A stretch of 64,000 nt of DNA from Polytrichum commune (Eukaryota; Streptophyta; Polytrichopsida; Polytrichales; Polytrichaceae): assembly GCA_950295325.1 (NCBI GenBank), contig OX485809.1, positions 1,800,001 to 1,864,000 of the forward strand, given 5' to 3'. Positions within the stretch are counted from its first letter, which is position 1. Each line of letters opens with the position of its first letter. The notes below the pieces were generated by a model. That model ran no database searches and was not told the DNA's origin. It saw only the letters and a list, made by a program, of their open reading frames with translations. The translations under genes were made by a program, and so were the position numbers. Below, in pieces: positions 1-64,000 of this stretch.

Positions 1-5
1 TTTTG

Positions 6-31
6 TATATATATATATATATATATATATT
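6..31. repeat. (TA)n microsatellite
   Basis: A run of about 13 TA units opens the window. It is a simple repeat with no associated element that I can see. Confidence 0.9.
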
Positions 32-116
32 GAATTCTATAACTATATGTTTTATTACATCTTATTTTTATTATGTGTGATTTATCATACTCTTATATGT
101 TTTTTCCTTGGTGTAG

Positions 117-692
117 CAAGAGTTGGGAGATGTTGCTGCTACTGCTCAAAGGAAATTTTATGAGAAATACCCTGATTCTACACATTGGACTTCAAGTGTA
201 GTGGATGAATTTGTTACCAAAGCTGTGGAGAGGGTGAGATTGACTTTCTATTTGGAACTAAAGAAACAACTTCCCATTGCAGATCCTAGACATTCTCCTA
301 TGTTCTTAGAGCAGGTGAACTCTCATTATGAAACTCACGATGAGAATCCTGAGATGACTCAAGAAAAACTTTGGATGTTAACAACTTCGGCAATGAATAC
401 ATCTATGAAGATTAAGTGGCTTGAGAGGTGGAACAATTTACCTACTTTTCGTGAGGCTCTCAAGTTTCCGAAACCAAAATTCAATGATATAGAGTTTCCT
501 AAGTGACTTGATAAAGCTACTTGGTGGGCTCATATGATAATTTTTTGTCTATGTTTTTAAAAAAAAAAAAAAATTCAATCATTCAATTTTTCTAATTTTT
601 ATTTTGTATGTGGCAGTTGGCTATTGAGACCGAGAAGCTCTTTGATGCTACTGTGGCTGATATGCATGTGTCCATCAACTATCTTCCAGATG
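117..692 (+). pseudogene. Two-exon fragment of an unrecognised protein
   Basis: An open frame of 129 codons (117-503, then TGA at 504-506) follows a pyrimidine-rich tract and an AG at 115-116 that looks like a splice acceptor; it begins QELGDVAATAQRKFYEKY. A second exon-like piece at 617-692 (acceptor TGTGGCAG, donor GTATGG) reads LAIETEKLFDATVADMHV. Codon choice and amino-acid content look protein-like, with charged helices and no membrane segment. The TGA interrupts a frame that continues with LDKATWWAHM, so the first exon may be broken or the donor may lie a few bases earlier. No ATG is present, so the 5' part lies outside the window. I do not recognise the family; a transposon-derived gene is possible. 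Confidence 0.35.
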
Positions 693-3600
693 GTATGGAT
701 CTTTTGCCCACTATTTTTTATTTTTGATATTTGATTTTCAAGAACTTCAACAATTTAAACCTACTACCCGATTTATATCTACAATTCACTTTTGTTGTTC
801 TTTATGTTTTGGACTTCGTAAATGTCACCCTCATGATGGTGTTATGATGTATTCAAATTTTACATTGATGTGTATTATAGTGAGACATTCTAACATGCTA
901 CACTTGTTTTCAACATGAGTTTGCTTACACATTGTCTCCAATTACATTATTATTATCTCAACAGTTGAATGTATATTAGTTCATTTTTTATACAAAATTG
1001 TTATAGCAACATTCTCATTTGTTGTTCATTTGGACTATAGACCCTTACATGTAATTCCACAATCATAGGCCCCCAACGGATTTACAAACCATAACCGGGA
1101 AAAAATTGAAGGCTCATAGGTTCACACTCGCATGCTCACATACTAGCAACCCCGAGTCGTGTACATATTGGTATTTTTCATTGCTCACTACTTGCAATCT
1201 AGCATTCATATTGTTTGTCCTCCCCAATCTTCTTATTATTGAACCCTAAAAAGTTGTTTCTTTAGGCCACGGTTATAGGATACTAGGGGTCCTATTACCA
1301 AATATTTTGTTTTCTTCACCGCTCACAAATTACCGCTCATTGCTCACCGCTCACAAGATAGCACTCCCCGTTCTTCCACCAATCTCCAAACACTCGACGC
1401 ACCTTTGTGAGGTAGCTTCACTCTTCTAAAGGTTGTCCCTTTTCATCAACACCTGAACTTGGTTGTGTTCTCTTGTTAAAATTGTTTTTGGAGGAGGTGT
1501 TGAAGAACACCCATTACATGTTGGTCATTCTTTTGGTTCTTGAAATGTAACTAGTTTATCTCCCACTTACTCCTTGCACTCTTTAAGATCAAACGAAATT
1601 GATTTGGAAGATTCAGCCACCCCAACCACCATGGAAGCCTCATTTCTCCCACTTGGATGCATTTCCTCTTACTTGTATTATCATTTTATAAACATAATAT
1701 CTCTCATGTGGCCAAACACTTCCAAAGGTGTTGTGTTCAAAGGCTTATTTGCTCGCCTTCATCTATCATTGGAAAATGCCTTCATAAGTTATTGCCCCTC
1801 AATGCATGCTTCATAACTTGACAAAAATGTGGAACTAAGGTTCATACTACTCACTATGCTTTGAAGTGCATGAACACAATTGACATGATCCAATCTCCAA
1901 ACCTCCAAGTCTCCAAGCACCAACTGATACGACAAACATGCTCTAATGCACTTCCAACATGAAGCACCCCAAAAACTTCTTTGAGCACTGAAACTCTCAA
2001 GATTCACTCCCCAACCAGTAGGACTCGTTGCTAGAATTTTCCTGTATGCTTTCGACGCATGCCTTATCCCCTAAGTTTCAAATTTTTAATTCTTAAACAT
2101 GTGTGAATGGGCCCATAATCTATTGAAGCACAATAAAACTAGAGATCACATTACACAAGCAAATACACGTACAAAAAGGCATATAAACATTGCTTAAAGT
2201 GAGAAGGTCACCCTTTGCCTTGCCCTTCATTGCATTTTCCCTCCTTGGTTCATGCAATGTATATGGAGTATCTCAACTCCCACTTCCCACAAACTATATG
2301 GGTTTATTAAAAAAAAATTCATTGCTAAACCCCTATCAATGACCATCCAATGACTACAAGCAACCTCATTCTCTACCTTCGACAAATGACATGTTTTTCA
2401 TAGGATGACAATGGTTCCGAAACCTGACAATGGAACCATTATTCTCCTTAGATGACATGGAGTCAACCATAATTCATATTGCATGGATCCTCATTGGCAA
2501 GTAGAAAATATTATAAAATTTTAGTTATTTCATGATGTAGAAATAGAAGTGATTGGATCGAAAATGCTATTAAATGCCAAAGACAGTGGTAAAACGACCA
2601 TAGAATGAAAAGTTGAAGATATTGCTATAAATGAAGAAGACCATGTTAAGAAAAGAGAATTTAGGGCATTAGTTTCAAGATTGAAATGAACACCCAAGAA
2701 GAAAGAAAAAGAATGATGAAATTAAAATGGGAGATTCGGAAGGTGAATTGTTTTTATTTTAAATGGTAAAGTTATGATATTAAATTCCTCATTGCAATAT
2801 GCAATAAAATAAACTATGTTTTTATAGAATCGATAAGATAATAAGATATGTAATAGTTTGTTTGAAATGAGAATATAGAATATGCAAAAGGTCAAATCCA
2901 AATTGAACCATTTGGGCCTTTATCTCTTGCCCTTGGTCCCCAATTCCTCTAATTGTGTAGTTATGGCTTCAAGCTTGAATGAAAATCAAATTTTAGACTT
3001 TGGGAATAGAGGTTGATGCCTTTATAGAGGTTTAGATCATTGAGTTATATCTCTCAAGTTGATACAGTTTGAGACATATTGTATTTAATTCATTGCTAAC
3101 TTATTATAAATATTAGTGGTTGTATGTGGGTTGGAATGAATTTTTGGATTAAGCTTCATGCTCATGTGAATTCAAATTTGCACAGTCTTGAAAGGACATG
3201 GTTGGCTTTTAAGAATAAATACAATATAGTTTAGTTTGAATACAAAATGATAAATATTTTAACGAAATTTCATGTTATGATAGACATGAATGTTAATATT
3301 ATGAAAAGATGAATATGTGAAATGAACAATGTAAAAGTGTGATCAATTAAATGCTAGCAAGCGCTCAAGAGGATGATCAACACCAAGGTATTTAAGGCAC
3401 GTGATAAAATTCACATGAGGGGAGTCCACCTTTAAGTACTACAAAAGACAACAAACATTCAAAACAAAATATAAGCATTTCTAGAATAAGTAGCCAACAA
3501 TTCTTCTAGTTTGATAGTATCATTTTAGGCTATAACATATTTAATGAAGAATACGAATGCTTACATGATAGCATTAATATAATAAATTTAGTCACATGTT

Positions 3601-3861
3601 CATGTCGGATACAATGTCTATATGATTAGATTTTATGTTTTATGTTTTTTTCTTTTTCAAAACTTCATTTTTCATAATTATTTGGCTATTACTTTGTACA
3701 TTTGTGTAGCCCCATCAATAAATGTTCATATTTTATTCTTTACTTTTTTTAGTATTTTTGTCAACTTCTTCATATCTTTATAGATTAATTTTTGTACCAA
3801 TAACACTTATTACTTCACTCATAGTTGTCATTTCAACCCTCATTTCTTATCTTTCTCTAAG

Positions 3862-3862
<1 letters not shown>
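693..3862. other. AT-rich intergenic DNA, no gene seen
   Basis: Only short, low-complexity open frames occur here. A GCTCACCGCTCAC-type motif at 1318-1350 reappears inverted near 20627-20680, which suggests a decayed dispersed repeat. I see no conserved protein motif. Confidence 0.5.

Positions 3863-3915
<53 letters not shown>
3863..3915. repeat. (CA)n(TA)n compound microsatellite
   Basis: About 16 CA units run directly into about 10 TA units. The hydrophobic or His-Thr open frame across it is an artefact of the repeat. Confidence 0.9.
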
Positions 3916-3942
3916 TTCAATTTTGTTTCTTGTTATTTTAAT

Positions 3943-4727
3943 CTATTCCCTATCCAATATGTCCTTGCTAATTATACACATGTTATGTAGGACAATACAT
4001 GTGGCAATTATATTATTCATATGTCGTAAAAGTACATCAATTCTTCTTATAATAATTTTCCATCTACCCTTTAGAATTCCAAAAGCACGTTCTACGCATA
4101 TGTGAGTAGAAGTTTGAATAAAATTCCAACTGGCTTTGTAATGTTCTAGAAATTTTGGGCACAATTTTTTATCAGCTTATAAAGTAAGAATTTAGCTTTT
4201 ATGCAATTTTTGTTAGTTAAAATTATGTCCAATCAAGCATGTTTTTTACCCATCCAAATTCATGAATCTAAAACACACATTTTATATCAACAATACCTTG
4301 TAGTAAAGCCAAGTGAAATGACTGTGGATAATAATCTTCTCCTCCAATTACATGTAAAAAATAGGAATGTGAAATGCATCAATTGCTTAGATAATATGAG
4401 GAATCCCATGAAATGCCTCAAAATCTTGTGCTAAAATCCTACACCGAGTTGGACTTGGAAATTGCACAAAAGTGCGTTGCAAATGAACTCTTATCAATGC
4501 ACAAAATTTCTCACAATTTCTAGAATTATATTTTCGGCCACCCCATATACTTCTCCTATGGTACACAAAGTATTTTGTGTCTCAAACCTTTGCAATGACA
4601 TTGCAACTCTACTCCCAATTGAAATTGCCTCTCCCATACGTGTATTAATCATCTGCAAATACAAATGTAACCTTTCACAAAGAAACTTGAAGGTATTATG
4701 AGATATATGAGTTCTTTGCTTGAACAT
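3943..4727 (-). pseudogene. Decayed PIF/Harbinger (HARBI1-like) transposase
   Basis: Two blocks on the minus strand match the order of a HARBI1/DDE_Tnp_4 transposase. The N-terminal block (4727-4494) reads SHNTFKFLCERLHLYL, then SIGSRVAMSLQRFETQ and TIGEVYGVAENIILEIV, the usual helix-turn-helix-like region. The C-terminal block (4164-3943) contains VERAFGILKGRWKII and ATCIVLHNMC, the family signature around the last catalytic Glu. The roughly 330 bases between them, where the first two catalytic Asp residues should lie, still resemble the family (VLDS, WMGKKHA) but carry several stops. The product would have cut and joined DNA at TTA/TAA sites; this copy is dead. No terminal repeats were located. 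The call rests on the C-terminal signature. Confidence 0.75.
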
Positions 4728-7559
4728 TTTTTTCCGTGAAAGAATCGAATGATAATTTGTCAGTGAACCCTACATTTCTTCCAAATGTCCACACACTACA
4801 ATTGCTCGCGTTCATACTCCCAAAGCAAATGGTACAAATCATGGCATTCTCCCATTCTCCATTGAGTGCCAATGATTGCATCTCAAGCACATGTTGCACA
4901 ATCATTTGCAAATACCAACATAAAGCCAGTGCAATAATAGCCATCCCTATTGTCTAAAGATAATCCATCATGCTTTTTTTTCCCTTCCTCACTAATATAA
5001 AATTCAAAACGAGAGTGAAAGATAAATAAAAAAATGAACATATGTAACGAGTGAGGTAGGACTATCCCTCTTTTTCCACCAATAAATATGCAATGGTCTC
5101 TCAACATGGTCCATTCTCACTTCACCCTATCTTCAGGGCTCGTGACTACACAAAATGGCCATCCCAACACATGTATTACGGCCTTTGGATGAGAGTTAAG
5201 GGCCCTCACCATTACATGTCTTGATAGTTATGCATTTTGAGCAAATAGTCCAATCTCTTTTGAACACGTGTATTTGTGGCATCCGTTCTTAAAGCCACAC
5301 CTAACCACATACCACTCAAATATTCGTGTTCGATTCAGATAAGTACCCGAATTAGGCACATCTACCTTAATTCAAAATGCAGTCTTTGTCGCCACCTGTA
5401 TGTGTGATCCCCAAAACGCACTTTGCGCGCTTGTGTGTACGATCTTTGAGGGGTTGATCACACTGACCAGCTCCAACACCATCTGTCGGCATCTCCGACT
5501 GTAATAATGTGAAAAATATTGGGCCAACATCTATTTCTAAACATAATCACCAAACAATTTCATGGCTAGAATTGGATAAAAGTTTGGTGTGATTGGGGCA
5601 TGAAATTCACTCTACTTATACCACTTGCTTGCATGATATCCGTGTATATCCCCAAAATGCAATGCATCGAATATTGTATTTAGTGTCACCAATTCTCTTT
5701 GTCTTGCTCAATACTAATTGTAAATTGCCCGTGCAAGGTCACCAACACTAAATGTAAACCTAACATTATTTGTCAATCCTTGTAAGGTAATTTGGGCATT
5801 ATAGATTTATAATGTTGCAATTATTCTCACTTACTATGTGTTGTCCATCCAAGTTTCAGTCATCCATGACAATAATTCATTCTAGACTTGTTAGGATACA
5901 AAATATACCAAACTTTGTTTCAATTGTTAGCATGGATTTCATCCAACTCTCAATCATCCATGACAATACTTGGAATTGTTTTCACAAGAAGTGTCATTAG
6001 AAAAATCACCACAGGGGCATGAAATACCATAGGACACTAAATACAATCTTTAGTGTACTTATGTGTCCTCCAACTTGTGTTGTAATGCTATATTGTGCAA
6101 AAACGAAGCCTTCACTTTGATGATGAATAAGATATATATAGGAATGCCAAGTGCCATTGTCCTTGATTTGAATTCGTTAGTCATTTTGTATCCATAATAT
6201 GGGAATAGCGTGTTTGATGTTGTGGGAGAATTGGGGGCATAACCAAAAAAGAAAAGAAAAGAAAAGAAATTTTTTTAGGCCCCCTTACTTAACTAGGAAT
6301 CCAATAAGAAGATGTAACCCATAAGTGCCCGAGAAACCTTATCCAAGACCTTCTATGCACACAACATGTATTTGAACTACATATCTTCATTTCTAGTTGA
6401 TTGTGACCCAATCTCAAAATTAACTCATATATTTGTTTCATTTCTTGAACGGTTAGTACCATTATGTAGTAGAGTTCAAACATACAACACATGTGTTCTT
6501 AGATGCAAATATACACTTCATCATCAATTTCGCATATAAATAAATAAATATTTCCCCCTTGATGTATGATAACGTATGAAACAAATTCTCAAACCTTATA
6601 AATTGGAGCTCCTTTGCATACAAGGCCAAAACCCTAGAGACCCTAACGGACAATTATGGGGTCTATTTGGTAGAGATGGTGCAACAAGTGTGCACATAGA
6701 GGCATGTTTACAACCCATGTGGGTTCAAATCCCAAAAGCATGCAACAAGTTTGTGTCAATAGTTTTATCTAGAGTATGAATCACCCCTCTATCTGTTGTT
6801 GGAAAGGTTGAGTTGCAACCTGACCCGACACTAAGAAGGTGAAGATAATCTCTCTTGTTCCTCACCGTCCCCTGTTTTATAACACAGCCGTTCTTCATCT
6901 CAAGAGCGGGAGTTAACTCTTTTTGTCCTAGATGGACGTTTTTGTCCAAAATATAAAACTTGAAAGGATGGATGGGGTTGCGAATGAACTCTTTGTTGCT
7001 CGATGTTTTGTGTGACAATAGATGGCATATTTCAATACTTGTGAAAAGAAATGATAATATTTTTTTCCCCATATGAAGCTATCATATATTTATACATAAG
7101 ATGTTGTCAAGATCATGCGGAACCGATGAATGTTTTCCACGAGTTGAAAGGAACGTAATCACAAACCCAACAAAACAAAAAGAAGTTCCCATGTCCAAAC
7201 GTAATTTTCAAATGAAGCAGTTACAGTGGGTAAGTTCTCTTATGTTAATTTGGACTGGAAGAACTGAATTCCAAGGCCAACTTTGATTCAACTTTTCCCG
7301 TTTCAGCACTTTAATTATCTATCTCATATGAAAAGAATGTGGCCACTGGATCCCCAGTCTTCCCATAAGTCTCGATGAGCAATTTTAGTTACCAACATTG
7401 ATATACCACCCCCCCACTACAAAAATATCATAAAACCAAAAAATCACCCACATCAATTTCATACCAAAACAATTTGTGCCTCACGTTAATTTAAAACTAG
7501 AAATTTTGACATGGATTGAAAATCAATAAGGATTCTAGAGAAAAACTGTTACTTACAAT
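4728..7559. other. Intergenic DNA without a recognisable gene
   Basis: The open frames here are short, overlap on both strands and show no family motif. A stretch at 5270-5390 (CATCCGTTCTTAAAGCC...) resembles 9060-9150 in OEP80 intron 1 (GTCCGTTCTTAGATGC...), so a dispersed repeat is probably shared between them. Confidence 0.45.
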
Positions 7560-8118
7560 ACCAAAACAATTTAATATAATTCCTTTTTAATGAAAAAAAT
7601 AACATTATTAAGCAATGTACGTTTGTTCACGTGGGTCTGAGAATAAAACCATAAGATTCCGCTGGTTTTGTTATTTAAGAAACGACTATGTTCCACGTCG
7701 GAAGACACGTCATCATGCCCATCCAAGTCCAACCAACGGGAAGGCTCGATTCGCTTCCGCCATGAATCCCAATATCTTTCCAACTGCAGGAAGCCCCGAC
7801 GCCGATGCTGGTCCGCAACACGAAGGCAATGCAAACTTGACACAATGGCACCAGAATTCAAACCCTAGCGAGCGCGGGAGCGACCGAGGAGCGAGCCAAT
7901 TGCACTCACTCAGTCGCGCGGGGATTGCACGCATCGCAATCCGATGAATTTTGGAACAGGTGGGATGTGCTGCGGCGGGGTCGCAAGATTGATGATGGCA
8001 GAGATGGAGGAGTGAGTGGAGTGCACTGGGGTTAGGGTTCGGGGTTCAGAATTCAAGGTTCAAGGTTCGGGGTTCAGTTGAATAGGGTTTGGTTGATTTT
8101 GATTGTTCCAACCAAAAA
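7560..8118 (+). promoter_or_regulatory. Promoter and 5' leader of OEP80
   Basis: GC content rises sharply from about 7690 and stays high into the coding exon, as expected for a housekeeping plant promoter and leader. A telo-box-like AAACCCTA lies at 7860-7867. Just before the start codon, at 8030-8080, short direct repeats of GGTTC and AAGGTTC (GGGGTTCAGAATTCAAGG) cluster. I see no clear TATA box near the gene, so the transcription start is unknown. Confidence 0.45.
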
Positions 8119-11100
8119 ATGTGCGCTTCGGGGCAATCTGCGCCCGTGGCAGAGAAGCTGAAGCCGGCACGAATTTCATTCTCGAGAGTGAAGCTCCCCG
8201 GGGAGGTGCCTCGAAGGAGAGTTGAAAATGCATCGACCCTAGGGTTAGGGTTTGAGAATCATCGGTTGCCATTTGGGAGTTTGTTGAGTGCTGCAGAGGG
8301 GTTTGTGCATTCGGTATGTGCGAAATGGGAGCACATGACCAGCCGAGCCCGGGAGGCTGTATTTCGGGAAGGTATGAAGAGGCCGTTGTTTTTGAATTCG
8401 GGGCCGAGGATGATCCTGGCATCGATGTCGCTGAGCAATGAGCCAGAGCGAATGCAGCAGCAGCAGCAGCTGCAGGGTTCGGAATCGCGGCCAACAGGTA
8501 AGCGGAAAAGTCCCGGGGGGATACAGATAGGGCAGGAAGGAGGAGGGGGACAAGAGGAGGAGAGGGTTTTGATTAGCGAGATTTTGATCCAGGATAAAGA
8601 CGGGCAGGTGTTGGCGGATTCCGAGCTCCTTACCACCGCATGGGGAGCTTTAAAGGCCTGTAAGCCTAATTTTGCCTTGACTACCTCTGAGGTTCAGGAG
8701 GATGTGCATCGAATCATTGACACCGGCTTCTTTGCGTCATGTATGCCATCTGCGGAGGATACCCGTGACGGCGTGCGCCTAATTTTTAAGGTGTGATTCA
8801 GCATGACTTAGGTAGACGGGTCTTAAATGGTTACATTTTTCCTTTTCGCTATGGAATACAGCTCCTTTTCGCAATGGCTGATCCGCGAATGTGAATGAAG
8901 TAGCCAGGTTCAATAGTAGCGAAATTTGGAGTCCGCCATGATTTGATATGAATTTCCAAAGGTGATGGGCAAGGAGCCATAACTCGGTCACATAACTCGG
9001 TCACTCGGTAACAAAATTCAGCACGTAGTTGAATCTATTTTAAGCACATGATGGCTTTTTGGTGTCCGTTCTTAGATGCACACCTAACGGCATACCACTG
9101 AAATGTAGGTGCCCAAATAATTGTAGTAACTGAATCAGGTCTATCTATCTTATGTAAAGCTGATGTGGAGGAACTCAATGCATCAATTTTTTGTCCAAAA
9201 CCACATCAACTTGCAAGTACCCAACAATTTAATTTCTAATTTCTGATTCTTCAACGTGTTGCTAGAGTACTATGTGTAGAATTCTCATGCCATTGCCCCA
9301 TCTCTTCAACAATAAAATGCTGTGATACATTAACGACATCATGGTTGGGTGTTCCGCAAGAGCTATTGCAATATATAGATTTGTGCAGGCAGTAAATCTG
9401 TTAGGCAACTTAGTGGATTTGCAGGTGTATTCAAAGTATAAAAGTGCAAGTTTGGAGTCATCTATCTCATGAGAGTCAAGCAGGATCCTGGGAATTGAGA
9501 TCGAATTTGACCCTCTCCCTTTCACCACTCTTTATTTGAATCAATGGGATTTTCAGCTTAGATCAAAGCAGCTTCTGGTTACTGACAGAAAGTTTTCTGG
9601 CGTGAATGGTCTGCTTATAGGTAGAGCCTAACCAGGAACTGAAGGGGCTGGTGTGTAATGGTGCCAACGTTCTTCCGACTCGGGTTGTGAATGATGCTTT
9701 TCGCAATGAATTTGGTATGATCTTACTCAGCAAAATATTCGCAAACCTACTCGTTTGCCTCTGTTGTAAGCTTATCCATCCAGCTATCTTAAATTGGTAT
9801 CTGTCCTCATTGGATGGAGTCCATTGCTATACAATTTGTGGTATATGCTCACTTTTTGTGAGCATCTGATTTTTTTCATTTGAAGAATTTAAAATCTTCA
9901 TTCCTGTAGTCTATGGAGCATATAAACATTGCCACCCTCTGTTTGATCCTTTGCAATTGGAGAACATTTATGTGTCACATAATCGAGTTTTCAGAGTGGC
10001 TCAAATTCACCATTTGCTAATCACTGTGCATCTTATAATTGCTAAATAAGCATAGACCCTTGTATACAATCCTCGAACTTGGTTACTCCTTGAGTGTATG
10101 TGGTGCCTGGGGATGGAGTTGTGTTCTTAGTGGGATGCCACTACATTTCTTTCATGCAGGAAAGGTGGTAAACATTCAACGTCTCAACACAGTGCTTGAC
10201 ACTTTAAATGGCTGGTACAGGGACCGAGGCCTTTTTGGTCAGGTACAGAGCTTAGCCGATGCCTTCTTACCACAATTATGTGAATATCTATTTAGTATGA
10301 TTGTGTAGAGCTAATTTGGAGAAACTTCAGTGCATCAATTTTCTGTCTAAACCATGTCAACTTGCTAGTATCTAATATCAAATGGACAGTATAAAGTAGC
10401 ATCATTCTATACTTTGGAATTTTTTGGGCATCTCCATATTTTGCTTGCAGCAGAGACTCCACTTATAGCATCTCTTCAGTCCTTAGGAGCAATGTATAGA
10501 CTAGAAATGTGGGACCTTCACGTAGCTGGACCAGTTCAATGCAGAGCACCAACCGTTCCTTATAGGGATGAAAACATCTCATCTTCTGATGAGTCTCAGA
10601 TATGTGTTCTTCAATAATAGTAAATAGTTCAGTCAGGTTGGGTTGCATTCACTCCTCGTGGTGGGACTATGCTTCTGGTCACTTGCCATGAAACTGTGAG
10701 TTTATAGTACTCAATCTTTTTTTTCAGTAATGTTCGTGCAATTTTTATTTTCAAAGGTGATTACAATTGATTACAGGTCACAGATGTCGAGATACTGTCA
10801 GATGGGGTGATAAGAGTGCAAGTTGCAGAAGCTGAGGTGCACAACATCAACATTAGATTTTTGGATCGGAAAACGTATGTACTTTCAAATTTCTGTGTAG
10901 AATCAATTATGGAGTGTTTTGTTGGACATTTGGCTTTGGAGGGGCTCAGGGTTGAAGGACTGTTGGTTCACATTTTAGATGGTATTTTGCTTGACTTCTG
11001 TGTTTCATTTGCAGCGGAGAGCCTACTGTTGGTAAAACACGCCCAGAGACTCTACTTCGGCAGCTGACAACTAAAAAAGGACAGGTAAAATTTACAAATA

Positions 11101-14100
11101 ACAGTATCTTCTCTTCATGGCTTTTTGTCTGTGACTGTCATTGTATTGGTAGGTACTAGTCAGCTCACATTTAAGTAGATTATGGCATCAGTCTGTATGT
11201 CACCCTCTTTGAAACAGTTAAGAGAATTTTCTATGTCCTCTCTTGGTTTTTGAGTCTGTAATAGTCAGGCATGAATCCCAAACTAGTATAGCCTTAAGAG
11301 CTACCAAAAAATGCATTCCAAACTTCTTTCGTTGTATAGTTTGGTTGTTGAGCTAGATCCACATCCATACATGAAGTCATGTTCTGGTTGTGTTGTTGTG
11401 TCTTCATTTCTTTCACCATCTAACCATCTCAATCTTGAACACAGGTATACAGTCTGCAACAAGGACGTCGGGATGTAGAGACTGTCTTCACTATGGGTAT
11501 TATGGAAGATGTCAACCTCATTCCTCAGCCTGCTGGCGGTATGTTATTAATGTTGTGCCATTCTGCAGAAGATAATGGAAGTAATGCACTGAATGCTGGA
11601 CAAGTGGGAAAGTCTGATGTGGATCTCAACAGCCTTTTATTAGATTACAAAGAGAAGACAATCTGTTAGTGTTTTGTTTGATTCTTTGAAGCATTAGTTC
11701 CTGAAAGGGCTATTGAAAAGTTCTCATGGCTGCCTTTATTTGTGAGTTCTGTAAGTGATCACAAGTTGGTAATGCCATTTTTTCACCAATTTTGTGAGTG
11801 TTCTATCATTAACTGCACATGTGAGAGTCTATATGTCGTAGCTAAGATGAGAAATATGTATGGCTTGTTGGTTGCTCCATATTGCGCTTTGTGAACAAAT
11901 GCACATCATGTATTGGATGTGGTAAATGAAATTCACATTTGTGTCATGTCTAGGGCATAAAATATGTATGGCTTGTTGGTTGCTCCATATCGCTTTGTGA
12001 ACAATTGCACACCATGTACTGGATTTGGCTAATGTTTTTGTCATTGGACATGCTGTGGACTTTGGACCTGTAATGCAGACACAGGCATGGTGGATTTAAC
12101 CATGAATGTGGTGGAGCGTGTGACTGGGGGCTTTTCCGCTGGTGGTGGGCTATCAGGCAACGGGTATGTCAGAACCCTTCATGACCAAGTATGTCTGTCA
12201 GGGATCTGATTTTGAGTGTGTAGTCAATGGGATTGCACAAAAGAGTGAATACAGATTTTTCCTTTTTAAATACTTTTTGCATGTGCATGTGCATGTGTAA
12301 CCTGCCTCTAGTTAGGAGCATAGGCAGGATGAGTAATGATTGTTATTTGGCAGTTCACAGGTGTTTCAAACAAAACTTTGCATAGACTTGTGTGAAGCAA
12401 ATATTGCTTTCCTAATTCTTCTGCTTTTTCAAGTGTCCTAGCTATAGCATATAGGTTACCAGTATGGATGCTCTGCTACTGTGTTTATTTAATGAAACAC
12501 ATGAGTTGTAAATTATTTTTGTCCTCAAATAACATTCGGTTGGTTGATTTTGGATATTCTCATTACAGCATAGATCTCTGCTGATGTGCATACTATGGAT
12601 TGTTATTTGTGTTTGGGGTGCAGCATATCAAATGGAGCCCTTTCAGGCCTTGTTGGAAGGTGCAGCATCCCTTGACCTTTATTACAAGCACTTGTTAGGG
12701 GTAAATTAGCCTATTTCCAACACTTGGCCTGTAATAGGGTTAGGTCATCACTTTGAGATCACCTGTAAGTAATGAAGGTGGAAGGTAGTGCACACCAAAG
12801 TTGGTTGATTAGGTACTGGTTATGATTTTCTGGACCACAGATCACTTGAATATTTTAATACTAGGTTGCACAATCTCCATAGCAAAATTTGTGTCTTTAC
12901 AGATATCTTTGCGACAAGGACATATAGGTGTACTCTGTAGATCTTGCATGAGGTCTGATAAGGATGTATTCTTCAGACATTTATACACCAAATTATTGTG
13001 CCAATTTATCCAAAGGGAGTCCAATCTTTCTGTCTTTTGCAAATCATTAAACCAATTTTATTTTACCAATTATAAATCCTTAAGATGTTTAGAATAAATT
13101 TGTTCTGACAGTATGGGTGTGCATTTGGGTTGATGGATTTTGCAGCTTTGCCTACTCACATAGGAACGCTTTTGGACGGAATCAGAAGCTCAATATCTCA
13201 CTAGAGAGGGGGCAGGTTGACTCCATGTTTAGGATAAACTACACTGACCCTTGGATTGAAGGTGATGACAAGCGCACATCTCGATCTATCAATATTCAGG
13301 TATGGTAAGGTTTATCACAGATGTTGTGGCATCATGACTGAAGGGATAGAGATGAGTCTTTGTAACATTCACAAACAGTCAGTAGGCCAGAGTTTCCAAG
13401 CACTTAAATTGAATGAAGTTTTGTTTCAAAGGGTTTGAATTTATCTGAAGATCCTGCTGTTAAGAATCTTGGATGTATGCGTACGAGTCTTTGATGAATC
13501 TTGCAGAATGCACGTTGGTGACTGCTACTTTCTGGATTTGAAAGTGGAGATGTGCTAGGGATGGAGACTGACAAGAGTAGTGATTTATTGGCAGAGATGC
13601 TAAATATGTGGTTGGTCGTGGTTACAGAATTCACGGGCACCTGGGACAATAGTGCATGGTATGCGAAAAGATCCTCAAGCAACTGGTCCATTGCATGGTG
13701 GGGTGACAATAGGAAGGCTGATGGCAGGTGTTGATTACAGCCGACCATTGCGACCTAAATGGAGTGGCACTGCAGGCATCAGTTTTCAAGTACGGGTTTC
13801 ATTCCTCGTCCAAATCCTTGATAGACTCATTTCACTTGTTCTGGTTTCCGTTATTTCCATCAAGCTCCTCCACAGAAATCTGATGTTTTGGGAAAATACA
13901 AATTCTTTTCCAGCGAGCTGGAGCTCGAGATGAACATGGACTAGTGAAAGTTGTGGACATGTATGGCGGGCCTCTTACATTCAGGTAATTGCACTTGTCC
14001 TGCCAAAAGTTACGTCCAAAATATTTTGTGTTCATTTATCTTTGTTGGGCATGCATTGAGAAGTCTACATGTGTAATTGTTTATTTTTTTGTGCTTTATG

Positions 14101-16563
14101 TCCCCATTTATCCAACTTGATTGTATGTCCCTTGCAGTGGCCGTGCTTATGATGACATGCTGGTGGCGAAACTGGAGACTGTGTACACAGATCCAGGAGA
14201 CAATGACTCCTCTCAAGTAAGAAGCTGTTGAACTTCAAAAACAAATCAAGCTTTTTTTTAATATTTTTCTTGTAACAGGAACATTTCATTTCTCACTGTA
14301 AACCTAGTTAGCCCTGGTTACCCATTTAAAGCAGTTTACTCATACGCTGCTTACTTTGTATGGTGCTGATAATGGAGGTATTTCTTCTTGTCTCTTTTGC
14401 AGCTTGTATTCAACACAGAGCAAGGTTTGCCCATTGCTGCAGATTGGCTCTTTTTCAACCGTATCAATGTGCGCGCCAGACAAGGACTTCGGCTTGGACC
14501 TGTTCGATGTATAGCAAGGTAAGCATCACCAATTTGAAGCTCTTCATGGGTATGTGATCATTTGAAGTGACGCATGGGTGGCAGAGCTGTGCAAACCTAA
14601 CTGTTGGATGTTGTCTATTGTTAATCTAGGATTTTGATGTACTGCTTATTAAACAGTAGTAAGAGTGTGTCTATGCGTTTGTGTGATATTTTGATTACAA
14701 CTATTTAAGTTCATGCTCTGAGGCTGTTCATCCTTTGCAGAATATTGGTGCTTTCAGATTTTTGTATTCATATTGTTCTTGGATTGCCTGTTGCAGTTTC
14801 TCAGGTGGTACAGTTGTTGGGGACCTGGCACCCCATGAGGCCTTCCCAATTGGGGGCACCAATAGTGTACGTGGTTATGATGAAGGGGCAGTGGGTTCAG
14901 GACGCTCTTGCATTGTTGCTAGCGGAGAAATCTCCATACCACTTGTATGCCCTTGGAACTTTATTTCTTCTTCCTTAGTTCATAACGCACATTTATTTAA
15001 TCATTCATGCATTAGGTTTCCTTTATTTCTTCCTTTATTTAAATGTATGAATCTGTGGTTCTTGATATTCTTAGAATATCAATATTTATGACTCCACAGA
15101 TTCTTGGGTGCAGTGTCTGGGGAGATTTGTGGGGATAGTCGGTCAAAATCCTAGTGTTTCCAAGTCCAACCGGTTACATGATGTGATCTTTTGGTTTTTC
15201 TTTATTAGTTTGAGGTATATTCCATAGATTCTTCCAGAATGATTGGTAATTTCCTGAAGTCTTGAACTTCAACCGGCCATTTCTGAAACTGGACCGGTTC
15301 ATCTGTAACTAGCAGTTGGTTCTCCCCGTTCATTGCTTGGGTGCCCAGCCTCCGGGGTTGTGCACATTAACCCTTGGCTGAGCAAAGTCAAGTTGTGTAG
15401 TTGTACCCTTTTCTTTTTTCTACTTGGCCATTTTCTCATCCCCAGCGACAGAATACTTTGGAGCTTTGGGTTACAAGTTAACCCTAAATTCTTGGAGTGC
15501 TTTACTTCGTATTTCACAATTCATGCAATGATTTCAAGGAGAGCATTGTCCCTTCTATCTGTTTGAGGTTCTAGTGAAGGTTGTATTCATGTGACATGTC
15601 TAGTGAATGCAAGAAGATGCATGCCTTTCAGTAGTTTGGTTCATGGCAAGATTTGACAGTGACTCTGGAATTGGATGTTCTCAGGTTGGACCAGTAGAAG
15701 GAGCAATTTTTGCTGATTATGGATCAGATTTGGGCTCAGGAAGTACAGTGCCAGGTAATTATCCCTAAATGCCTGGAGGTTCCAACTCAAAGCAATGATG
15801 TCTTGTAAAATATGATTCAGAGACCGTATTTGGAGTTGACATACAGAAGAAAGTTGTTCAGATTGTATTTTAGGATACATTCATACAGTGGAACAAGGAT
15901 CATTGTCCTTGATCCCCTCCAAAATATTTGAAGAAGCATTTTGCTTACCAAAAATGCCAAAATGCTAGGACAAATCAAGATTACCTTATCTTCCATGTGA
16001 TTGGCTGAAAATATAAATTTTATAAATTTGAGGCAAAACCAACATTACCCAAGTCACTGACCTAGCCACTTTCCCCAAATAGCAGATTTCACAACAAAAG
16101 AATTATGTAAGGATTCCAACCATTTCAAGGTCGATTGCAACCACTTGTTGGCCTCTTAGGCACTTAGGAGTGCGCGCGCACGCGCACGCGCACGCGCGCA
16201 CATAAAGTCTTGCTGATACTTGCACAAGGTTGAAAATGTTTGTAGATGTTGGCATTATGGTGCCTTGCCCCACAAAGGAAAGCTTTTGTAAGAATGAAAA
16301 CTTCTGAGGCTTAGGAATGTGAGATTATTTGAAGCCAGTTCCAACGCTGATCCAATTTGCAAGATGTTTCCAATCGTCAAAACTAATCATCATTTGTGCA
16401 TGCCTCAGGTGATCCTGCGGGAGTGCGAGGAAAGCCTGGGAGTGGGTTTGGATATGGAGCTGGAATCCGGGTGGATTCTCCATTGGGACCCTTGCGATTA
16501 GAGTATGCTTTTAATGATAGCCGCACACGCCGTTTCCATTTTGGAATAGGCTATAGAAACTGA
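8119..16563 (+). CDS. OEP80: OEP80/Toc75-V, Omp85-family outer envelope protein of plastids
   Basis: Sixteen exons join in frame with GT-AG borders: 8119-8790, 9621-9714, 10160-10242, 10777-10874, 11015-11084, 11445-11538, 12079-12163, 12624-12659, 13146-13299, 13628-13789, 13914-13984, 14138-14216, 14403-14518, 14797-14944, 15685-15754 and 16409-16563. The product is 728 residues, close to the roughly 730 of Arabidopsis OEP80. Residues about 147-310 are POTRA-like ([51 protein letters not shown]). The C-terminal half is the beta-barrel, with [42 protein letters not shown], the Omp85 signature [19 protein letters not shown], and the final strand FHFGIGYRN. The family inserts barrel proteins into the plastid outer envelope. 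The ATG at 8119 is the first in frame; an upstream in-frame TTG (8089) was not used. Exon 1 has a Gln run (CAG repeat). The first 140 or so residues are poorly conserved, and a downstream Met start is possible, as debated for Arabidopsis. Confidence 0.96.
9163..10383. repeat. Pair of about 70-bp direct repeats in OEP80 introns 1 and 3
   Basis: The stretch at 9163-9232 (GTGGAGGAACTCAATGCATC...) recurs at 10314-10383 (TTGGAGAAACTTCAGTGCATC...) in the same orientation, both ending near AACTTGC(A/T)AGTA. The two lie in different introns, so a local duplication or two insertions of one short repeat explains them. Confidence 0.6.
11852..12060 (+). repeat. Tandem duplication (108-bp period) in OEP80 intron 6
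   Basis: AAATATGTATGGCTTGTTGG begins at 11852 and again at 11960. The two units differ by scattered substitutions and small indels. They lie wholly within the intron and do not affect splicing signals. Confidence 0.85.
15128..15330 (-). repeat. Dispersed ACCGGTT-bearing repeat, copy in OEP80 intron 14
   Basis: Read on the minus strand, this segment matches 56868-57070 along about 200 bp. Several AACCGGTT-like boxes and the blocks GTTCAAGACTTCAGG and TGGAATATACCTCAAA are shared. A shorter piece recurs at 40983-41045. The family is unidentified; a small LTR-type or SINE-like element is possible. Confidence 0.75.
16170..16203. repeat. Alternating (CG/CA)n tract in OEP80 intron 15
   Basis: About 34 bases of strict purine-pyrimidine alternation, mostly GCGCAC units. 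Such tracts can adopt Z-DNA in vitro. It lies about 200 bp before the last exon. Confidence 0.85.
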
Positions 16564-16856
16564 TGATTGCACACCTGAAGGTAGGTTTGTAACACAATTT
16601 TCAAATTTTTTGGCTATTTGGAGATTTTCGTGGAATAAGGTTATATGCCCCTCTTTCTTGGGGCGTCTTGTCCACCTGTGAAGCAGTTTATTTATTGATT
16701 CATAGTATGCAGGACACACTCAACCCTGTGTCGAGCCCAGTTATGACTTGCCACACTTGTATTGGTCATTAACTTCCTCATGCTTAGGAATACACAATGT
16801 CTCCATGTCTACACTTACACCCCTTATTTCAATTACATTAGTTTTGCAGAAGAGAA

Positions 16857-17014
16857 TTATCACATAAAAGTGCGTCTCTCAGTTATCCAACATAAAAGCC
16901 CTGAAATAGTATGCAGCCTGGAGATTATTATTTTTGGTTGCTTTGACACTGGAATTAGCTTTGAAGACCCCGGATTAGTCCAATTGAAGTCGTTTGAGAT
17001 GAATCGGCCATAAA
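16857..17014 (+). repeat. Dispersed repeat shared with 20178-20341 (inverted)
   Basis: The block CATAAAAGCCCTGAAATAGT and the stretch around GACACTGGAATTAGCTTT and GATGAATCGGC match the minus strand of 20178-20341 over about 160 bp. It begins just downstream of OEP80 and abuts a Tourist-like MITE. The family is not identified. Confidence 0.7.
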
Positions 17015-17036
17015 TGTGTAAGGTAGAGGGTGCTAA

Positions 17037-17428
17037 GGGTGAGTTTCCATGTAGGCCCGTCACCCACTGGATCCTAGAATATAGTTGGTTGGAGGTGTTT
17101 GCATGTACTTTAGTGCAAGTCGGCATCCAACCACATTCTAGTGGTCTACTAGAATGTTGAGAGCTGTGGATACATGCCACTAGACTTCCATGTGTTCACT
17201 AAAGAATCTTCAACCTACAAGTATTGGTCACTGAAGGGTTTGGAGGTTAGTTTCAAGAGGAGGTCAGTAGGTGGCCAGGGATTTGAGAAGATGGGAGTGG
17301 CTAGTTGGCACATATTAACCCTACCCCACTAGATTCCCTCTATATTTAGATTCTCTTTATATTTGGGCGGGTTTGTCCCTATTCACACTAGAATCTGGTG
17401 GGCAAGTGGCCTACATGGAAACTCACCC
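17037..17428. mobile_element. Tourist-like (PIF/Harbinger) MITE with TAA duplication
   Basis: The ends are inverted repeats beginning GGGTGAGTTTCCATGTAGGC, and TAA lies directly outside both ends (17034-17036 and 17429-17431). A TTA/TAA duplication with G-rich ends is the pattern of PIF/Harbinger MITEs. There is no coding capacity. A related family is at 54973-55475. Confidence 0.85.
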
Positions 17429-18260
17429 TAATTCCATCCCATTCCTAAAAGTGTCCCTCATGCGTGCCTAATCTTGGAACAAGTGCACACCTTAAACTGC
17501 CCAAATGTTTTCGATGCAAAGTGGGGAGGTTTCAAAGAAAGTGGGCTTGGTTTTGGTGAAAGTGGGAATGGATTTGGGTGGATTACTTGCATGTTGTTAT
17601 CAAGATCCCGTACGCAAAAGCTATAGGGGCTCGAATTTATTATTGGGTGGAGTGTTGGTTTTAGTGTAGGGATGGTTTGGGAAGAAAGCAGGGTTGAATT
17701 TGGATAAGCGTTAGGATGGTTTTGAGAGCCGTTTGCAGTGGAAGAAATGTGGGTCTAGGGATGGAATTAAAAAGCTAGGAAATAAGTGACTTTGAAAATA
17801 TTGTTGCGCAATTCATTTAATTTTTTTCAAATGGACTCCAAATATAGGCTAAATCACCTAAACGGTTGGTTTTAGCACCCTCCACCTTAGGGGGTGAGGT
17901 TTTTATTATGCTGGATGGTGGAGGTACCCTTGGATGTGATAGTTCCACCTCTCCAAGTATGATGCATCCACATTGACATCAATGTGGCCCACACTAATTT
18001 GAGGTGAATATCAATTCCAAATATGTGATAATCATATGCATGGTCACCGCATTAATTTTCTTGTACCCAAAATGATATGTTTTTGTTAACGAATGTGATA
18101 TCATAGATTGTTGAGTGCACCCTCCATATTATAGTTATATTGTTTTGGGATAGGCAAGCTCTTTACTTTGTATGAACTTCATGCTAGAGTGGCTTGGAGG
18201 TATTGAGACTTTAGTTGTTGATGGTAGCCATGCCTATTCACATGAGAGTGGTAAGTCTAT
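17429..18260. other. Intergenic DNA, nothing recognised
   Basis: No protein motif, RNA gene or terminal repeat could be identified between the two MITEs. Confidence 0.4.
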
Positions 18261-18585
18261 AAGGGCCACTTCACACATGAGATTGAAGGCCCGTGACCAT
18301 TGCTTCCTAAGATCTCTCATTGGTTGAAAGGCTGAGATTGTCCAAGTTCACTTCACACTAGAAGGTGAAGGCCTAAGGGCCTAAAGAGATTATCATGGAT
18401 GAAAAATCTACATAAATTCCTACATGGCAGATGACAAATGATGTGTCTTGGTCTACCAAAATTTGCATCAAGCCCACCTCCAAGACCATGTCAGTGGTAT
18501 GGCCTCCCGATGAGAATCAAGGGCCCTCAAAAAACCCTCACAAGTGAATGGCCACATCCCTTGGCTCATGTGTGAAGTGGCCCTT
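18261..18585. mobile_element. MITE with AAGGGCCACTTCACACATGA ends
   Basis: The first 21 bases recur as an inverted repeat at the right end (CTCATGTGTGAAGTGGCCC). The left flank is TAT and the right flank GGT, so no clear target duplication is left. The end style (GGGCC then ACTTCACAC) resembles the two Tourist-like MITEs in the window. Internal open frames are not conserved. Confidence 0.7.
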
Positions 18586-19022
18586 GGTGACAAATGGCTA
18601 GGTTATTTGATCCATCTCAATCCCAAGCAACTCTCGATTGATGTGGTCTACCTTCATTATGGTGCATGTCAATTAGTCGATGTCTATACCAATAAGAGCC
18701 ATGTTACAAAAAATGTTGGGGGGAACAAAGTTGATCGTTTGAAACACCCAACTTGTAAATAGTGCACATGGGTGTGGAAAATTACACAAATTAGATTTGT
18801 GCCAATTATGAATGTTACAAAGCATAGTAGAGTTTAGTTTTAGTCTATTCTAAATGACCTTGTATTATCATCCACAAATTGACATTAAAACACGTGAAGT
18901 ATATGAAAATGTTATATTATATGGGGAAAAATGATTTTTTTACATATAACTTTTTTTCTGTTCAGATTCATCTTAAAACTTACACAATGCACCCTATTAT
19001 TAGGAGGAATTCATGACATTTA

Positions 19023-19408
19023 CAACGGCCCAAGTTGTATTGTGTCGGACATCCATTACAAAATAATGCACAAAGCAAAATTGGATTGAAACATAGCTTG
19101 AGAAATTATTTGATTTACTTTAATCATTTACTACTTTATAATTTATAAAAAATAAAGATTGAAAGGCATTCTACATGTAGTTAGAATTGAATTAATGTGA
19201 TATCATAAAATTTTCCAACGGCCCAAGTTGTATTGTGTCGGACATCCATTACAAAATAATGCACAAAGCAAAATTGGATTGAAACATAGCTTGAGAAATT
19301 ATTTGATTTACTTTAATCATTTACTACTTTATAATTTATAAAAAATAAAGATTGAAAGGCATTCTACATGTAGTTAGAATTGAATTAATGTGATATCATA
19401 AAATTTTC
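19023..19408 (+). repeat. 193-bp tandem duplication
   Basis: CAACGGCCCAAGTTGTATTG starts at 19023 and again at 19216. The two 193-bp units look essentially identical to me, so the duplication is recent or the region was recently homogenised. Confidence 0.95.
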
Positions 19409-20483
19409 CTTAAAATTTTTTTTTTTGCAATCAATTGTGTGTCTAAAATAGATTTTTATCCACCTGCTTGAGGAGGTCACTAGCGAAAATCGTAAAAAAA
19501 ATGTGCAATAAAAAATAGGGTCTAATGTATTCATTGTAGATAAATTTTGCAAAAAACGTACATATAATATATGGGGTTTTAAAATAATGAAACACGCTAC
19601 ATGTAAAATACCATCAAATATAATGGCCTCTTTTGTCTAGTCAGTACATGTAAAATAGCGTGGAAATAATTACTAGGGGTAGCGGGTATAGGGTAGGGTC
19701 TGTGCTAGTGGATGAAAAGAGATAATTTTGTGTTGAAAAAACTTGGATTGATGACTTTGCAGGCTGGAATGCTTGAACATTACTGAACCAACATATCCAA
19801 TGTGGAGTTAATGTTCTCTACCTACGTGCTGGGAGGGAAAATTTTAGAGCGTTGTTTGAATTACAATCTTCTTTCCAATTTTCTTTCGCAGTTAAGTAAA
19901 ATAAGGTATTTTAAAATAATTCCTCCAAAAATTATAAATGCTGATAGGGTGTATTAAAATACAAGCATTTAACTTTATTTTGAAAAATACCATACCTTAT
20001 AATATTTTCTGCAAGGTAAATAGCCCCCCGATAAATAGGTCCTAAGCGCACGTGTATGCATTAATATAAGAGGGAGTGACCTCCCCAAGTCCACCTGTTA
20101 ATTCCTATCTTTCTCTTGGAGAGAGGGAATTACTATATACGAGTGTATGTACCTCTTATTTATCGATAAAACTTAACCTCATGTATGTTTGTTGCCGATT
20201 TATCTCAAAGCACCTCAAGTAGACTAAGTTAGGGTCTTTAAAAGTAATTCCGGTGTCAAGTCTATGGAGAAACGTTGGGTTGCATACTATTTCAAGGCTT
20301 TTATGCTTGAATATATGAGAGGTACACTCATATACGATAGTTTCCTCTCTCACTTTCCCTCTCTCTCAAGAAAATTTAAAATCATAATTAAATTTGACAA
20401 TACACATACATTTGTATCACAGTTACCAAACCAACAAATATGGAGGATTGAGATCACAATTGATTTGTTTTAAAACGTGAATA
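19409..20483. other. Intergenic DNA with an inverted dispersed repeat
   Basis: Apart from 20178-20341, which is the inverted partner of 16857-17014, I see no feature. Short open frames are not conserved. Confidence 0.4.
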
Positions 20484-20611
20484 GGGTGCAAGCATGGTAA
20501 AGTGGACCAAAAAAGGGCTCCGGTATACTAAAACCATAATTTTTTGGGTCAAAGGCCTAAAAGTAGTAGCAAAGTGTTATTTGAATAGGTTTTTTTTTAA
20601 TGATGACCTTA
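20484..20611 (+). mobile_element. Truncated MITE of the GGGTGCAAGC family
   Basis: It begins GGGTGCAAGCATGGTAAAGT and follows the first 125 bases or so of the full copy at 51582-52208, including CTCCGGTATACTAAAACCAT and AAAGTAGTAGCAAAGTG-like blocks. Similarity stops after TGATGACCTTA. The right end is missing. Confidence 0.85.
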
Positions 20612-20929
20612 GAGGGAAGCTAAGACATGAACAATGAGCAGTGAGCAATAAGCGGCGAGCGGTTATACATGAGCAGTGAGTAGTAAAAACTACCAAATTC
20701 AGCAAATAAAACTGGTTTTAGGGTACACATTCTAAATTTGGTATGTGTATTTGGAAAACAAATAGTATAAAATATGTTCATTTTGCAAAGAAAAATAAAA
20801 TGAAGGGAGCCTATAACCATGGATAACTAAAAAACTATCAATCCATTGTTGATTTTTATTATAACAATCCACACTAATACATGTCATTGAAATTGTCAAA
20901 CATGCGGTTGAATACAACTCTTGCAATAT

Positions 20930-23900
20930 TACTCATAGTCTATCATACCTGCAAGTTCAAGTAGCCGCATGACCTCATTATAGGAGTACGTTGGAGCGTG
21001 AATGAACTTGTCACTATTGTAATCCACCTTGCACAAAAATCTAAATACATAATAAAGATGTTTGCAATACACCCATTTCCCTTTTCTTCCCAAAGATAGA
21101 GCTGACATTTTTATGAAGTCAGGGCGTGTGCATTACGGTATATCACCAATTGTGACACGGTATGCAATATCCTCCTTGGAGATAATGTTGATTAACACTC
21201 CCAATCCAGGATATGAAATGGCAGGTATTCCAACCACATAATAACCGTCCATGAGCCCAACACTCTCCCATTTGTTTTTATGTTCTGGCATTGGTGCTGC
21301 TAGATTACGGCGCACTAGCTTTCCAAACTTGGAAGTTGGGTGGACATCCGGGTTTAGTGGAGCACGGAAACCCATTCGAGGGATTGGAAGTGTGGTGATC
21401 GTGGAAAGCCTACGGCGAGGAGAGAGAACCTCCTTCTGTTGCAATTGGAACCCAACGTCTTTGAGTGCCAATACCTCATGCTTTGAGAGATTGGTACCTA
21501 TCTTCACCGGCCATGTGTTGGATGCTATAGGCCAATCCAACATGTATTTTTTTTTGCTACCATTTACACAACGTTTGATGTCGTCAGGACAAAACCAAAA
21601 CTCATACTCCACATTGTTGGTGGAGCAATACTCGTTCAATCCCTTGTACGTAGGAGCATGGGTGCCATGCTTTCCAGTCCCGACTTTGGCGTTGCAAAGA
21701 GCCCCGGTATTGGTTTGCATGGCCCAACATTTTTTGGCAGAATTGGGTGGCATTCAGTCTCTAACACAAATGTGGTATGTGTCACACCATGCTTTGTAAA
21801 ATTCAAGGACTCCTCTATACATGCCCTTTTAACTCTTGTATCCGGACAAGGAATTGAGTAGTTCACTTTGTCAAATCGATGTGAATCGCAATCTGCACCT
21901 GGTGGCAGATTAGGCTTCCATTTGGTAGATCCAAAAAGCTCAAAACCCTCCAAAGCACAATCCCTAGTCACGGGTAGATCACTCCATTGTCAAGTTGAAC
22001 ACCACGTGCGACCAAAAAAAATCTTCTTTTGGTAAGTTGCACCACCAAAATGGGTCAAAATTTTATCAAATTTTTTTCATGAGTAGATATACACAGTACC
22101 TATGACATAGTCAAAAGTGATAACTGAATTTGATGATTTGTTTTTTTCATAAAACATACCATTTCTAACTAGAATGACACAGAATTGAACTAAAACAATT
22201 ACTAAAAATAAATAAAGATGACTGAAAATTTCAAAAAAATATTCAAAAGATACTATCAATGGTTATGTATATGTAGAAAAAATATCATAAATTTTAAAAT
22301 TATATATGGCATGTAATATAGGGGTAGCAAACTTTGTCCGCACGTGGTGTCAACTTGACAATGAAGTGACCTCCCCGTGTCCCTAGTATTGAGATCTTCC
22401 ACCCCTGGATAGGACTTCATGGCTACTGCCAATAGTTTTGGATCACCACACATAGCAACAACCGTCAATTTCAAGGACCCGAAATCAGGGTCTTTATTAG
22501 CTGAACCACCTTTCAACCACGACTTGTAATTTGCAATTTACATGCACAGATTAAATCGTCCATTGTCGCTTCATATAAACAAGTCATTTTATTTCCGGAT
22601 TGTTGGAGCCACTTGTTGTGCACCGTCTTTGTAAGGTTACATGTTGGTATTTCTGCACGTTCATTCATAGTCAAACATTACAAAGTTTACAGTAAATTTC
22701 ATATACCATAGATATTCATAAACAAAACATATAATTACAGAAAACAAAGTGGTGATGCACTCACAAGAATAATATGACCACCCCGTTGCCTATAACAAAA
22801 GTGCCAAAAACCCAACCACTCAGAATGCCCGAGAACGCCTTCCTCCGTGGCAGCTCCAGATGACAACCACCATAAATGAATGACATGATATTTAGTTTCA
22901 GCTTCATTCATTGTTTTTGTGTCTTTATAGTCCTTACATAGATGTTTGTGCTGAAATTATAAAAATGCCTTGATGTACTTCTGTGTAACCTTATCCAAAC
23001 TTTGTGACCAATGAAAAAGACAAGTGCGCTTGCGACCCACTATTGGTAAAGTTGGATCACCTTCACCATATATCTTTTTGACTGCAATCGAATTCGCTTA
23101 CGTACGGTCCGCCATAAAACTTTTAAAAATCAAGTTCGACACACCATTCTCCGTCATGACATAGTTTAAATTTTCCCAGAATAGAGTTTGAACTGCGCCA
23201 TCTTCAGATTACATGTCACAATACACAATGGTCAATACCTTACAATACTTGCTATCATAGAGATGGCATGCGAAGGTGGTCCATTCTTTCAGACGTTTGA
23301 CATGGTCAAACATTATCCATGAGTTCTCCATATCTCCTCCAACCTATATACACTTAACAAGATTCACACCACTCCCTTGAAGATCTATAGATATTTTGAA
23401 GATAAATACTTGGCCTTTAAACTGGCTAGATAATCTGTTGCCATGGATATATTTAAAGCCCAAATGATCTTTAAGCGCTATTATACTATCCATCGTGCCT
23501 ATTCTCATATGAACGAAACGTTTAGAGCCTGATACAAAGTTACGATAATTTGGAGAAACAGGAGTATTAAATTTATCCATGACAACCTCCAAAGATGAAC
23601 ATGTTAGATGATGTCCTTCATTATTTGATGAAGATTTGAAAAGATAGTCTATAAGATATTGTTTGCTTGGTGCTATCACTGTATTAGAATTCTTGGCAGT
23701 GGATGTTTTTATGACCTCATCAACAATACATTAATAAGATACGTCTAGTGACTCATGATATGTACAATTTGACACATGGTATTCATGAATACCAAGACGT
23801 ATACAAGCCCTTGACATCTCTGGGGATGTAGAATGGACATATATTATCTGAACATGGTACAATGAAATACACACGGGTGTGGATCGACATATCTTATGTT

Positions 23901-25807
23901 CCAAATTTAACTTTTCTGGGACAACATTCTCTACAAAAATGGGACACGAGTTGATCCAATCCATTCAGTGTTGTTATGAACAACTCCATTACAATACATA
24001 TAATAATTATTTAAGCACTGACGATGACCAACACAAGAAGAATGTCTGAAGATAGTCCAAAATCATTTTGGATATTTATGGTTTTAGTTGTGTACAAAGG
24101 GTGGCTATTACACATCTTATCCATGCCATCCATAGCACGGACATACGCATTAGGAACACCCATAGATAATTGGAGCAATACAAACAAAACATCATCATCA
24201 AACGAAGGTGGCAAATACTTGACATTACGTACATCTATGTTATCAAAGTCAATTGTTACCGTAGGTTCATAGCTGGTTCAACATATGTTAGCCGAATAAT
24301 TAATTAAAGTTCAAAAAGTAGGTTCAGCACCTAAACATAGTATATTCATATTTCCGGCAATTTCTCTTTTAATTTTTAAAAATTCAACTTAAATTCATTT
24401 TTAATTTTCTATTTAAGCTTATATCTTGTACATCTCTCTTGCATTGAATGACAAGTAAGATGTGAGTGAAGAGTTGAGAATGCTCTGTGCTTTATGCAAG
24501 TAGAGTGGAGTTGTGTTCAACAATGCATATGGGATATGTAAACTTTGAGGTGAAGCACCGAGTTAGACTTCATTTTTATAACACGCATAACTTTTGCATA
24601 GAGTCTTCAAATGACATAAAATTTGTTGGAGGTGAAAGATTACTTGATTTCTAAACTTTTCTTAGACCAAAAAAAATTCCAAAAAACTGTTATGAACGCA
24701 TTTTAATTTTTTGATGTTTGCACGGCTGCAATGTTTTGTCCATATCTTTTGCATAAAGACTTATTTTAACACAAAACTTGTTGGAGGTGGAAGAAGGATT
24801 GATTTCTCAACTTTTGTTAGTTGGACAAAATTCTATAAAACTTCATCTTCTATGCTCAATTGGACTCCAAAAATTTGTGTACAACACATTTGAAAAGCCT
24901 CACATAGAGTCTTGCTACTTCTTAACCCATATTCTTTGTGGACTAATGTAAGTGAGCTTGATTACAAAAGGAGCACCTTCTCTCTTTCAAAATTCACATA
25001 TGCTTCCATTGTAAGTAAAACTCTAGTGAGAAGTAAAAATTTCTTACTTTTCGGCAATTTTGAAAAATAATTAATTTTATATTCGGTAAAAATGCCAATA
25101 ATATTCCAAAGTTTTCGGTATCTATTTTAAGAATTATTTTGTGCCGAAGCTGCTATTAAACTATGGTATAAGATCGGATTTAAACATTTTTCTAGATTTG
25201 GTCAATTTTAAGGCACCGACGATATTCAAGCGTAAAGAAGATGAAGAAAGGCGAAGAGGCGGATATGAAGAAAGAGATCCATGAGGAGGCCGTTTCATCA
25301 ATGATAGACTGCAAAGGGTGTTATCAACATCTGTAGGAAATACACTTGAAAAAGTGGAAGTTCCAGATTTTCTAAAAGGAAAATGCGATATATCAAAAAG
25401 ATCAACAACATGATAAACATCATCATCCGAATTGGAGAGCAAAAAAACGGTTTTTTCACTTGGTTTAATCTTCATATTAGAGAGTATATGTACTTGGACA
25501 ATACATATGTAAGAATTGTTTGTAAGTACAACAATGAATGATTGAATATGTGAATCAGGAATACCTATAATTCTAAATGACCCATGATCCAAAATAAAAA
25601 ATGACCATCTTCATTCATGGTATTCTATAGCAAAATAATTTCCAAATTATCATTATCCACATAATATATCTCTTGTTCCACATACATAGTCCCTATTCGG
25701 AGATTGAACCTTAAGCTAAGCAAATCCTCAGAGACATTGACATAACCTTGATCCGCAAGTGGCAAAGTGATGGGCACAAAGGATCCAGAAGCTCTAATGG
25801 TAGCCAT
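20930..25807 (-). pseudogene. Broken MULE-like transposase gene
   Basis: A series of minus-strand blocks in consistent order looks like one decayed gene. A probable start is at 25807 (MATIRASGSFVPITLPLA). The blocks are: about 25592-25161; 24214-24011 (PPSFDDDVLFVLLQLSMG); 23964-23731 (EMSRACIRLGIHEYHVSN); 23679-23344 (GQVFIFKISIDLQGSGVN); 23340-22750, with SWIMFDHVKRLKEWTTFAC, HLYDSKYCKVLTIVYCDM, GRKRTCLFHWSQSLDKVT and HLWWLSSGAATEEGVLG; 22620-22256; and 21971-20940, ending YCKHLYYVFRFLCK. The DSKYCKVL...D core, the H-W region and a Cys/His-rich tail suggest a Mutator-like enzyme with a SWIM-like end. At least two internal stops (after YCDM and ADRT) and frame changes near 21.7 kb kill it. 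Family assignment is from memory of similar plant proteins and needs a profile search. Confidence 0.6.
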
Positions 25808-25978
25808 GATGAAGTAAAGGGGAGTTAGAGAGACATTGGATATAAAAACAAGACCGCTATTTGTATTGCCAATATAAGATTGATTTGATTGCATAATTAT
25901 AAAATCACGTATATAAATTGTTGAATATGGACATAAGATGAAAAAACCATTTAAAAAAATGGCGGAAAACCTAATGGT

Positions 25979-26003
25979 TGTATATATATATATATATATA
26001 TAT
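25979..26003. repeat. (TA)n microsatellite
   Basis: About 12 TA units just 5' of the MULE-like gene. Confidence 0.9.
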
Positions 26004-26782
26004 CAATACAACGATTGCATTTATTTTGTTATGAACACAATGAATACTACAAAGACAAACATGACCATTATGAAATTCCGCATGAAAGAAAAACAAAACC
26101 ATTATAATAGATGTCATAAAATTAATTGTATGGCATAGAGAAACCCTAAACCAATGGGCCATGTTGTAGTCCATCATACTAGGATCTTTTAGACAAAAAA
26201 TATAGGATGCGATGTAGATCATTAAATAACATACACATTGTACGTTGTCACAATAATTTCAAATAATTATTTTAAATACAACAATAGGAGAAGATGTAAA
26301 ATAAAATCTAGTACTTACATATAGAATTATGCACCAATTTTAAAATCAATGCGACAACAGTACCAGCTTGGAAGAAGGAAAAACCAATATCGATAACAAA
26401 AATAAAGAAGGCGATAAGAATGGCAAGTTGCACAACATAAGTACACAACTCCTACGTAATGATGCATAATATGTAGTGTTGATACAAAAATTTATTTAAG
26501 AAGATTATATGCACACAAACATAGGAAAATCTTCTACGTATCCATCATGTTATATTTCCTGCTTAACCACTAGCTCATTGGGGAATAACACCAATCAATG
26601 CAACCAACTGGATTCAAACCTATGTTGATACAGACTGAAACATCAGTCTCTTTATATTATTCGCATCCCCAAACGAATATCTTGAACTTTTTTTGCCACA
26701 ATTATATTCACTTGTTTAAGGTTTATGTATGCTTCTAACAAGGCTCGTACATACAATGGAAAAGAGGTTTTGGGAACGCGAA
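26004..26782. other. Spacer between the MULE-like gene and its palindrome array
   Basis: AT-rich DNA without a recognisable gene. By position it is upstream of the pseudogene's start and may be part of the same transposon. Confidence 0.35.
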
Positions 26783-27843
26783 GGATATTGGCGGTACCAC
26801 CAATAGCTTCCCAATACGAAATTAGAATTACGTATGAGAGCCCATGATAAAAATAAAAATTAGTTTTAAAGGCCCAGGGATATTAATGATGCTACCAACA
26901 CCCGTGGGGCGAAAAAAGAGAGTTTTAAAGGCCTTTGGGGTATTGGTTGTGCCCTCAATACCGCGGGTGGTGTGGAGTGGGGGGGGGGGGGGGGTAAAAA
27001 TGAGAATTAGTTTTGGATTCCCTCAGGGTATTGACAGTGCCACCTATACCTTGGGGGGGGGGGGGTAAAAATGAGAATTAGTTTTGGAGGCCCTCAGGGT
27101 ATTGACAATGCCACCTATACCTTGGGGGGGGGGATAAAAAAAAAGTTTCAAAGGCCTGTGGATTTTGACGGTGCCGTCCAAACCTCCAAGGTTCAAAAGG
27201 AAAATTAGTTTCAAAGGCCAAGGGGTATTGGGGGTGCCGTCAATACCCCTGGGGTTAAAAATGAGAATTAGTTTTGGAGGCCCTCAAGGTATTGGTAGTG
27301 CCACCAATAGCCCAACGGGAGGAAAAATGGGTATGCGGAAGACCAAGTCATGTATAATCGTTTTTTCACCTGACTAGGTTCATCCATTCATCATTTGCAA
27401 GTTTAGTATAAAAGGTACGAAACCCTAATTTTGAAGTATTTTTTTCTTGGAGGTATGGGTGGAGGCAATGTGAGGAGCGGATGTGGGAAGAAATGAGAGC
27501 AGTAAGAGAGGAAGTAGGAGAGGAAGAATATATAGTAGAGGTGGTGATAGTGTAGAGATCGTAGAATGTTGACCACTTCAACAATAAAAATAAACATTTG
27601 TGTTAAAGTTCTGGTGCATTTGTTTGTAAATGAGTTTATGTATGAAGGTAGTGAAAATACCTCAAATATAAGTGAAGAACAAAAAAATCTCTTTGATTTG
27701 CAGACTGAGAACTAGTACTCAGACAAGTGAAGACTTTAGAAAATTTCTCCTTGAGGGGTATTGGCGGTACCGCCAATACCCCTCGACCCTTCGAATGCGA
27801 TTCTAGTATTCTCCTTCTGGGGTATTGGCGACACCGCCAATAC
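26783..27843. repeat. Array of about ten palindromes, consensus GGTATTGGCGGTACCGCC...
   Basis: Near-palindromic units lie at about 26783, 26877, 26937, 27026, 27097, 27160, 27221, 27286, 27753 and 27818. The best is 27753-27784, a perfect 32-bp palindrome with arms GAGGGGTATTGGCGGT. Spacers of about 35-45 bp are repeated too (AAAATGAGAATTAGTTTTGG, then AGGCCCTCA), so the left eight units form a tandem array of roughly 60-90 bp period. Runs of G at 26981-26993 and 27054-27065 look like slippage. The array lies about 1 kb upstream of the MULE-like gene's start and could be that element's subterminal repeat set. Confidence 0.85.
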
Positions 27844-27849
27844 ATGTCG

Positions 27850-28839
27850 ACCCTTTGGAATTTATAATGGTCCTAGGGAAAGAAGAAGTAATGAATCCAT
27901 GAAAACAAAATGAGAATAGAATATAAGTCTTAGAAGTGGGTACTAGGGTATTTGTGGTAAAGCAATGTCCAGAGTTTAATCTCTTATAAATTTGAAAGTG
28001 AAGACTTTGAGGTTTTGTGTAGTGGTGAAGCCATGGTCCGAAATTGGTAGATTTGCCATTTTTTAAACGATTTATTAAAAACTATTAGAGCACATTAGTT
28101 TGTGTTCAAATTTTTTGTGAATATAGAATCAAATTTTTTTTGGGTCAACTCATTGTTTTAAGGATTTAAGGATGCTTTTGGATTTTTTTTTAAAAAAAAA
28201 TTCCAAAGTCTGTTTTTTTGTGGTGCCTAAGATTTCCAATTCAATGTATCCCTTTTGGTAATTTTTTTATTGTTTCCTTTGTGGCACCTCTTGTAAGTGG
28301 GTGGGGGGGGGGGGGTGGGGAGGGGGGAACTTGTAATCACTTTAATTAATTAATCCTACTTGAGAATAATGTTTTTTCGGTTCATACGGTTGCCACATGT
28401 ATCCCAACTACCTTAACTACTCGGTTTGAGGTGCGAAATGGAGCGAGTGGAGGGTACGTAATGTCATTTCATAATATATTCTTGAAGTTGAAATTTGCTT
28501 ATAATTGGATTTTATGAAACTCTTGAAGTTTGTTAAACATTTTAACTGTACGACTTTGGTCTAGGCATAATCTTCCACAACTTTTTATGGAATGTTTTAT
28601 TATAATCAATCCAACCTTCATCCATCCATCTAACTAATTATTTTCAGTCCATAAAATCGAAGATTTTTAGCTGTGCAAAAATGCTAAGAAATCAAAAAAT
28701 GCTACTCACACTGAGCTTCTGAAAAATTGCCACAACTTGAGCACAATTTTGTGTAAAATGCTCATGTTTTTTGGGGTGTTTGTTCTTATTTATACACAAA
28801 TGATGAAATAGGTTCAATGGCCTTAAGCTATCCATAACA
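27850..28839. other. Intergenic DNA, nothing recognised
   Basis: AT-rich sequence with a short G-rich run at 28301-28326. No gene or terminal repeat could be defined. Confidence 0.4.
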
Positions 28840-29170
28840 TTATTTAGCCATATGAGTCGGTTTCATGACCTTGGAATATGTCAAGTATATTTTGTGGGTC
28901 CCATGAAGAAGAGTAAGAACAATAATTTATTATGCAAACTTTCAAGTTAACACTTGAAAATTTGAGCAGAGTTATGCTCCCGTCACTATTCACATGAATC
29001 ATTATTTCACCTAACATTATTCATAGGAAACATTGTTCATCCCGGTATTATTCACTGAAAATACTAATCATGGCAACACTATCATTGAAAGTACTGACAT
29101 TATTCATAATATTCATACTATTCATATTGACACTATTCATTATTTGTATTCATGTATCAACCATGTGAGA
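28840..29170 (+). repeat. Dispersed ATTCAT-rich repeat, inverted partner at 52790-53120
   Basis: The blocks CATGACCTTGGAATATGTCA, CACTTGAAAATTTG and ATTCACATGAATCATT match the minus strand of 52790-53120 along about 300 bp, and both carry many short ATTCAT or TATTCAT units. Family unknown. Confidence 0.7.
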
Positions 29171-31877
29171 CACACTGACATATAACTACAACAACATGAA
29201 GAAAATTATTCCAAGAGTATAACCTAAAAAATGAAAAATGCAGCGAGAAAAATTAGGCAAACAAGTATGTAAATCCAAGGTTTGAATGTACATTATTATC
29301 ATGCATCACAAAAGAAGGTTGGTTGTGCCGTACTTGCCAATGTCTCCTCCAATCTCATTGCGATCTTCACCACCCCTAGACCATTAAAGTCATCTGGCTT
29401 TAGCACACCAATAATTGTCGTGCGATGACCACTTCAAATTTATGTTCAATTTCTTTGCATGTTCAAGATATCGCTCTCACATATCAATTGGAATAAGATT
29501 TGAGTTCATATGTTGGTCCAATGAATCCGTAATTCATGTGGAACCCTATAGCTTCCAAGAGGTTTCACAAGTTGTTCTTCATTGTCATCTTCAATTTGGA
29601 AACACTATTTGGTTGGTTGTTGTTGTCTTACATTGGCTACGTGACTTCCATTGTCTTCATTATGTCACTTGAGGGCTTTCTTCAACCCGTTCCACTGCGG
29701 CAAAACATACACATTGCCCTATGTGTCATTCCGACCTTCCATCTTTTGCTAAATCTCGCATTTGTCATCATTGTCCCAAAACTCAAACAACCACTCCAAC
29801 ATCGACTTCTCTTCCAAATGAAGCCTAAGCAAGGTGTATGTTCCTTCTCAAACACCTTCAACTTGTTATTAAATTATAGCTTAGCAAAATTGCCCTTTAC
29901 AATGAAGATCTTCAGTTGTGTTGCTATCACTCAACTCCAATGCAACTGTCACAACGGTAGCGCCACAATGGATTAGAAGCCCCTTATGTACAAATCACTA
30001 TAAGAATTACTCAACACAACTATTGAACCCATATGGATTTGCTATAAGTAATCCCAACTTTAAAGCGACTCCAAGTTAGAAATGTGTCTTACAACGTGCA
30101 TCTAAATTCATAGTCAAGCAAACACCAATTTCCATGAACCTTGTACAAGCTTCAACATGGAGGAGCTTCTCTAAAAAAAATTCCTAAAACACATGAATCC
30201 TGGTAAAGTGAAAGTGAAAGTCTATGTGTTGGCAAACGGAAAAGCAAAATGAGGAAGATGACCGATAACGAGCGTTGGGGGATTTTCAATTGTTTTGGGC
30301 ATATGATGATGCAATTTTCATCCAAATATTGTGAAACATGCATGAAAAACTAATCCTAATCAACATAAATTCTAAGGTCCTTTATCTCGAACCCCTATAG
30401 CATCAATATATATTTTTGAATGGTTCACATTTAAAGTCTATCTATCTTACTTGCAATAGGATTATTTAATGGACCCCTAATTATGTGGAAGTATTTTATA
30501 AATATTAAGTCCAACAAATTTACTCCTCTGTATGTTAGGTTGCATGTCGTTTTCAATATGTGCCAAGTAACCAATGTGAGACAACAACACAATGTTATGT
30601 GGTTCAAAATAGATAACTTGGGCTCATTTCATACATGGTCTGGGGTTGGCTAGAAAGCAAGCCCAATTCTCCACCATTAAGCCCTCCATTCACCCCATAT
30701 TTATCAAGTTTTTTCAAGCCCAACCATGTCACATGTAAATATATGAGGCCCAATTTTAGGTCTCGATGTTCTTCAAGATTTTGGTTCATGACACCTACCA
30801 TGGGGGTGGCCCTCATGGTTAACAAACTCAACTAAGTATTGCTAAAATACTAAAATATTTCATGCCATTAAAAAAAATAAAAAAAATTGAAATCATCAAT
30901 GCAAACAACTCATTTGAACATGTAATATCAAGTCAAATTTTACTCATGCATTGACAACTTATCTGCCACAACATTTGAAGAAGCAAACCAAAAGATTAGT
31001 GAAATGGAATACTCACCAAATTCTTCATGTTACTCTAAGTCAAAAACATAATGTTGTCCTCTAAAATTCTCAACACACCCAAAACACAAATTCTCAAATA
31101 TAAGCACCCATAGGGCGGTGCATAACATGTAGAGGAGAGAGAAGAGGAAACAAAGTTGAGAAGAAGAAACTAGGCTGGAGAGGAGATGAGCGGAGAGGGG
31201 AGGAGAGGAAGCTGATGCGAAGAGGAGGGGAATGATTTGTGAACAAAATTTACCTTTCATGGATTGATGGTAGAGGGGTGGTAGGGATGTTCATCATCCA
31301 ACAGATGAGCCCAATCTAGCACATGTTGAGTTTGAGCCAAGGAAAACCTCGTCTCGACTTTTTTCAAGGCGGCTTGAAAATTTGGCTCCAACTTTCTACC
31401 ACCTAGGTTACCACATAAAATGAGTAAACATGCAAGCCCAACCCTAATATTAAGCCTTTGGGTTGGGTTTGATGTCATAATGGTTGATGTTCTTGGAGTT
31501 CAAGCCAGCCCTCAATCCAACCCCAAGTATATAATGGGCCTCAGTATTGGAAAAAAATCTCAAAGCACATATTTATTGTATTTTTTTAAAATACATATTG
31601 AATGTTGACCTTTTTCAATCCACCTTCATTTTGTTTTGGCTATTTTTCCTTTTTCTTATATAATCATATTGTGTTGCCAAAGCACTCCATCACCTCTCTT
31701 CATTGAAGACGTAATAGAAAACCATATAGCAAATGTTGGAGGTTATTGATGACGTGGTTGAGGACCACACTTGATAAACCATCAATGATGCAGAATGGTA
31801 ACAACATCTTCAGACAATACTCTTAGTGCCATAACTTTGTAAATAATAGCATAAGAAAAAAACATTTCACACTCCTT
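29171..31877. other. Intergenic DNA, possibly with decayed coding traces
   Basis: The longest open frame (29536-29976, plus) is hydrophobic and unconserved in appearance. The opposite strand over 29420-30130 reads like a heavily mutated protein (for example SEKEHTLLRLHLEEKSM-like stretches) but with many stops, and I cannot name a family. No RNA gene was seen. Confidence 0.35.
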
Positions 31878-32586
31878 TTGTCGACAAAAATGAAAATAAA
31901 AACCAAAATTCTCAATGTTGTAAGATTTTGTAAATATAAAATTAGAACATTTATATATCAAAATTGGTGCAAAAAAAAACTCAACATCATTTCAATGCAA
32001 GAGAAGTTTGTTGATTATATATCCTTGACTATTGTGCTTAATGATTTGAGATACACTTATGAGGATGTGCGAAAAAATATAAAAAGGTTGGATGCACTAT
32101 TGCAAAATACATCAAAAAACGATTTAAAATCACAAAGAGAGATTTGGCTGGTAACAAACAAAGGAAATTTTGATTTGCCAAATGTGATGGATTAACTTCA
32201 ACCACTTTAAAAAAATTCAATCAAAACCAAGAGCTCACTCACTACAAGGTAGGTAGTAAACCTCACCTTGCACCAAGAGGATTCTTGAGCAAGGTAGAAC
32301 TAACAAGCTCAAATTCATGTCAGATTGTCTGACATTGGTTATTTATTCTCAAATTGCTAATGGAATTACATATTGAAGAACAAAATGAGTGCATCTTATT
32401 TCAAATGATCTTAAGCACCACATTGCATTTAGACGTTTAATGGATTCAAGCCTATTCGATGATGGAAGGTCTATGGTGGCAACGGGCAAAATAGTGTGGG
32501 TCCATCGCCGCACTCTTGTTGATGACAGTATATGTGAACCAAAATATGATTCCATGGTGAAAGAAATATGTACATCGAAGAGCTAA
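31878..32586 (+). pseudogene. Decayed coding fragment of unknown family
   Basis: A charged open frame at 31878-32195 (DLRYTYEDVRKNIKRLDALL, SKNDLKSQREIWLVTNKG) is followed by a second one at 32389-32586 (HHIAFRRLMDSSLFDDGRSM, KIVWVHRRTLVDDS). The region between them keeps protein-like traces with stops. The composition suggests a real but dead gene, probably transposon-derived. I do not recognise it. Confidence 0.3.
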
Positions 32587-32620
32587 AACCTTGGAGTTAT
32601 TGACACTTGTCGGATTTGAT

Positions 32621-32965
32621 CTCGGGGGGGGGGGGGGCAGTGTGTTAAAAAGTTAAGGATATAGGTGCGAACAACCACTATTTTATAGGGGGGTATTACT
32701 TTCAATTCTCTTTTTTTTTTCACATGCTATCATTATGTAAATTTCTACTTTGGGTTAATAGAAAAATGGCTTGCATTACTTATAATTCCAAAGTACCTAT
32801 TATTCCATACCCTATAGTACTTTAAAGATGTCCAATGCCATTTTTGATACCCTATATTACTCTTAAGTCGATTTATAATTTTTAGCTCCCATGTTTTTAA
32901 AATACCCTATCATTTGTTCGCACGTGTATTGCTACTCCAACCAATGACTACCCCCCCCCCCCGAG
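32621..32965. mobile_element. MITE with poly-G/poly-C ends, copy 1
   Basis: The left end is CTC followed by G(15) and the right end is the mirror poly-C followed by GAG. Just inside, GTGCGAACAA (left) and TTGTTCGCAC (right) form a subterminal inverted repeat. Flanking octamers are GATTTGAT and GAATTGAT (7 of 8 identical). The interior is about 90 percent identical to 59176-59551. There is no coding capacity. Confidence 0.85.
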
Positions 32966-33127
32966 GAATTGATCATCGGGAAATGGATCTTAATGAGGTT
33001 ATGAGTATGGATGGAGAATGAAAACTGGACTTTGTGGGCACATCACACGAGAATATTGGTAATTTTGAGTCATTTGGTAGGATGGCCAAAATTGTTATAG
33101 CTTGGTTGGAATTGCCAAAATTTGAGA

Positions 33128-33361
33128 ATCACTATATTCAATAATCGGAGTTTTTTTCATGATTTTGAGACTATTCAAGGACATGGTTGTTAAATAAAGA
33201 AAAAATATATATTCAATGTGACTTAATAAAGTGATTTGCATGGGCAGCACTAACCAGCTTGGCACAAATACATGTCACCACTGAAGAAATTGAACTACAT
33301 ATTAAACCATTTGCATTTGTTTTGAAACTTCCCAAAGTTTCTAATTAATGAATATAATGAT
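33128..33361. mobile_element. 234-bp MITE sharing the ends of the 16.7-kb element
   Basis: It begins ATCACTATATTCAATAATCG and ends TCTAATTAATGAATATAATG then AT, the inverted counterpart. The left end continues TGATTTTGAGACTATT(C/T)AAGG exactly as the right end of the 16.7-kb element does on the minus strand. It is therefore a short, non-autonomous relative lying outside that element. No target duplication is recognisable. Nothing is encoded. Confidence 0.75.
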
Positions 33362-33919
33362 AAATGACACAATCACTACATTGGGAATCCACGCGTTTGT
33401 GGTGCACCCAAAAGTGGTTGAATTTCAAAATATAGTCGGAAACATAATGCACGTGAAAGTCATTCCATGTGGCAAGATTGCCGTTACTATGTATCCACGT
33501 GGCATACATTACTCTATTGGCCACCTCTCTTCACAAAAATGACTAGAACCAAAATTTGATTTCCATTTAAGCAAATAAGGATTGATGTTCATAGACTTGT
33601 TGGTGTGGACCTGAAATTGTTATATGTTTTCATTAATTGTTTTAATGCTAGTATATACTTATTATCCAGATTTTGCGGAAGAATTCCATTTCCATTGGAA
33701 TTATTTTCGTATGTCCACATGTTTATGTTATAGAAGCGCAATAAATCCAATCATGCAATAACATGATGCATCTAGTCTATCATATGTTGCCCCCCACTCC
33801 CCCCCCCTCTACACACACACATGTGATAGAGATCAACCAACAAAGAGTTGGGAGATCTCGTCCAAGGGTTCGCCAACATCATGGAAATCTAGTTTCATGC
33901 ATTGGAGTGATTGGCATAC
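33362..33919. other. Short intergenic stretch
   Basis: No gene seen. It separates the 234-bp MITE from the left half of the split MITE. Confidence 0.4.
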
Positions 33920-34140
33920 GGGTGCAAGCATAGTAAAGTGGACCAAAAAAGTGCTCCGGTATATGAAAGCCATGATTTTCATGGTCAAATGCCTATAAGT
34001 AGTAGCAAAATGTTGTTTAAAATAGATTATTTTTCATGATGACCTCTATTGTTAAGTTAGATACTCAAATATAGAATATCAATATGAGATCTTGAAAAGC
34101 TATTATCAAAACTGATGCATAAAAACATCTGACTAAATGT
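33920..34140 (+). mobile_element. Left half of a GGGTGCAAGC-family MITE, split by the 16.7-kb element
   Basis: It begins GGGTGCAAGCATAGTAAAGT and follows the full copy at 51582-52208 as far as its AAAAGCACATGGTTGAA region, then stops abruptly at ATGT (34137-34140). The missing remainder resumes at 50809. The left part (221 bp) plus the right part without its Stowaway insertion comes to about 612 bp, compared with 627 and 585 bp for the two intact copies. Confidence 0.92.
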
Positions 34141-34169
34141 AACACTATATTCGTTAATCGGAGACTTTT
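34141..34169 (+). repeat. Left terminal inverted repeat of the 16.7-kb element
   Basis: It starts AACACTATATTCGTTAATCG and runs into GAGACTTTTGAAAGTCTC, itself a small hairpin. It pairs with 50780-50808. Confidence 0.85.
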
Positions 34170-34545
34170 GAAAGTCTCAAAATTAAATATGCCCATAGTT
34201 TGGGATGCCAATATTGTGGGCATATAGAATATTGGGAACATCAAGAACATGATGATTTATAAATTCGCATGCGCAGAATATTATCATTACTAAAAATAGA
34301 AAGTCTCAATTACAATGAAAACGTGTAGTCCATGTAAAAAATAACAATGGACTTTTAAAAACAAATTGTTTTTGTCATTTTAGAGTTTAGGGTGCCCATC
34401 CCAAAAGTAAGGGTCTTATAAAGTTGGATGACACATCCCAAACATATGCCACAATGGAATGTGACAAGTCTACTAAGTCTATTAAAAACCAAGCTTGCTA
34501 AGCTCACATGCCTCTCGCCATTAACTCCCACCTAGTATGTTATGT

Positions 34546-37500
34546 TTACCCATCTCCATCTTCCGCTTCATATCCATTGTCCGAGTCATTTTCCGCAGCT
34601 GCAATACGTGCCAAATTGTCCTTGGCAAAATCTATATGTTTTTGGGGGATGGTCATTGATTCTGTTTTGGAACCTTTGCGCGGCTTCCAAGCACAAAGTA
34701 TAGTATCCGTGTTTATCCAAACCGGTTTGTACGCTGAGTCCATTGTCCACTTGAAATTCTTTTTGGTGTCCCAACCTAAATAAGTGCGAAGCACGTTCTG
34801 GTCTTTAGTGCTTGGACGGCAATATTCCACCTCAATTTGACGAAAATTGGGGCTAGTTCGAACAAAATTGGGTGAAGACAATGCTTTCACCAACCAAATT
34901 GGTTTGGGATGCTCCTCATCCCCAGCTCGTACGAGCACCATATAACCTTCGTGGCAATCAACCCCAACACGAAACGACGGTGCCGGTCGATTGCGGGCAG
35001 GGCCAACGTAATGTTCATCCATTGCGAACTCTTCACGAACGTCTCCATTGCTGAAAAACATGGTGTCGGACTCGACAACCGTCAAACGACTTTGTGGCCA
35101 AAACCCTTGTGTCAAAGTCGTACGGGTGTCGCCATCAACTGTCACTAGTGCCGAGCGAATGCGATCCCAATATGAAATCAATGGTTCATGAGTATCTTTA
35201 ACACGTCTAGTGATGTCCTCCTCACACAACTCCTTCCAATATTCAATGAATCCGGATATGCCTTTGATGATCTCCGGTCCATTCCTCATGGGGTCGGGTT
35301 TACAAGGCTTTGGATCCCCATCCGGGAGCAAACATTTCCCATCATTGTCTTGACGCCATACTAGTATACCATCATCCGGGCCCCAATTAGGAGATGTGCA
35401 CAAAAGCTTGAATTGCATGGCCGGGAGACCATCATCCCTTATATAGAATCGGAATTGTTGTGTTTTGGTGTGTCCCACCAAACGGTCCCCTCCTTTCAAC
35501 ATGTATGGCTTGATGAAGGCCTTAAAATCTGTTACTTCCTCGATCATGTGCGGAATCACCGGCATATGGTCCAAATCCATATACGATTTCATAAGAAGTG
35601 GTATGGTTGGAAAATCTTCCTCATGCAACTTCATGCTCCACCGTCCGAAGGACGCATCAATGTCGTCATGTGTGTGTCCCACCATCAAGAAAGACACAAA
35701 CACCTCCTTGAAGATACCTTTTGCCACAAGCAAAGACCAAAAACAAAATACGTATCGACATTTGTTGTCCTTTGCGCAATTATCAAGTTGAACGTGGAGA
35801 GTTGGAGGCAAAGGTTTTGCACAAATAGGCTCTCCGGATGCTTCCGGCAATGACGACATACAAACCTCCTTACCCGCAAGCACTGCCTCATAAAGGGTTG
35901 TCGTTCCACACCCATCAAACAATGCACGTGAAGACTGTATCGGCGGTTTCTCTAGATCGCGCAAGAGTTTTGCAAATGAACCCACCGTGTGGTTAGCATC
36001 GCCAGGGTAAAAATCCAAACCATAATGGGCATATTTTACGTCCCCATGGCCGTGGGCAATCATACCTATAAAAAACAAACGATGGGTTAATCTCCAAAAA
36101 AAATGAAGAGACCACTAAAGTAGAACATTTGGAAAAACCACCCAATAAAATAGGATTTAGGGTGAATATAGGTTTGTTATGCCATACAAACCTGTTACAG
36201 ATACGGGTAACTTGAAAAGAGCATCCGTGGCCTTTATTTTGCGAGCATAACAAGGGCATGCGGTTTTCGAGTGGTCCATTTTATCATGGATAATTGTTAG
36301 AACCTCTGTAGGCCTCATTATGGACAGAGCACGGTTCTTGTAGTAATCTTGACGGTGAGCCTCTTGGTTGTTGACATGTTCAATATATTTTGCCTGATGC
36401 CTGGTATGAGACTCAATACCTATGGGGTGGGCATCTCGAAGACCTTTGTATTTTTCACACGTCGTGCACCTCGCGAACTTGTCACCAGGTCTCTTCAAAA
36501 TATATTCTGCAAATTGTTGGTTTTTAATGACACTCAACTTGGACAAAGAAATGGGTCCACAACCCGCTATGCGACCCACTTCGTTGATATCCGTTAATAT
36601 GTTCTTCCATTTTGTGCCCGTGGGCAACACCATTTGAACAACTTTCTCCCCTGTCGACAATGTCCTCGTCTTGTGGGGCATTGCATCGGCCAATGGCACT
36701 ATGATCGTGGAGAGTGTGGCGGAGGCTTGGAGTGTAGACTCCCTAGGTTTCTTTGTGCCCGCATTGCCATGAAATCGAGAGCGACGACCCAATGATGAAT
36801 ACTTTCTAAACCTATAAAAGTCAGCCTTGGAGACGGCATGAATGGTATACCATGCGGTACAATACACTTCCACATTCTCGAGGGTCACCACCTTATGGCC
36901 ATGCGCATCAAGGTGCAAATTTCTATGAACCTCGAGTTTCTTTGCTGACCTCATACGAAAATCCGCAAGCCACATTTCCTGACGCAAAGACTTAATTTTT
37001 TCGCGGGGGAAAAATTGGCAACATCTTTTTGCACAACAATCCTTGGCGGACACGAGACGGATAGAATCGTCTCCTATTATGCGATCCCGTCGACGCTCTT
37101 TATCATCAGGAGGCGCGCGGCTATAATCATATCTACGGAGGCCTTTGCGAGGACGAGTGTTGGAAACCAAGGTTGATTGAATTTGCTCATGCCGTCGCCC
37201 ATGATCCCACAAGCTTACTTCTTCATGGAGAACCCGACGAAGGGGCCATCGGCGCAATGAAAACCTCCAAGTCACAGGGACCTCAAGCGGAAGCAAAGAA
37301 TTCAAGATGCACACCCCAACATCATGGAGACCAAGGGGATTGGCATCAACACATTCACGGGGATCGGAGTTTCTACATATGCCATTTGCCACCGGGACAC
37401 CTAGATCATTAAGTAGAACCACATCAAGGCCTACCCATTTCTCCCTACCATATCCTGCACACAAAGGAATGTCATCGTCGTCCATACCGAAATGTAGAGA

Positions 37501-37668
37501 ACTGTCGTGCACTTGAAAAGAATCATGAGAGGATGTACGCAATGACACACCCTCCACGTTTGTGTCGTCAAAACTACCCGCGGATGAGGATGAAATTTCA
37601 CATTCACGAACGGAGGACGACATGTCTGTTGACAACTCCAGAGAACTACCATCCACATGCATCGCCAT
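34546..37668 (-). CDS. Intact DDE-transposase-like protein (DUF7869-like C-terminal region)
   Basis: Two exons on the minus strand, 37668-36192 and 36065-34546, join through a 126-bp GT-AG intron (AACAG|GTTTGT...TTATAG|GTATGATT) into 998 residues without a stop. The ATG at 37668 follows an AG that may end a leader intron. The N-terminal 220 residues are acidic then Arg-rich, followed by a Cys cluster (DCCAKRCCQFF) that may bind metal. CTTCEKYK (near 420) is a second Cys pair. The catalytic-looking region has MDHSKTACP (Asp about 465), HVQLDNCAKDNKCRYV (Asp about 587) and VGHTHDDIDASFGRWS (about 626-629), an RNase-H-fold pattern that I recall from DUF7869 proteins of plants and animals. The C-terminus is acidic. 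It is the only intact enzyme gene inside the element, so it is the best candidate transposase. Activity is inferred. Confidence 0.82.
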
Positions 37669-37881
37669 CCCACCTACAAAAACCAGAGGCACCAGGAGAC
37701 CCAAACGTAAACTAAAGAATGACAGCCAACATGGACGACATTCAACGCAGCATGTCAAATCAGTCAAGTTCTAAATACCAACGTCCGTTCGTATACGACT
37801 GCAATAGTGAATGTGCCTATGTGTGGAAGTCAATAACTTAGAAAGCCTTTCAAAGTGCTATCATATTGATTGCTGATGGAA

Positions 37882-38999
37882 TTTACGAAAGTGCGTTCGT
37901 TAATTACAGACCATCGACCTGCATGAGCAGAACGTACAAGTTTTTTATACGAACGTACGTTCGTATAGCATAGGATGAATGAGTTTGGGTATAAAGGTTT
38001 ATAAACGAGGAGTTTTTTCTGGAAACCAGTACAGAACTCGCATGTTGTATTAACGACCAAAATTTGTAAACCACAACTATCCCGAATTTCGAAGAGTATA
38101 TTGGGACAAAACAGATAGCATGTTTACGAACGCACGTTCGTAAAACCACAGAAATCACTATCTGCAGGTGTACACCAGGAAATCATAGATGGCGTACTTA
38201 CGAACGCACGTTCGTAAATGAACAACCATTATATTTATAATTGCACATACATAAAAACGTAGATGCCACATTTACGAACGCACGTTCGTAAATGAACCAC
38301 CATTCGCATTGCAAATCATTGATATACATGTGTCACAACGTCGACTCTGGTATACTTTGGTAGTTACGAACGCACGTTCGTAAACCCAAAACATTGCGTC
38401 CGATCCAACTGTGCTACTGATGGGACCTCATACTTACGAACGCGCGTTCGTAAAACCACAGCAACCCCCATCTGAATGTATAAACTAGGAAATCATAGAT
38501 GGCGTACTTACGAACGCACGTTCGTAAATGAACCACCATTCGCATTGCAAATGATTGATATACATGTGTCACAACGTCGACTCTGATATACTTTGGTAGT
38601 TACGAACGCACGTTCGTAAACCCACAACATTGCGTCTGATCCAACTGTGCTACTGATGGGACCTCATACTTACGAACGCACGTTCGTAAAACCACAGCAA
38701 CCCCCATCTGAATGTATACACTAGGAAATCATAGATGGCGTACTTACGAACGCACGTTCGTAAATGAACAACCATTATATTTATAATTGTACATACATAA
38801 AAGTGTAGATGCCACATTTACGAACGCACGTTCGTATATGAACCACCATTCGCATTGCAAATGATTGATATACATATGTCACAACGTCGACTCAGGTATA
38901 CTTTGGTAGTTACGAACGCACGTTCGTAAACCCACATCATTCCGTCCGATCCAACTGTGCTAGTGATGGGACCTCATACTTACGAACGCGCGTTCGTAA
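37882..38999. repeat. Palindrome array A: 14 copies upstream of the transposase-like gene
   Basis: The core ACGAACG-NN-CGTTCGT, usually extended to TTACGAACGNNCGTTCGTAA, starts near 37882 (imperfect), 37948, 38124, 38198, 38272, 38364, 38434, 38508, 38600, 38670, 38744, 38818, 38910 and 38980. The centre is mostly CA, with CG, TA and TG also seen. From 38124 the spacing cycles 74, 74, 92, 70, then 74, 92, 70, then 74, 74, 92, 70, and the spacers recur with the same cycle, so this is a higher-order tandem repeat of 310 and 236 bp. It ends abruptly at 39000. The array lies 0.2-1.3 kb upstream of the gene's ATG and is well placed to be both promoter-proximal and subterminal. Confidence 0.95.
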
Positions 39000-39396
39000 G
39001 TATTCGGTATTTGCGGCGGTATATGCGGGATATGCTATGTCCTGTACCTGTGAGGAATACGGTTGGCAAACAGGAGGGTGGCTTGAGCGCGCTCCGACGA
39101 CTCTCTAGAGCGAACACCTCCCGTCAGCCGCAGAAAAGAGCTCTCCCGTGGGGGGAAAAGCTTTAAGTACCTCCCCCGGTGGTTCAAAATCTCTTGGATG
39201 CTCTTTAAAAAGCGGATTCCCGCCCCCTACCTAGACCTACCAATATGCCATTCCCGCCATGCCATTCCCGCCATGACCAATTATATAAATAGCATTTTGT
39301 ATGCAACATGTATTGCATGCACGCACATTATATTGGAAAAAAATATAAATCGGTCGCACACCTTAGATGTAACCAAGGTCTGAACCACCAAATCTA

Positions 39397-39398
<2 letters not shown>
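39000..39398. other. GC-richer spacer after array A
   Basis: A 240-bp GC-rich stretch carries a duplicated GCCATTCCCGCCAT. No conserved frame was found. It may belong to the element's promoter or leader on the plus strand. Confidence 0.35.
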
Positions 39399-39442
<44 letters not shown>

Positions 39443-39446
39443 TATG
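39399..39446. repeat. (TA)n microsatellite
   Basis: About 20 TA units, briefly interrupted by CA. Confidence 0.9.
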
Positions 39447-39548
39447 TTTCATGATATTTAAATATTATGAATTTTGACATAGAAGATTAAATGATTTGCA
39501 ACCAAGGTGTGAAGTCCAAGTTAATTAACAATTCGTATCTAATGCAAT

Positions 39549-39850
39549 AATGGTATATTTGGTAATTGGAGTCATTTAGTTGATTTTGAGACTATTTAAG
39601 AACGCACTTTAAATTTCAAATATGGACTTGTAATTACAAACTAAAACTTCCATACGTATAGTTTCCAAATCGGATACATCTTATATTAGACATAAAGGCA
39701 TTGAAGGGAACGAAATTATGAAACATAGTTACATGAAAATATTTGCACATGAAATGAGAAATAGACCCCAAAGGAAGGGAACATACCGAGAATTAATGGA
39801 ACTTGAATCAATTCAATGGAAATACCATCCATAACTCTTCTTAACCTTGA
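39549..39850 (+). repeat. Internal inverted copy of the element's right end
   Basis: Read 5' to 3' it matches the minus strand of 50808-50510 over about 300 bp: TGATTTTGAGACTATTTAAG, ACTTGTAATTACAAACTAAA, ATGAAATGAGAAATAG and GAATCAATTCAATGGAA all align. The terminal bases are degenerate (AATGGTATATTT compared with AACACTATATTC). An older nested element or an inverted end duplication would explain it. Confidence 0.75.
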
Positions 39851-40293
39851 TATATAAAAGAAACTAAATATAGAAACTAAATTTATATCACTCAATAAAG
39901 TGGGAGTGGGACTCATGGACCCATGAACAGAAAATCATTGACGCATGAATTAAGGGCCTAAGACATGCAAGTTATAATAATATTAAGTATGGATTGTGTG
40001 AAAAATTTGTATAATAACTATTAAGTTATTATTTCATCAAAACTCTTAAGTTTCAAGTTTTATTAATCACATAAACCAAATTTTTGTCTCAATTCAATTA
40101 ATTTAGAATCTCCAAATGACAATCGGCATGATTCTCAATTATTACGATTGATATGAATCGAATAAAGCAATTTCCAATCCATCGAACATCGGTAGATCAT
40201 TTTGACATGCCCATAGATCACAACATGGCCACATACAAGACTACCATGTAAGATACAAAGATGCAGGGATGTAGAGTTTAGGGTTGGTGATAG

Positions 40294-40320
40294 TGTTTAG
40301 GGTTTAGGGTTTAGGGTTTA
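40294..40320 (+). repeat. Short interstitial telomere-type repeat
   Basis: Three to four direct TTTAGGG units, the plant telomere sequence, lie within the element. Such short arrays are common in plant promoters and repair junctions. Confidence 0.85.
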
Positions 40321-40727
40321 GTGTATTCGACCACGTGGCTGCAATGCACAAGTTCAATCTAAAATGTCCTCAAATGAATGACGATAAACAAAATTCAAGC
40401 ATGTTTACTAAGTTATTGAAGTTAATGTGATAGACGCATCCATTACATATAGGGTTTACAAATCATGAATTTAATGTGAACTCATTACTTATACATTCAA
40501 GTCGTTATAAGTGTTAGATATTGTAGAATGTTTCATTCAATTAATATTTAAGTTGAATTATATATACTATCGTTTATGCTTTTTTTGTATTAAACCTTAG
40601 GGTCCTATTTTTAAAAACAATTAGTGTTAATTCTATAAATGTTCATGGTTTAGGGTTTTAGTTGTACAAGTGTTACTTGTACATTTTGTATAGTTGTTCT
40701 TTTTTAAACCCCCCCACCGAAGGCTGA

Positions 40728-41965
40728 TTTTTCACAAAGGTTTTGCCCGTCCACGTCCAAAAACCTTGAATTGAAAGGCAAAAAAAATTGCAACCCGTCC
40801 CAAAACCGGTAATTATTTCTAAACCAACCCGTCCATGGAAAGGTTAAAGAAAAAACAACCCGTCCCAAAACATGTAATTTCTAAACCAACCCGTCCATGG
40901 AAAGGTTAAAGAAAAAACAACCCGTCCCAAAACATGGAATTTCTAAACCAACCCGTCCATGAAAAGGTTAAAGAGAAAAACCAATTAATAAAGATAAACC
41001 GAAAGATGTTGGCATGTGATTGGTTGCACTTGGAAACAATAGGATCTTGCTTCAATGCCATCAATACTATGTCTTTTTGCTAATTTCAGCTGCCACCACC
41101 AGCATTCCCTCCACGACATTGCCCCCCCCCCAATTTTTTCCATTTGAGTTTTGAAGCTCTTCCCATCGAGCAGGTATTGAAGCTCTTCCCATTAACAAAT
41201 ATGAGTTAGTTAGGTATCTCTTACACACATTCTTTCTATATCTTTTGGGCATGAGGGATTATGAGGTTTTGGGTGAAGGATTTGATTTTTTTTTTTGGAA
41301 CAAGAACTGGTAGGCTTCGCGGTCGAGGAGATTCAACCTACCTTTTTTGTCATGCACTGCAATATGTGAGAGGGGTTTTCCTAAACAAAACCTAATCAAA
41401 AATCATCTACGTACTAGTTTGAAGTTAGAAACTTTAGAAGCTTTGATGCGCATTTCATGTGCAAATATTCCAGTTGAAAACATAAATTGGAATGCAGTGA
41501 TGCTTGTTTGGAGAAACATGAAGGATAGGAGAATTCATCCACTTCTTTGAAGGGTAAGTAGGTATTTATTTTAAATTTTTTGATCATATTCATATATAAT
41601 GATTCTTATTCAATTGCTAAGTGTACCTTCAATTATAATCTTTGACATTATGTTAAAAAGGTTCTAAATTTTGTGGCTGATGAATTAATGTATGCAAGTG
41701 AATCATGCACTTCAATTTGATATTTTGATTGGGTATTAGTGCTTTGATTGCATTATGCTTATATTCACATGTCATATATGACATAATGATATTTATACCA
41801 TTTATGTTTTTGAGACAAAAATTATAAAAACATTATTTTTAGAACCCGTCCAAAATAAATTTGAAATGTCCAAAAACCGGTTCATTTTCTAAGAACCCGT
41901 CCACTGGAAATGATTTTTTTTAATGAACATGTCCCTAGACATGTTAGGGACCTTGTGAAAAACCA
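40728..41965. mobile_element. Nested hAT-type remnant
   Basis: The two ends share an inverted TTTTTCACAAAGG motif (about 40728-40740 and 41952-41964), and AACCCGTCC motifs are clustered inside both ends, as hAT subterminal motifs often are. Near the left end, units starting at 40791, 40856 and 40918 make a 62-65 bp tandem repeat. A hAT dimerisation-domain fragment lies at 41347-41550. The exact borders and target duplication are not resolved. Confidence 0.55.
41347..41550 (+). pseudogene. hAT transposase C-terminal (dimerisation domain) fragment
   Basis: The frame reads ICERGFPKQNLIKNHLRTSL, then KLETLEALMRISCANIPVE and NAVMLVWRNMKDRR before a stop. ERGFxxQNxIK, followed by ETLEALMRI, is the signature of the hAT dimerisation region in ZNF862-like transposases. 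Upstream catalytic parts are absent, so this is a dead exon. Confidence 0.8.
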
Positions 41966-42713
41966 CCACTGCCCCTACCCCCCTTCATCTACCCATATCT
42001 ACCCATCCCATCCCACCCATCCCCCTCACACCCTCCCATCCCCACCCATTCCCCTCTCCTCATCCCTTCCCATCCCCCTCTCCTCATCCCTGCCCATCCC
42101 CCTCTCCTCATCCCTTCCCATCTCCCATGCTCATCCCTTCCCATCCCATCCATGTTAAGCGCGGTCCAGTGGAGGGATGCCACATGGCAGCCGCAGGGAA
42201 ACCCTAGCGGTGCCGGCTACCTCCCCGCGCCCCTCCTCCTCATTCTCATTCCCAACAGAGAGAGGAGGAGCGAAGTAGAGCGGAGCGAAGCTCTGGCAAA
42301 ATTTAGAATGCTTTAGTTTATGTGTTTTTTTCGCATCTTAGGAGTCGCATATTTCTCTTCAGTTTGGAACGAATCTGATTAGAGAGCTTCAGAGTTGTGC
42401 GCATCAGGAGTAGAGAGCTTGTGAGCTTGTGCAGGTTGCAAGCTTTCTTTTTTTTGTTGTTTTTGTGAGCTTCATAGTTGCAAGTTCGGAGAAGACAGCT
42501 TGAAGTTTGTAGGCTTCAGAGTTGCAAGCTGTGTTTTAGTGGTTGTTTTTGTGAGCTTGATAGTTGCAAGCTTGGAAGAAGGAAGCTTGATGGTTGCAAG
42601 ATTGCAATTTCAGTGCACAAGAGTAGTTGCTAGGGTTTAGGTCTCATTCAATTGCATACAAGGAGTGTTCCAAAATTTTCAGCAAGAAGAAACAAGGTCA
42701 AGCACATTGCAAT
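41966..42713 (+). promoter_or_regulatory. Putative promoter and untranslated first exon of the cargo gene
   Basis: A C-rich low-complexity block (41972-42150, units such as CTCCTCATCCCTTCCCATCC) is followed by a GC-rich stretch and then repeated GAGCTT and TTGCAAGCTT motifs (42390-42600). A donor-like AAT|GTGAGT at 42714 pairs with the acceptor TTTTGCAG before the ATG at 43579, giving an 865-bp leader intron. No TATA box is certain. Confidence 0.4.
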
Positions 42714-42986
42714 GTGAGTGAAGTAATCCTTCTAAACTCGCTTCCCAAACATTCTGAATTTCTGCATTGTTGAATTCCATGGGTTCTGTTTGTATTGTCA
42801 ACTTCTTTAGCATGAGATCTGGCATGTTGTGTATGCTTTATGAATTCTGCATTGATTTGGTTTGAGTATCCTGGTTCTGATCCAGTGTTGCAGGCACGAA
42901 CGCAAGCATTCTTCAGAGCTGAAGTGTATACGCATACGCATACATATACATATACGTACATGTACGGACAAAACGCTCTCAAGAAG

Positions 42987-43545
42987 TTCACATTTACGAA
43001 CGAGCGTTCGTAAATGTGAACACAACCTGCAAACCAGAGTTGTTGTGACCCCTCCCAGTCCATATGTTTACGAACGCACGTTCGTAAACACGCAACCCAT
43101 CCTCTTTTCATGTGTTTATGAACGCGCGTTCGTAAACACCCACCCCTAAACCCCTAAATTTTACGAACGCACGTTCGTAAACAAGGAATACATAATAGTC
43201 TGAGTATTTACGAACGCACGTTCGTAAGCACATAATCCCTGCCCATACCTCATTATACGAACGAGCGTTCGTAAATGACTGCCTTGTGCCCGTCAAAAGA
43301 TTTACGAACGTGCGTTCGTAAACACATGTTGAACAAATTGAAGATATAAATCAGTATAAGTCACAACAGAACAAAATAATATAAACACATTGGTATTTAA
43401 AACACGCAAACATCTAAAGCGAAAAGAACAGCCTCTCAAACATAACACATTTACGAACGTACGTTCGTAAATATCTCAACAACTATTGTTCAAAATATTT
43501 GAAAATTGTAGAACTCTGTCTGCTAAATACGAACGCTCGCTCGTA
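42987..43545. repeat. Palindrome group B: nine copies in the leader intron of the cargo gene
   Basis: Copies start near 42993, 43067, 43115, 43160, 43207, 43254, 43301, 43450 and 43528, about 45-75 bp apart for the first seven. The first is extended to a perfect 34-bp palindrome (42987-43020, arms TTCACATTTACGAACG). Centres are AG, CA, CG, TG, TA and CT. Unlike array A, the spacers are unrelated to one another. Confidence 0.93.
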
Positions 43546-44874
43546 AATACGATCCTGACTACTTATGTTGTTTTGCAGATGGCCATCCCTAACAGAAGCG
43601 CGATAGAGATGTTCGGACAGAAGTTGGAGAGTGTCCCAGAGTCAGTGACAGACGACAATGGGAATGACAATTATGTCCCACAGGAGGACTTCATGAAAGA
43701 GTGGACGGCGCTTCCAGAGATGTTAGAGGATGGAACATTCGTCCTCCGCTTCGTCTACCAGCTCAATACCAACGACGATGAACCAGAGCAGTGGGTGCAG
43801 ATGGCAACATGGGAGATAGATTCCGTGGAGGCACAGGGCAATTACGTAATCCTCAACATGAAGTACAACAATGACCACGTCAACGTGTTGCTGGACTACT
43901 TGGCATACACCTTCTCCCACAACTACGCGCAGATGCATGTTAAAGAGGAGGGAAAGCGTTTCGACCTGCCAAAACTCTTCACAAGATATAGCCTAAGTCA
44001 ACATTGGACAGCAAGGAAATTGACCGCTTTGTGCTTGAACATCTCCAAGACCAACAGTGCTGTGTTGGAGGCCAACAAGAAGAAGAAGAGTCCCAAGAAA
44101 CCAACGCAATCCGGTGCAGGCGGATCCAGAAGTGCTCCGCGGCCTGTTCCCACTGCGAGCAGATTGACCGAAGGTACGAGCAGACATTCCACTCCTTCGA
44201 AGAGAACGAGGGACGACATGGAGAAGTCTGGCGTAACTGAGGGCGCAGAGGTCAGTTCCCCGCCAGTCATGCCGGCTCCTTTGCAGAAAGGAGAGGTACC
44301 GGACGGTGCGAAGGCCACGCGCATCCTTCGAGATTTTAACAGTTACTCGAAGGACTGCTGGCCAATGGGTCGATTTTTCACATTCAACGTCGACTGCTTC
44401 AAATGTGAAAAATCTCCAAACAAGTGGGTAGTGAGGTCACGGGAGACCGGGGGTGTGAAGTGGCAGTTGAATAACCTCTACAACAACGTCAAGTGGGACA
44501 GGCAAACAGTTTGTGTGATGCCAAAGGGCTTCACTACCCGTCCCACGGAGAGGGATTGGCCACGAATCCTCAACGGAGATTTCTGGATCATCGACGGACA
44601 GCACAGCTTGGAGGCTGCTAAGATTGTTCTGAATGACGACGCCTTCCAGCACGAGCTGAAGGGCGACTTGCGCTATTGGAAGTCGTTTCTGGTGTAGTCA
44701 GACGACTGGGAGAAGCTCCGCAAAATATCAACGTATTTGAATAGCGGAAACAAGACGAAAGCTTTTGAGGCGTCATGGGCTGCGAATATTGTTGCTGCAA
44801 GAGACGTCTGGGTGGCACACGGTAGCCCCCCTAAGGAGAGGGAGAACGCCAAGAAACCTTCTCCACAGTGGAAG

Positions 44875-45042
44875 GTAAGTTTACGAACGTGCGTTCGTAA
44901 ACATCATCTCAATATTTCCTTTCTTGTTTGCATTTTACGAGCGTGCGTTCGTAAACATCAATTCAATATTTCCTTTCTTGTTTGCATTTTACGAACGTGC
45001 GTTCGTATTTTACTCTTGACTGACATCCATTTTAATATGCAG
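44875..45042 (+). repeat. 168-bp intron built of three palindrome units (54-bp period)
   Basis: Donor GAAG|GTAAGT and acceptor AATATGCAG border an intron with palindromes at 44880, 44934 and 44988. The unit repeats every 54 bp, spacer included (CATCAATTCAATATTTCC). The intron is a multiple of three and has no stop in the host frame, so retention would add 56 residues with the peptide LRTCVRK repeated. Confidence 0.85.
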
Positions 45043-46368
45043 GCGTTCTGCGACGCTATGGTGGACAAATTCTCCTCCATCGACATGAAGTCTACTTCAA
45101 CCAAGTCGGTGCTGGAGTTGAAAGGTGAGCTCAGGCTCATATGTTGTACAACAGACACCTGGGATTTATGGACCCAGTTTTTTGACTCCCACACGTCGGG
45201 AGATTTAACCAACCCCGACACGGAGGAGAAGTACAATGCCGTTGAGAACTTCGAGTGCCCCCCGCTGCTCAGGGAGTTCTTCAGACCCCTCCAAGGGCTG
45301 ACAGAATCGGAGTTGAAGCGATGCGCCGTGCACGCTCTAATGAAAACAGAGGGAAGGAAACTTCCCTATCCAAAAATATTTTTGAAGAGATCCAAGCACA
45401 AGCCCGGGACGTACTCCATCAAGGAGTGGTGCGAGCATCGAAAGCTGAAGACAGCAGCAATGAGGGAATTGAGCGCACTGGCACCTCAATACCAAATCTT
45501 CGACGTCGACGGCGACGTGAAGTGGAATCACTGGAAGGTGTTCAAGCAAGCCTTTAATATTAGAGGCCCCTCAATGCAAAGTCTGGTCAGGGAGCACGCC
45601 GCATCTTTGAAACTGAAGGGCAACAAACGGACTAAGAAGTCCGAGACGGATGCCCAGGAGGTGGGCCTTTATAAAAAAAAATTGGAGAGGAAGAGGACAG
45701 CAACATTCGAAGGAGTGGCGAGGTTTTGCACTGTCACCACCGGCCTGGAGAGGACCACATTCTCTAAGTGGGATGGTAGCTTCACCAGGGCGGATATTAG
45801 GGAGGACCGACGGGGATGCCCATTTGCCCTGATCGATTTCAGGAGCATCCCGGGTGCGTCGAGCCGCGGGACAAAGGACCTGCCATTCTACAACCCATTC
45901 ATGGCCAAGTTCATGGAGTACAAATCTCCTGCCATGAAGGAGCCCCACGTTTGGCTATGGATTGTCGAGCACGAGAGGCTGTCGGAAATTCTGGAACTGT
46001 ACGAGAAGACCATCAAGTTCGAGTACAGTATTTACCACAACACCTATGTTCCCACCAAGACAGAAGGGATCGTTGTAATCAACGAGGCCAGGGGAAACAA
46101 GCAGGTGGGAGCAGTCAGCCTCGTCTTCCTGACCTTCAACCAGCTAAGGGATGGGAGGGTCCCTATCAAGGCTAGCAATGTATTCAAGAAGATATACAAC
46201 ATCCCGCACCCACCTCCCAAAGATCTATTCCAGGAGACGTTATTTACTGTCATTCCCGCAGTTGAACTCAGGCTGGAATTCTACATATCCATTCTCCAGA
46301 GTTTGACAACCCATGGAGAGACGGTGTACAGCGTATACGGGGGCAGCAAGTTTTTGTACGCGGCCATG

Positions 46369-46591
46369 GTAAGCCCACTCTCATTTGTTTACGAACGTTC
46401 ATTCGTAATGTTCATTGGTCTATTAGTCTTAGTAATACTAGTTATCATACTAAGCTTGACGTTTACGAACGCACGTTCGTAAAGACCAAGGTCTGCACCT
46501 GAAATAATAGGTTAGACATGAAGTCATTGGGATTGCTGACTTTTACGAACGCACGTTCGTATTTGCTGACATGTTCTAGTTTATGCTACAG
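46369..46591 (+). repeat. Intron of the cargo gene with three palindromes
   Basis: Donor CCATG|GTAAGC and acceptor TGCTACAG. Palindromes lie at 46387 (degenerate), 46462 and 46542. In-frame stops make this intron necessary for the downstream coding part. Confidence 0.8.
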
Positions 46592-47574
46592 ATGCTTGGC
46601 TTGGTCGTCAATTCCTATCTGGACGCAACCGACGAAAAGGAGTACAAGCGTCACAGGGCAAAGGCGTCAATGATGGACCTGGGTGACATGAGTGGCCCCA
46701 GGACAGACTTCAGCTTGCCATCGGAGGGGGGAACGCCGGTAATTGACACGGATGATGACGAGCCCACCCCCTCAGCTAACCTTGAAGCGATCATCCAGTC
46801 GTTGGATGTCACTCCTCTGCTGTTACTGCCGCCATCAAGACTGCCTTCAGACCCCCATGGGACTCCTGGGGGCTACACCGGGTCGTCTGCTGGGGCAACC
46901 CAAGATGTCGCCCCCGCAAGAGTATCTGGACTGGATCCCTTCGGCACACCTGGGGGATGCTCGACGTCGGGGTCTCCCAGGACCTCCTCGGTGCCAAAGA
47001 TGGAGACACTCGACCTCCTCGACCAACGGTCGCGTCCATCCTTGGACCTCTTCAGGAACACGAGGAGGAGGATGAAAAAGACGCCCTACGTGGAGCTGCC
47101 GCCGGGGGCAATTATCGATGTGTCCGACGAGGACGAGGGGGACATGGACATCATGTCCGAGCTGGGGGTGGAGTACGACAGGAACAAGCGGGTGAAGGAG
47201 GAATCCCTCACAGTTGCCGAGCTCAACTCCAAGCTGGAGTAGAAGATGAAGGAGGAAATGGCGGCAGCGCAGGAGGAGAGCGCCAGACAAATGGCGAGGC
47301 TGGAGAAGGAGCTCAGGGATTCCGCCGCAAAGACAGACGCCATCTTCGAGATGTTGAGAAGCATGCAGAGCATGTCTGCTCCGGTGCAACAGCCCTACCC
47401 CTATCCCCCTGTAGGACACCCCTCACAGTCCTCTTCGCCAGGAATGTACCAAGCAGGGCCATCCCACCCCCGAGCGCATCCAACACCGGCTGGAAGTCCC
47501 TTTCCACCTGAACTGGCAACAACGGCAGCGCCTTCGCAGGATGCGGTCTCTGCGGCGATAAGAGAGGACGAAGA

Positions 47575-48069
47575 TTTACGAACGCGCGTTCGTGAATCTT
47601 CAGGTGCGGCAGTCCTCACCCCTCCCCCATCAAGGGTAGGACTGCCCTCAACTGCAGACAGGGTAGTTGCTAGGAGGGGCGATGACACTGCGGAACACAC
47701 TGACATGCTCATTGTGGAGGACACGCAGGGGAGCCCCAATGATGCGGCATGTATCGCGTGCATGGATGTGGAGAGCCCTGACCATTGTCAGCATCCTTCT
47801 GCGCGGATGGAGGATGTCCGCATGGAGACTCTCGACCTGGGCGGGGACGAAGACGAAGCGGATCTCATCGAACAGACCCAGGCGTCCCAGGCTGGCCATG
47901 CACCAGAGGCCATGGAGGCAGAGGCAGCTGCTCTGATGGAGGTTACGAACGCGCGTTCGTTAATCGAAGAGGAGGGAACTGCTCGGTCCAGTGCCGCTGC
48001 CCCTCCCCCCGATGACGAGGTAACTCATCTCTGAGAATACCTCTCATTTTACGAACGCGCGTTCGTAAC
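47575..48069 (+). repeat. Palindromes in the last coding exon and at the gene's end
   Basis: Copies at 47575 and 47943 lie in the coding frame, encoding LRTRVRES and VTNARS. The first is extended by flanking AAGATT/AATCTT. A third at 48048 starts 13 bases after the stop codon. All have a CG centre. Neither coding copy shifts the frame. Confidence 0.88.
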
Positions 48070-48330
48070 CAACTAACCCCCTCGTTTGTTATTGGCGCTT
48101 CATGTCCGGCGGCATCAGGAGGCCCGCGCGAGCCTTTTCTGCGTGACACCCTAGGCCTGCCAGTTTTGTAGGACAATTTTGTAGGACACGGAAATTGTGA
48201 TAGATTATCACATGAGGCATTTGTAAATATTCAACGGATTAAATATATGAGCAGTTTATCTCTGCATCGGATTTTCCCAATTTTGTGCATCGTCTATTCA
48301 ATCCCTGTGTTGTGAATGGTCTGGCGTCTC

Positions 48331-48634
48331 TATAAACTCTTGCATGCCCCTTCCTCAATCACGAACGCTCGTTCGTAAATGTGTGCGACCCAGTGTCCAC
48401 CTCCTTCACGAACGAGCGTTCGTAGATTATGCCTGTAATCTCACTCATGAACGAACGTTCGTAAATGACGCGCGCCGCCACCCACAGCCCTCATTCACGA
48501 ACGCGCGTTCGGAAGTGTGCCTCTGAGCGCATTCGCATTGCACTCTAAACCCTCGCTCCCTCGTCATTCCCTTAATGCAATTTTAATTTATTTATTGGAC
48601 CATATCATTGAACTAGTTAAATTGTTAATCACAG
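48331..48634 (+). promoter_or_regulatory. TATA box and palindrome-bearing leader of the phosphatase gene
   Basis: TATAAA at 48331-48336 is followed by four palindromes at about 48359, 48405, 48446 and 48494. If transcription starts about 30 bases after the TATA box, all four are in the 5' leader. An AT-rich stretch ending TTAATCACAG (48634) is a probable leader or first intron. The first coding exon could not be placed. Confidence 0.5.
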
Positions 48635-49402
48635 GACCCCACGAAGTTAAATCGCAACCCGTCGGCGAGTGGGCCTCAGACCCGTCACAAGCCCTTCCTG
48701 GTTCTTGACCTTAACGGGGTGTTGTGTCACACCCAACACATCCCCAAGGTCCCCACCCGTTCCTTCCGCCAACCCGACGAGATGGACTACGATGGCCAGC
48801 TCGACACTCTGATAAACCGCAAGGCCGTCCGCGCCCGTCCAGGCGTGCGGGACTTCCTTCGAGAGGTGCTCGACCTCTTTCACGTGGTCGTCTGGAGCTC
48901 CATGATCATGGAGAACACGGAGGCCATCGTCGACTTCCTCTTTCGTGGCCTCCCGAGACCATGCCTCGTCCTCGGCCAAGATGCGTGCGACGATCTAGTC
49001 GACGAGAAGGGGTTTCCCGTGCCCAAGTTCGGTGGTCGAGGAGGGGGACAACAGTTCCTCAAGGTCCTCCGGTCCAGGTTGTGGCAAGGCATCCCCATTC
49101 TCGAGGGGGTCCCCCACGGACACTGGCTTACGCCGGAGAACACCCTCCTCGTCGACGACAGCCCAACGAAGAGCGTCCTCAATCCCCCGGGCACCGTCGT
49201 CTTCCCCGACACTTGGACCGGCGATAGGAAAGATACCTTTTTGGTCGATAAGCTAGCACCTTATCTTAGAATGCTAGTGCTCCACCCCGGGAGCATCCCC
49301 AATTTTGTTAGGTCCAACCCCATCGGCAACGCCGCGCTTAGTCCCCGCGACAATGTATATAAGAGCATCGTGCGGCTTGCAAAAATCAATAAATTGATTT
49401 GA
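48635..49402 (+). CDS. FCP1/NIF-type HAD phosphatase, main exon (5' partial)
   Basis: The frame opens right after a splice acceptor and runs to TGA at 49400. It contains motif I as FLVLDLNGVLCHTQ (DxN where phosphatases have DxD), motif II as VVVWSSMIMENTEAIVDFL, and motif III as LLVDDSPTKSVLNPPGTVVF, all in family order and spacing. FCP1-like enzymes remove phosphate from Ser in RNA polymerase II tails and other proteins; many plant paralogues also have DLNG. There is no in-frame ATG before motif I, so an upstream exon is needed. The gene lies inside the transposon, so it is probably captured or long-resident cargo. Whether the D-to-N change leaves activity is unknown. Confidence 0.8.
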   Translation, partial: DPTKLNRNPSASGPQTRHKPFLVLDLNGVLCHTQHIPKVPTRSFRQPDEMDYDGQLDTLINRKAVRARPGVRDFLREVLDLFHVVVWSSMIMENTEAIVDFLFRGLPRPCLVLGQDACDDLVDEKGFPVPKFGGRGGGQQFLKVLRSRLWQGIPILEGVPHGHWLTPENTLLVDDSPTKSVLNPPGTVVFPDTWTGDRKDTFLVDKLAPYLRMLVLHPGSIPNFVRSNPIGNAALSPRDNVYKSIVRLAKINKLI

Positions 49403-49460
49403 ATTGCCACCGTGTATTTGTTTGTTTCCATGTGGATCACATTTCTAATTCCTTTTTTGG

Positions 49461-50434
49461 ATGCCTTTTGGTCGTGTTTGTTGTTGTTGTTGTTGTTGTT
49501 CACAGTTTGCCCCGCCTTGCGACGCCCCCCTCCTCGATGGCCCTTTCATTCCCCGCTCGGCCCCTCCCTCGCCCTCGCGCGACGCGTCGAACTTCCGAAT
49601 GCCATCCCTCTACCAATTCTCGGCGGTGGACGCGGCGTCGGCCGTGGATTACTCCCGTGACGTCGGGATCGAAGACGGTGTCGTCAATAGTCCTCCCCCC
49701 AAACTCCACTTGCGCACGCGCGCACCCTCGCCCTCTCCCCTCTCCAAAGAGAAACGAACTCTCGTTCGTTTGGCTACGACGTCAAGGGAGGACGGTGTCC
49801 CTCGTCGCGGTCCGAGCCGGCGTCTCCGCATGGAAGCCCCCCCGCAGGAAGCCCTCCCCTCCGCCTCCGCTCCTCCCCCTGCCAACTCCTCCCACGTCGC
49901 TCGTCCCCCTTGCATTGATCCCCCCGTCAACGGCCCGAAAGCCAAGGTGCAATTTCTTTTACTCCCCTACCACATTTCCCGCCGTTGGTTTACTTGTCTC
50001 CCATGTTTACATTCCCTTGTGGCCACGATGTTTACGAACATACATCCCAAACCGCCGTCGTTTCCCCCACTCCGTTCAAGCCTTTGATTTAATCCCACTA
50101 AATTTGCTTTCTTTCGCAGGTGCCTACTCGCTCGATGGGTGCCCATCCCTCCTCGACGTCGTCCTTGGATAGGCTGGCACCCAAGGCCACGTCCTCCGAT
50201 TCCGATCGTTGTTTGGCCGTCCGGCGAACCACGAGACAATCTGTCTCCCAAACGCAATCGTATTCCACTCACCATACCACTTCGTACAATTCGGGAGCAC
50301 GTCCGGATAATATTATATGGAAGAACGGCACATATTCCGGGTCCGTCAACAGTAATGGTTATAGCCGCGGGCCAGAGATTTTTAGGGCCATGGAGGCTGC
50401 CAAAAAAAAAAAGATGGCCGCGACAAAAAAATAG
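49461..50434 (+). CDS. Small Ser/Pro-rich protein with basic tail, two exons
   Basis: Exon 1 (ATG at 49461 or, more likely, 49599) ends at 49946 (GCCAAG|GTGCAA). Exon 2 is 50120-50434 after TTCGCAG, in phase 0. The 49461 start would translate a TGT repeat that looks like an intron tail ending TTCACAG at 49504, so either 49599 is the start or the exon begins at 49505 and belongs to a longer transcript, possibly with the phosphatase. From 49599 the product is 220 residues, rich in Ser, Pro and Arg, ending EAAKKKKMAATKK, with a weak NNxxNG-like region (NIIWKNGTYSGSVNSNGY). A degenerate palindrome at 49754-49769 lies in the coding frame. No family recognised. Confidence 0.5.
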
Positions 50435-50779
50435 TGGGACGGACTCCCTAAACTAAAAATAGGTTCAAGGCTATTAGATATTATCTATGACTTTAGATTT
50501 TATTTCGTGTTCTCCAAGACATTGATGGTTTTTCCATTATCCTTGTATTTCATTCCAATTGAATTAATTCAATTTCCATTCATCATCCGTATCTTGCCTT
50601 CCATTCATGACCATTTCTCATTTCATACGCCAATATTTTCATGTATGCTTCACATTTTCATTCAATTCCATGCTTTTATGTCTTATTATTGTTTCCAACC
50701 CTATACATTTCCAAGTTTTAGTTCGTAATTACTAGTTCTTATTTGAAATGTGCGTCCTTAAATAGTCTCAAAATCATCT

Positions 50780-50808
50780 AAAAGTCTCTAATTAATGAAT
50801 ATAGTGTT
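50780..50808 (-). repeat. Right terminal inverted repeat of the 16.7-kb element
   Basis: Read on the minus strand it begins AACACTATATTCATTAATTA and continues GAGACTTTT, 26 of 29 bases matching 34141-34169. The ATGT target copy follows at 50809. Confidence 0.85.
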
Positions 50809-51328
50809 ATGTACTTTTGAACATAAATTTTATGACCTTAAATATGTTGAACTTGGAATTTTTTTCATGTCCCTTGAATTCATTATAAAATTGAGGTCAT
50901 TGTAATTTTTTTTCAAAGATTCATCAATTTAATGTAATGTAATTATATTTTAAACATATTTTTGACAATTATCTTTTCAATGTCACCCACTTTTTCCACC
51001 ACTTGCACCATCTTCTAGAATACATATACATTGTTTTAAAAAAAAATTGTGAACATAAATTGCTTGGCTTTGTAGATTCATATGTTTTTAAATGTATATG
51101 AATTTCTATTTCATAAAATTCAAAGTTAGTACTCCCTCCGTCAAAAAATAATTGTCCTACTCCCTGGAGTTTAATGTCCCAAATTGTTGGTCCAACAAAC
51201 ATTTTGGGATACTAAACTCCGGGGAATAGGACATTAATTTTGGGACGGAGGGAGTATATAGTTTTGGATCACTTTCACTTAAACTTGAGCAAGGATCAAG
51301 AGCTGTTCACTTTACCGTGCTTGCACCC
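50809..51328 (+). mobile_element. Right half of the split GGGTGCAAGC-family MITE
   Basis: It resumes the MITE (TTTTGAACATAAATTTTATGACC region, then GGCTTTGTAGATTC) in the same order and orientation as 51582-52208 and ends CCGTGCTTGCACCC at 51328. It is interrupted by the Stowaway MITE. The outer flanks (ATAC on the left at 33916, ACAT on the right) no longer show a clean duplication. Confidence 0.9.
51132..51254. mobile_element. Stowaway-type MITE with TA duplication
   Basis: It begins CTCCCTCCGTC and ends GACGGAGGGAG, the classic Stowaway (Tc1/mariner) terminus, with TA on both sides (51130-51131 and 51255-51256). At 123 bp it has no coding capacity. It sits inside the right half of the split MITE. 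Confidence 0.97.
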
Positions 51329-51581
51329 ACATGGATATCTACCCTTACAAGGTTGGATGGATCAAAAATACACAAAACCACACTTATTAGTACTTCAAGC
51401 ATCTATTTTGAATGATGTAGGAAATACGTATTTGTGATTTAGTCATATACTTTATCATTATTGATTTGATGGTATACATAGAAAAGACTAGTAACTTGGA
51501 CTTGCAGTAGTGCACACATTCTTGTTTTTCACTACGCATTTTATGGGGGTAGAGGTATACCGTATGATCCTCATGGTCATG

Positions 51582-52208
51582 GGGTGCAAGCATGGTGAAG
51601 TGGACCAAAACAATGCTTTGATATACTAAAACCATACTTTTTTGGGGATCAAAGGCCTAAAAGTAATAGCAAAGAGTTGTTTAAATTGTATTATTTTTCA
51701 TGATGACCTCTATTATTGTGGTAAATACTCTATGTAGAATATGAAGTTGAGATCTTCAAAACCTATTATTAAAAGTGATGTTCAAAAGCACATGGTTGAA
51801 TCCAGTTTTGAACGTAGATTTCATGACCTTGAAATATTTTGAAGTTAGATTTTAATTTTTAATTTTTTTTTACTGGTATCCCTTGATTTCATTATATACT
51901 TGAGGTCATCATCACAAAAATTTATAGAAAAACATCAATTTAATGTAATTTGATCGTATTTTGAACAAATTTTAGACACATGTTCAATGTCACCTACTTG
52001 CACACCACTTGCATAATTTTCTAAAGTATGTAGAATTTTCTTGGAATTATTTTTGTCATCATAAATTACTTGGCTTTGTAGATCAAATTTTTCTAGATGT
52101 CTATGATTTTTTTCTTCACAAAATTCAAGGTTAGTGTGTAATTTTGAACCACTTTCACTTGAACCTAGGCATGGATCAGAAGTTGTCCACTTTGCCATGC
52201 TTGCACCC
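51582..52208 (+). mobile_element. Intact GGGTGCAAGC-family MITE, 627 bp
   Basis: The ends are GGGTGCAAGCATGGTGAAGT and, inverted, CCATGCTTGCACCC, flanked by CATG on both sides (51578-51581 and 52209-52212). A 4-bp duplication is consistent with the ATGT seen at 55841. There is no gene. It serves as the reference for the uninterrupted site of the 16.7-kb insertion. Confidence 0.92.
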
Positions 52209-52235
52209 CATGCTTAACAAACAATGCTTTGGATC

Positions 52236-52271
52236 CTATATAGATATATATAGATATATATATATATAAGT
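52236..52271. repeat. TATAGATA/TA microsatellite
   Basis: Short TATAGATATA units merge into a TA run. Confidence 0.8.
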
Positions 52272-52789
52272 GACCCCCTTCCCTTCCCTTCCCTTGCAAG
52301 ATGATTCCCTTTTGAGTAAACCTATAGGTCATGTGCATTCTATACTCTTTCAAGAATTTCCCAAATGTTATTATCATCTCCCCTTCATAGATCCCGTGTT
52401 TTGTAAAAAAAAGTTGAAATGACTCCTAAATGGCCAAGAGACCCCAATTTAGTTCAGAGGAACACATTGGAATGTATTAACGACAAACTCGAAAATGGTA
52501 TGTTTTTATCACACCCTCCATGGTTGTTGTCATGAACCAAAATCCTTGTTCATGCCCACTGTAAGTAGGTTAGTTTCTAAATACAAACACTATACGCAAA
52601 AACCAATGAAAATTGGCCCAATTTTTGTAACACTCCCATAGATGAAGGACATTGATGAAACCATTGAAACTCCAAGTCCAAATGGTTACATAACATTACT
52701 CAACTATATAATTGTGTTAAGTTATATATTTAGCATCTGACATGAGCCTCCACTATCTTACTTTCATGGGAGATAACTTAGAAAATAGG
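52272..52789. other. Intergenic DNA, nothing recognised
   Basis: No gene or element could be defined here. A CTTCCCTTCCCTTCCC tract lies at its left edge. Confidence 0.4.
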
Positions 52790-53120
52790 AAGAAATTGAT
52801 GCCGGTACGAATAATGAATAGTGTTGGTATGAATAGTATGAATATTATAGATAGTATTGCTATGCATAAATTTTTAATGAATAATGCCGAGATAAACAAT
52901 GCTTCGTATGAAGAGTACCAGAATGAAAATGATTCATGTGAATCGTGCCGGGGAGTATAAGCCCACCCAAATTTCCAAGTGTCAAGATGAATGTATGAAT
53001 AGTAAATGAATATTTTGTTTTCTCGTGGGCCCATATAATATAATTGATATATTCCAAGATCATGGAACCAATCCACATGGTTGAATTAAGGTTATGGATA
53101 GATTTGATTTTTTTTAATAA
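52790..53120 (-). repeat. Dispersed ATTCAT-rich repeat, partner of 28840-29170
   Basis: Its minus strand follows 28840-29170 block by block (ATGATCTTGGAATAT, GACACTTGGAAATTTG, ATTCACATGAATCATT). The open frame on the minus strand across it is not conserved in the partner and was not called. Confidence 0.7.
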
Positions 53121-54969
53121 ACTAAGTATCACTTCATATGGTGACCTTGAGCCCAAGAACCATGGCTCCCAAGACTTCTAGACATAGAATTGAAAGTATG
53201 TCAACACTTGGAAGTTTGTGATTTGTGTGCCGCTACATGTTGTGAGCCCAAAAGGGTGCCCACATGTGTTCTTGATCTTAAAATTCATTAAAGAGAGACT
53301 TAGAGTAGTTATTGCATTGAATATTCAAAAACATAAACAGAGTAAGTCCTTGGCTTAGATTTAAATTGAGTTAAAGTCTACGCTAGGAGTTAAGTGGAAG
53401 ACATGATTTGTGAGGAGTTGATTGGGGATTAGTTAATAATTAGGTGATGCTTAGGTTAAGCTGTTTAAATTCATGCTTTTAGAGACGGAATTAGTCTCCG
53501 TGTTGTCCATTTTAGGATAGGGCTTAGGGGTAGGAGGTCGATGGTTTCCCACTGGGCCAAGGCCGGGAGGCTAGGAAGGCCCCTGGAACGGCAGGGGAAG
53601 AGAGGACAGGCAGAAAAAAAAAAAGCTTCTTCTTCTTCCTTCCGTCTAGTGAAGCAAGGGGAGCTGCGGCGGAGGCAGCGGCTGGTCTCTCCAGCATTCT
53701 TTTGGTCGCGAATTCGGAAAATGCGAGAGGAGAATCGGCTGGGATGAGGGAGGCTCATGCACAAATGGCTGCATCTCAGTGCTGAATACTAGGTGTGTAA
53801 CAACGGAATCTGGTGGAGGGTTTAAGGCGGGCAAAGGCCATCCAGTGGATTCGGGTGACCTTTAGATGAGGGTCACCGAAGGAGTGTGCACTTGGAGAGG
53901 TTGGGAAGGATGCTGACGAGACCTCACTGGTGGAATTCGGCGTGAGAAAACCAGCAGCTGCAGCTGAATGAATGGTAAGGAATGCCGACATTCACAGGTG
54001 AATTCAGAAGAGAAGGTCACAAAAACCCAACAAGCAGACATGCTGCATTCAACCTCCCAGTATGCAAGGGCTTTCTTGGGGGCAGGAGATTCAAAGAGAC
54101 AACTGCCGAAGGCGGAGAGGAGTTAGCACATCAAGCGGCAGAAATGCAGATTGAGGTGGGGCTTGGAATTTAGTTCTAAGCGTCTCAGACAACGGAAAGA
54201 GTTCGGTGGTCTGGTGTGAAGGCAGTACTGGCTGGGGACAGGCATATGAGGGGGGTGGACTCTAATTCTAGCGCTTGGGACTGGTAGCTGGTACGGCCGC
54301 ATTGCAGCTGACCGAGGCAGAGGGTGACTGTGAACAACATAGGTTGGAGGCTTAATTGAACCCAACCAGGGGACTAAGAGGGTAGGCACGACAAAGGCTT
54401 GGGATGGCCATGGCTGAATAAACTTAAGTGTAGGCAACTTACTGATTAGATTTTGGGGCATAGCTAGAGACTAAGCTGGGTTAAGGGGTAATCTGGTGTG
54501 AGCCTAAGTGGGCCATTGGGAAGGTTTAAGCCAGTGGGCATTTCCTAGGATTAGCCCAAGGGTCCACCCATGTGAGGTAGTACTTCACTGGAGGGTTGGA
54601 TTATGTGTGGAGTGTTTGAGTGTGATAATTGTTTTGAGGTGACAAGTGTTTTCTTAATACTTGTCACTCTTGAATCTTTGAATAAAATAGTTGTGGGTTT
54701 AACATGCACATTACCAAAGCATGGGTGGTGGAATTATAAGGCCAAGGGGGTCAAGCAAAAGAATGTGAGTCATAAGCCTCCACCCGGACTACGACGCAAA
54801 AGGGTGGGAGTTTAGGCCTCACACATGTCAAGGCTAAGGTTTCAAGTATGAGTCCCAAATTGTCTTCTAGGTGCAACGCCCTAAAAGTTCTTCTATTTAA
54901 GTTTCTTTTCATCCTCTTGATTTGTCAAGCCTTAAGGCTAAATTTCCAAATATGTACATGACTGAGTTC
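53121..54969. other. Moderately GC-rich intergenic stretch without a gene
   Basis: Base composition rises between 53500 and 54500, and several open frames overlap on both strands, but none shows a recognisable motif, splice signal pattern or biased codon use. It may be an old repeat or a non-coding transcript. Confidence 0.4.
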
Positions 54970-54972
54970 TAA

Positions 54973-55475
54973 GGGGCAGTTTACACTATGGACCAAGAGC
55001 CATGACCATGAAATTCTAAAATCTGTGATTGGAGAGTAAAGTGCTCTTGGTCCCATTTGGCTTTACACTACCTTGAAAAAAGGAGAATGACCACTAACTT
55101 TGAGGTCCCCAAAAACTACTAAAATCAGCCATTTGGATAATGTGCCATGGTCCAACGGGTTTTCCGTTGAGGCGAGGCAAAATGCTCGACTCAACGGAAA
55201 TCAAGGGAGCCGTAAGGCTGAAAATCAGCCATTGGCCGAAAAAAAAATTTAAATATTTTTCTCCCCCGATTTTTTTTGACGTTACTGTATTTATATTAAA
55301 AAAATCAGCCCAAAGTTGTCCCGGTCCAAATCCACTTTACACTACAAGAGTGACCAAGCCACTCAAAAATCCATTTTTTATTTTTCATGGTCACGACTCT
55401 TGGCCAAGACCTATGACCATGAAAATGATTTCATTTTCTTGGTCATGGCTCTTGGTCCATAGTGTAAACCGCCCC
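54973..55475. mobile_element. Tourist-like MITE with long inverted ends and TAA duplication
   Basis: The ends are inverted repeats of about 40 bp beginning GGGGC(A/G)GTTTACACTATGG and continuing ACCAAGAGCCATGACCA, flanked by TAA (54970-54972 and 55476-55478). The second half of the ACTCTTGG/CCATG motif also recurs internally (about 55020-55070 and 55325-55415), so a longer fold is possible. No gene. Confidence 0.88.
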
Positions 55476-55840
55476 TAACCCCATGCAATGTGTCAATGCT
55501 TTTTTGATGTTTTAAAATGACATTTTGATATAATTGAAGAGATGAAGCCGCCAACTCCTTGTTCCAATGGAAAAGCTCATTGACCTTTAAGCAAGTACTT
55601 GGGTTGCCAGCTAGGGTTCAAAGGGTGGCTTCAACGTAGCCCGTACGGTGGCACGTGGGTGTACAAAAGGGTAAGGTTTGGTTCACAAAGTATACATATT
55701 TGATGGGTATTGTTTCATCTAGTATTGTATATACATTCAGGGTAGTACGGGTTCTAAAGGAGAGGTAAAGGTACCATAAGATTCCCCTAGATTCCCACAC
55801 GAGGATTTTAAATCATCCAAGGACACCTCATACGTCATGT

Positions 55841-56425
55841 GGGTGCAAGTACAATAAAGTGAACAACTCTCGACCCTTGCACATGTTTAAGTGAAAGTGG
55901 TTTAAGCCTATATATGAACTTTAACTTTTGTGAAGATAAAGATTGTAAACATTTCAAAAATATATTGATCTACAAAGCCAAGAAATTTATGTTGACAAAA
56001 AAACTCTACATGTTTTAAAAGACGGCGCAAGTGGTGATATTGTACAAGTAATTGTCAAGATTTTGTTCAAAATATGATAAAATTACTACAAAGATTTTCT
56101 TCAAAAAAATTTCATGATGACCTCAAATTTATGATGAATTTAAGGAATATGAAAATCAAAATCAAACCCAAAATAATTAAGGTCATGAAATTTATGTCCA
56201 AAACCAAATCTAGCCATTTGTTTTGAGCATAACTTTTAATGATGGGTTTTGAAGATCTCATCTTGGTGTTCTAAATTTGAGTACTTAAAACAACAACAAA
56301 GGTCACCATGAAAGAAAATTCAATTCAAACAACATTTTGCTACTAATTTCAGGTGTTTGACCAAAAAAACTATGGCTTTAGGATACTGAAGCACATTTTT
56401 GGTCCGCTTCACCATGCTTGCACCC
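55841..56425 (-). mobile_element. Intact GGGTGCAAGC-family MITE, 585 bp, opposite orientation
   Basis: It is flanked by ATGT at 55837-55840 and 56426-56429. On the minus strand it matches 51582-52208, from GGGTGCAAGCATGGTGAAGC to the CTTGCACCC end. The same 4-bp target (ATGT) was used by the 16.7-kb element. Confidence 0.9.
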
Positions 56426-56867
56426 ATGTGCATTCATCCATGATGCATTATTCAACTATTGCTCAATCATTTTCAAAAGGGAACTAGGGATATCTCTTGG
56501 ATACTAGTGGAGCCTTTGAGGGTATTGCCGGGTATGAGGTGGACCTTGAGGGTATGATTTGATCCTCATCAGGCCATGAGCCTTCAGGGTCGGATTTCAA
56601 GGGCCTGAAGGGTCCATGCTTTGATAGTTGATCTCTCTCTCTCTACTTCGATGCAAAAGATTTTTCTCTTCCAAAAAGTTCTTGTGTAACATGAGTATGG
56701 AATCAAAACTTGTTGAGCCAGAGCATTGAGACTTGCCAGGAATCCTACTTAGATTTTCATGCTTAATTACTGGTTTGGTGTTTTGGGTCAATGGACTAGC
56801 ACCATGTCCACTTCAATGCATGACAATGACAATGCAGAAGGACTAGAGCATTTGACTAAAGCACTAT

Positions 56868-57070
56868 GATCGGGGAGAACCGACAGTTAGTTCCAGATGA
56901 ACCGGTTGAGTTTGAGAAATAACCGGTTGAAGTTCAAGACTTCAGGAGAATTACCGATCACTTTAGAGGAATTCATGGAATATACCTCAAATTAATGTAG
57001 ACAAACCGAAGGATGTCAACATGTAACCGGTTGGACTTGCAAACACTAGGATCTCAACCGACTATGCTAA
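56868..57070 (+). repeat. Dispersed ACCGGTT-bearing repeat
   Basis: This copy is the plus-strand counterpart of 15128-15330 in OEP80 intron 14. Four ACCGGTT or AACCGGTT boxes are visible. Borders were set by the extent of the match. Confidence 0.75.
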
Positions 57071-58629
57071 AAAATCTCCCCGATCACTGGTAAAGCACAT
57101 AGGAAGCTCGCTTCTCCACTTGATACAAACGCCAAGGCCTACGAAGATGCCTTGAAGCAGACACGCCTCATCAAAACCGCTTCGCGAACTGCCAAACCCC
57201 ATGAAGATGGGGCGGAATATTGATAAGCCTTCATTGAAAACAGGGTTGTCTGACTCCATCCACTCATGAGCGCTAGATGAACTCACAAAATTGACTTGAC
57301 TTGAAGATCTCTGTGAGCCTGTCCATTCCTCTCAAAAGTGAACGAGATCTTGCTTTACTAGCTAGTTCAGCCAACAAAGGTCCAACTGTCCCTCTTACTC
57401 CTCCTCGCGATGTAGAGGATCAACTATCACAGAAGGCACACAAATGTGGGTAGTAGGAAACATCAGCTTCTTGGCTCCCATTCCACTCCATATTTGAAAA
57501 CTTTGGGTAAATCTCTCTAATTTGGAAGATAACGAATGCCGCGAGAATGCTCTAACCAATACAAGGATTCTAAAGGGATTCAGAAGACCTTATCAATGCT
57601 CCCCCTCACCGTGAAAAACACTCCTCACAATTTTGGATCTGCTGAAGACCTTATATGATGAGGTGTCTTGTCATCAAAATGCCCAAAGAGGATGCAAGGG
57701 AGCAATATTGTGGTTCGATCATGCAATGTGGTATATGGTCAATCACTTGGACAAGTTTTTTAATGGAATCTACCCAAGCCTCTTAACTAAGTTTGTTGCC
57801 TTTCAGATCTGAATCTTGATTGTAGGAAGACTAGTTGCTAAAATTCAGATCACCTTCATGTCTGGACGGCACTTCATGATAGATGCTAAACTTCTGAGTA
57901 CCTCCATTCAAACAATTCATTTTTAACCATTCAAACAAGTGAGAGTAAGTGTTCACATTGTTTATACTTATTGGGGCAGTAAATACATGCAGAATTTGGG
58001 AGGAGTCAGGGTAAAGTTTCAAAAGGAGTATTCTACTTGGAGTAACCCAATTATGACAAAGGAAGAAGTTTGAACACTCATTTGTCATTTTACAATGATT
58101 GAAATACTACAATGCATTTGAATGAAATGTTATGGGTGTGTGGCATGAATGACAACTGGGTCCTAGTGCTTACCTTATGTACACAACTAATCCTCAAATA
58201 TTTGTTGGTTGGTTGTATAGGCACAAGTGAGGCAAGCCCTTCACATTTTCAACAAATGCAATGATGTATTATGATCAAGAACTTTTAAACAATTTTATTG
58301 GTTGAAGTTACTAGGAAATTGTAGCGTAGTAACTACTCCATAGTTGTTATGGTTTTGTTATATAAATCTTGTAGTGTAGGAAAGTGGTGGTTCATTGAAC
58401 TTCCAAGCTATGAGATATTCATACTCAAACTCTTATTGTTGGTTAATATTTGAAAATAGAAACCCTAAGTACACATTTTTGCAATAGAAATTACTCCAAT
58501 GCACAACTTGCAAAGAAACTAAACGAGTCCAGGGAAAATTCCCATCCACCCTTGCATTGCAATGAGGAGGAATTTGAAAGGTTTGGCCTCTGTAAAACAG
58601 TTCAAGCTTTGAAAAATGTTTTGAAAAAT

Positions 58630-58630
<1 letters not shown>
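57071..58630. other. Intergenic DNA, nothing recognised
   Basis: Open frames on the minus strand at 57286-57062 and 58088-57831 look protein-like in length only. I see no motif, partner or splice context to support either. Confidence 0.4.

Positions 58631-58679
<49 letters not shown>
58631..58679. repeat. (CT)n microsatellite
   Basis: About 24 CT units. The Arg-Glu repeat frame on the minus strand is an artefact of it. Confidence 0.95.
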
Positions 58680-58681
<2 letters not shown>

Positions 58682-59167
58682 GTAAATGAATCTACCCAAG
58701 TGATGAAAAATAACCCTAACAGGAAAATGACTTTAGGGTTTGGTAAAATCTACCTAACAAATGTCTACCGTAAATAAGCTTCTATGAATCTATGGTCAAG
58801 GGAACTTACCTAATACTATAATAGGTAAAGGAGAAACCATGAGAGCTTTCCTTCATAGTTTAAGCAACAACGTCTGCTTCCCCTAAGTAACTCCTGATAT
58901 TAGGTTACGTAATGAGGAATAGTAAAGGTAGAAGGAGTGTGAACATGCTAGAAAGTTTAGTCTCGCATGGTTCAAATGGTTAAAGACCATGTTGAATACT
59001 CATTGGCAGTATGTGTATTTGGTGATACAAAATGGTTGTTTATGTTGAACATGATTTTGTGACATAGATAACAATTGGGTTATGTTGATATTTACCTCAT
59101 GTACATTATGAACCCTCTTTGTGGATTTGGTTGGTGGCATGGGCACAAGTGAGGCAAACCCTTCACA
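58680..59167. other. Intergenic DNA, nothing recognised
   Basis: AT-rich DNA with stops in all frames. Blocks near 58135-58260 and 59050-59170 (ACAACTGGGT..., GCACAAGTGAGGCAA(A/G)CCCT) resemble each other, so a diverged local duplication is likely. Confidence 0.45.
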
Positions 59168-59175
59168 AATTTGGC

Positions 59176-59551
59176 CTCGGGGGGGGGGGGGGGGGGGGGG
59201 GGGGGCAGCGTGTTAAAAAGTTAAGGATGTAGGTGCGAACAACCACTATTTTATAGGGGGGTATTACTTTCAATTCTCTTTTTTTTTTTCACATGCTATC
59301 ATTATGTAAATTTCTACTTTGGGTTAATAGAAAAATGGCTTGCATTACTTATAATTCCAAATTACCTATTATTCCATACCCTATAGTGCTTTAAAGATGT
59401 CCAGTGTCATTTTTGATACCCTACATTACTCTTAAGTCCATTTATAATTTTTTGCCCCCATGTTTTTAAAATACCCTATCATTTGTTCGCACGTATATTG
59501 CTACTCCAACCAATGACTACCGCCCCCCCCCCCCCCCCCCCCCCCCCTGAG
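59176..59551. mobile_element. MITE with poly-G/poly-C ends, copy 2, perfect 8-bp duplication
   Basis: The left end is CTC plus G(27) and the right end is poly-C plus TGAG. AATTTGGC lies at 59168-59175 and 59552-59559. The interior matches 32621-32965, including the GTGCGAACAA / TTGTTCGCAC subterminal pair. An 8-bp duplication points to a hAT-type transposase in trans, although homopolymer ends are not usual for hAT. Confidence 0.92.
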
Positions 59552-59559
59552 AATTTGGC

Positions 59560-60495
59560 AACACTCTTAAGTTTTGTATCTCTACTTTCTTCAATTTTTT
59601 TGTATGTTGCTTAAGTGTTCTACATGACAATCTAGAATACAAAGCATATGAATTTAAGGTAGACACTTGAAGCTCTATTGATTTTTTCCTACACACAATT
59701 TTGAACTTGAACATGTAAACTTTGGATATTTAGCACAACACTTTACCTAAGCTTGAAAGTAAGCATAGAATTTAGGTGCCTTTTGGTATTATCCATTTGT
59801 GGATTTTGCTTCATGTCATATTTGTGTTATATGTTCGTAGATTATGGGTAATATTGGGGTCTATTCATGTGGAATGTATGCTCATTTTTTTATTCGATTT
59901 GAGTTTAGGGGGGATTTTCATGTTTTAAATTTACATGGTTTTGCTTCTTGTTGTATTTTGGTTGTCTAAGTGTAGATTGTGGGTAGTTTCATAAAAATGA
60001 AACCACACGAAAACAACCCAAAACTACCTCCAGATAAGAACTAGACCCCAAAGCCTATTAGAATGCAACACCAAATCCTTCTTTAACTCTATGGAACCAC
60101 AAGAGCATCTATATACAATGGAGGATGTGGTGGTGGGGTGGTGAGCCCTTGTCCTACTATTCCCCATTGTTCTTGCCAAAACAATTTATCTAATGGGTTT
60201 GAGGGGGTTGGGGTTGGGATATTAACTCATATGCATGGGTGCAATGGGCCAGGACAATAAAGGTCCAAACTAGTGAACACACAACAAAAAAGAGCAAAAT
60301 CAAATCAAAACTTTGATCTCTAGCCTAAGAAGAGTCAAAGACTCAACTTTGTTCCAAGCTCCAACACACCTCCGATTTGCTTCTTGTTGTACTTTGGTTG
60401 CATTTTGGAGTTCATATTTATAACCTAAAGCAAAACCTAATAAGTAGAGATGCCTATTTTGGACGTATATGTGTCATGTCATTATGTTGTACTCC
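59560..60495. other. Intergenic DNA, nothing recognised
   Basis: AT-rich sequence, no gene or repeat end seen. Confidence 0.4.
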
Positions 60496-61416
60496 TGGGG
60501 GGTGCACCTTTCATAACACTTATGAGTATGTGTGAGTGCACAAAAGGGGTACTGGTTTGAACTTTGATGTACTACGTACCTATATGCTACACAAATTGTA
60601 GCTCATAGTTATGTACATGTATGAAGGACCTCTAGAAAATATACAACATTTGTACTTGTATGATAGTGTTACTAGACTTTATGAATCAAGTATTTAATAT
60701 TGGATGAAACTAAGATGAATAAATTTCTCATTTCCTTATCTCATGTTGGGGTTTCACCTTTCATGAAAAACCAAGAACTACGTGCGTTTGCAACATACTC
60801 TAGAAACCCCCTATATACAAGTTTTTCCCCCTCTATAATCAAGTAATATGCATACAATTTCAATGATAAAAGTAGAAGTGACAATATGTATACGTTAAAA
60901 AATTCACATTCATATATAGTCATCCAAATATACTTTTAAATAATAACGAACCCCTATTCTATGTATAACATAAAACCCTAGAATTCATTAATAAAGTTGT
61001 TGAAGACTTTATCATTCCCTGGATGTAACTCACAAGCATCTAAGTCTACAGTATATGTCATAGAAGCTATTCCAATTATCGTTTCTAAATCTACCATCCA
61101 ATGATCTGTAAGATTATAGGTCCACTTATTGTTGGATCCTTTTTGATACCAACATAAACCAATCTCCATGTTTGATGGACAATCCATCAAGTCAATTAGA
61201 TCTATATACTCCATCCAATGTTTAGATACTTATCCCCACAATGTCTAGTGACCCTACCATAAAGTACAAATGTTGTATATTTTCTAGAGGTCTTTCATAC
61301 ATGTACATAACTATGAGTTATAATTTGTGTAGCATATGTATACGTAGTACAGAAAATTAATACCCCTTCTGTGCACTCACATATACTCATACATGTTATG
61401 AAAGGTGCATCTCCTA
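60496..61416. mobile_element. 921-bp element with inverted ends of about 165 bp
   Basis: 60496-60660 is the inverted counterpart of 61260-61416: GTGCACCTTTCATAACA, TGTGAGTGCACA and TAGTTATGTACATGTATGA recur on the opposite strand. The outer ends read TGGGGGGTGCACC and, inverted, TAGGAGATGCACC. The same terminus occurs at 62555-62571. Inside, on the minus strand, a 78-codon frame (61214-60978) reads IDLIDLMDCPSN and DLDACELHPGNDKVFNNFI. It recurs, broken, at 62118-62380 on the plus strand. The frame is not a known transposase to me and may be a captured gene piece. Confidence 0.75.
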
Positions 61417-62571
61417 AGTATCTCATCCATGCATGCATGGAAGAGTCAATATTAGAGTTTTGAAAATGGTCATTGAGTTGAGATCAAGGCCACTTCTTGT
61501 TTAGGGTTGCAAGAGGAATGGGTTGCGCTTCATTGTGGAGGTTGATCAAAGGGGATGGCTAATGCATGTGATTGATGCAAGTAGTGATTACATGCATTGG
61601 GTGACTTAGAAGTTAGGTCTTGTCGCAAAGGCCAACATAATAGTTCATTGAAATTACGAAGGTGCTCAAAAATTCCTCTCCTCATTTGTTTTGTATGTTT
61701 TACATAGTCCCTACCTCCTCTTGGGTGCTCGTCACATTAGTGGTTTAGTGTATTTGATTGTGAAAGGAACAATAGATGTTTATAGATAGATCTTCTGCCA
61801 ATTGAACTCTTGGTTTTGAATAGAGAACATGGTGCATGTCTTGTCTTCGAAATAAGTTGTGGCTTTTATTAAAGCATTCATGGTAGAGATTTATTAACAA
61901 GGGGGATAAAGTGGGTCAAGGAGTTTTTGTTTGGTTCAAGATAGTTTGAGTTTTGATTGCTATCATACTACAAGATGCACACAAAGAAAGTCAAGACAAA
62001 AACACACCTAAAGCTAGAATTGTCAAAAAATGTGGTAGACCAAAAAATTTAGCTCCAATCAAGGTTTGATTTGTTGGGATGCTTTATAAGATGCGTAGGA
62101 AATTTGGTAATCATTGGATGGAATATAGGGATCCAATTGACTTGATGGACCGACAATCAAACATGGACATTCACCTATATTGGTATCAAAAAGGCCAACA
62201 ACAAGTGGATGTACGGTCTTACTAATCATTTGATGAAACACTCCATATGATCTTACTAATGTTTTGAAACAATAGTTGAATTAGCTTTCAGGACATATAT
62301 AATAGACTTTAATGCTTATGAGTTAGATCTAGGGGATGAGAAAGTCTTCAACAACTTTATGAAGAATGCTAGGGGTTGATTGTTGTTCAAAAGTATATTT
62401 ATATACTTATGTGTATGACTATATATGAATGTCAAATTTTCTATATATACATATTTCCAATTGTAGTTTTATCATTAAAAGTGTACATGTATTACTTGAT
62501 TTTACCTTGATTTAAGAGTATGTTGCGAACACACGTGGTTCTTGGTTTTTAATGAAAGGTGCATCCCCTAG
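61417..62571 (+). pseudogene. Degenerate second copy of the same element with a longer coding remnant
   Basis: From about 62080 the plus strand reads KMRRKFGNHWMEYRDPIDLM, then MDIHLYWYQKG, matching the minus-strand frame at 61214-60978, with stops and frameshifts after that. Farther upstream, ARIVKKCGRPKNLAPIKV contains an AT-hook-like GRPK. The right end is AAAGGTGCATCCCCTA at 62556-62571. Function unknown. Confidence 0.45.
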
Positions 62572-63320
62572 GGTTGTACTTTCAGTTCGCTTGTTTAGGG
62601 ATCAATGTGCTCATTTGGTAGTACCCTTGACTCTTCTGGGTTGAGATCCATGTATTAAATTTTTTAATTAGATGAATCGAAAATTGGAAATCTACATTGG
62701 TCAATACACTGAATGGCAATCCAACTCTCTCCAAGGATAGGCTCATTAGGATAAAATACAATATTATGTGTATCAAAAACCCTAAATCCAATATAGGAGA
62801 TGGTTGGAGGTCAATGTTGAAGATGTGAATGTGCAGTGTCGTATTTTAATGTTGCAATTGTTGAGGAGGTTGAGAAGACTCACGGAATTCCTTAAAGTCT
62901 CTAACCAACGACCACAATGAAATGGGTTGTGGGGTCTATAGGAGAAGGAGAAATTGAATAATAATGGTTCAAATATAGGGATATGGTGAACCTTATGCAT
63001 CGCCTTTTTATTTGTTAGAAGATATGTTGGAAATCTCCTTTTATCATTATTTTTTTTCATATCTTTACTAACACTAAATTATAACATGTAACATCCACAT
63101 ATTATCATAGTTGATATTTAGTGTTTGATTTTACATTTAATGTTACTTGCTTTCATAAGGTTATTGATCTTTAGTGTATGTGTTTGTATTTAGTGTAGTA
63201 GAAAACTATGTGAAAAAGAATCACAAGCGTTTTCCCATTACGGTTCTTTTGACCACCCTCATCTACAGTCGCTACACGACTACAAATTTATTTATTTATT
63301 TCAACTATAATTTTAATATT
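62572..63320. other. Intergenic DNA, nothing recognised
   Basis: Short frames only. Confidence 0.4.
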
Positions 63321-63390
63321 TTGGGGCGTATAATATACCGCAGGAAAGGTATTTTCAAGACCTTTCCAACCGTATATTATAAGCCCCCAA
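63321..63390. repeat. 70-bp hairpin-forming element
   Basis: TTGGGGCGTATAATATACCG at the left is mirrored by CGTATATTATAAGCCCCCAA at the right, with GGAAAGGT/ACCTTTCC extending the stem towards a short loop. It looks like a minimal foldback MITE, or less likely a terminator or small-RNA hairpin. Confidence 0.8.
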
Positions 63391-64000
63391 ATTCCAAACA
63401 TTTCAGTTGGTAGACCCAAAAAACAAATTTGCACTCAAATTCCTGAGGTTTAGATGTCCCACATTGTTTGATGAGACATGTGGGAGCAAGTTTAACAAGT
63501 AGGGCATGGAAGAAATGGTATATTTCATGGGCTATGATATGATCTAGGCATATAGAGGGTGGACTTGCTTCTCAAGATTCATTACATCATATATATATAT
63601 ATGTTGAAATGTGTGCCTTACCTATTGGAAAGAGTTGTATATAAAGCCCCCAAAAAAAATTCTTAAAATTTTATTATAACGGCATTTCTTTGCCATGGGC
63701 CCCTGCCTTTTCGTACCAAACCACCTCTCTTACCTCTCTCACCGCAAAAGTCGTTGGACCATGTCAGTGCATTTATTAGGCCTTGAAAATTGTATTTTGA
63801 GGAAAGTGGCTACGGCCTCAATTTGGATTTGCTAACCATCTCATACTAATCGCATGTTTCATACCCTAGGAGAAATGGTGTGGTCAGCAAAAGTAACCAT
63901 TTGGACCCATCTACCTTAATACAACTCAGAGTTGATTCAACACAAAAGGTGAACTCAGTGACCACCTAAGGTACGTGGATATTACTTGGTTCGTTTTTCA
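63391..64000. other. Intergenic DNA to the window end
   Basis: Contains a short TA run (63586-63602) and another AAAGCCCCCAAA motif near 63644 that resembles the edge of the hairpin element. No gene seen. Confidence 0.4.

Follow-up and report, generated by a model that had tools for sequence, protein, structure and literature searches.

A giant moss transposon and its 16-bp palindromes, candidate sites of an element-encoded ParB-like protein

Results

We analyzed a 64,000-nucleotide stretch of the Polytrichum commune genome (the window) and found at 34141..50808 (+ strand) a transposon of 16,668 bp, delimited by both of its ends and by its genome copies. The left end, AACACTATATTC, has its first base at 34141 and the right end, GAATATAGTGTT, its last base at 50808. 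The near-perfect 29-bp terminal inverted repeats (34141..34169, + strand, and 50780..50808, – strand) agree at 26 of 29 positions and are bordered by the target site duplication ATGT at 34137..34140 and 50809..50812. An earlier note on this DNA had described an element exact to the base, with inverted ends and an ATGT duplication, and our re-reading of ends, duplication and length agreed with it. Its further claim that the flanks are two halves of one host MITE was also borne out: With the element and one ATGT deleted, the rejoined flanks align across the junction with two host-repeat stretches of the window (51582-52135 and 56448-55917; 73.5% over 563 and 567 columns). A short nonautonomous MITE-like relative with inverted ends of the family type lies at 33128..33361, with no clear target duplication at its flanks.

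The end search across the genome that the note had proposed scored 40 left ends, of which 20, including the window's own, were fetched. All 20 share one starting position; 18 open with AACACTATATTC and two with ATCACTATATTC. Among the 15 copies with both ends located (the window copy counted), 12 are bordered by identical 4-bp duplications: ATGT, ATGA, CCGG, AGGG, TTGG, TGAT, AACA, TCTT, AATA, CTTG, TAGT and ATCT, with no consensus among copies. In one further copy the duplication agrees at three of four positions (CACA/CACG); in the remaining two, L017 and L018, the duplications disagree and the ends are far apart, and these end pairs may be mispaired. The count excludes L006, L010, L013 and L020, for which the right end was not located, and three more pairs in which the right-end motif was absent from the short stretch fetched. 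Such inverted ends and a duplication of fixed length are the marks of a cut-and-paste DNA transposon. Other copies of this element type are 95–99.5% identical in the stretches compared, and together with the exact ends and the intact transposase this sustains the earlier view of a giant, recently active DNA transposon.

The transposase gene lies on the minus strand and consists of exon 1 (36192..37668), a 126-bp GT..AG intron (36066..36191) and exon 2 (34546..36065), with the splice site predicted from the sequence and homologues. The spliced DDE-like protein has 998 amino acids and no internal stop, as expected from the earlier claim of an intact protein, and contains the motifs HDKMDHSK (residue 461) in exon 1 and VQLDNC and GHTHDDID in exon 2; the aligned transposase stretch of another copy, L051, carries one stop. 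The profile search suggested in the note, run against Pfam, matched exon 2 to DUF7869 (PF25273; E 3.7e-41; 141.3 bits, cut-off 26) and to no other family at E up to 1. The RNase-H-type strand order, the invariant acids and a second-look list are consistent with an RNase H-fold DDE protein, and the structure model of a transposase homologue has a BAH/SH3-like C-terminal part. Plain Foldseek returned nothing at E 0.001 or better, its top rows being unrelated. A sequence search against solved structures gave no match for the transposase, a viral_contigs search with exon 2 found no viral relatives, and a literature search for DUF7869 together with transposition found no paper.

Sola1 elements have a 4-bp target duplication, which the moss element matches in length. 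KDZ elements are described with duplications of 7–8 bp (PMC12730594), as against 4 bp here, and the element was not assigned to them. We likewise rejected the earlier suggestion of a CMC/CACTA element: The termini of the CMC/CMCT (CACTA-Mirage-Chapaev-Transib) group are given as 5'-CA..TG-3' in most cases (PMC12730594), whereas those found here are AA..TT, and DUF7869 is the sole Pfam match. The 4-bp duplication falls in the CMC/CMCT range of 2–5 bp, but this feature is unspecific.

The accessory genes lie on the plus strand. An exon with the ParB-type motif IIDGQHSLEAA (43588..44874; exon extent, start codon aside) is followed by intron 1 (44875..45042; predicted with the help of homologues), an exon for a degenerate N6-adenine methyltransferase-like domain (45043..46368), predicted intron 2 (46369..46591), a C-terminal low-complexity ORF (46592..47242) terminating in TAG, and, without a change of frame, one more ORF (47243-48034). 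An ORF at 48629..49402 (ORF extent, start codon aside) encodes a NIF/FCP1-type HAD phosphatase (PF03031, E 9e-16) of the FCP1/SCP, CTD-phosphatase-like type; an NCBIfam search gave only phosphatase-type matches, all below cut-off. The motif and some weak search matches hint at a ParB/Srx assignment, and we infer that the accessory protein is ParB-like. A sequence search of solved structures with this protein gave one chance-level row, and a search of phage records gave, with a ParB-like homologue, one chance-level match (E 8) and, with a methylase-like homologue, none. N6-adenine/MT-A70-type methyltransferases carry a catalytic DPPW/DPPY motif; the presumed catalytic site here, placed by eye, reads D-F-R-x-x-P, with D264, F265 and P269 invariant in 31 aligned rows, and the methylase motifs look degenerate.

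The earlier note had counted at least three unrelated genes beside the transposase. The genes exist, but the ParB-like/methylase-like gene and the phosphatase form a conserved accessory set of the element family, recurring elsewhere at 32–44% protein identity, and the dN/dS of 0.06–0.18 between diverged subfamilies places the cargo proteins under constraint. In the window copy, a TAG at 44695-44697 interrupts the reading frame of the ParB-like gene, a stop missing from all 15 other copies read there, and the proposed autonomy has to be qualified accordingly. Inside the element, at 39554..39823 (+ strand), lies a degenerate right-end copy (203 of 270 columns identical) that faces left and can be read as an old border between the transposase and cargo modules, which have recombined.

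The description of the element as a cargo carrier was incomplete in that it overlooked a CpG-rich 16-bp palindrome, ACGAACG-NN-CGTTCGT (palindrome A). The element contains 29 exact copies (30 cores, 28 of them noncoding), and there are none in 47 kb of flanks; genome-wide, we counted 5,602 copies vs. four of the reversed control. The sites occupy introns and gene-upstream regions, and the element ends have none nearby. Arrays lie upstream of the transposase (37777..38998; 13 perfect cores and two one-mismatch sites) and upstream of the ParB-like gene (42996..43544; seven perfect cores and two one-mismatch sites), and four perfect cores precede the phosphatase ORF (48051..48512). Both introns of the ParB-like gene also contain palindromes, the first of them in intron 1 a few bases past GTAAG. 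At up to three mismatches the element has 39 sites, 29 with exact arms and nine with one mismatch, and the centre is variable; exact arms around a varying centre indicate sequence recognition. Across the fetched loci L021–L044, allowing one mismatch, element-like sequence (122.8 kb, with 500 bp of padding around hits) contained 220 palindromes, and the other 101.9 kb contained 10. We also considered whether CpG content might reveal escape from methylation, and rejected it as ambiguous.

At one locus the ParB-like gene is 32% identical, with similarity over the IIDGQHSLEAA stretch, and the palindrome there is a different one, TGGGTCG-NN-CGACCCA (palindrome C; 10,055 copies genome-wide vs. one of the control), at positions corresponding to those of palindrome A. 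Environmental relatives carry a third, and among environmental homologues the palindrome type segregates with protein identity. Judged from these sequences, site and protein appear to diverge together, a pairing for which one type-C locus and environmental read-through are the observed cases. The type-C locus was rejected as a complete element, its flanks being different (TCAG/TGAT) and another element lying between.

Discussion

We propose, with a probability of roughly 0.6, that the palindromes are cognate sites of a VANC-like anti-silencing or activating factor encoded by the element, the candidate being the ParB-like/methylase-like protein. The family would move by cut and paste through a DUF7869 DDE-type transposase that leaves 4-bp duplications, and would carry the accessory set with it. 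The ParB-like/methylase-like protein, as a dimer, would most likely bind the CpG-rich palindromes in introns and upstream regions and, once bound, would hold the genes of its element in an open state by anti-silencing or activation. Such a factor would act solely on elements bearing the matching palindrome. Its own ParB-like gene being stopped, the window copy would rely on protein supplied by other copies.

A palindrome of 16 bp and a ParB-type motif are also features of the bacterial ParB/parS system; the differences are the eukaryotic nucleus, the many sites per element and a ParB likeness by motif, and no ParA came to notice here. By analogy, the protein could load at the palindromes and spread over or bridge the 16-kb element, aiding the pairing of its distant ends for transposition or acting like a partition complex, instead of counteracting silencing. 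The 16-bp dyad with its 2-bp centre is similar in size to parS, the sites are spread across the element, and the 32%-identical relative resembles the family over the ParB-type motif. The ParB fold, however, is putative, and the position of the sites upstream of genes and in introns, away from the ends, fits gene control better than end pairing; we consider this architecture rather unlikely. Still less credible to us is a role in RNA, in which hairpins formed by the palindromes in introns and leaders would help splicing or conceal transcripts. Some sites do lie a few bases from predicted splice sites, in both introns, and diverged relatives have sites at corresponding places, but a plain hairpin should allow paired arm changes within one family, against the exact or nearly exact arms of the 39 sites, and the arrays are also found upstream of the predicted gene starts.

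The palindromes could, finally, be a separate satellite or mini-repeat that duplicates in tandem and is unrelated to the encoded proteins. Many of them are in tandem arrays, no element gene was present in a 1.8-kb piece sampled from an A cluster, and 10 of the 230 sites in the fetched loci lay outside recognised element sequence. The different palindrome of the diverged protein, at corresponding positions, and the segregation of palindromes with protein identity in environmental homologues speak against this, and we regard it as about as unlikely as the role in RNA.

The preferred reading of a VANC-like factor draws on the VANDAL transposons of Arabidopsis, which are MULEs, whereas the moss element has a DUF7869 transposase and a ParB-like/methylase-like candidate binder. 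For the VANC anti-silencing proteins, the available text of two papers reports demonstrated loss of methylation (PMC5735166; PMC10398659), a feature of VANC, whereas the moss factor is a candidate proposed from sequence. As described there, the systems share an element-encoded protein, a short motif repeated in noncoding regions including introns and gene-upstream sequence, turnover by tandem repeats, and a motif that shifts along with the protein; the VANDAL motifs are 8–9 bp, as against a 16-bp dyad here. Clustering in noncoding regions and change with the protein were both found for the moss palindromes.

Among the papers listed by our literature searches, none dealt with such palindromes, the nearest being a study of Ectocarpus (PMC12477816). 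According to its available text, Sola1-1_Ec32 and other algal transposons encode ParB plus DNA methyltransferase proteins, which its authors suggest could act on the element that encodes them by binding and modifying it; binding sites are not described there for the algal elements. The moss element differs in its degenerate-looking methylase motifs, its phosphatase gene and its host, probably a land plant. What the moss family adds are candidate targets, with two natural protein–site pairs within a single genome and another among its relatives, which make the idea of self-action directly testable. If true, sequence-specific anti-silencing would have arisen a second time besides VANC, here from a prokaryotic-type DNA-binding domain.

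More tentatively, one plant genome might hold several orthogonal ParB/parS-like address codes, in which the ParB-like/dead-methylase protein of each giant-transposon family reads only its own 16-bp palindrome, of which the A and C codes would be two, and sustains the activity of that family. Protein and code would coevolve, and modules of the same code would recombine freely. Comparable chimeras are reported for Polysphondylium, where PPa-1/4/5 are Sola2-Fanzor fusions (PMC3627910). In the available account, these elements likewise join a near-identical transposase half (98%) to differing other halves and make 4-bp duplications; they differ in having AT-rich duplications and in carrying Fanzor as their cargo.

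Boundaries and genomic copies of the element

The element spans window positions 34141 to 50808 (16,668 bp). Its inverted ends share 26 of 29 bases, and an ATGT duplication flanks it on both sides. With the element and one ATGT removed, the rejoined flanks align across the junction at 73.5% with two further host-repeat stretches of the window, in alignments of 563 and 567 columns. The insertion described in the earlier note, with these ends, the ATGT and flanks rejoining into a host repeat, was thereby borne out; membership in the CMC group, its tentative filing, was not supported.

The sequence at 34141–50808 represents a real, recent and well-bounded family of giant transposons. We searched the genome (407.8 Mb, 64 contigs), of which the seven contigs seen here (42–78 Mb) make up nearly all. 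The left 400 bp of the element gave 40 scored matches among 727 candidates, with identities of 98% or above in 22 of the 40, and the right 400 bp gave at least 41 among 703. The start base of the left end was identical in 20 of 20 fetched copies. Both ends were located in 15 copies: 12 had identical 4-bp duplications, with no consensus among the duplications, one had a duplication alike at three of four positions, and two were without a match. The first fetched both-end copies measured 15.7 to 17.8 kb, and others were longer, probably owing to nested insertions. Among 120 listed homologues of the transposase (a DUF7869 protein), the sole organism names were Ceratodon purpureus and Physcomitrium patens, both mosses, which makes a moss host probable.

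Two copies on one contig, L011 (G000, C3:44442997) and L010 (C3:44580232), lie about 137 kb from each other in opposite orientation and share the same 25 bp of left flank, suggesting that the segment was duplicated in inverted form. A 234-bp MITE-like sequence at 33128–33361, 780 bp from the element, carries inverted ends of the element's family (ATCACTATATTC...GAATATAATGAT) and no clear duplication.

Exchange and maintenance of modules

We fetched 20 genomic stretches at right-half distance from left ends and typed them. Nine carried the window-type accessory module (A; 95–99% identical to the window) and nine that of a diverged subfamily (B; 72–75%); one of the other two had a third type (C) only and one had no match. 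Despite the differing right-half types, the left ends of these copies were 98–100% alike over 400 bp, and identical duplications tied six B right halves to A-like left ends of the same insertion (L007, L009, L011, L012, L015 and L016). In the original B element (L051/L052), the left module is 87% identical and the duplication is ATCT. Many copies are chimeras of an A transposase module and a B accessory module. A degenerate, inward-facing copy of the right end within the element (39554–39823) may mark the border between the two modules. A parallel is described for the Polysphondylium Sola2-Fanzor family, with transposase halves 98% identical and other halves different (PMC3627910).

Between A and B, the ParB-like and methylase-like exons had a dN/dS of 0.06–0.08, their synonymous sites being close to saturation, and the phosphatase one of 0.17–0.18; transposase exon 2 gave 0.13 against the original B. 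Ratios among recent copies were higher, up to 1.7, and reflect few differences. On the longer time scale, all of the element's genes have been maintained.

Palindromes and the ParB-like genes

The element contains 29 exact copies of the palindrome ACGAACG-NN-CGTTCGT, 30 of its 14-bp core and 8 further one-mismatch sites, with six different centre dinucleotides; no site was found in its flanks within the window, also when three mismatches were allowed. Of the 30 cores, 13 are located upstream of the transposase, 7 upstream of the ParB-like gene and 4 ahead of the phosphatase; each of two introns holds a pair, and a low-complexity ORF contains the remaining two. The transposase gene and the ParB-like, methylase-like and phosphatase exons are free of cores. 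No other palindrome with 7-bp arms recurs in the element at this scale. Genome-wide, we found 5,602 exact sites versus 4 for the reversed control pattern. The sites were clustered among the genomic places listed, and a sampled 1.8-kb piece of one cluster contained no element gene. The A and B subfamilies have one palindrome in common, which fits their exchange of modules.

The type-C locus, L040, has a ParB-like gene that carries one stop and is 32% identical to that of the window, next to methylase-like (36%) and phosphatase (44%) genes, and a family-type right end lies 2 kb beyond this set. The A palindrome is absent from L040 at up to three mismatches. The locus instead has seven copies of TGGGTCG-NN-CGACCCA (three perfect, four with one mismatch), placed upstream of the ParB-like gene and in the corresponding intron. 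This C palindrome is absent from loci L001–L039 and the window at up to two mismatches, and genome-wide it has 10,055 exact sites versus 1 for the control. The first 100 listed places of the two palindromes do not overlap, a comparison of little weight as the two lists together cover only the first 2.15 Mb of contig C1, in which one A cluster is located. ORFs of 469 and 155 aa at L040:7683–9543 belong to another element, inserted in the A-left copy beside the type-C gene set.

In 76 environmental homologues, palindromes were scored as read-through peptides where exon ends ran into introns. At 60% identity or above, 22 of 50 proteins showed the A palindrome and none a third one, ACGGACG-NN-CGTCCGT; of the 26 proteins at lower identity, none showed the A palindrome and 6 the third one. 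No peptide of either kind was present in 37 of the 76, and 11 gave only an ambiguous one. Neither palindrome was found among the 120 transposase homologues. Site and protein appear to change together, with different palindromes beside diverged ParB-like proteins.

Proposed function

The dyad with fixed arms and variable centre, the non-coding sites near gene starts and splice sites, and their change with the protein point to a dimeric sequence-specific protein that would bind the palindromes. We infer both binding and outcome, and prefer to see the binder as a putative element-specific anti-silencing or activating factor, a preference drawn from the palindrome pattern and two precedents. The nearest for the system is VANC, the anti-silencing protein of Arabidopsis VANDAL elements: their short motifs are described in introns and upstream regions, changing with the protein (PMC5735166), and methylation as lost locally (PMC5735166; PMC10398659). 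For the ParB-like/methylase-like product, the nearest is the ParB-plus-methylase protein of Sola1-1_Ec32 from Ectocarpus, for which self-binding and modification of the element were suggested (PMC12477816). The main rival to an anti-silencing or activating factor is a parS-like architectural role of the protein and its palindromes. The palindrome–protein system joins two already known ideas.

Other repeats in the window

Two repeats of about 340 bp (32624–32962 and 59192–59531), 96–98% identical, start with a run of 14 G. A short inverted repeat at 51130–51256, with ends CTCCCTCCGT, resembles Stowaway-type MITEs of plants. At 60498–62504, several nested inverted repeats with arms of 61–109 bp lie together and may form a cluster of the fold-back or nested-MITE kind.
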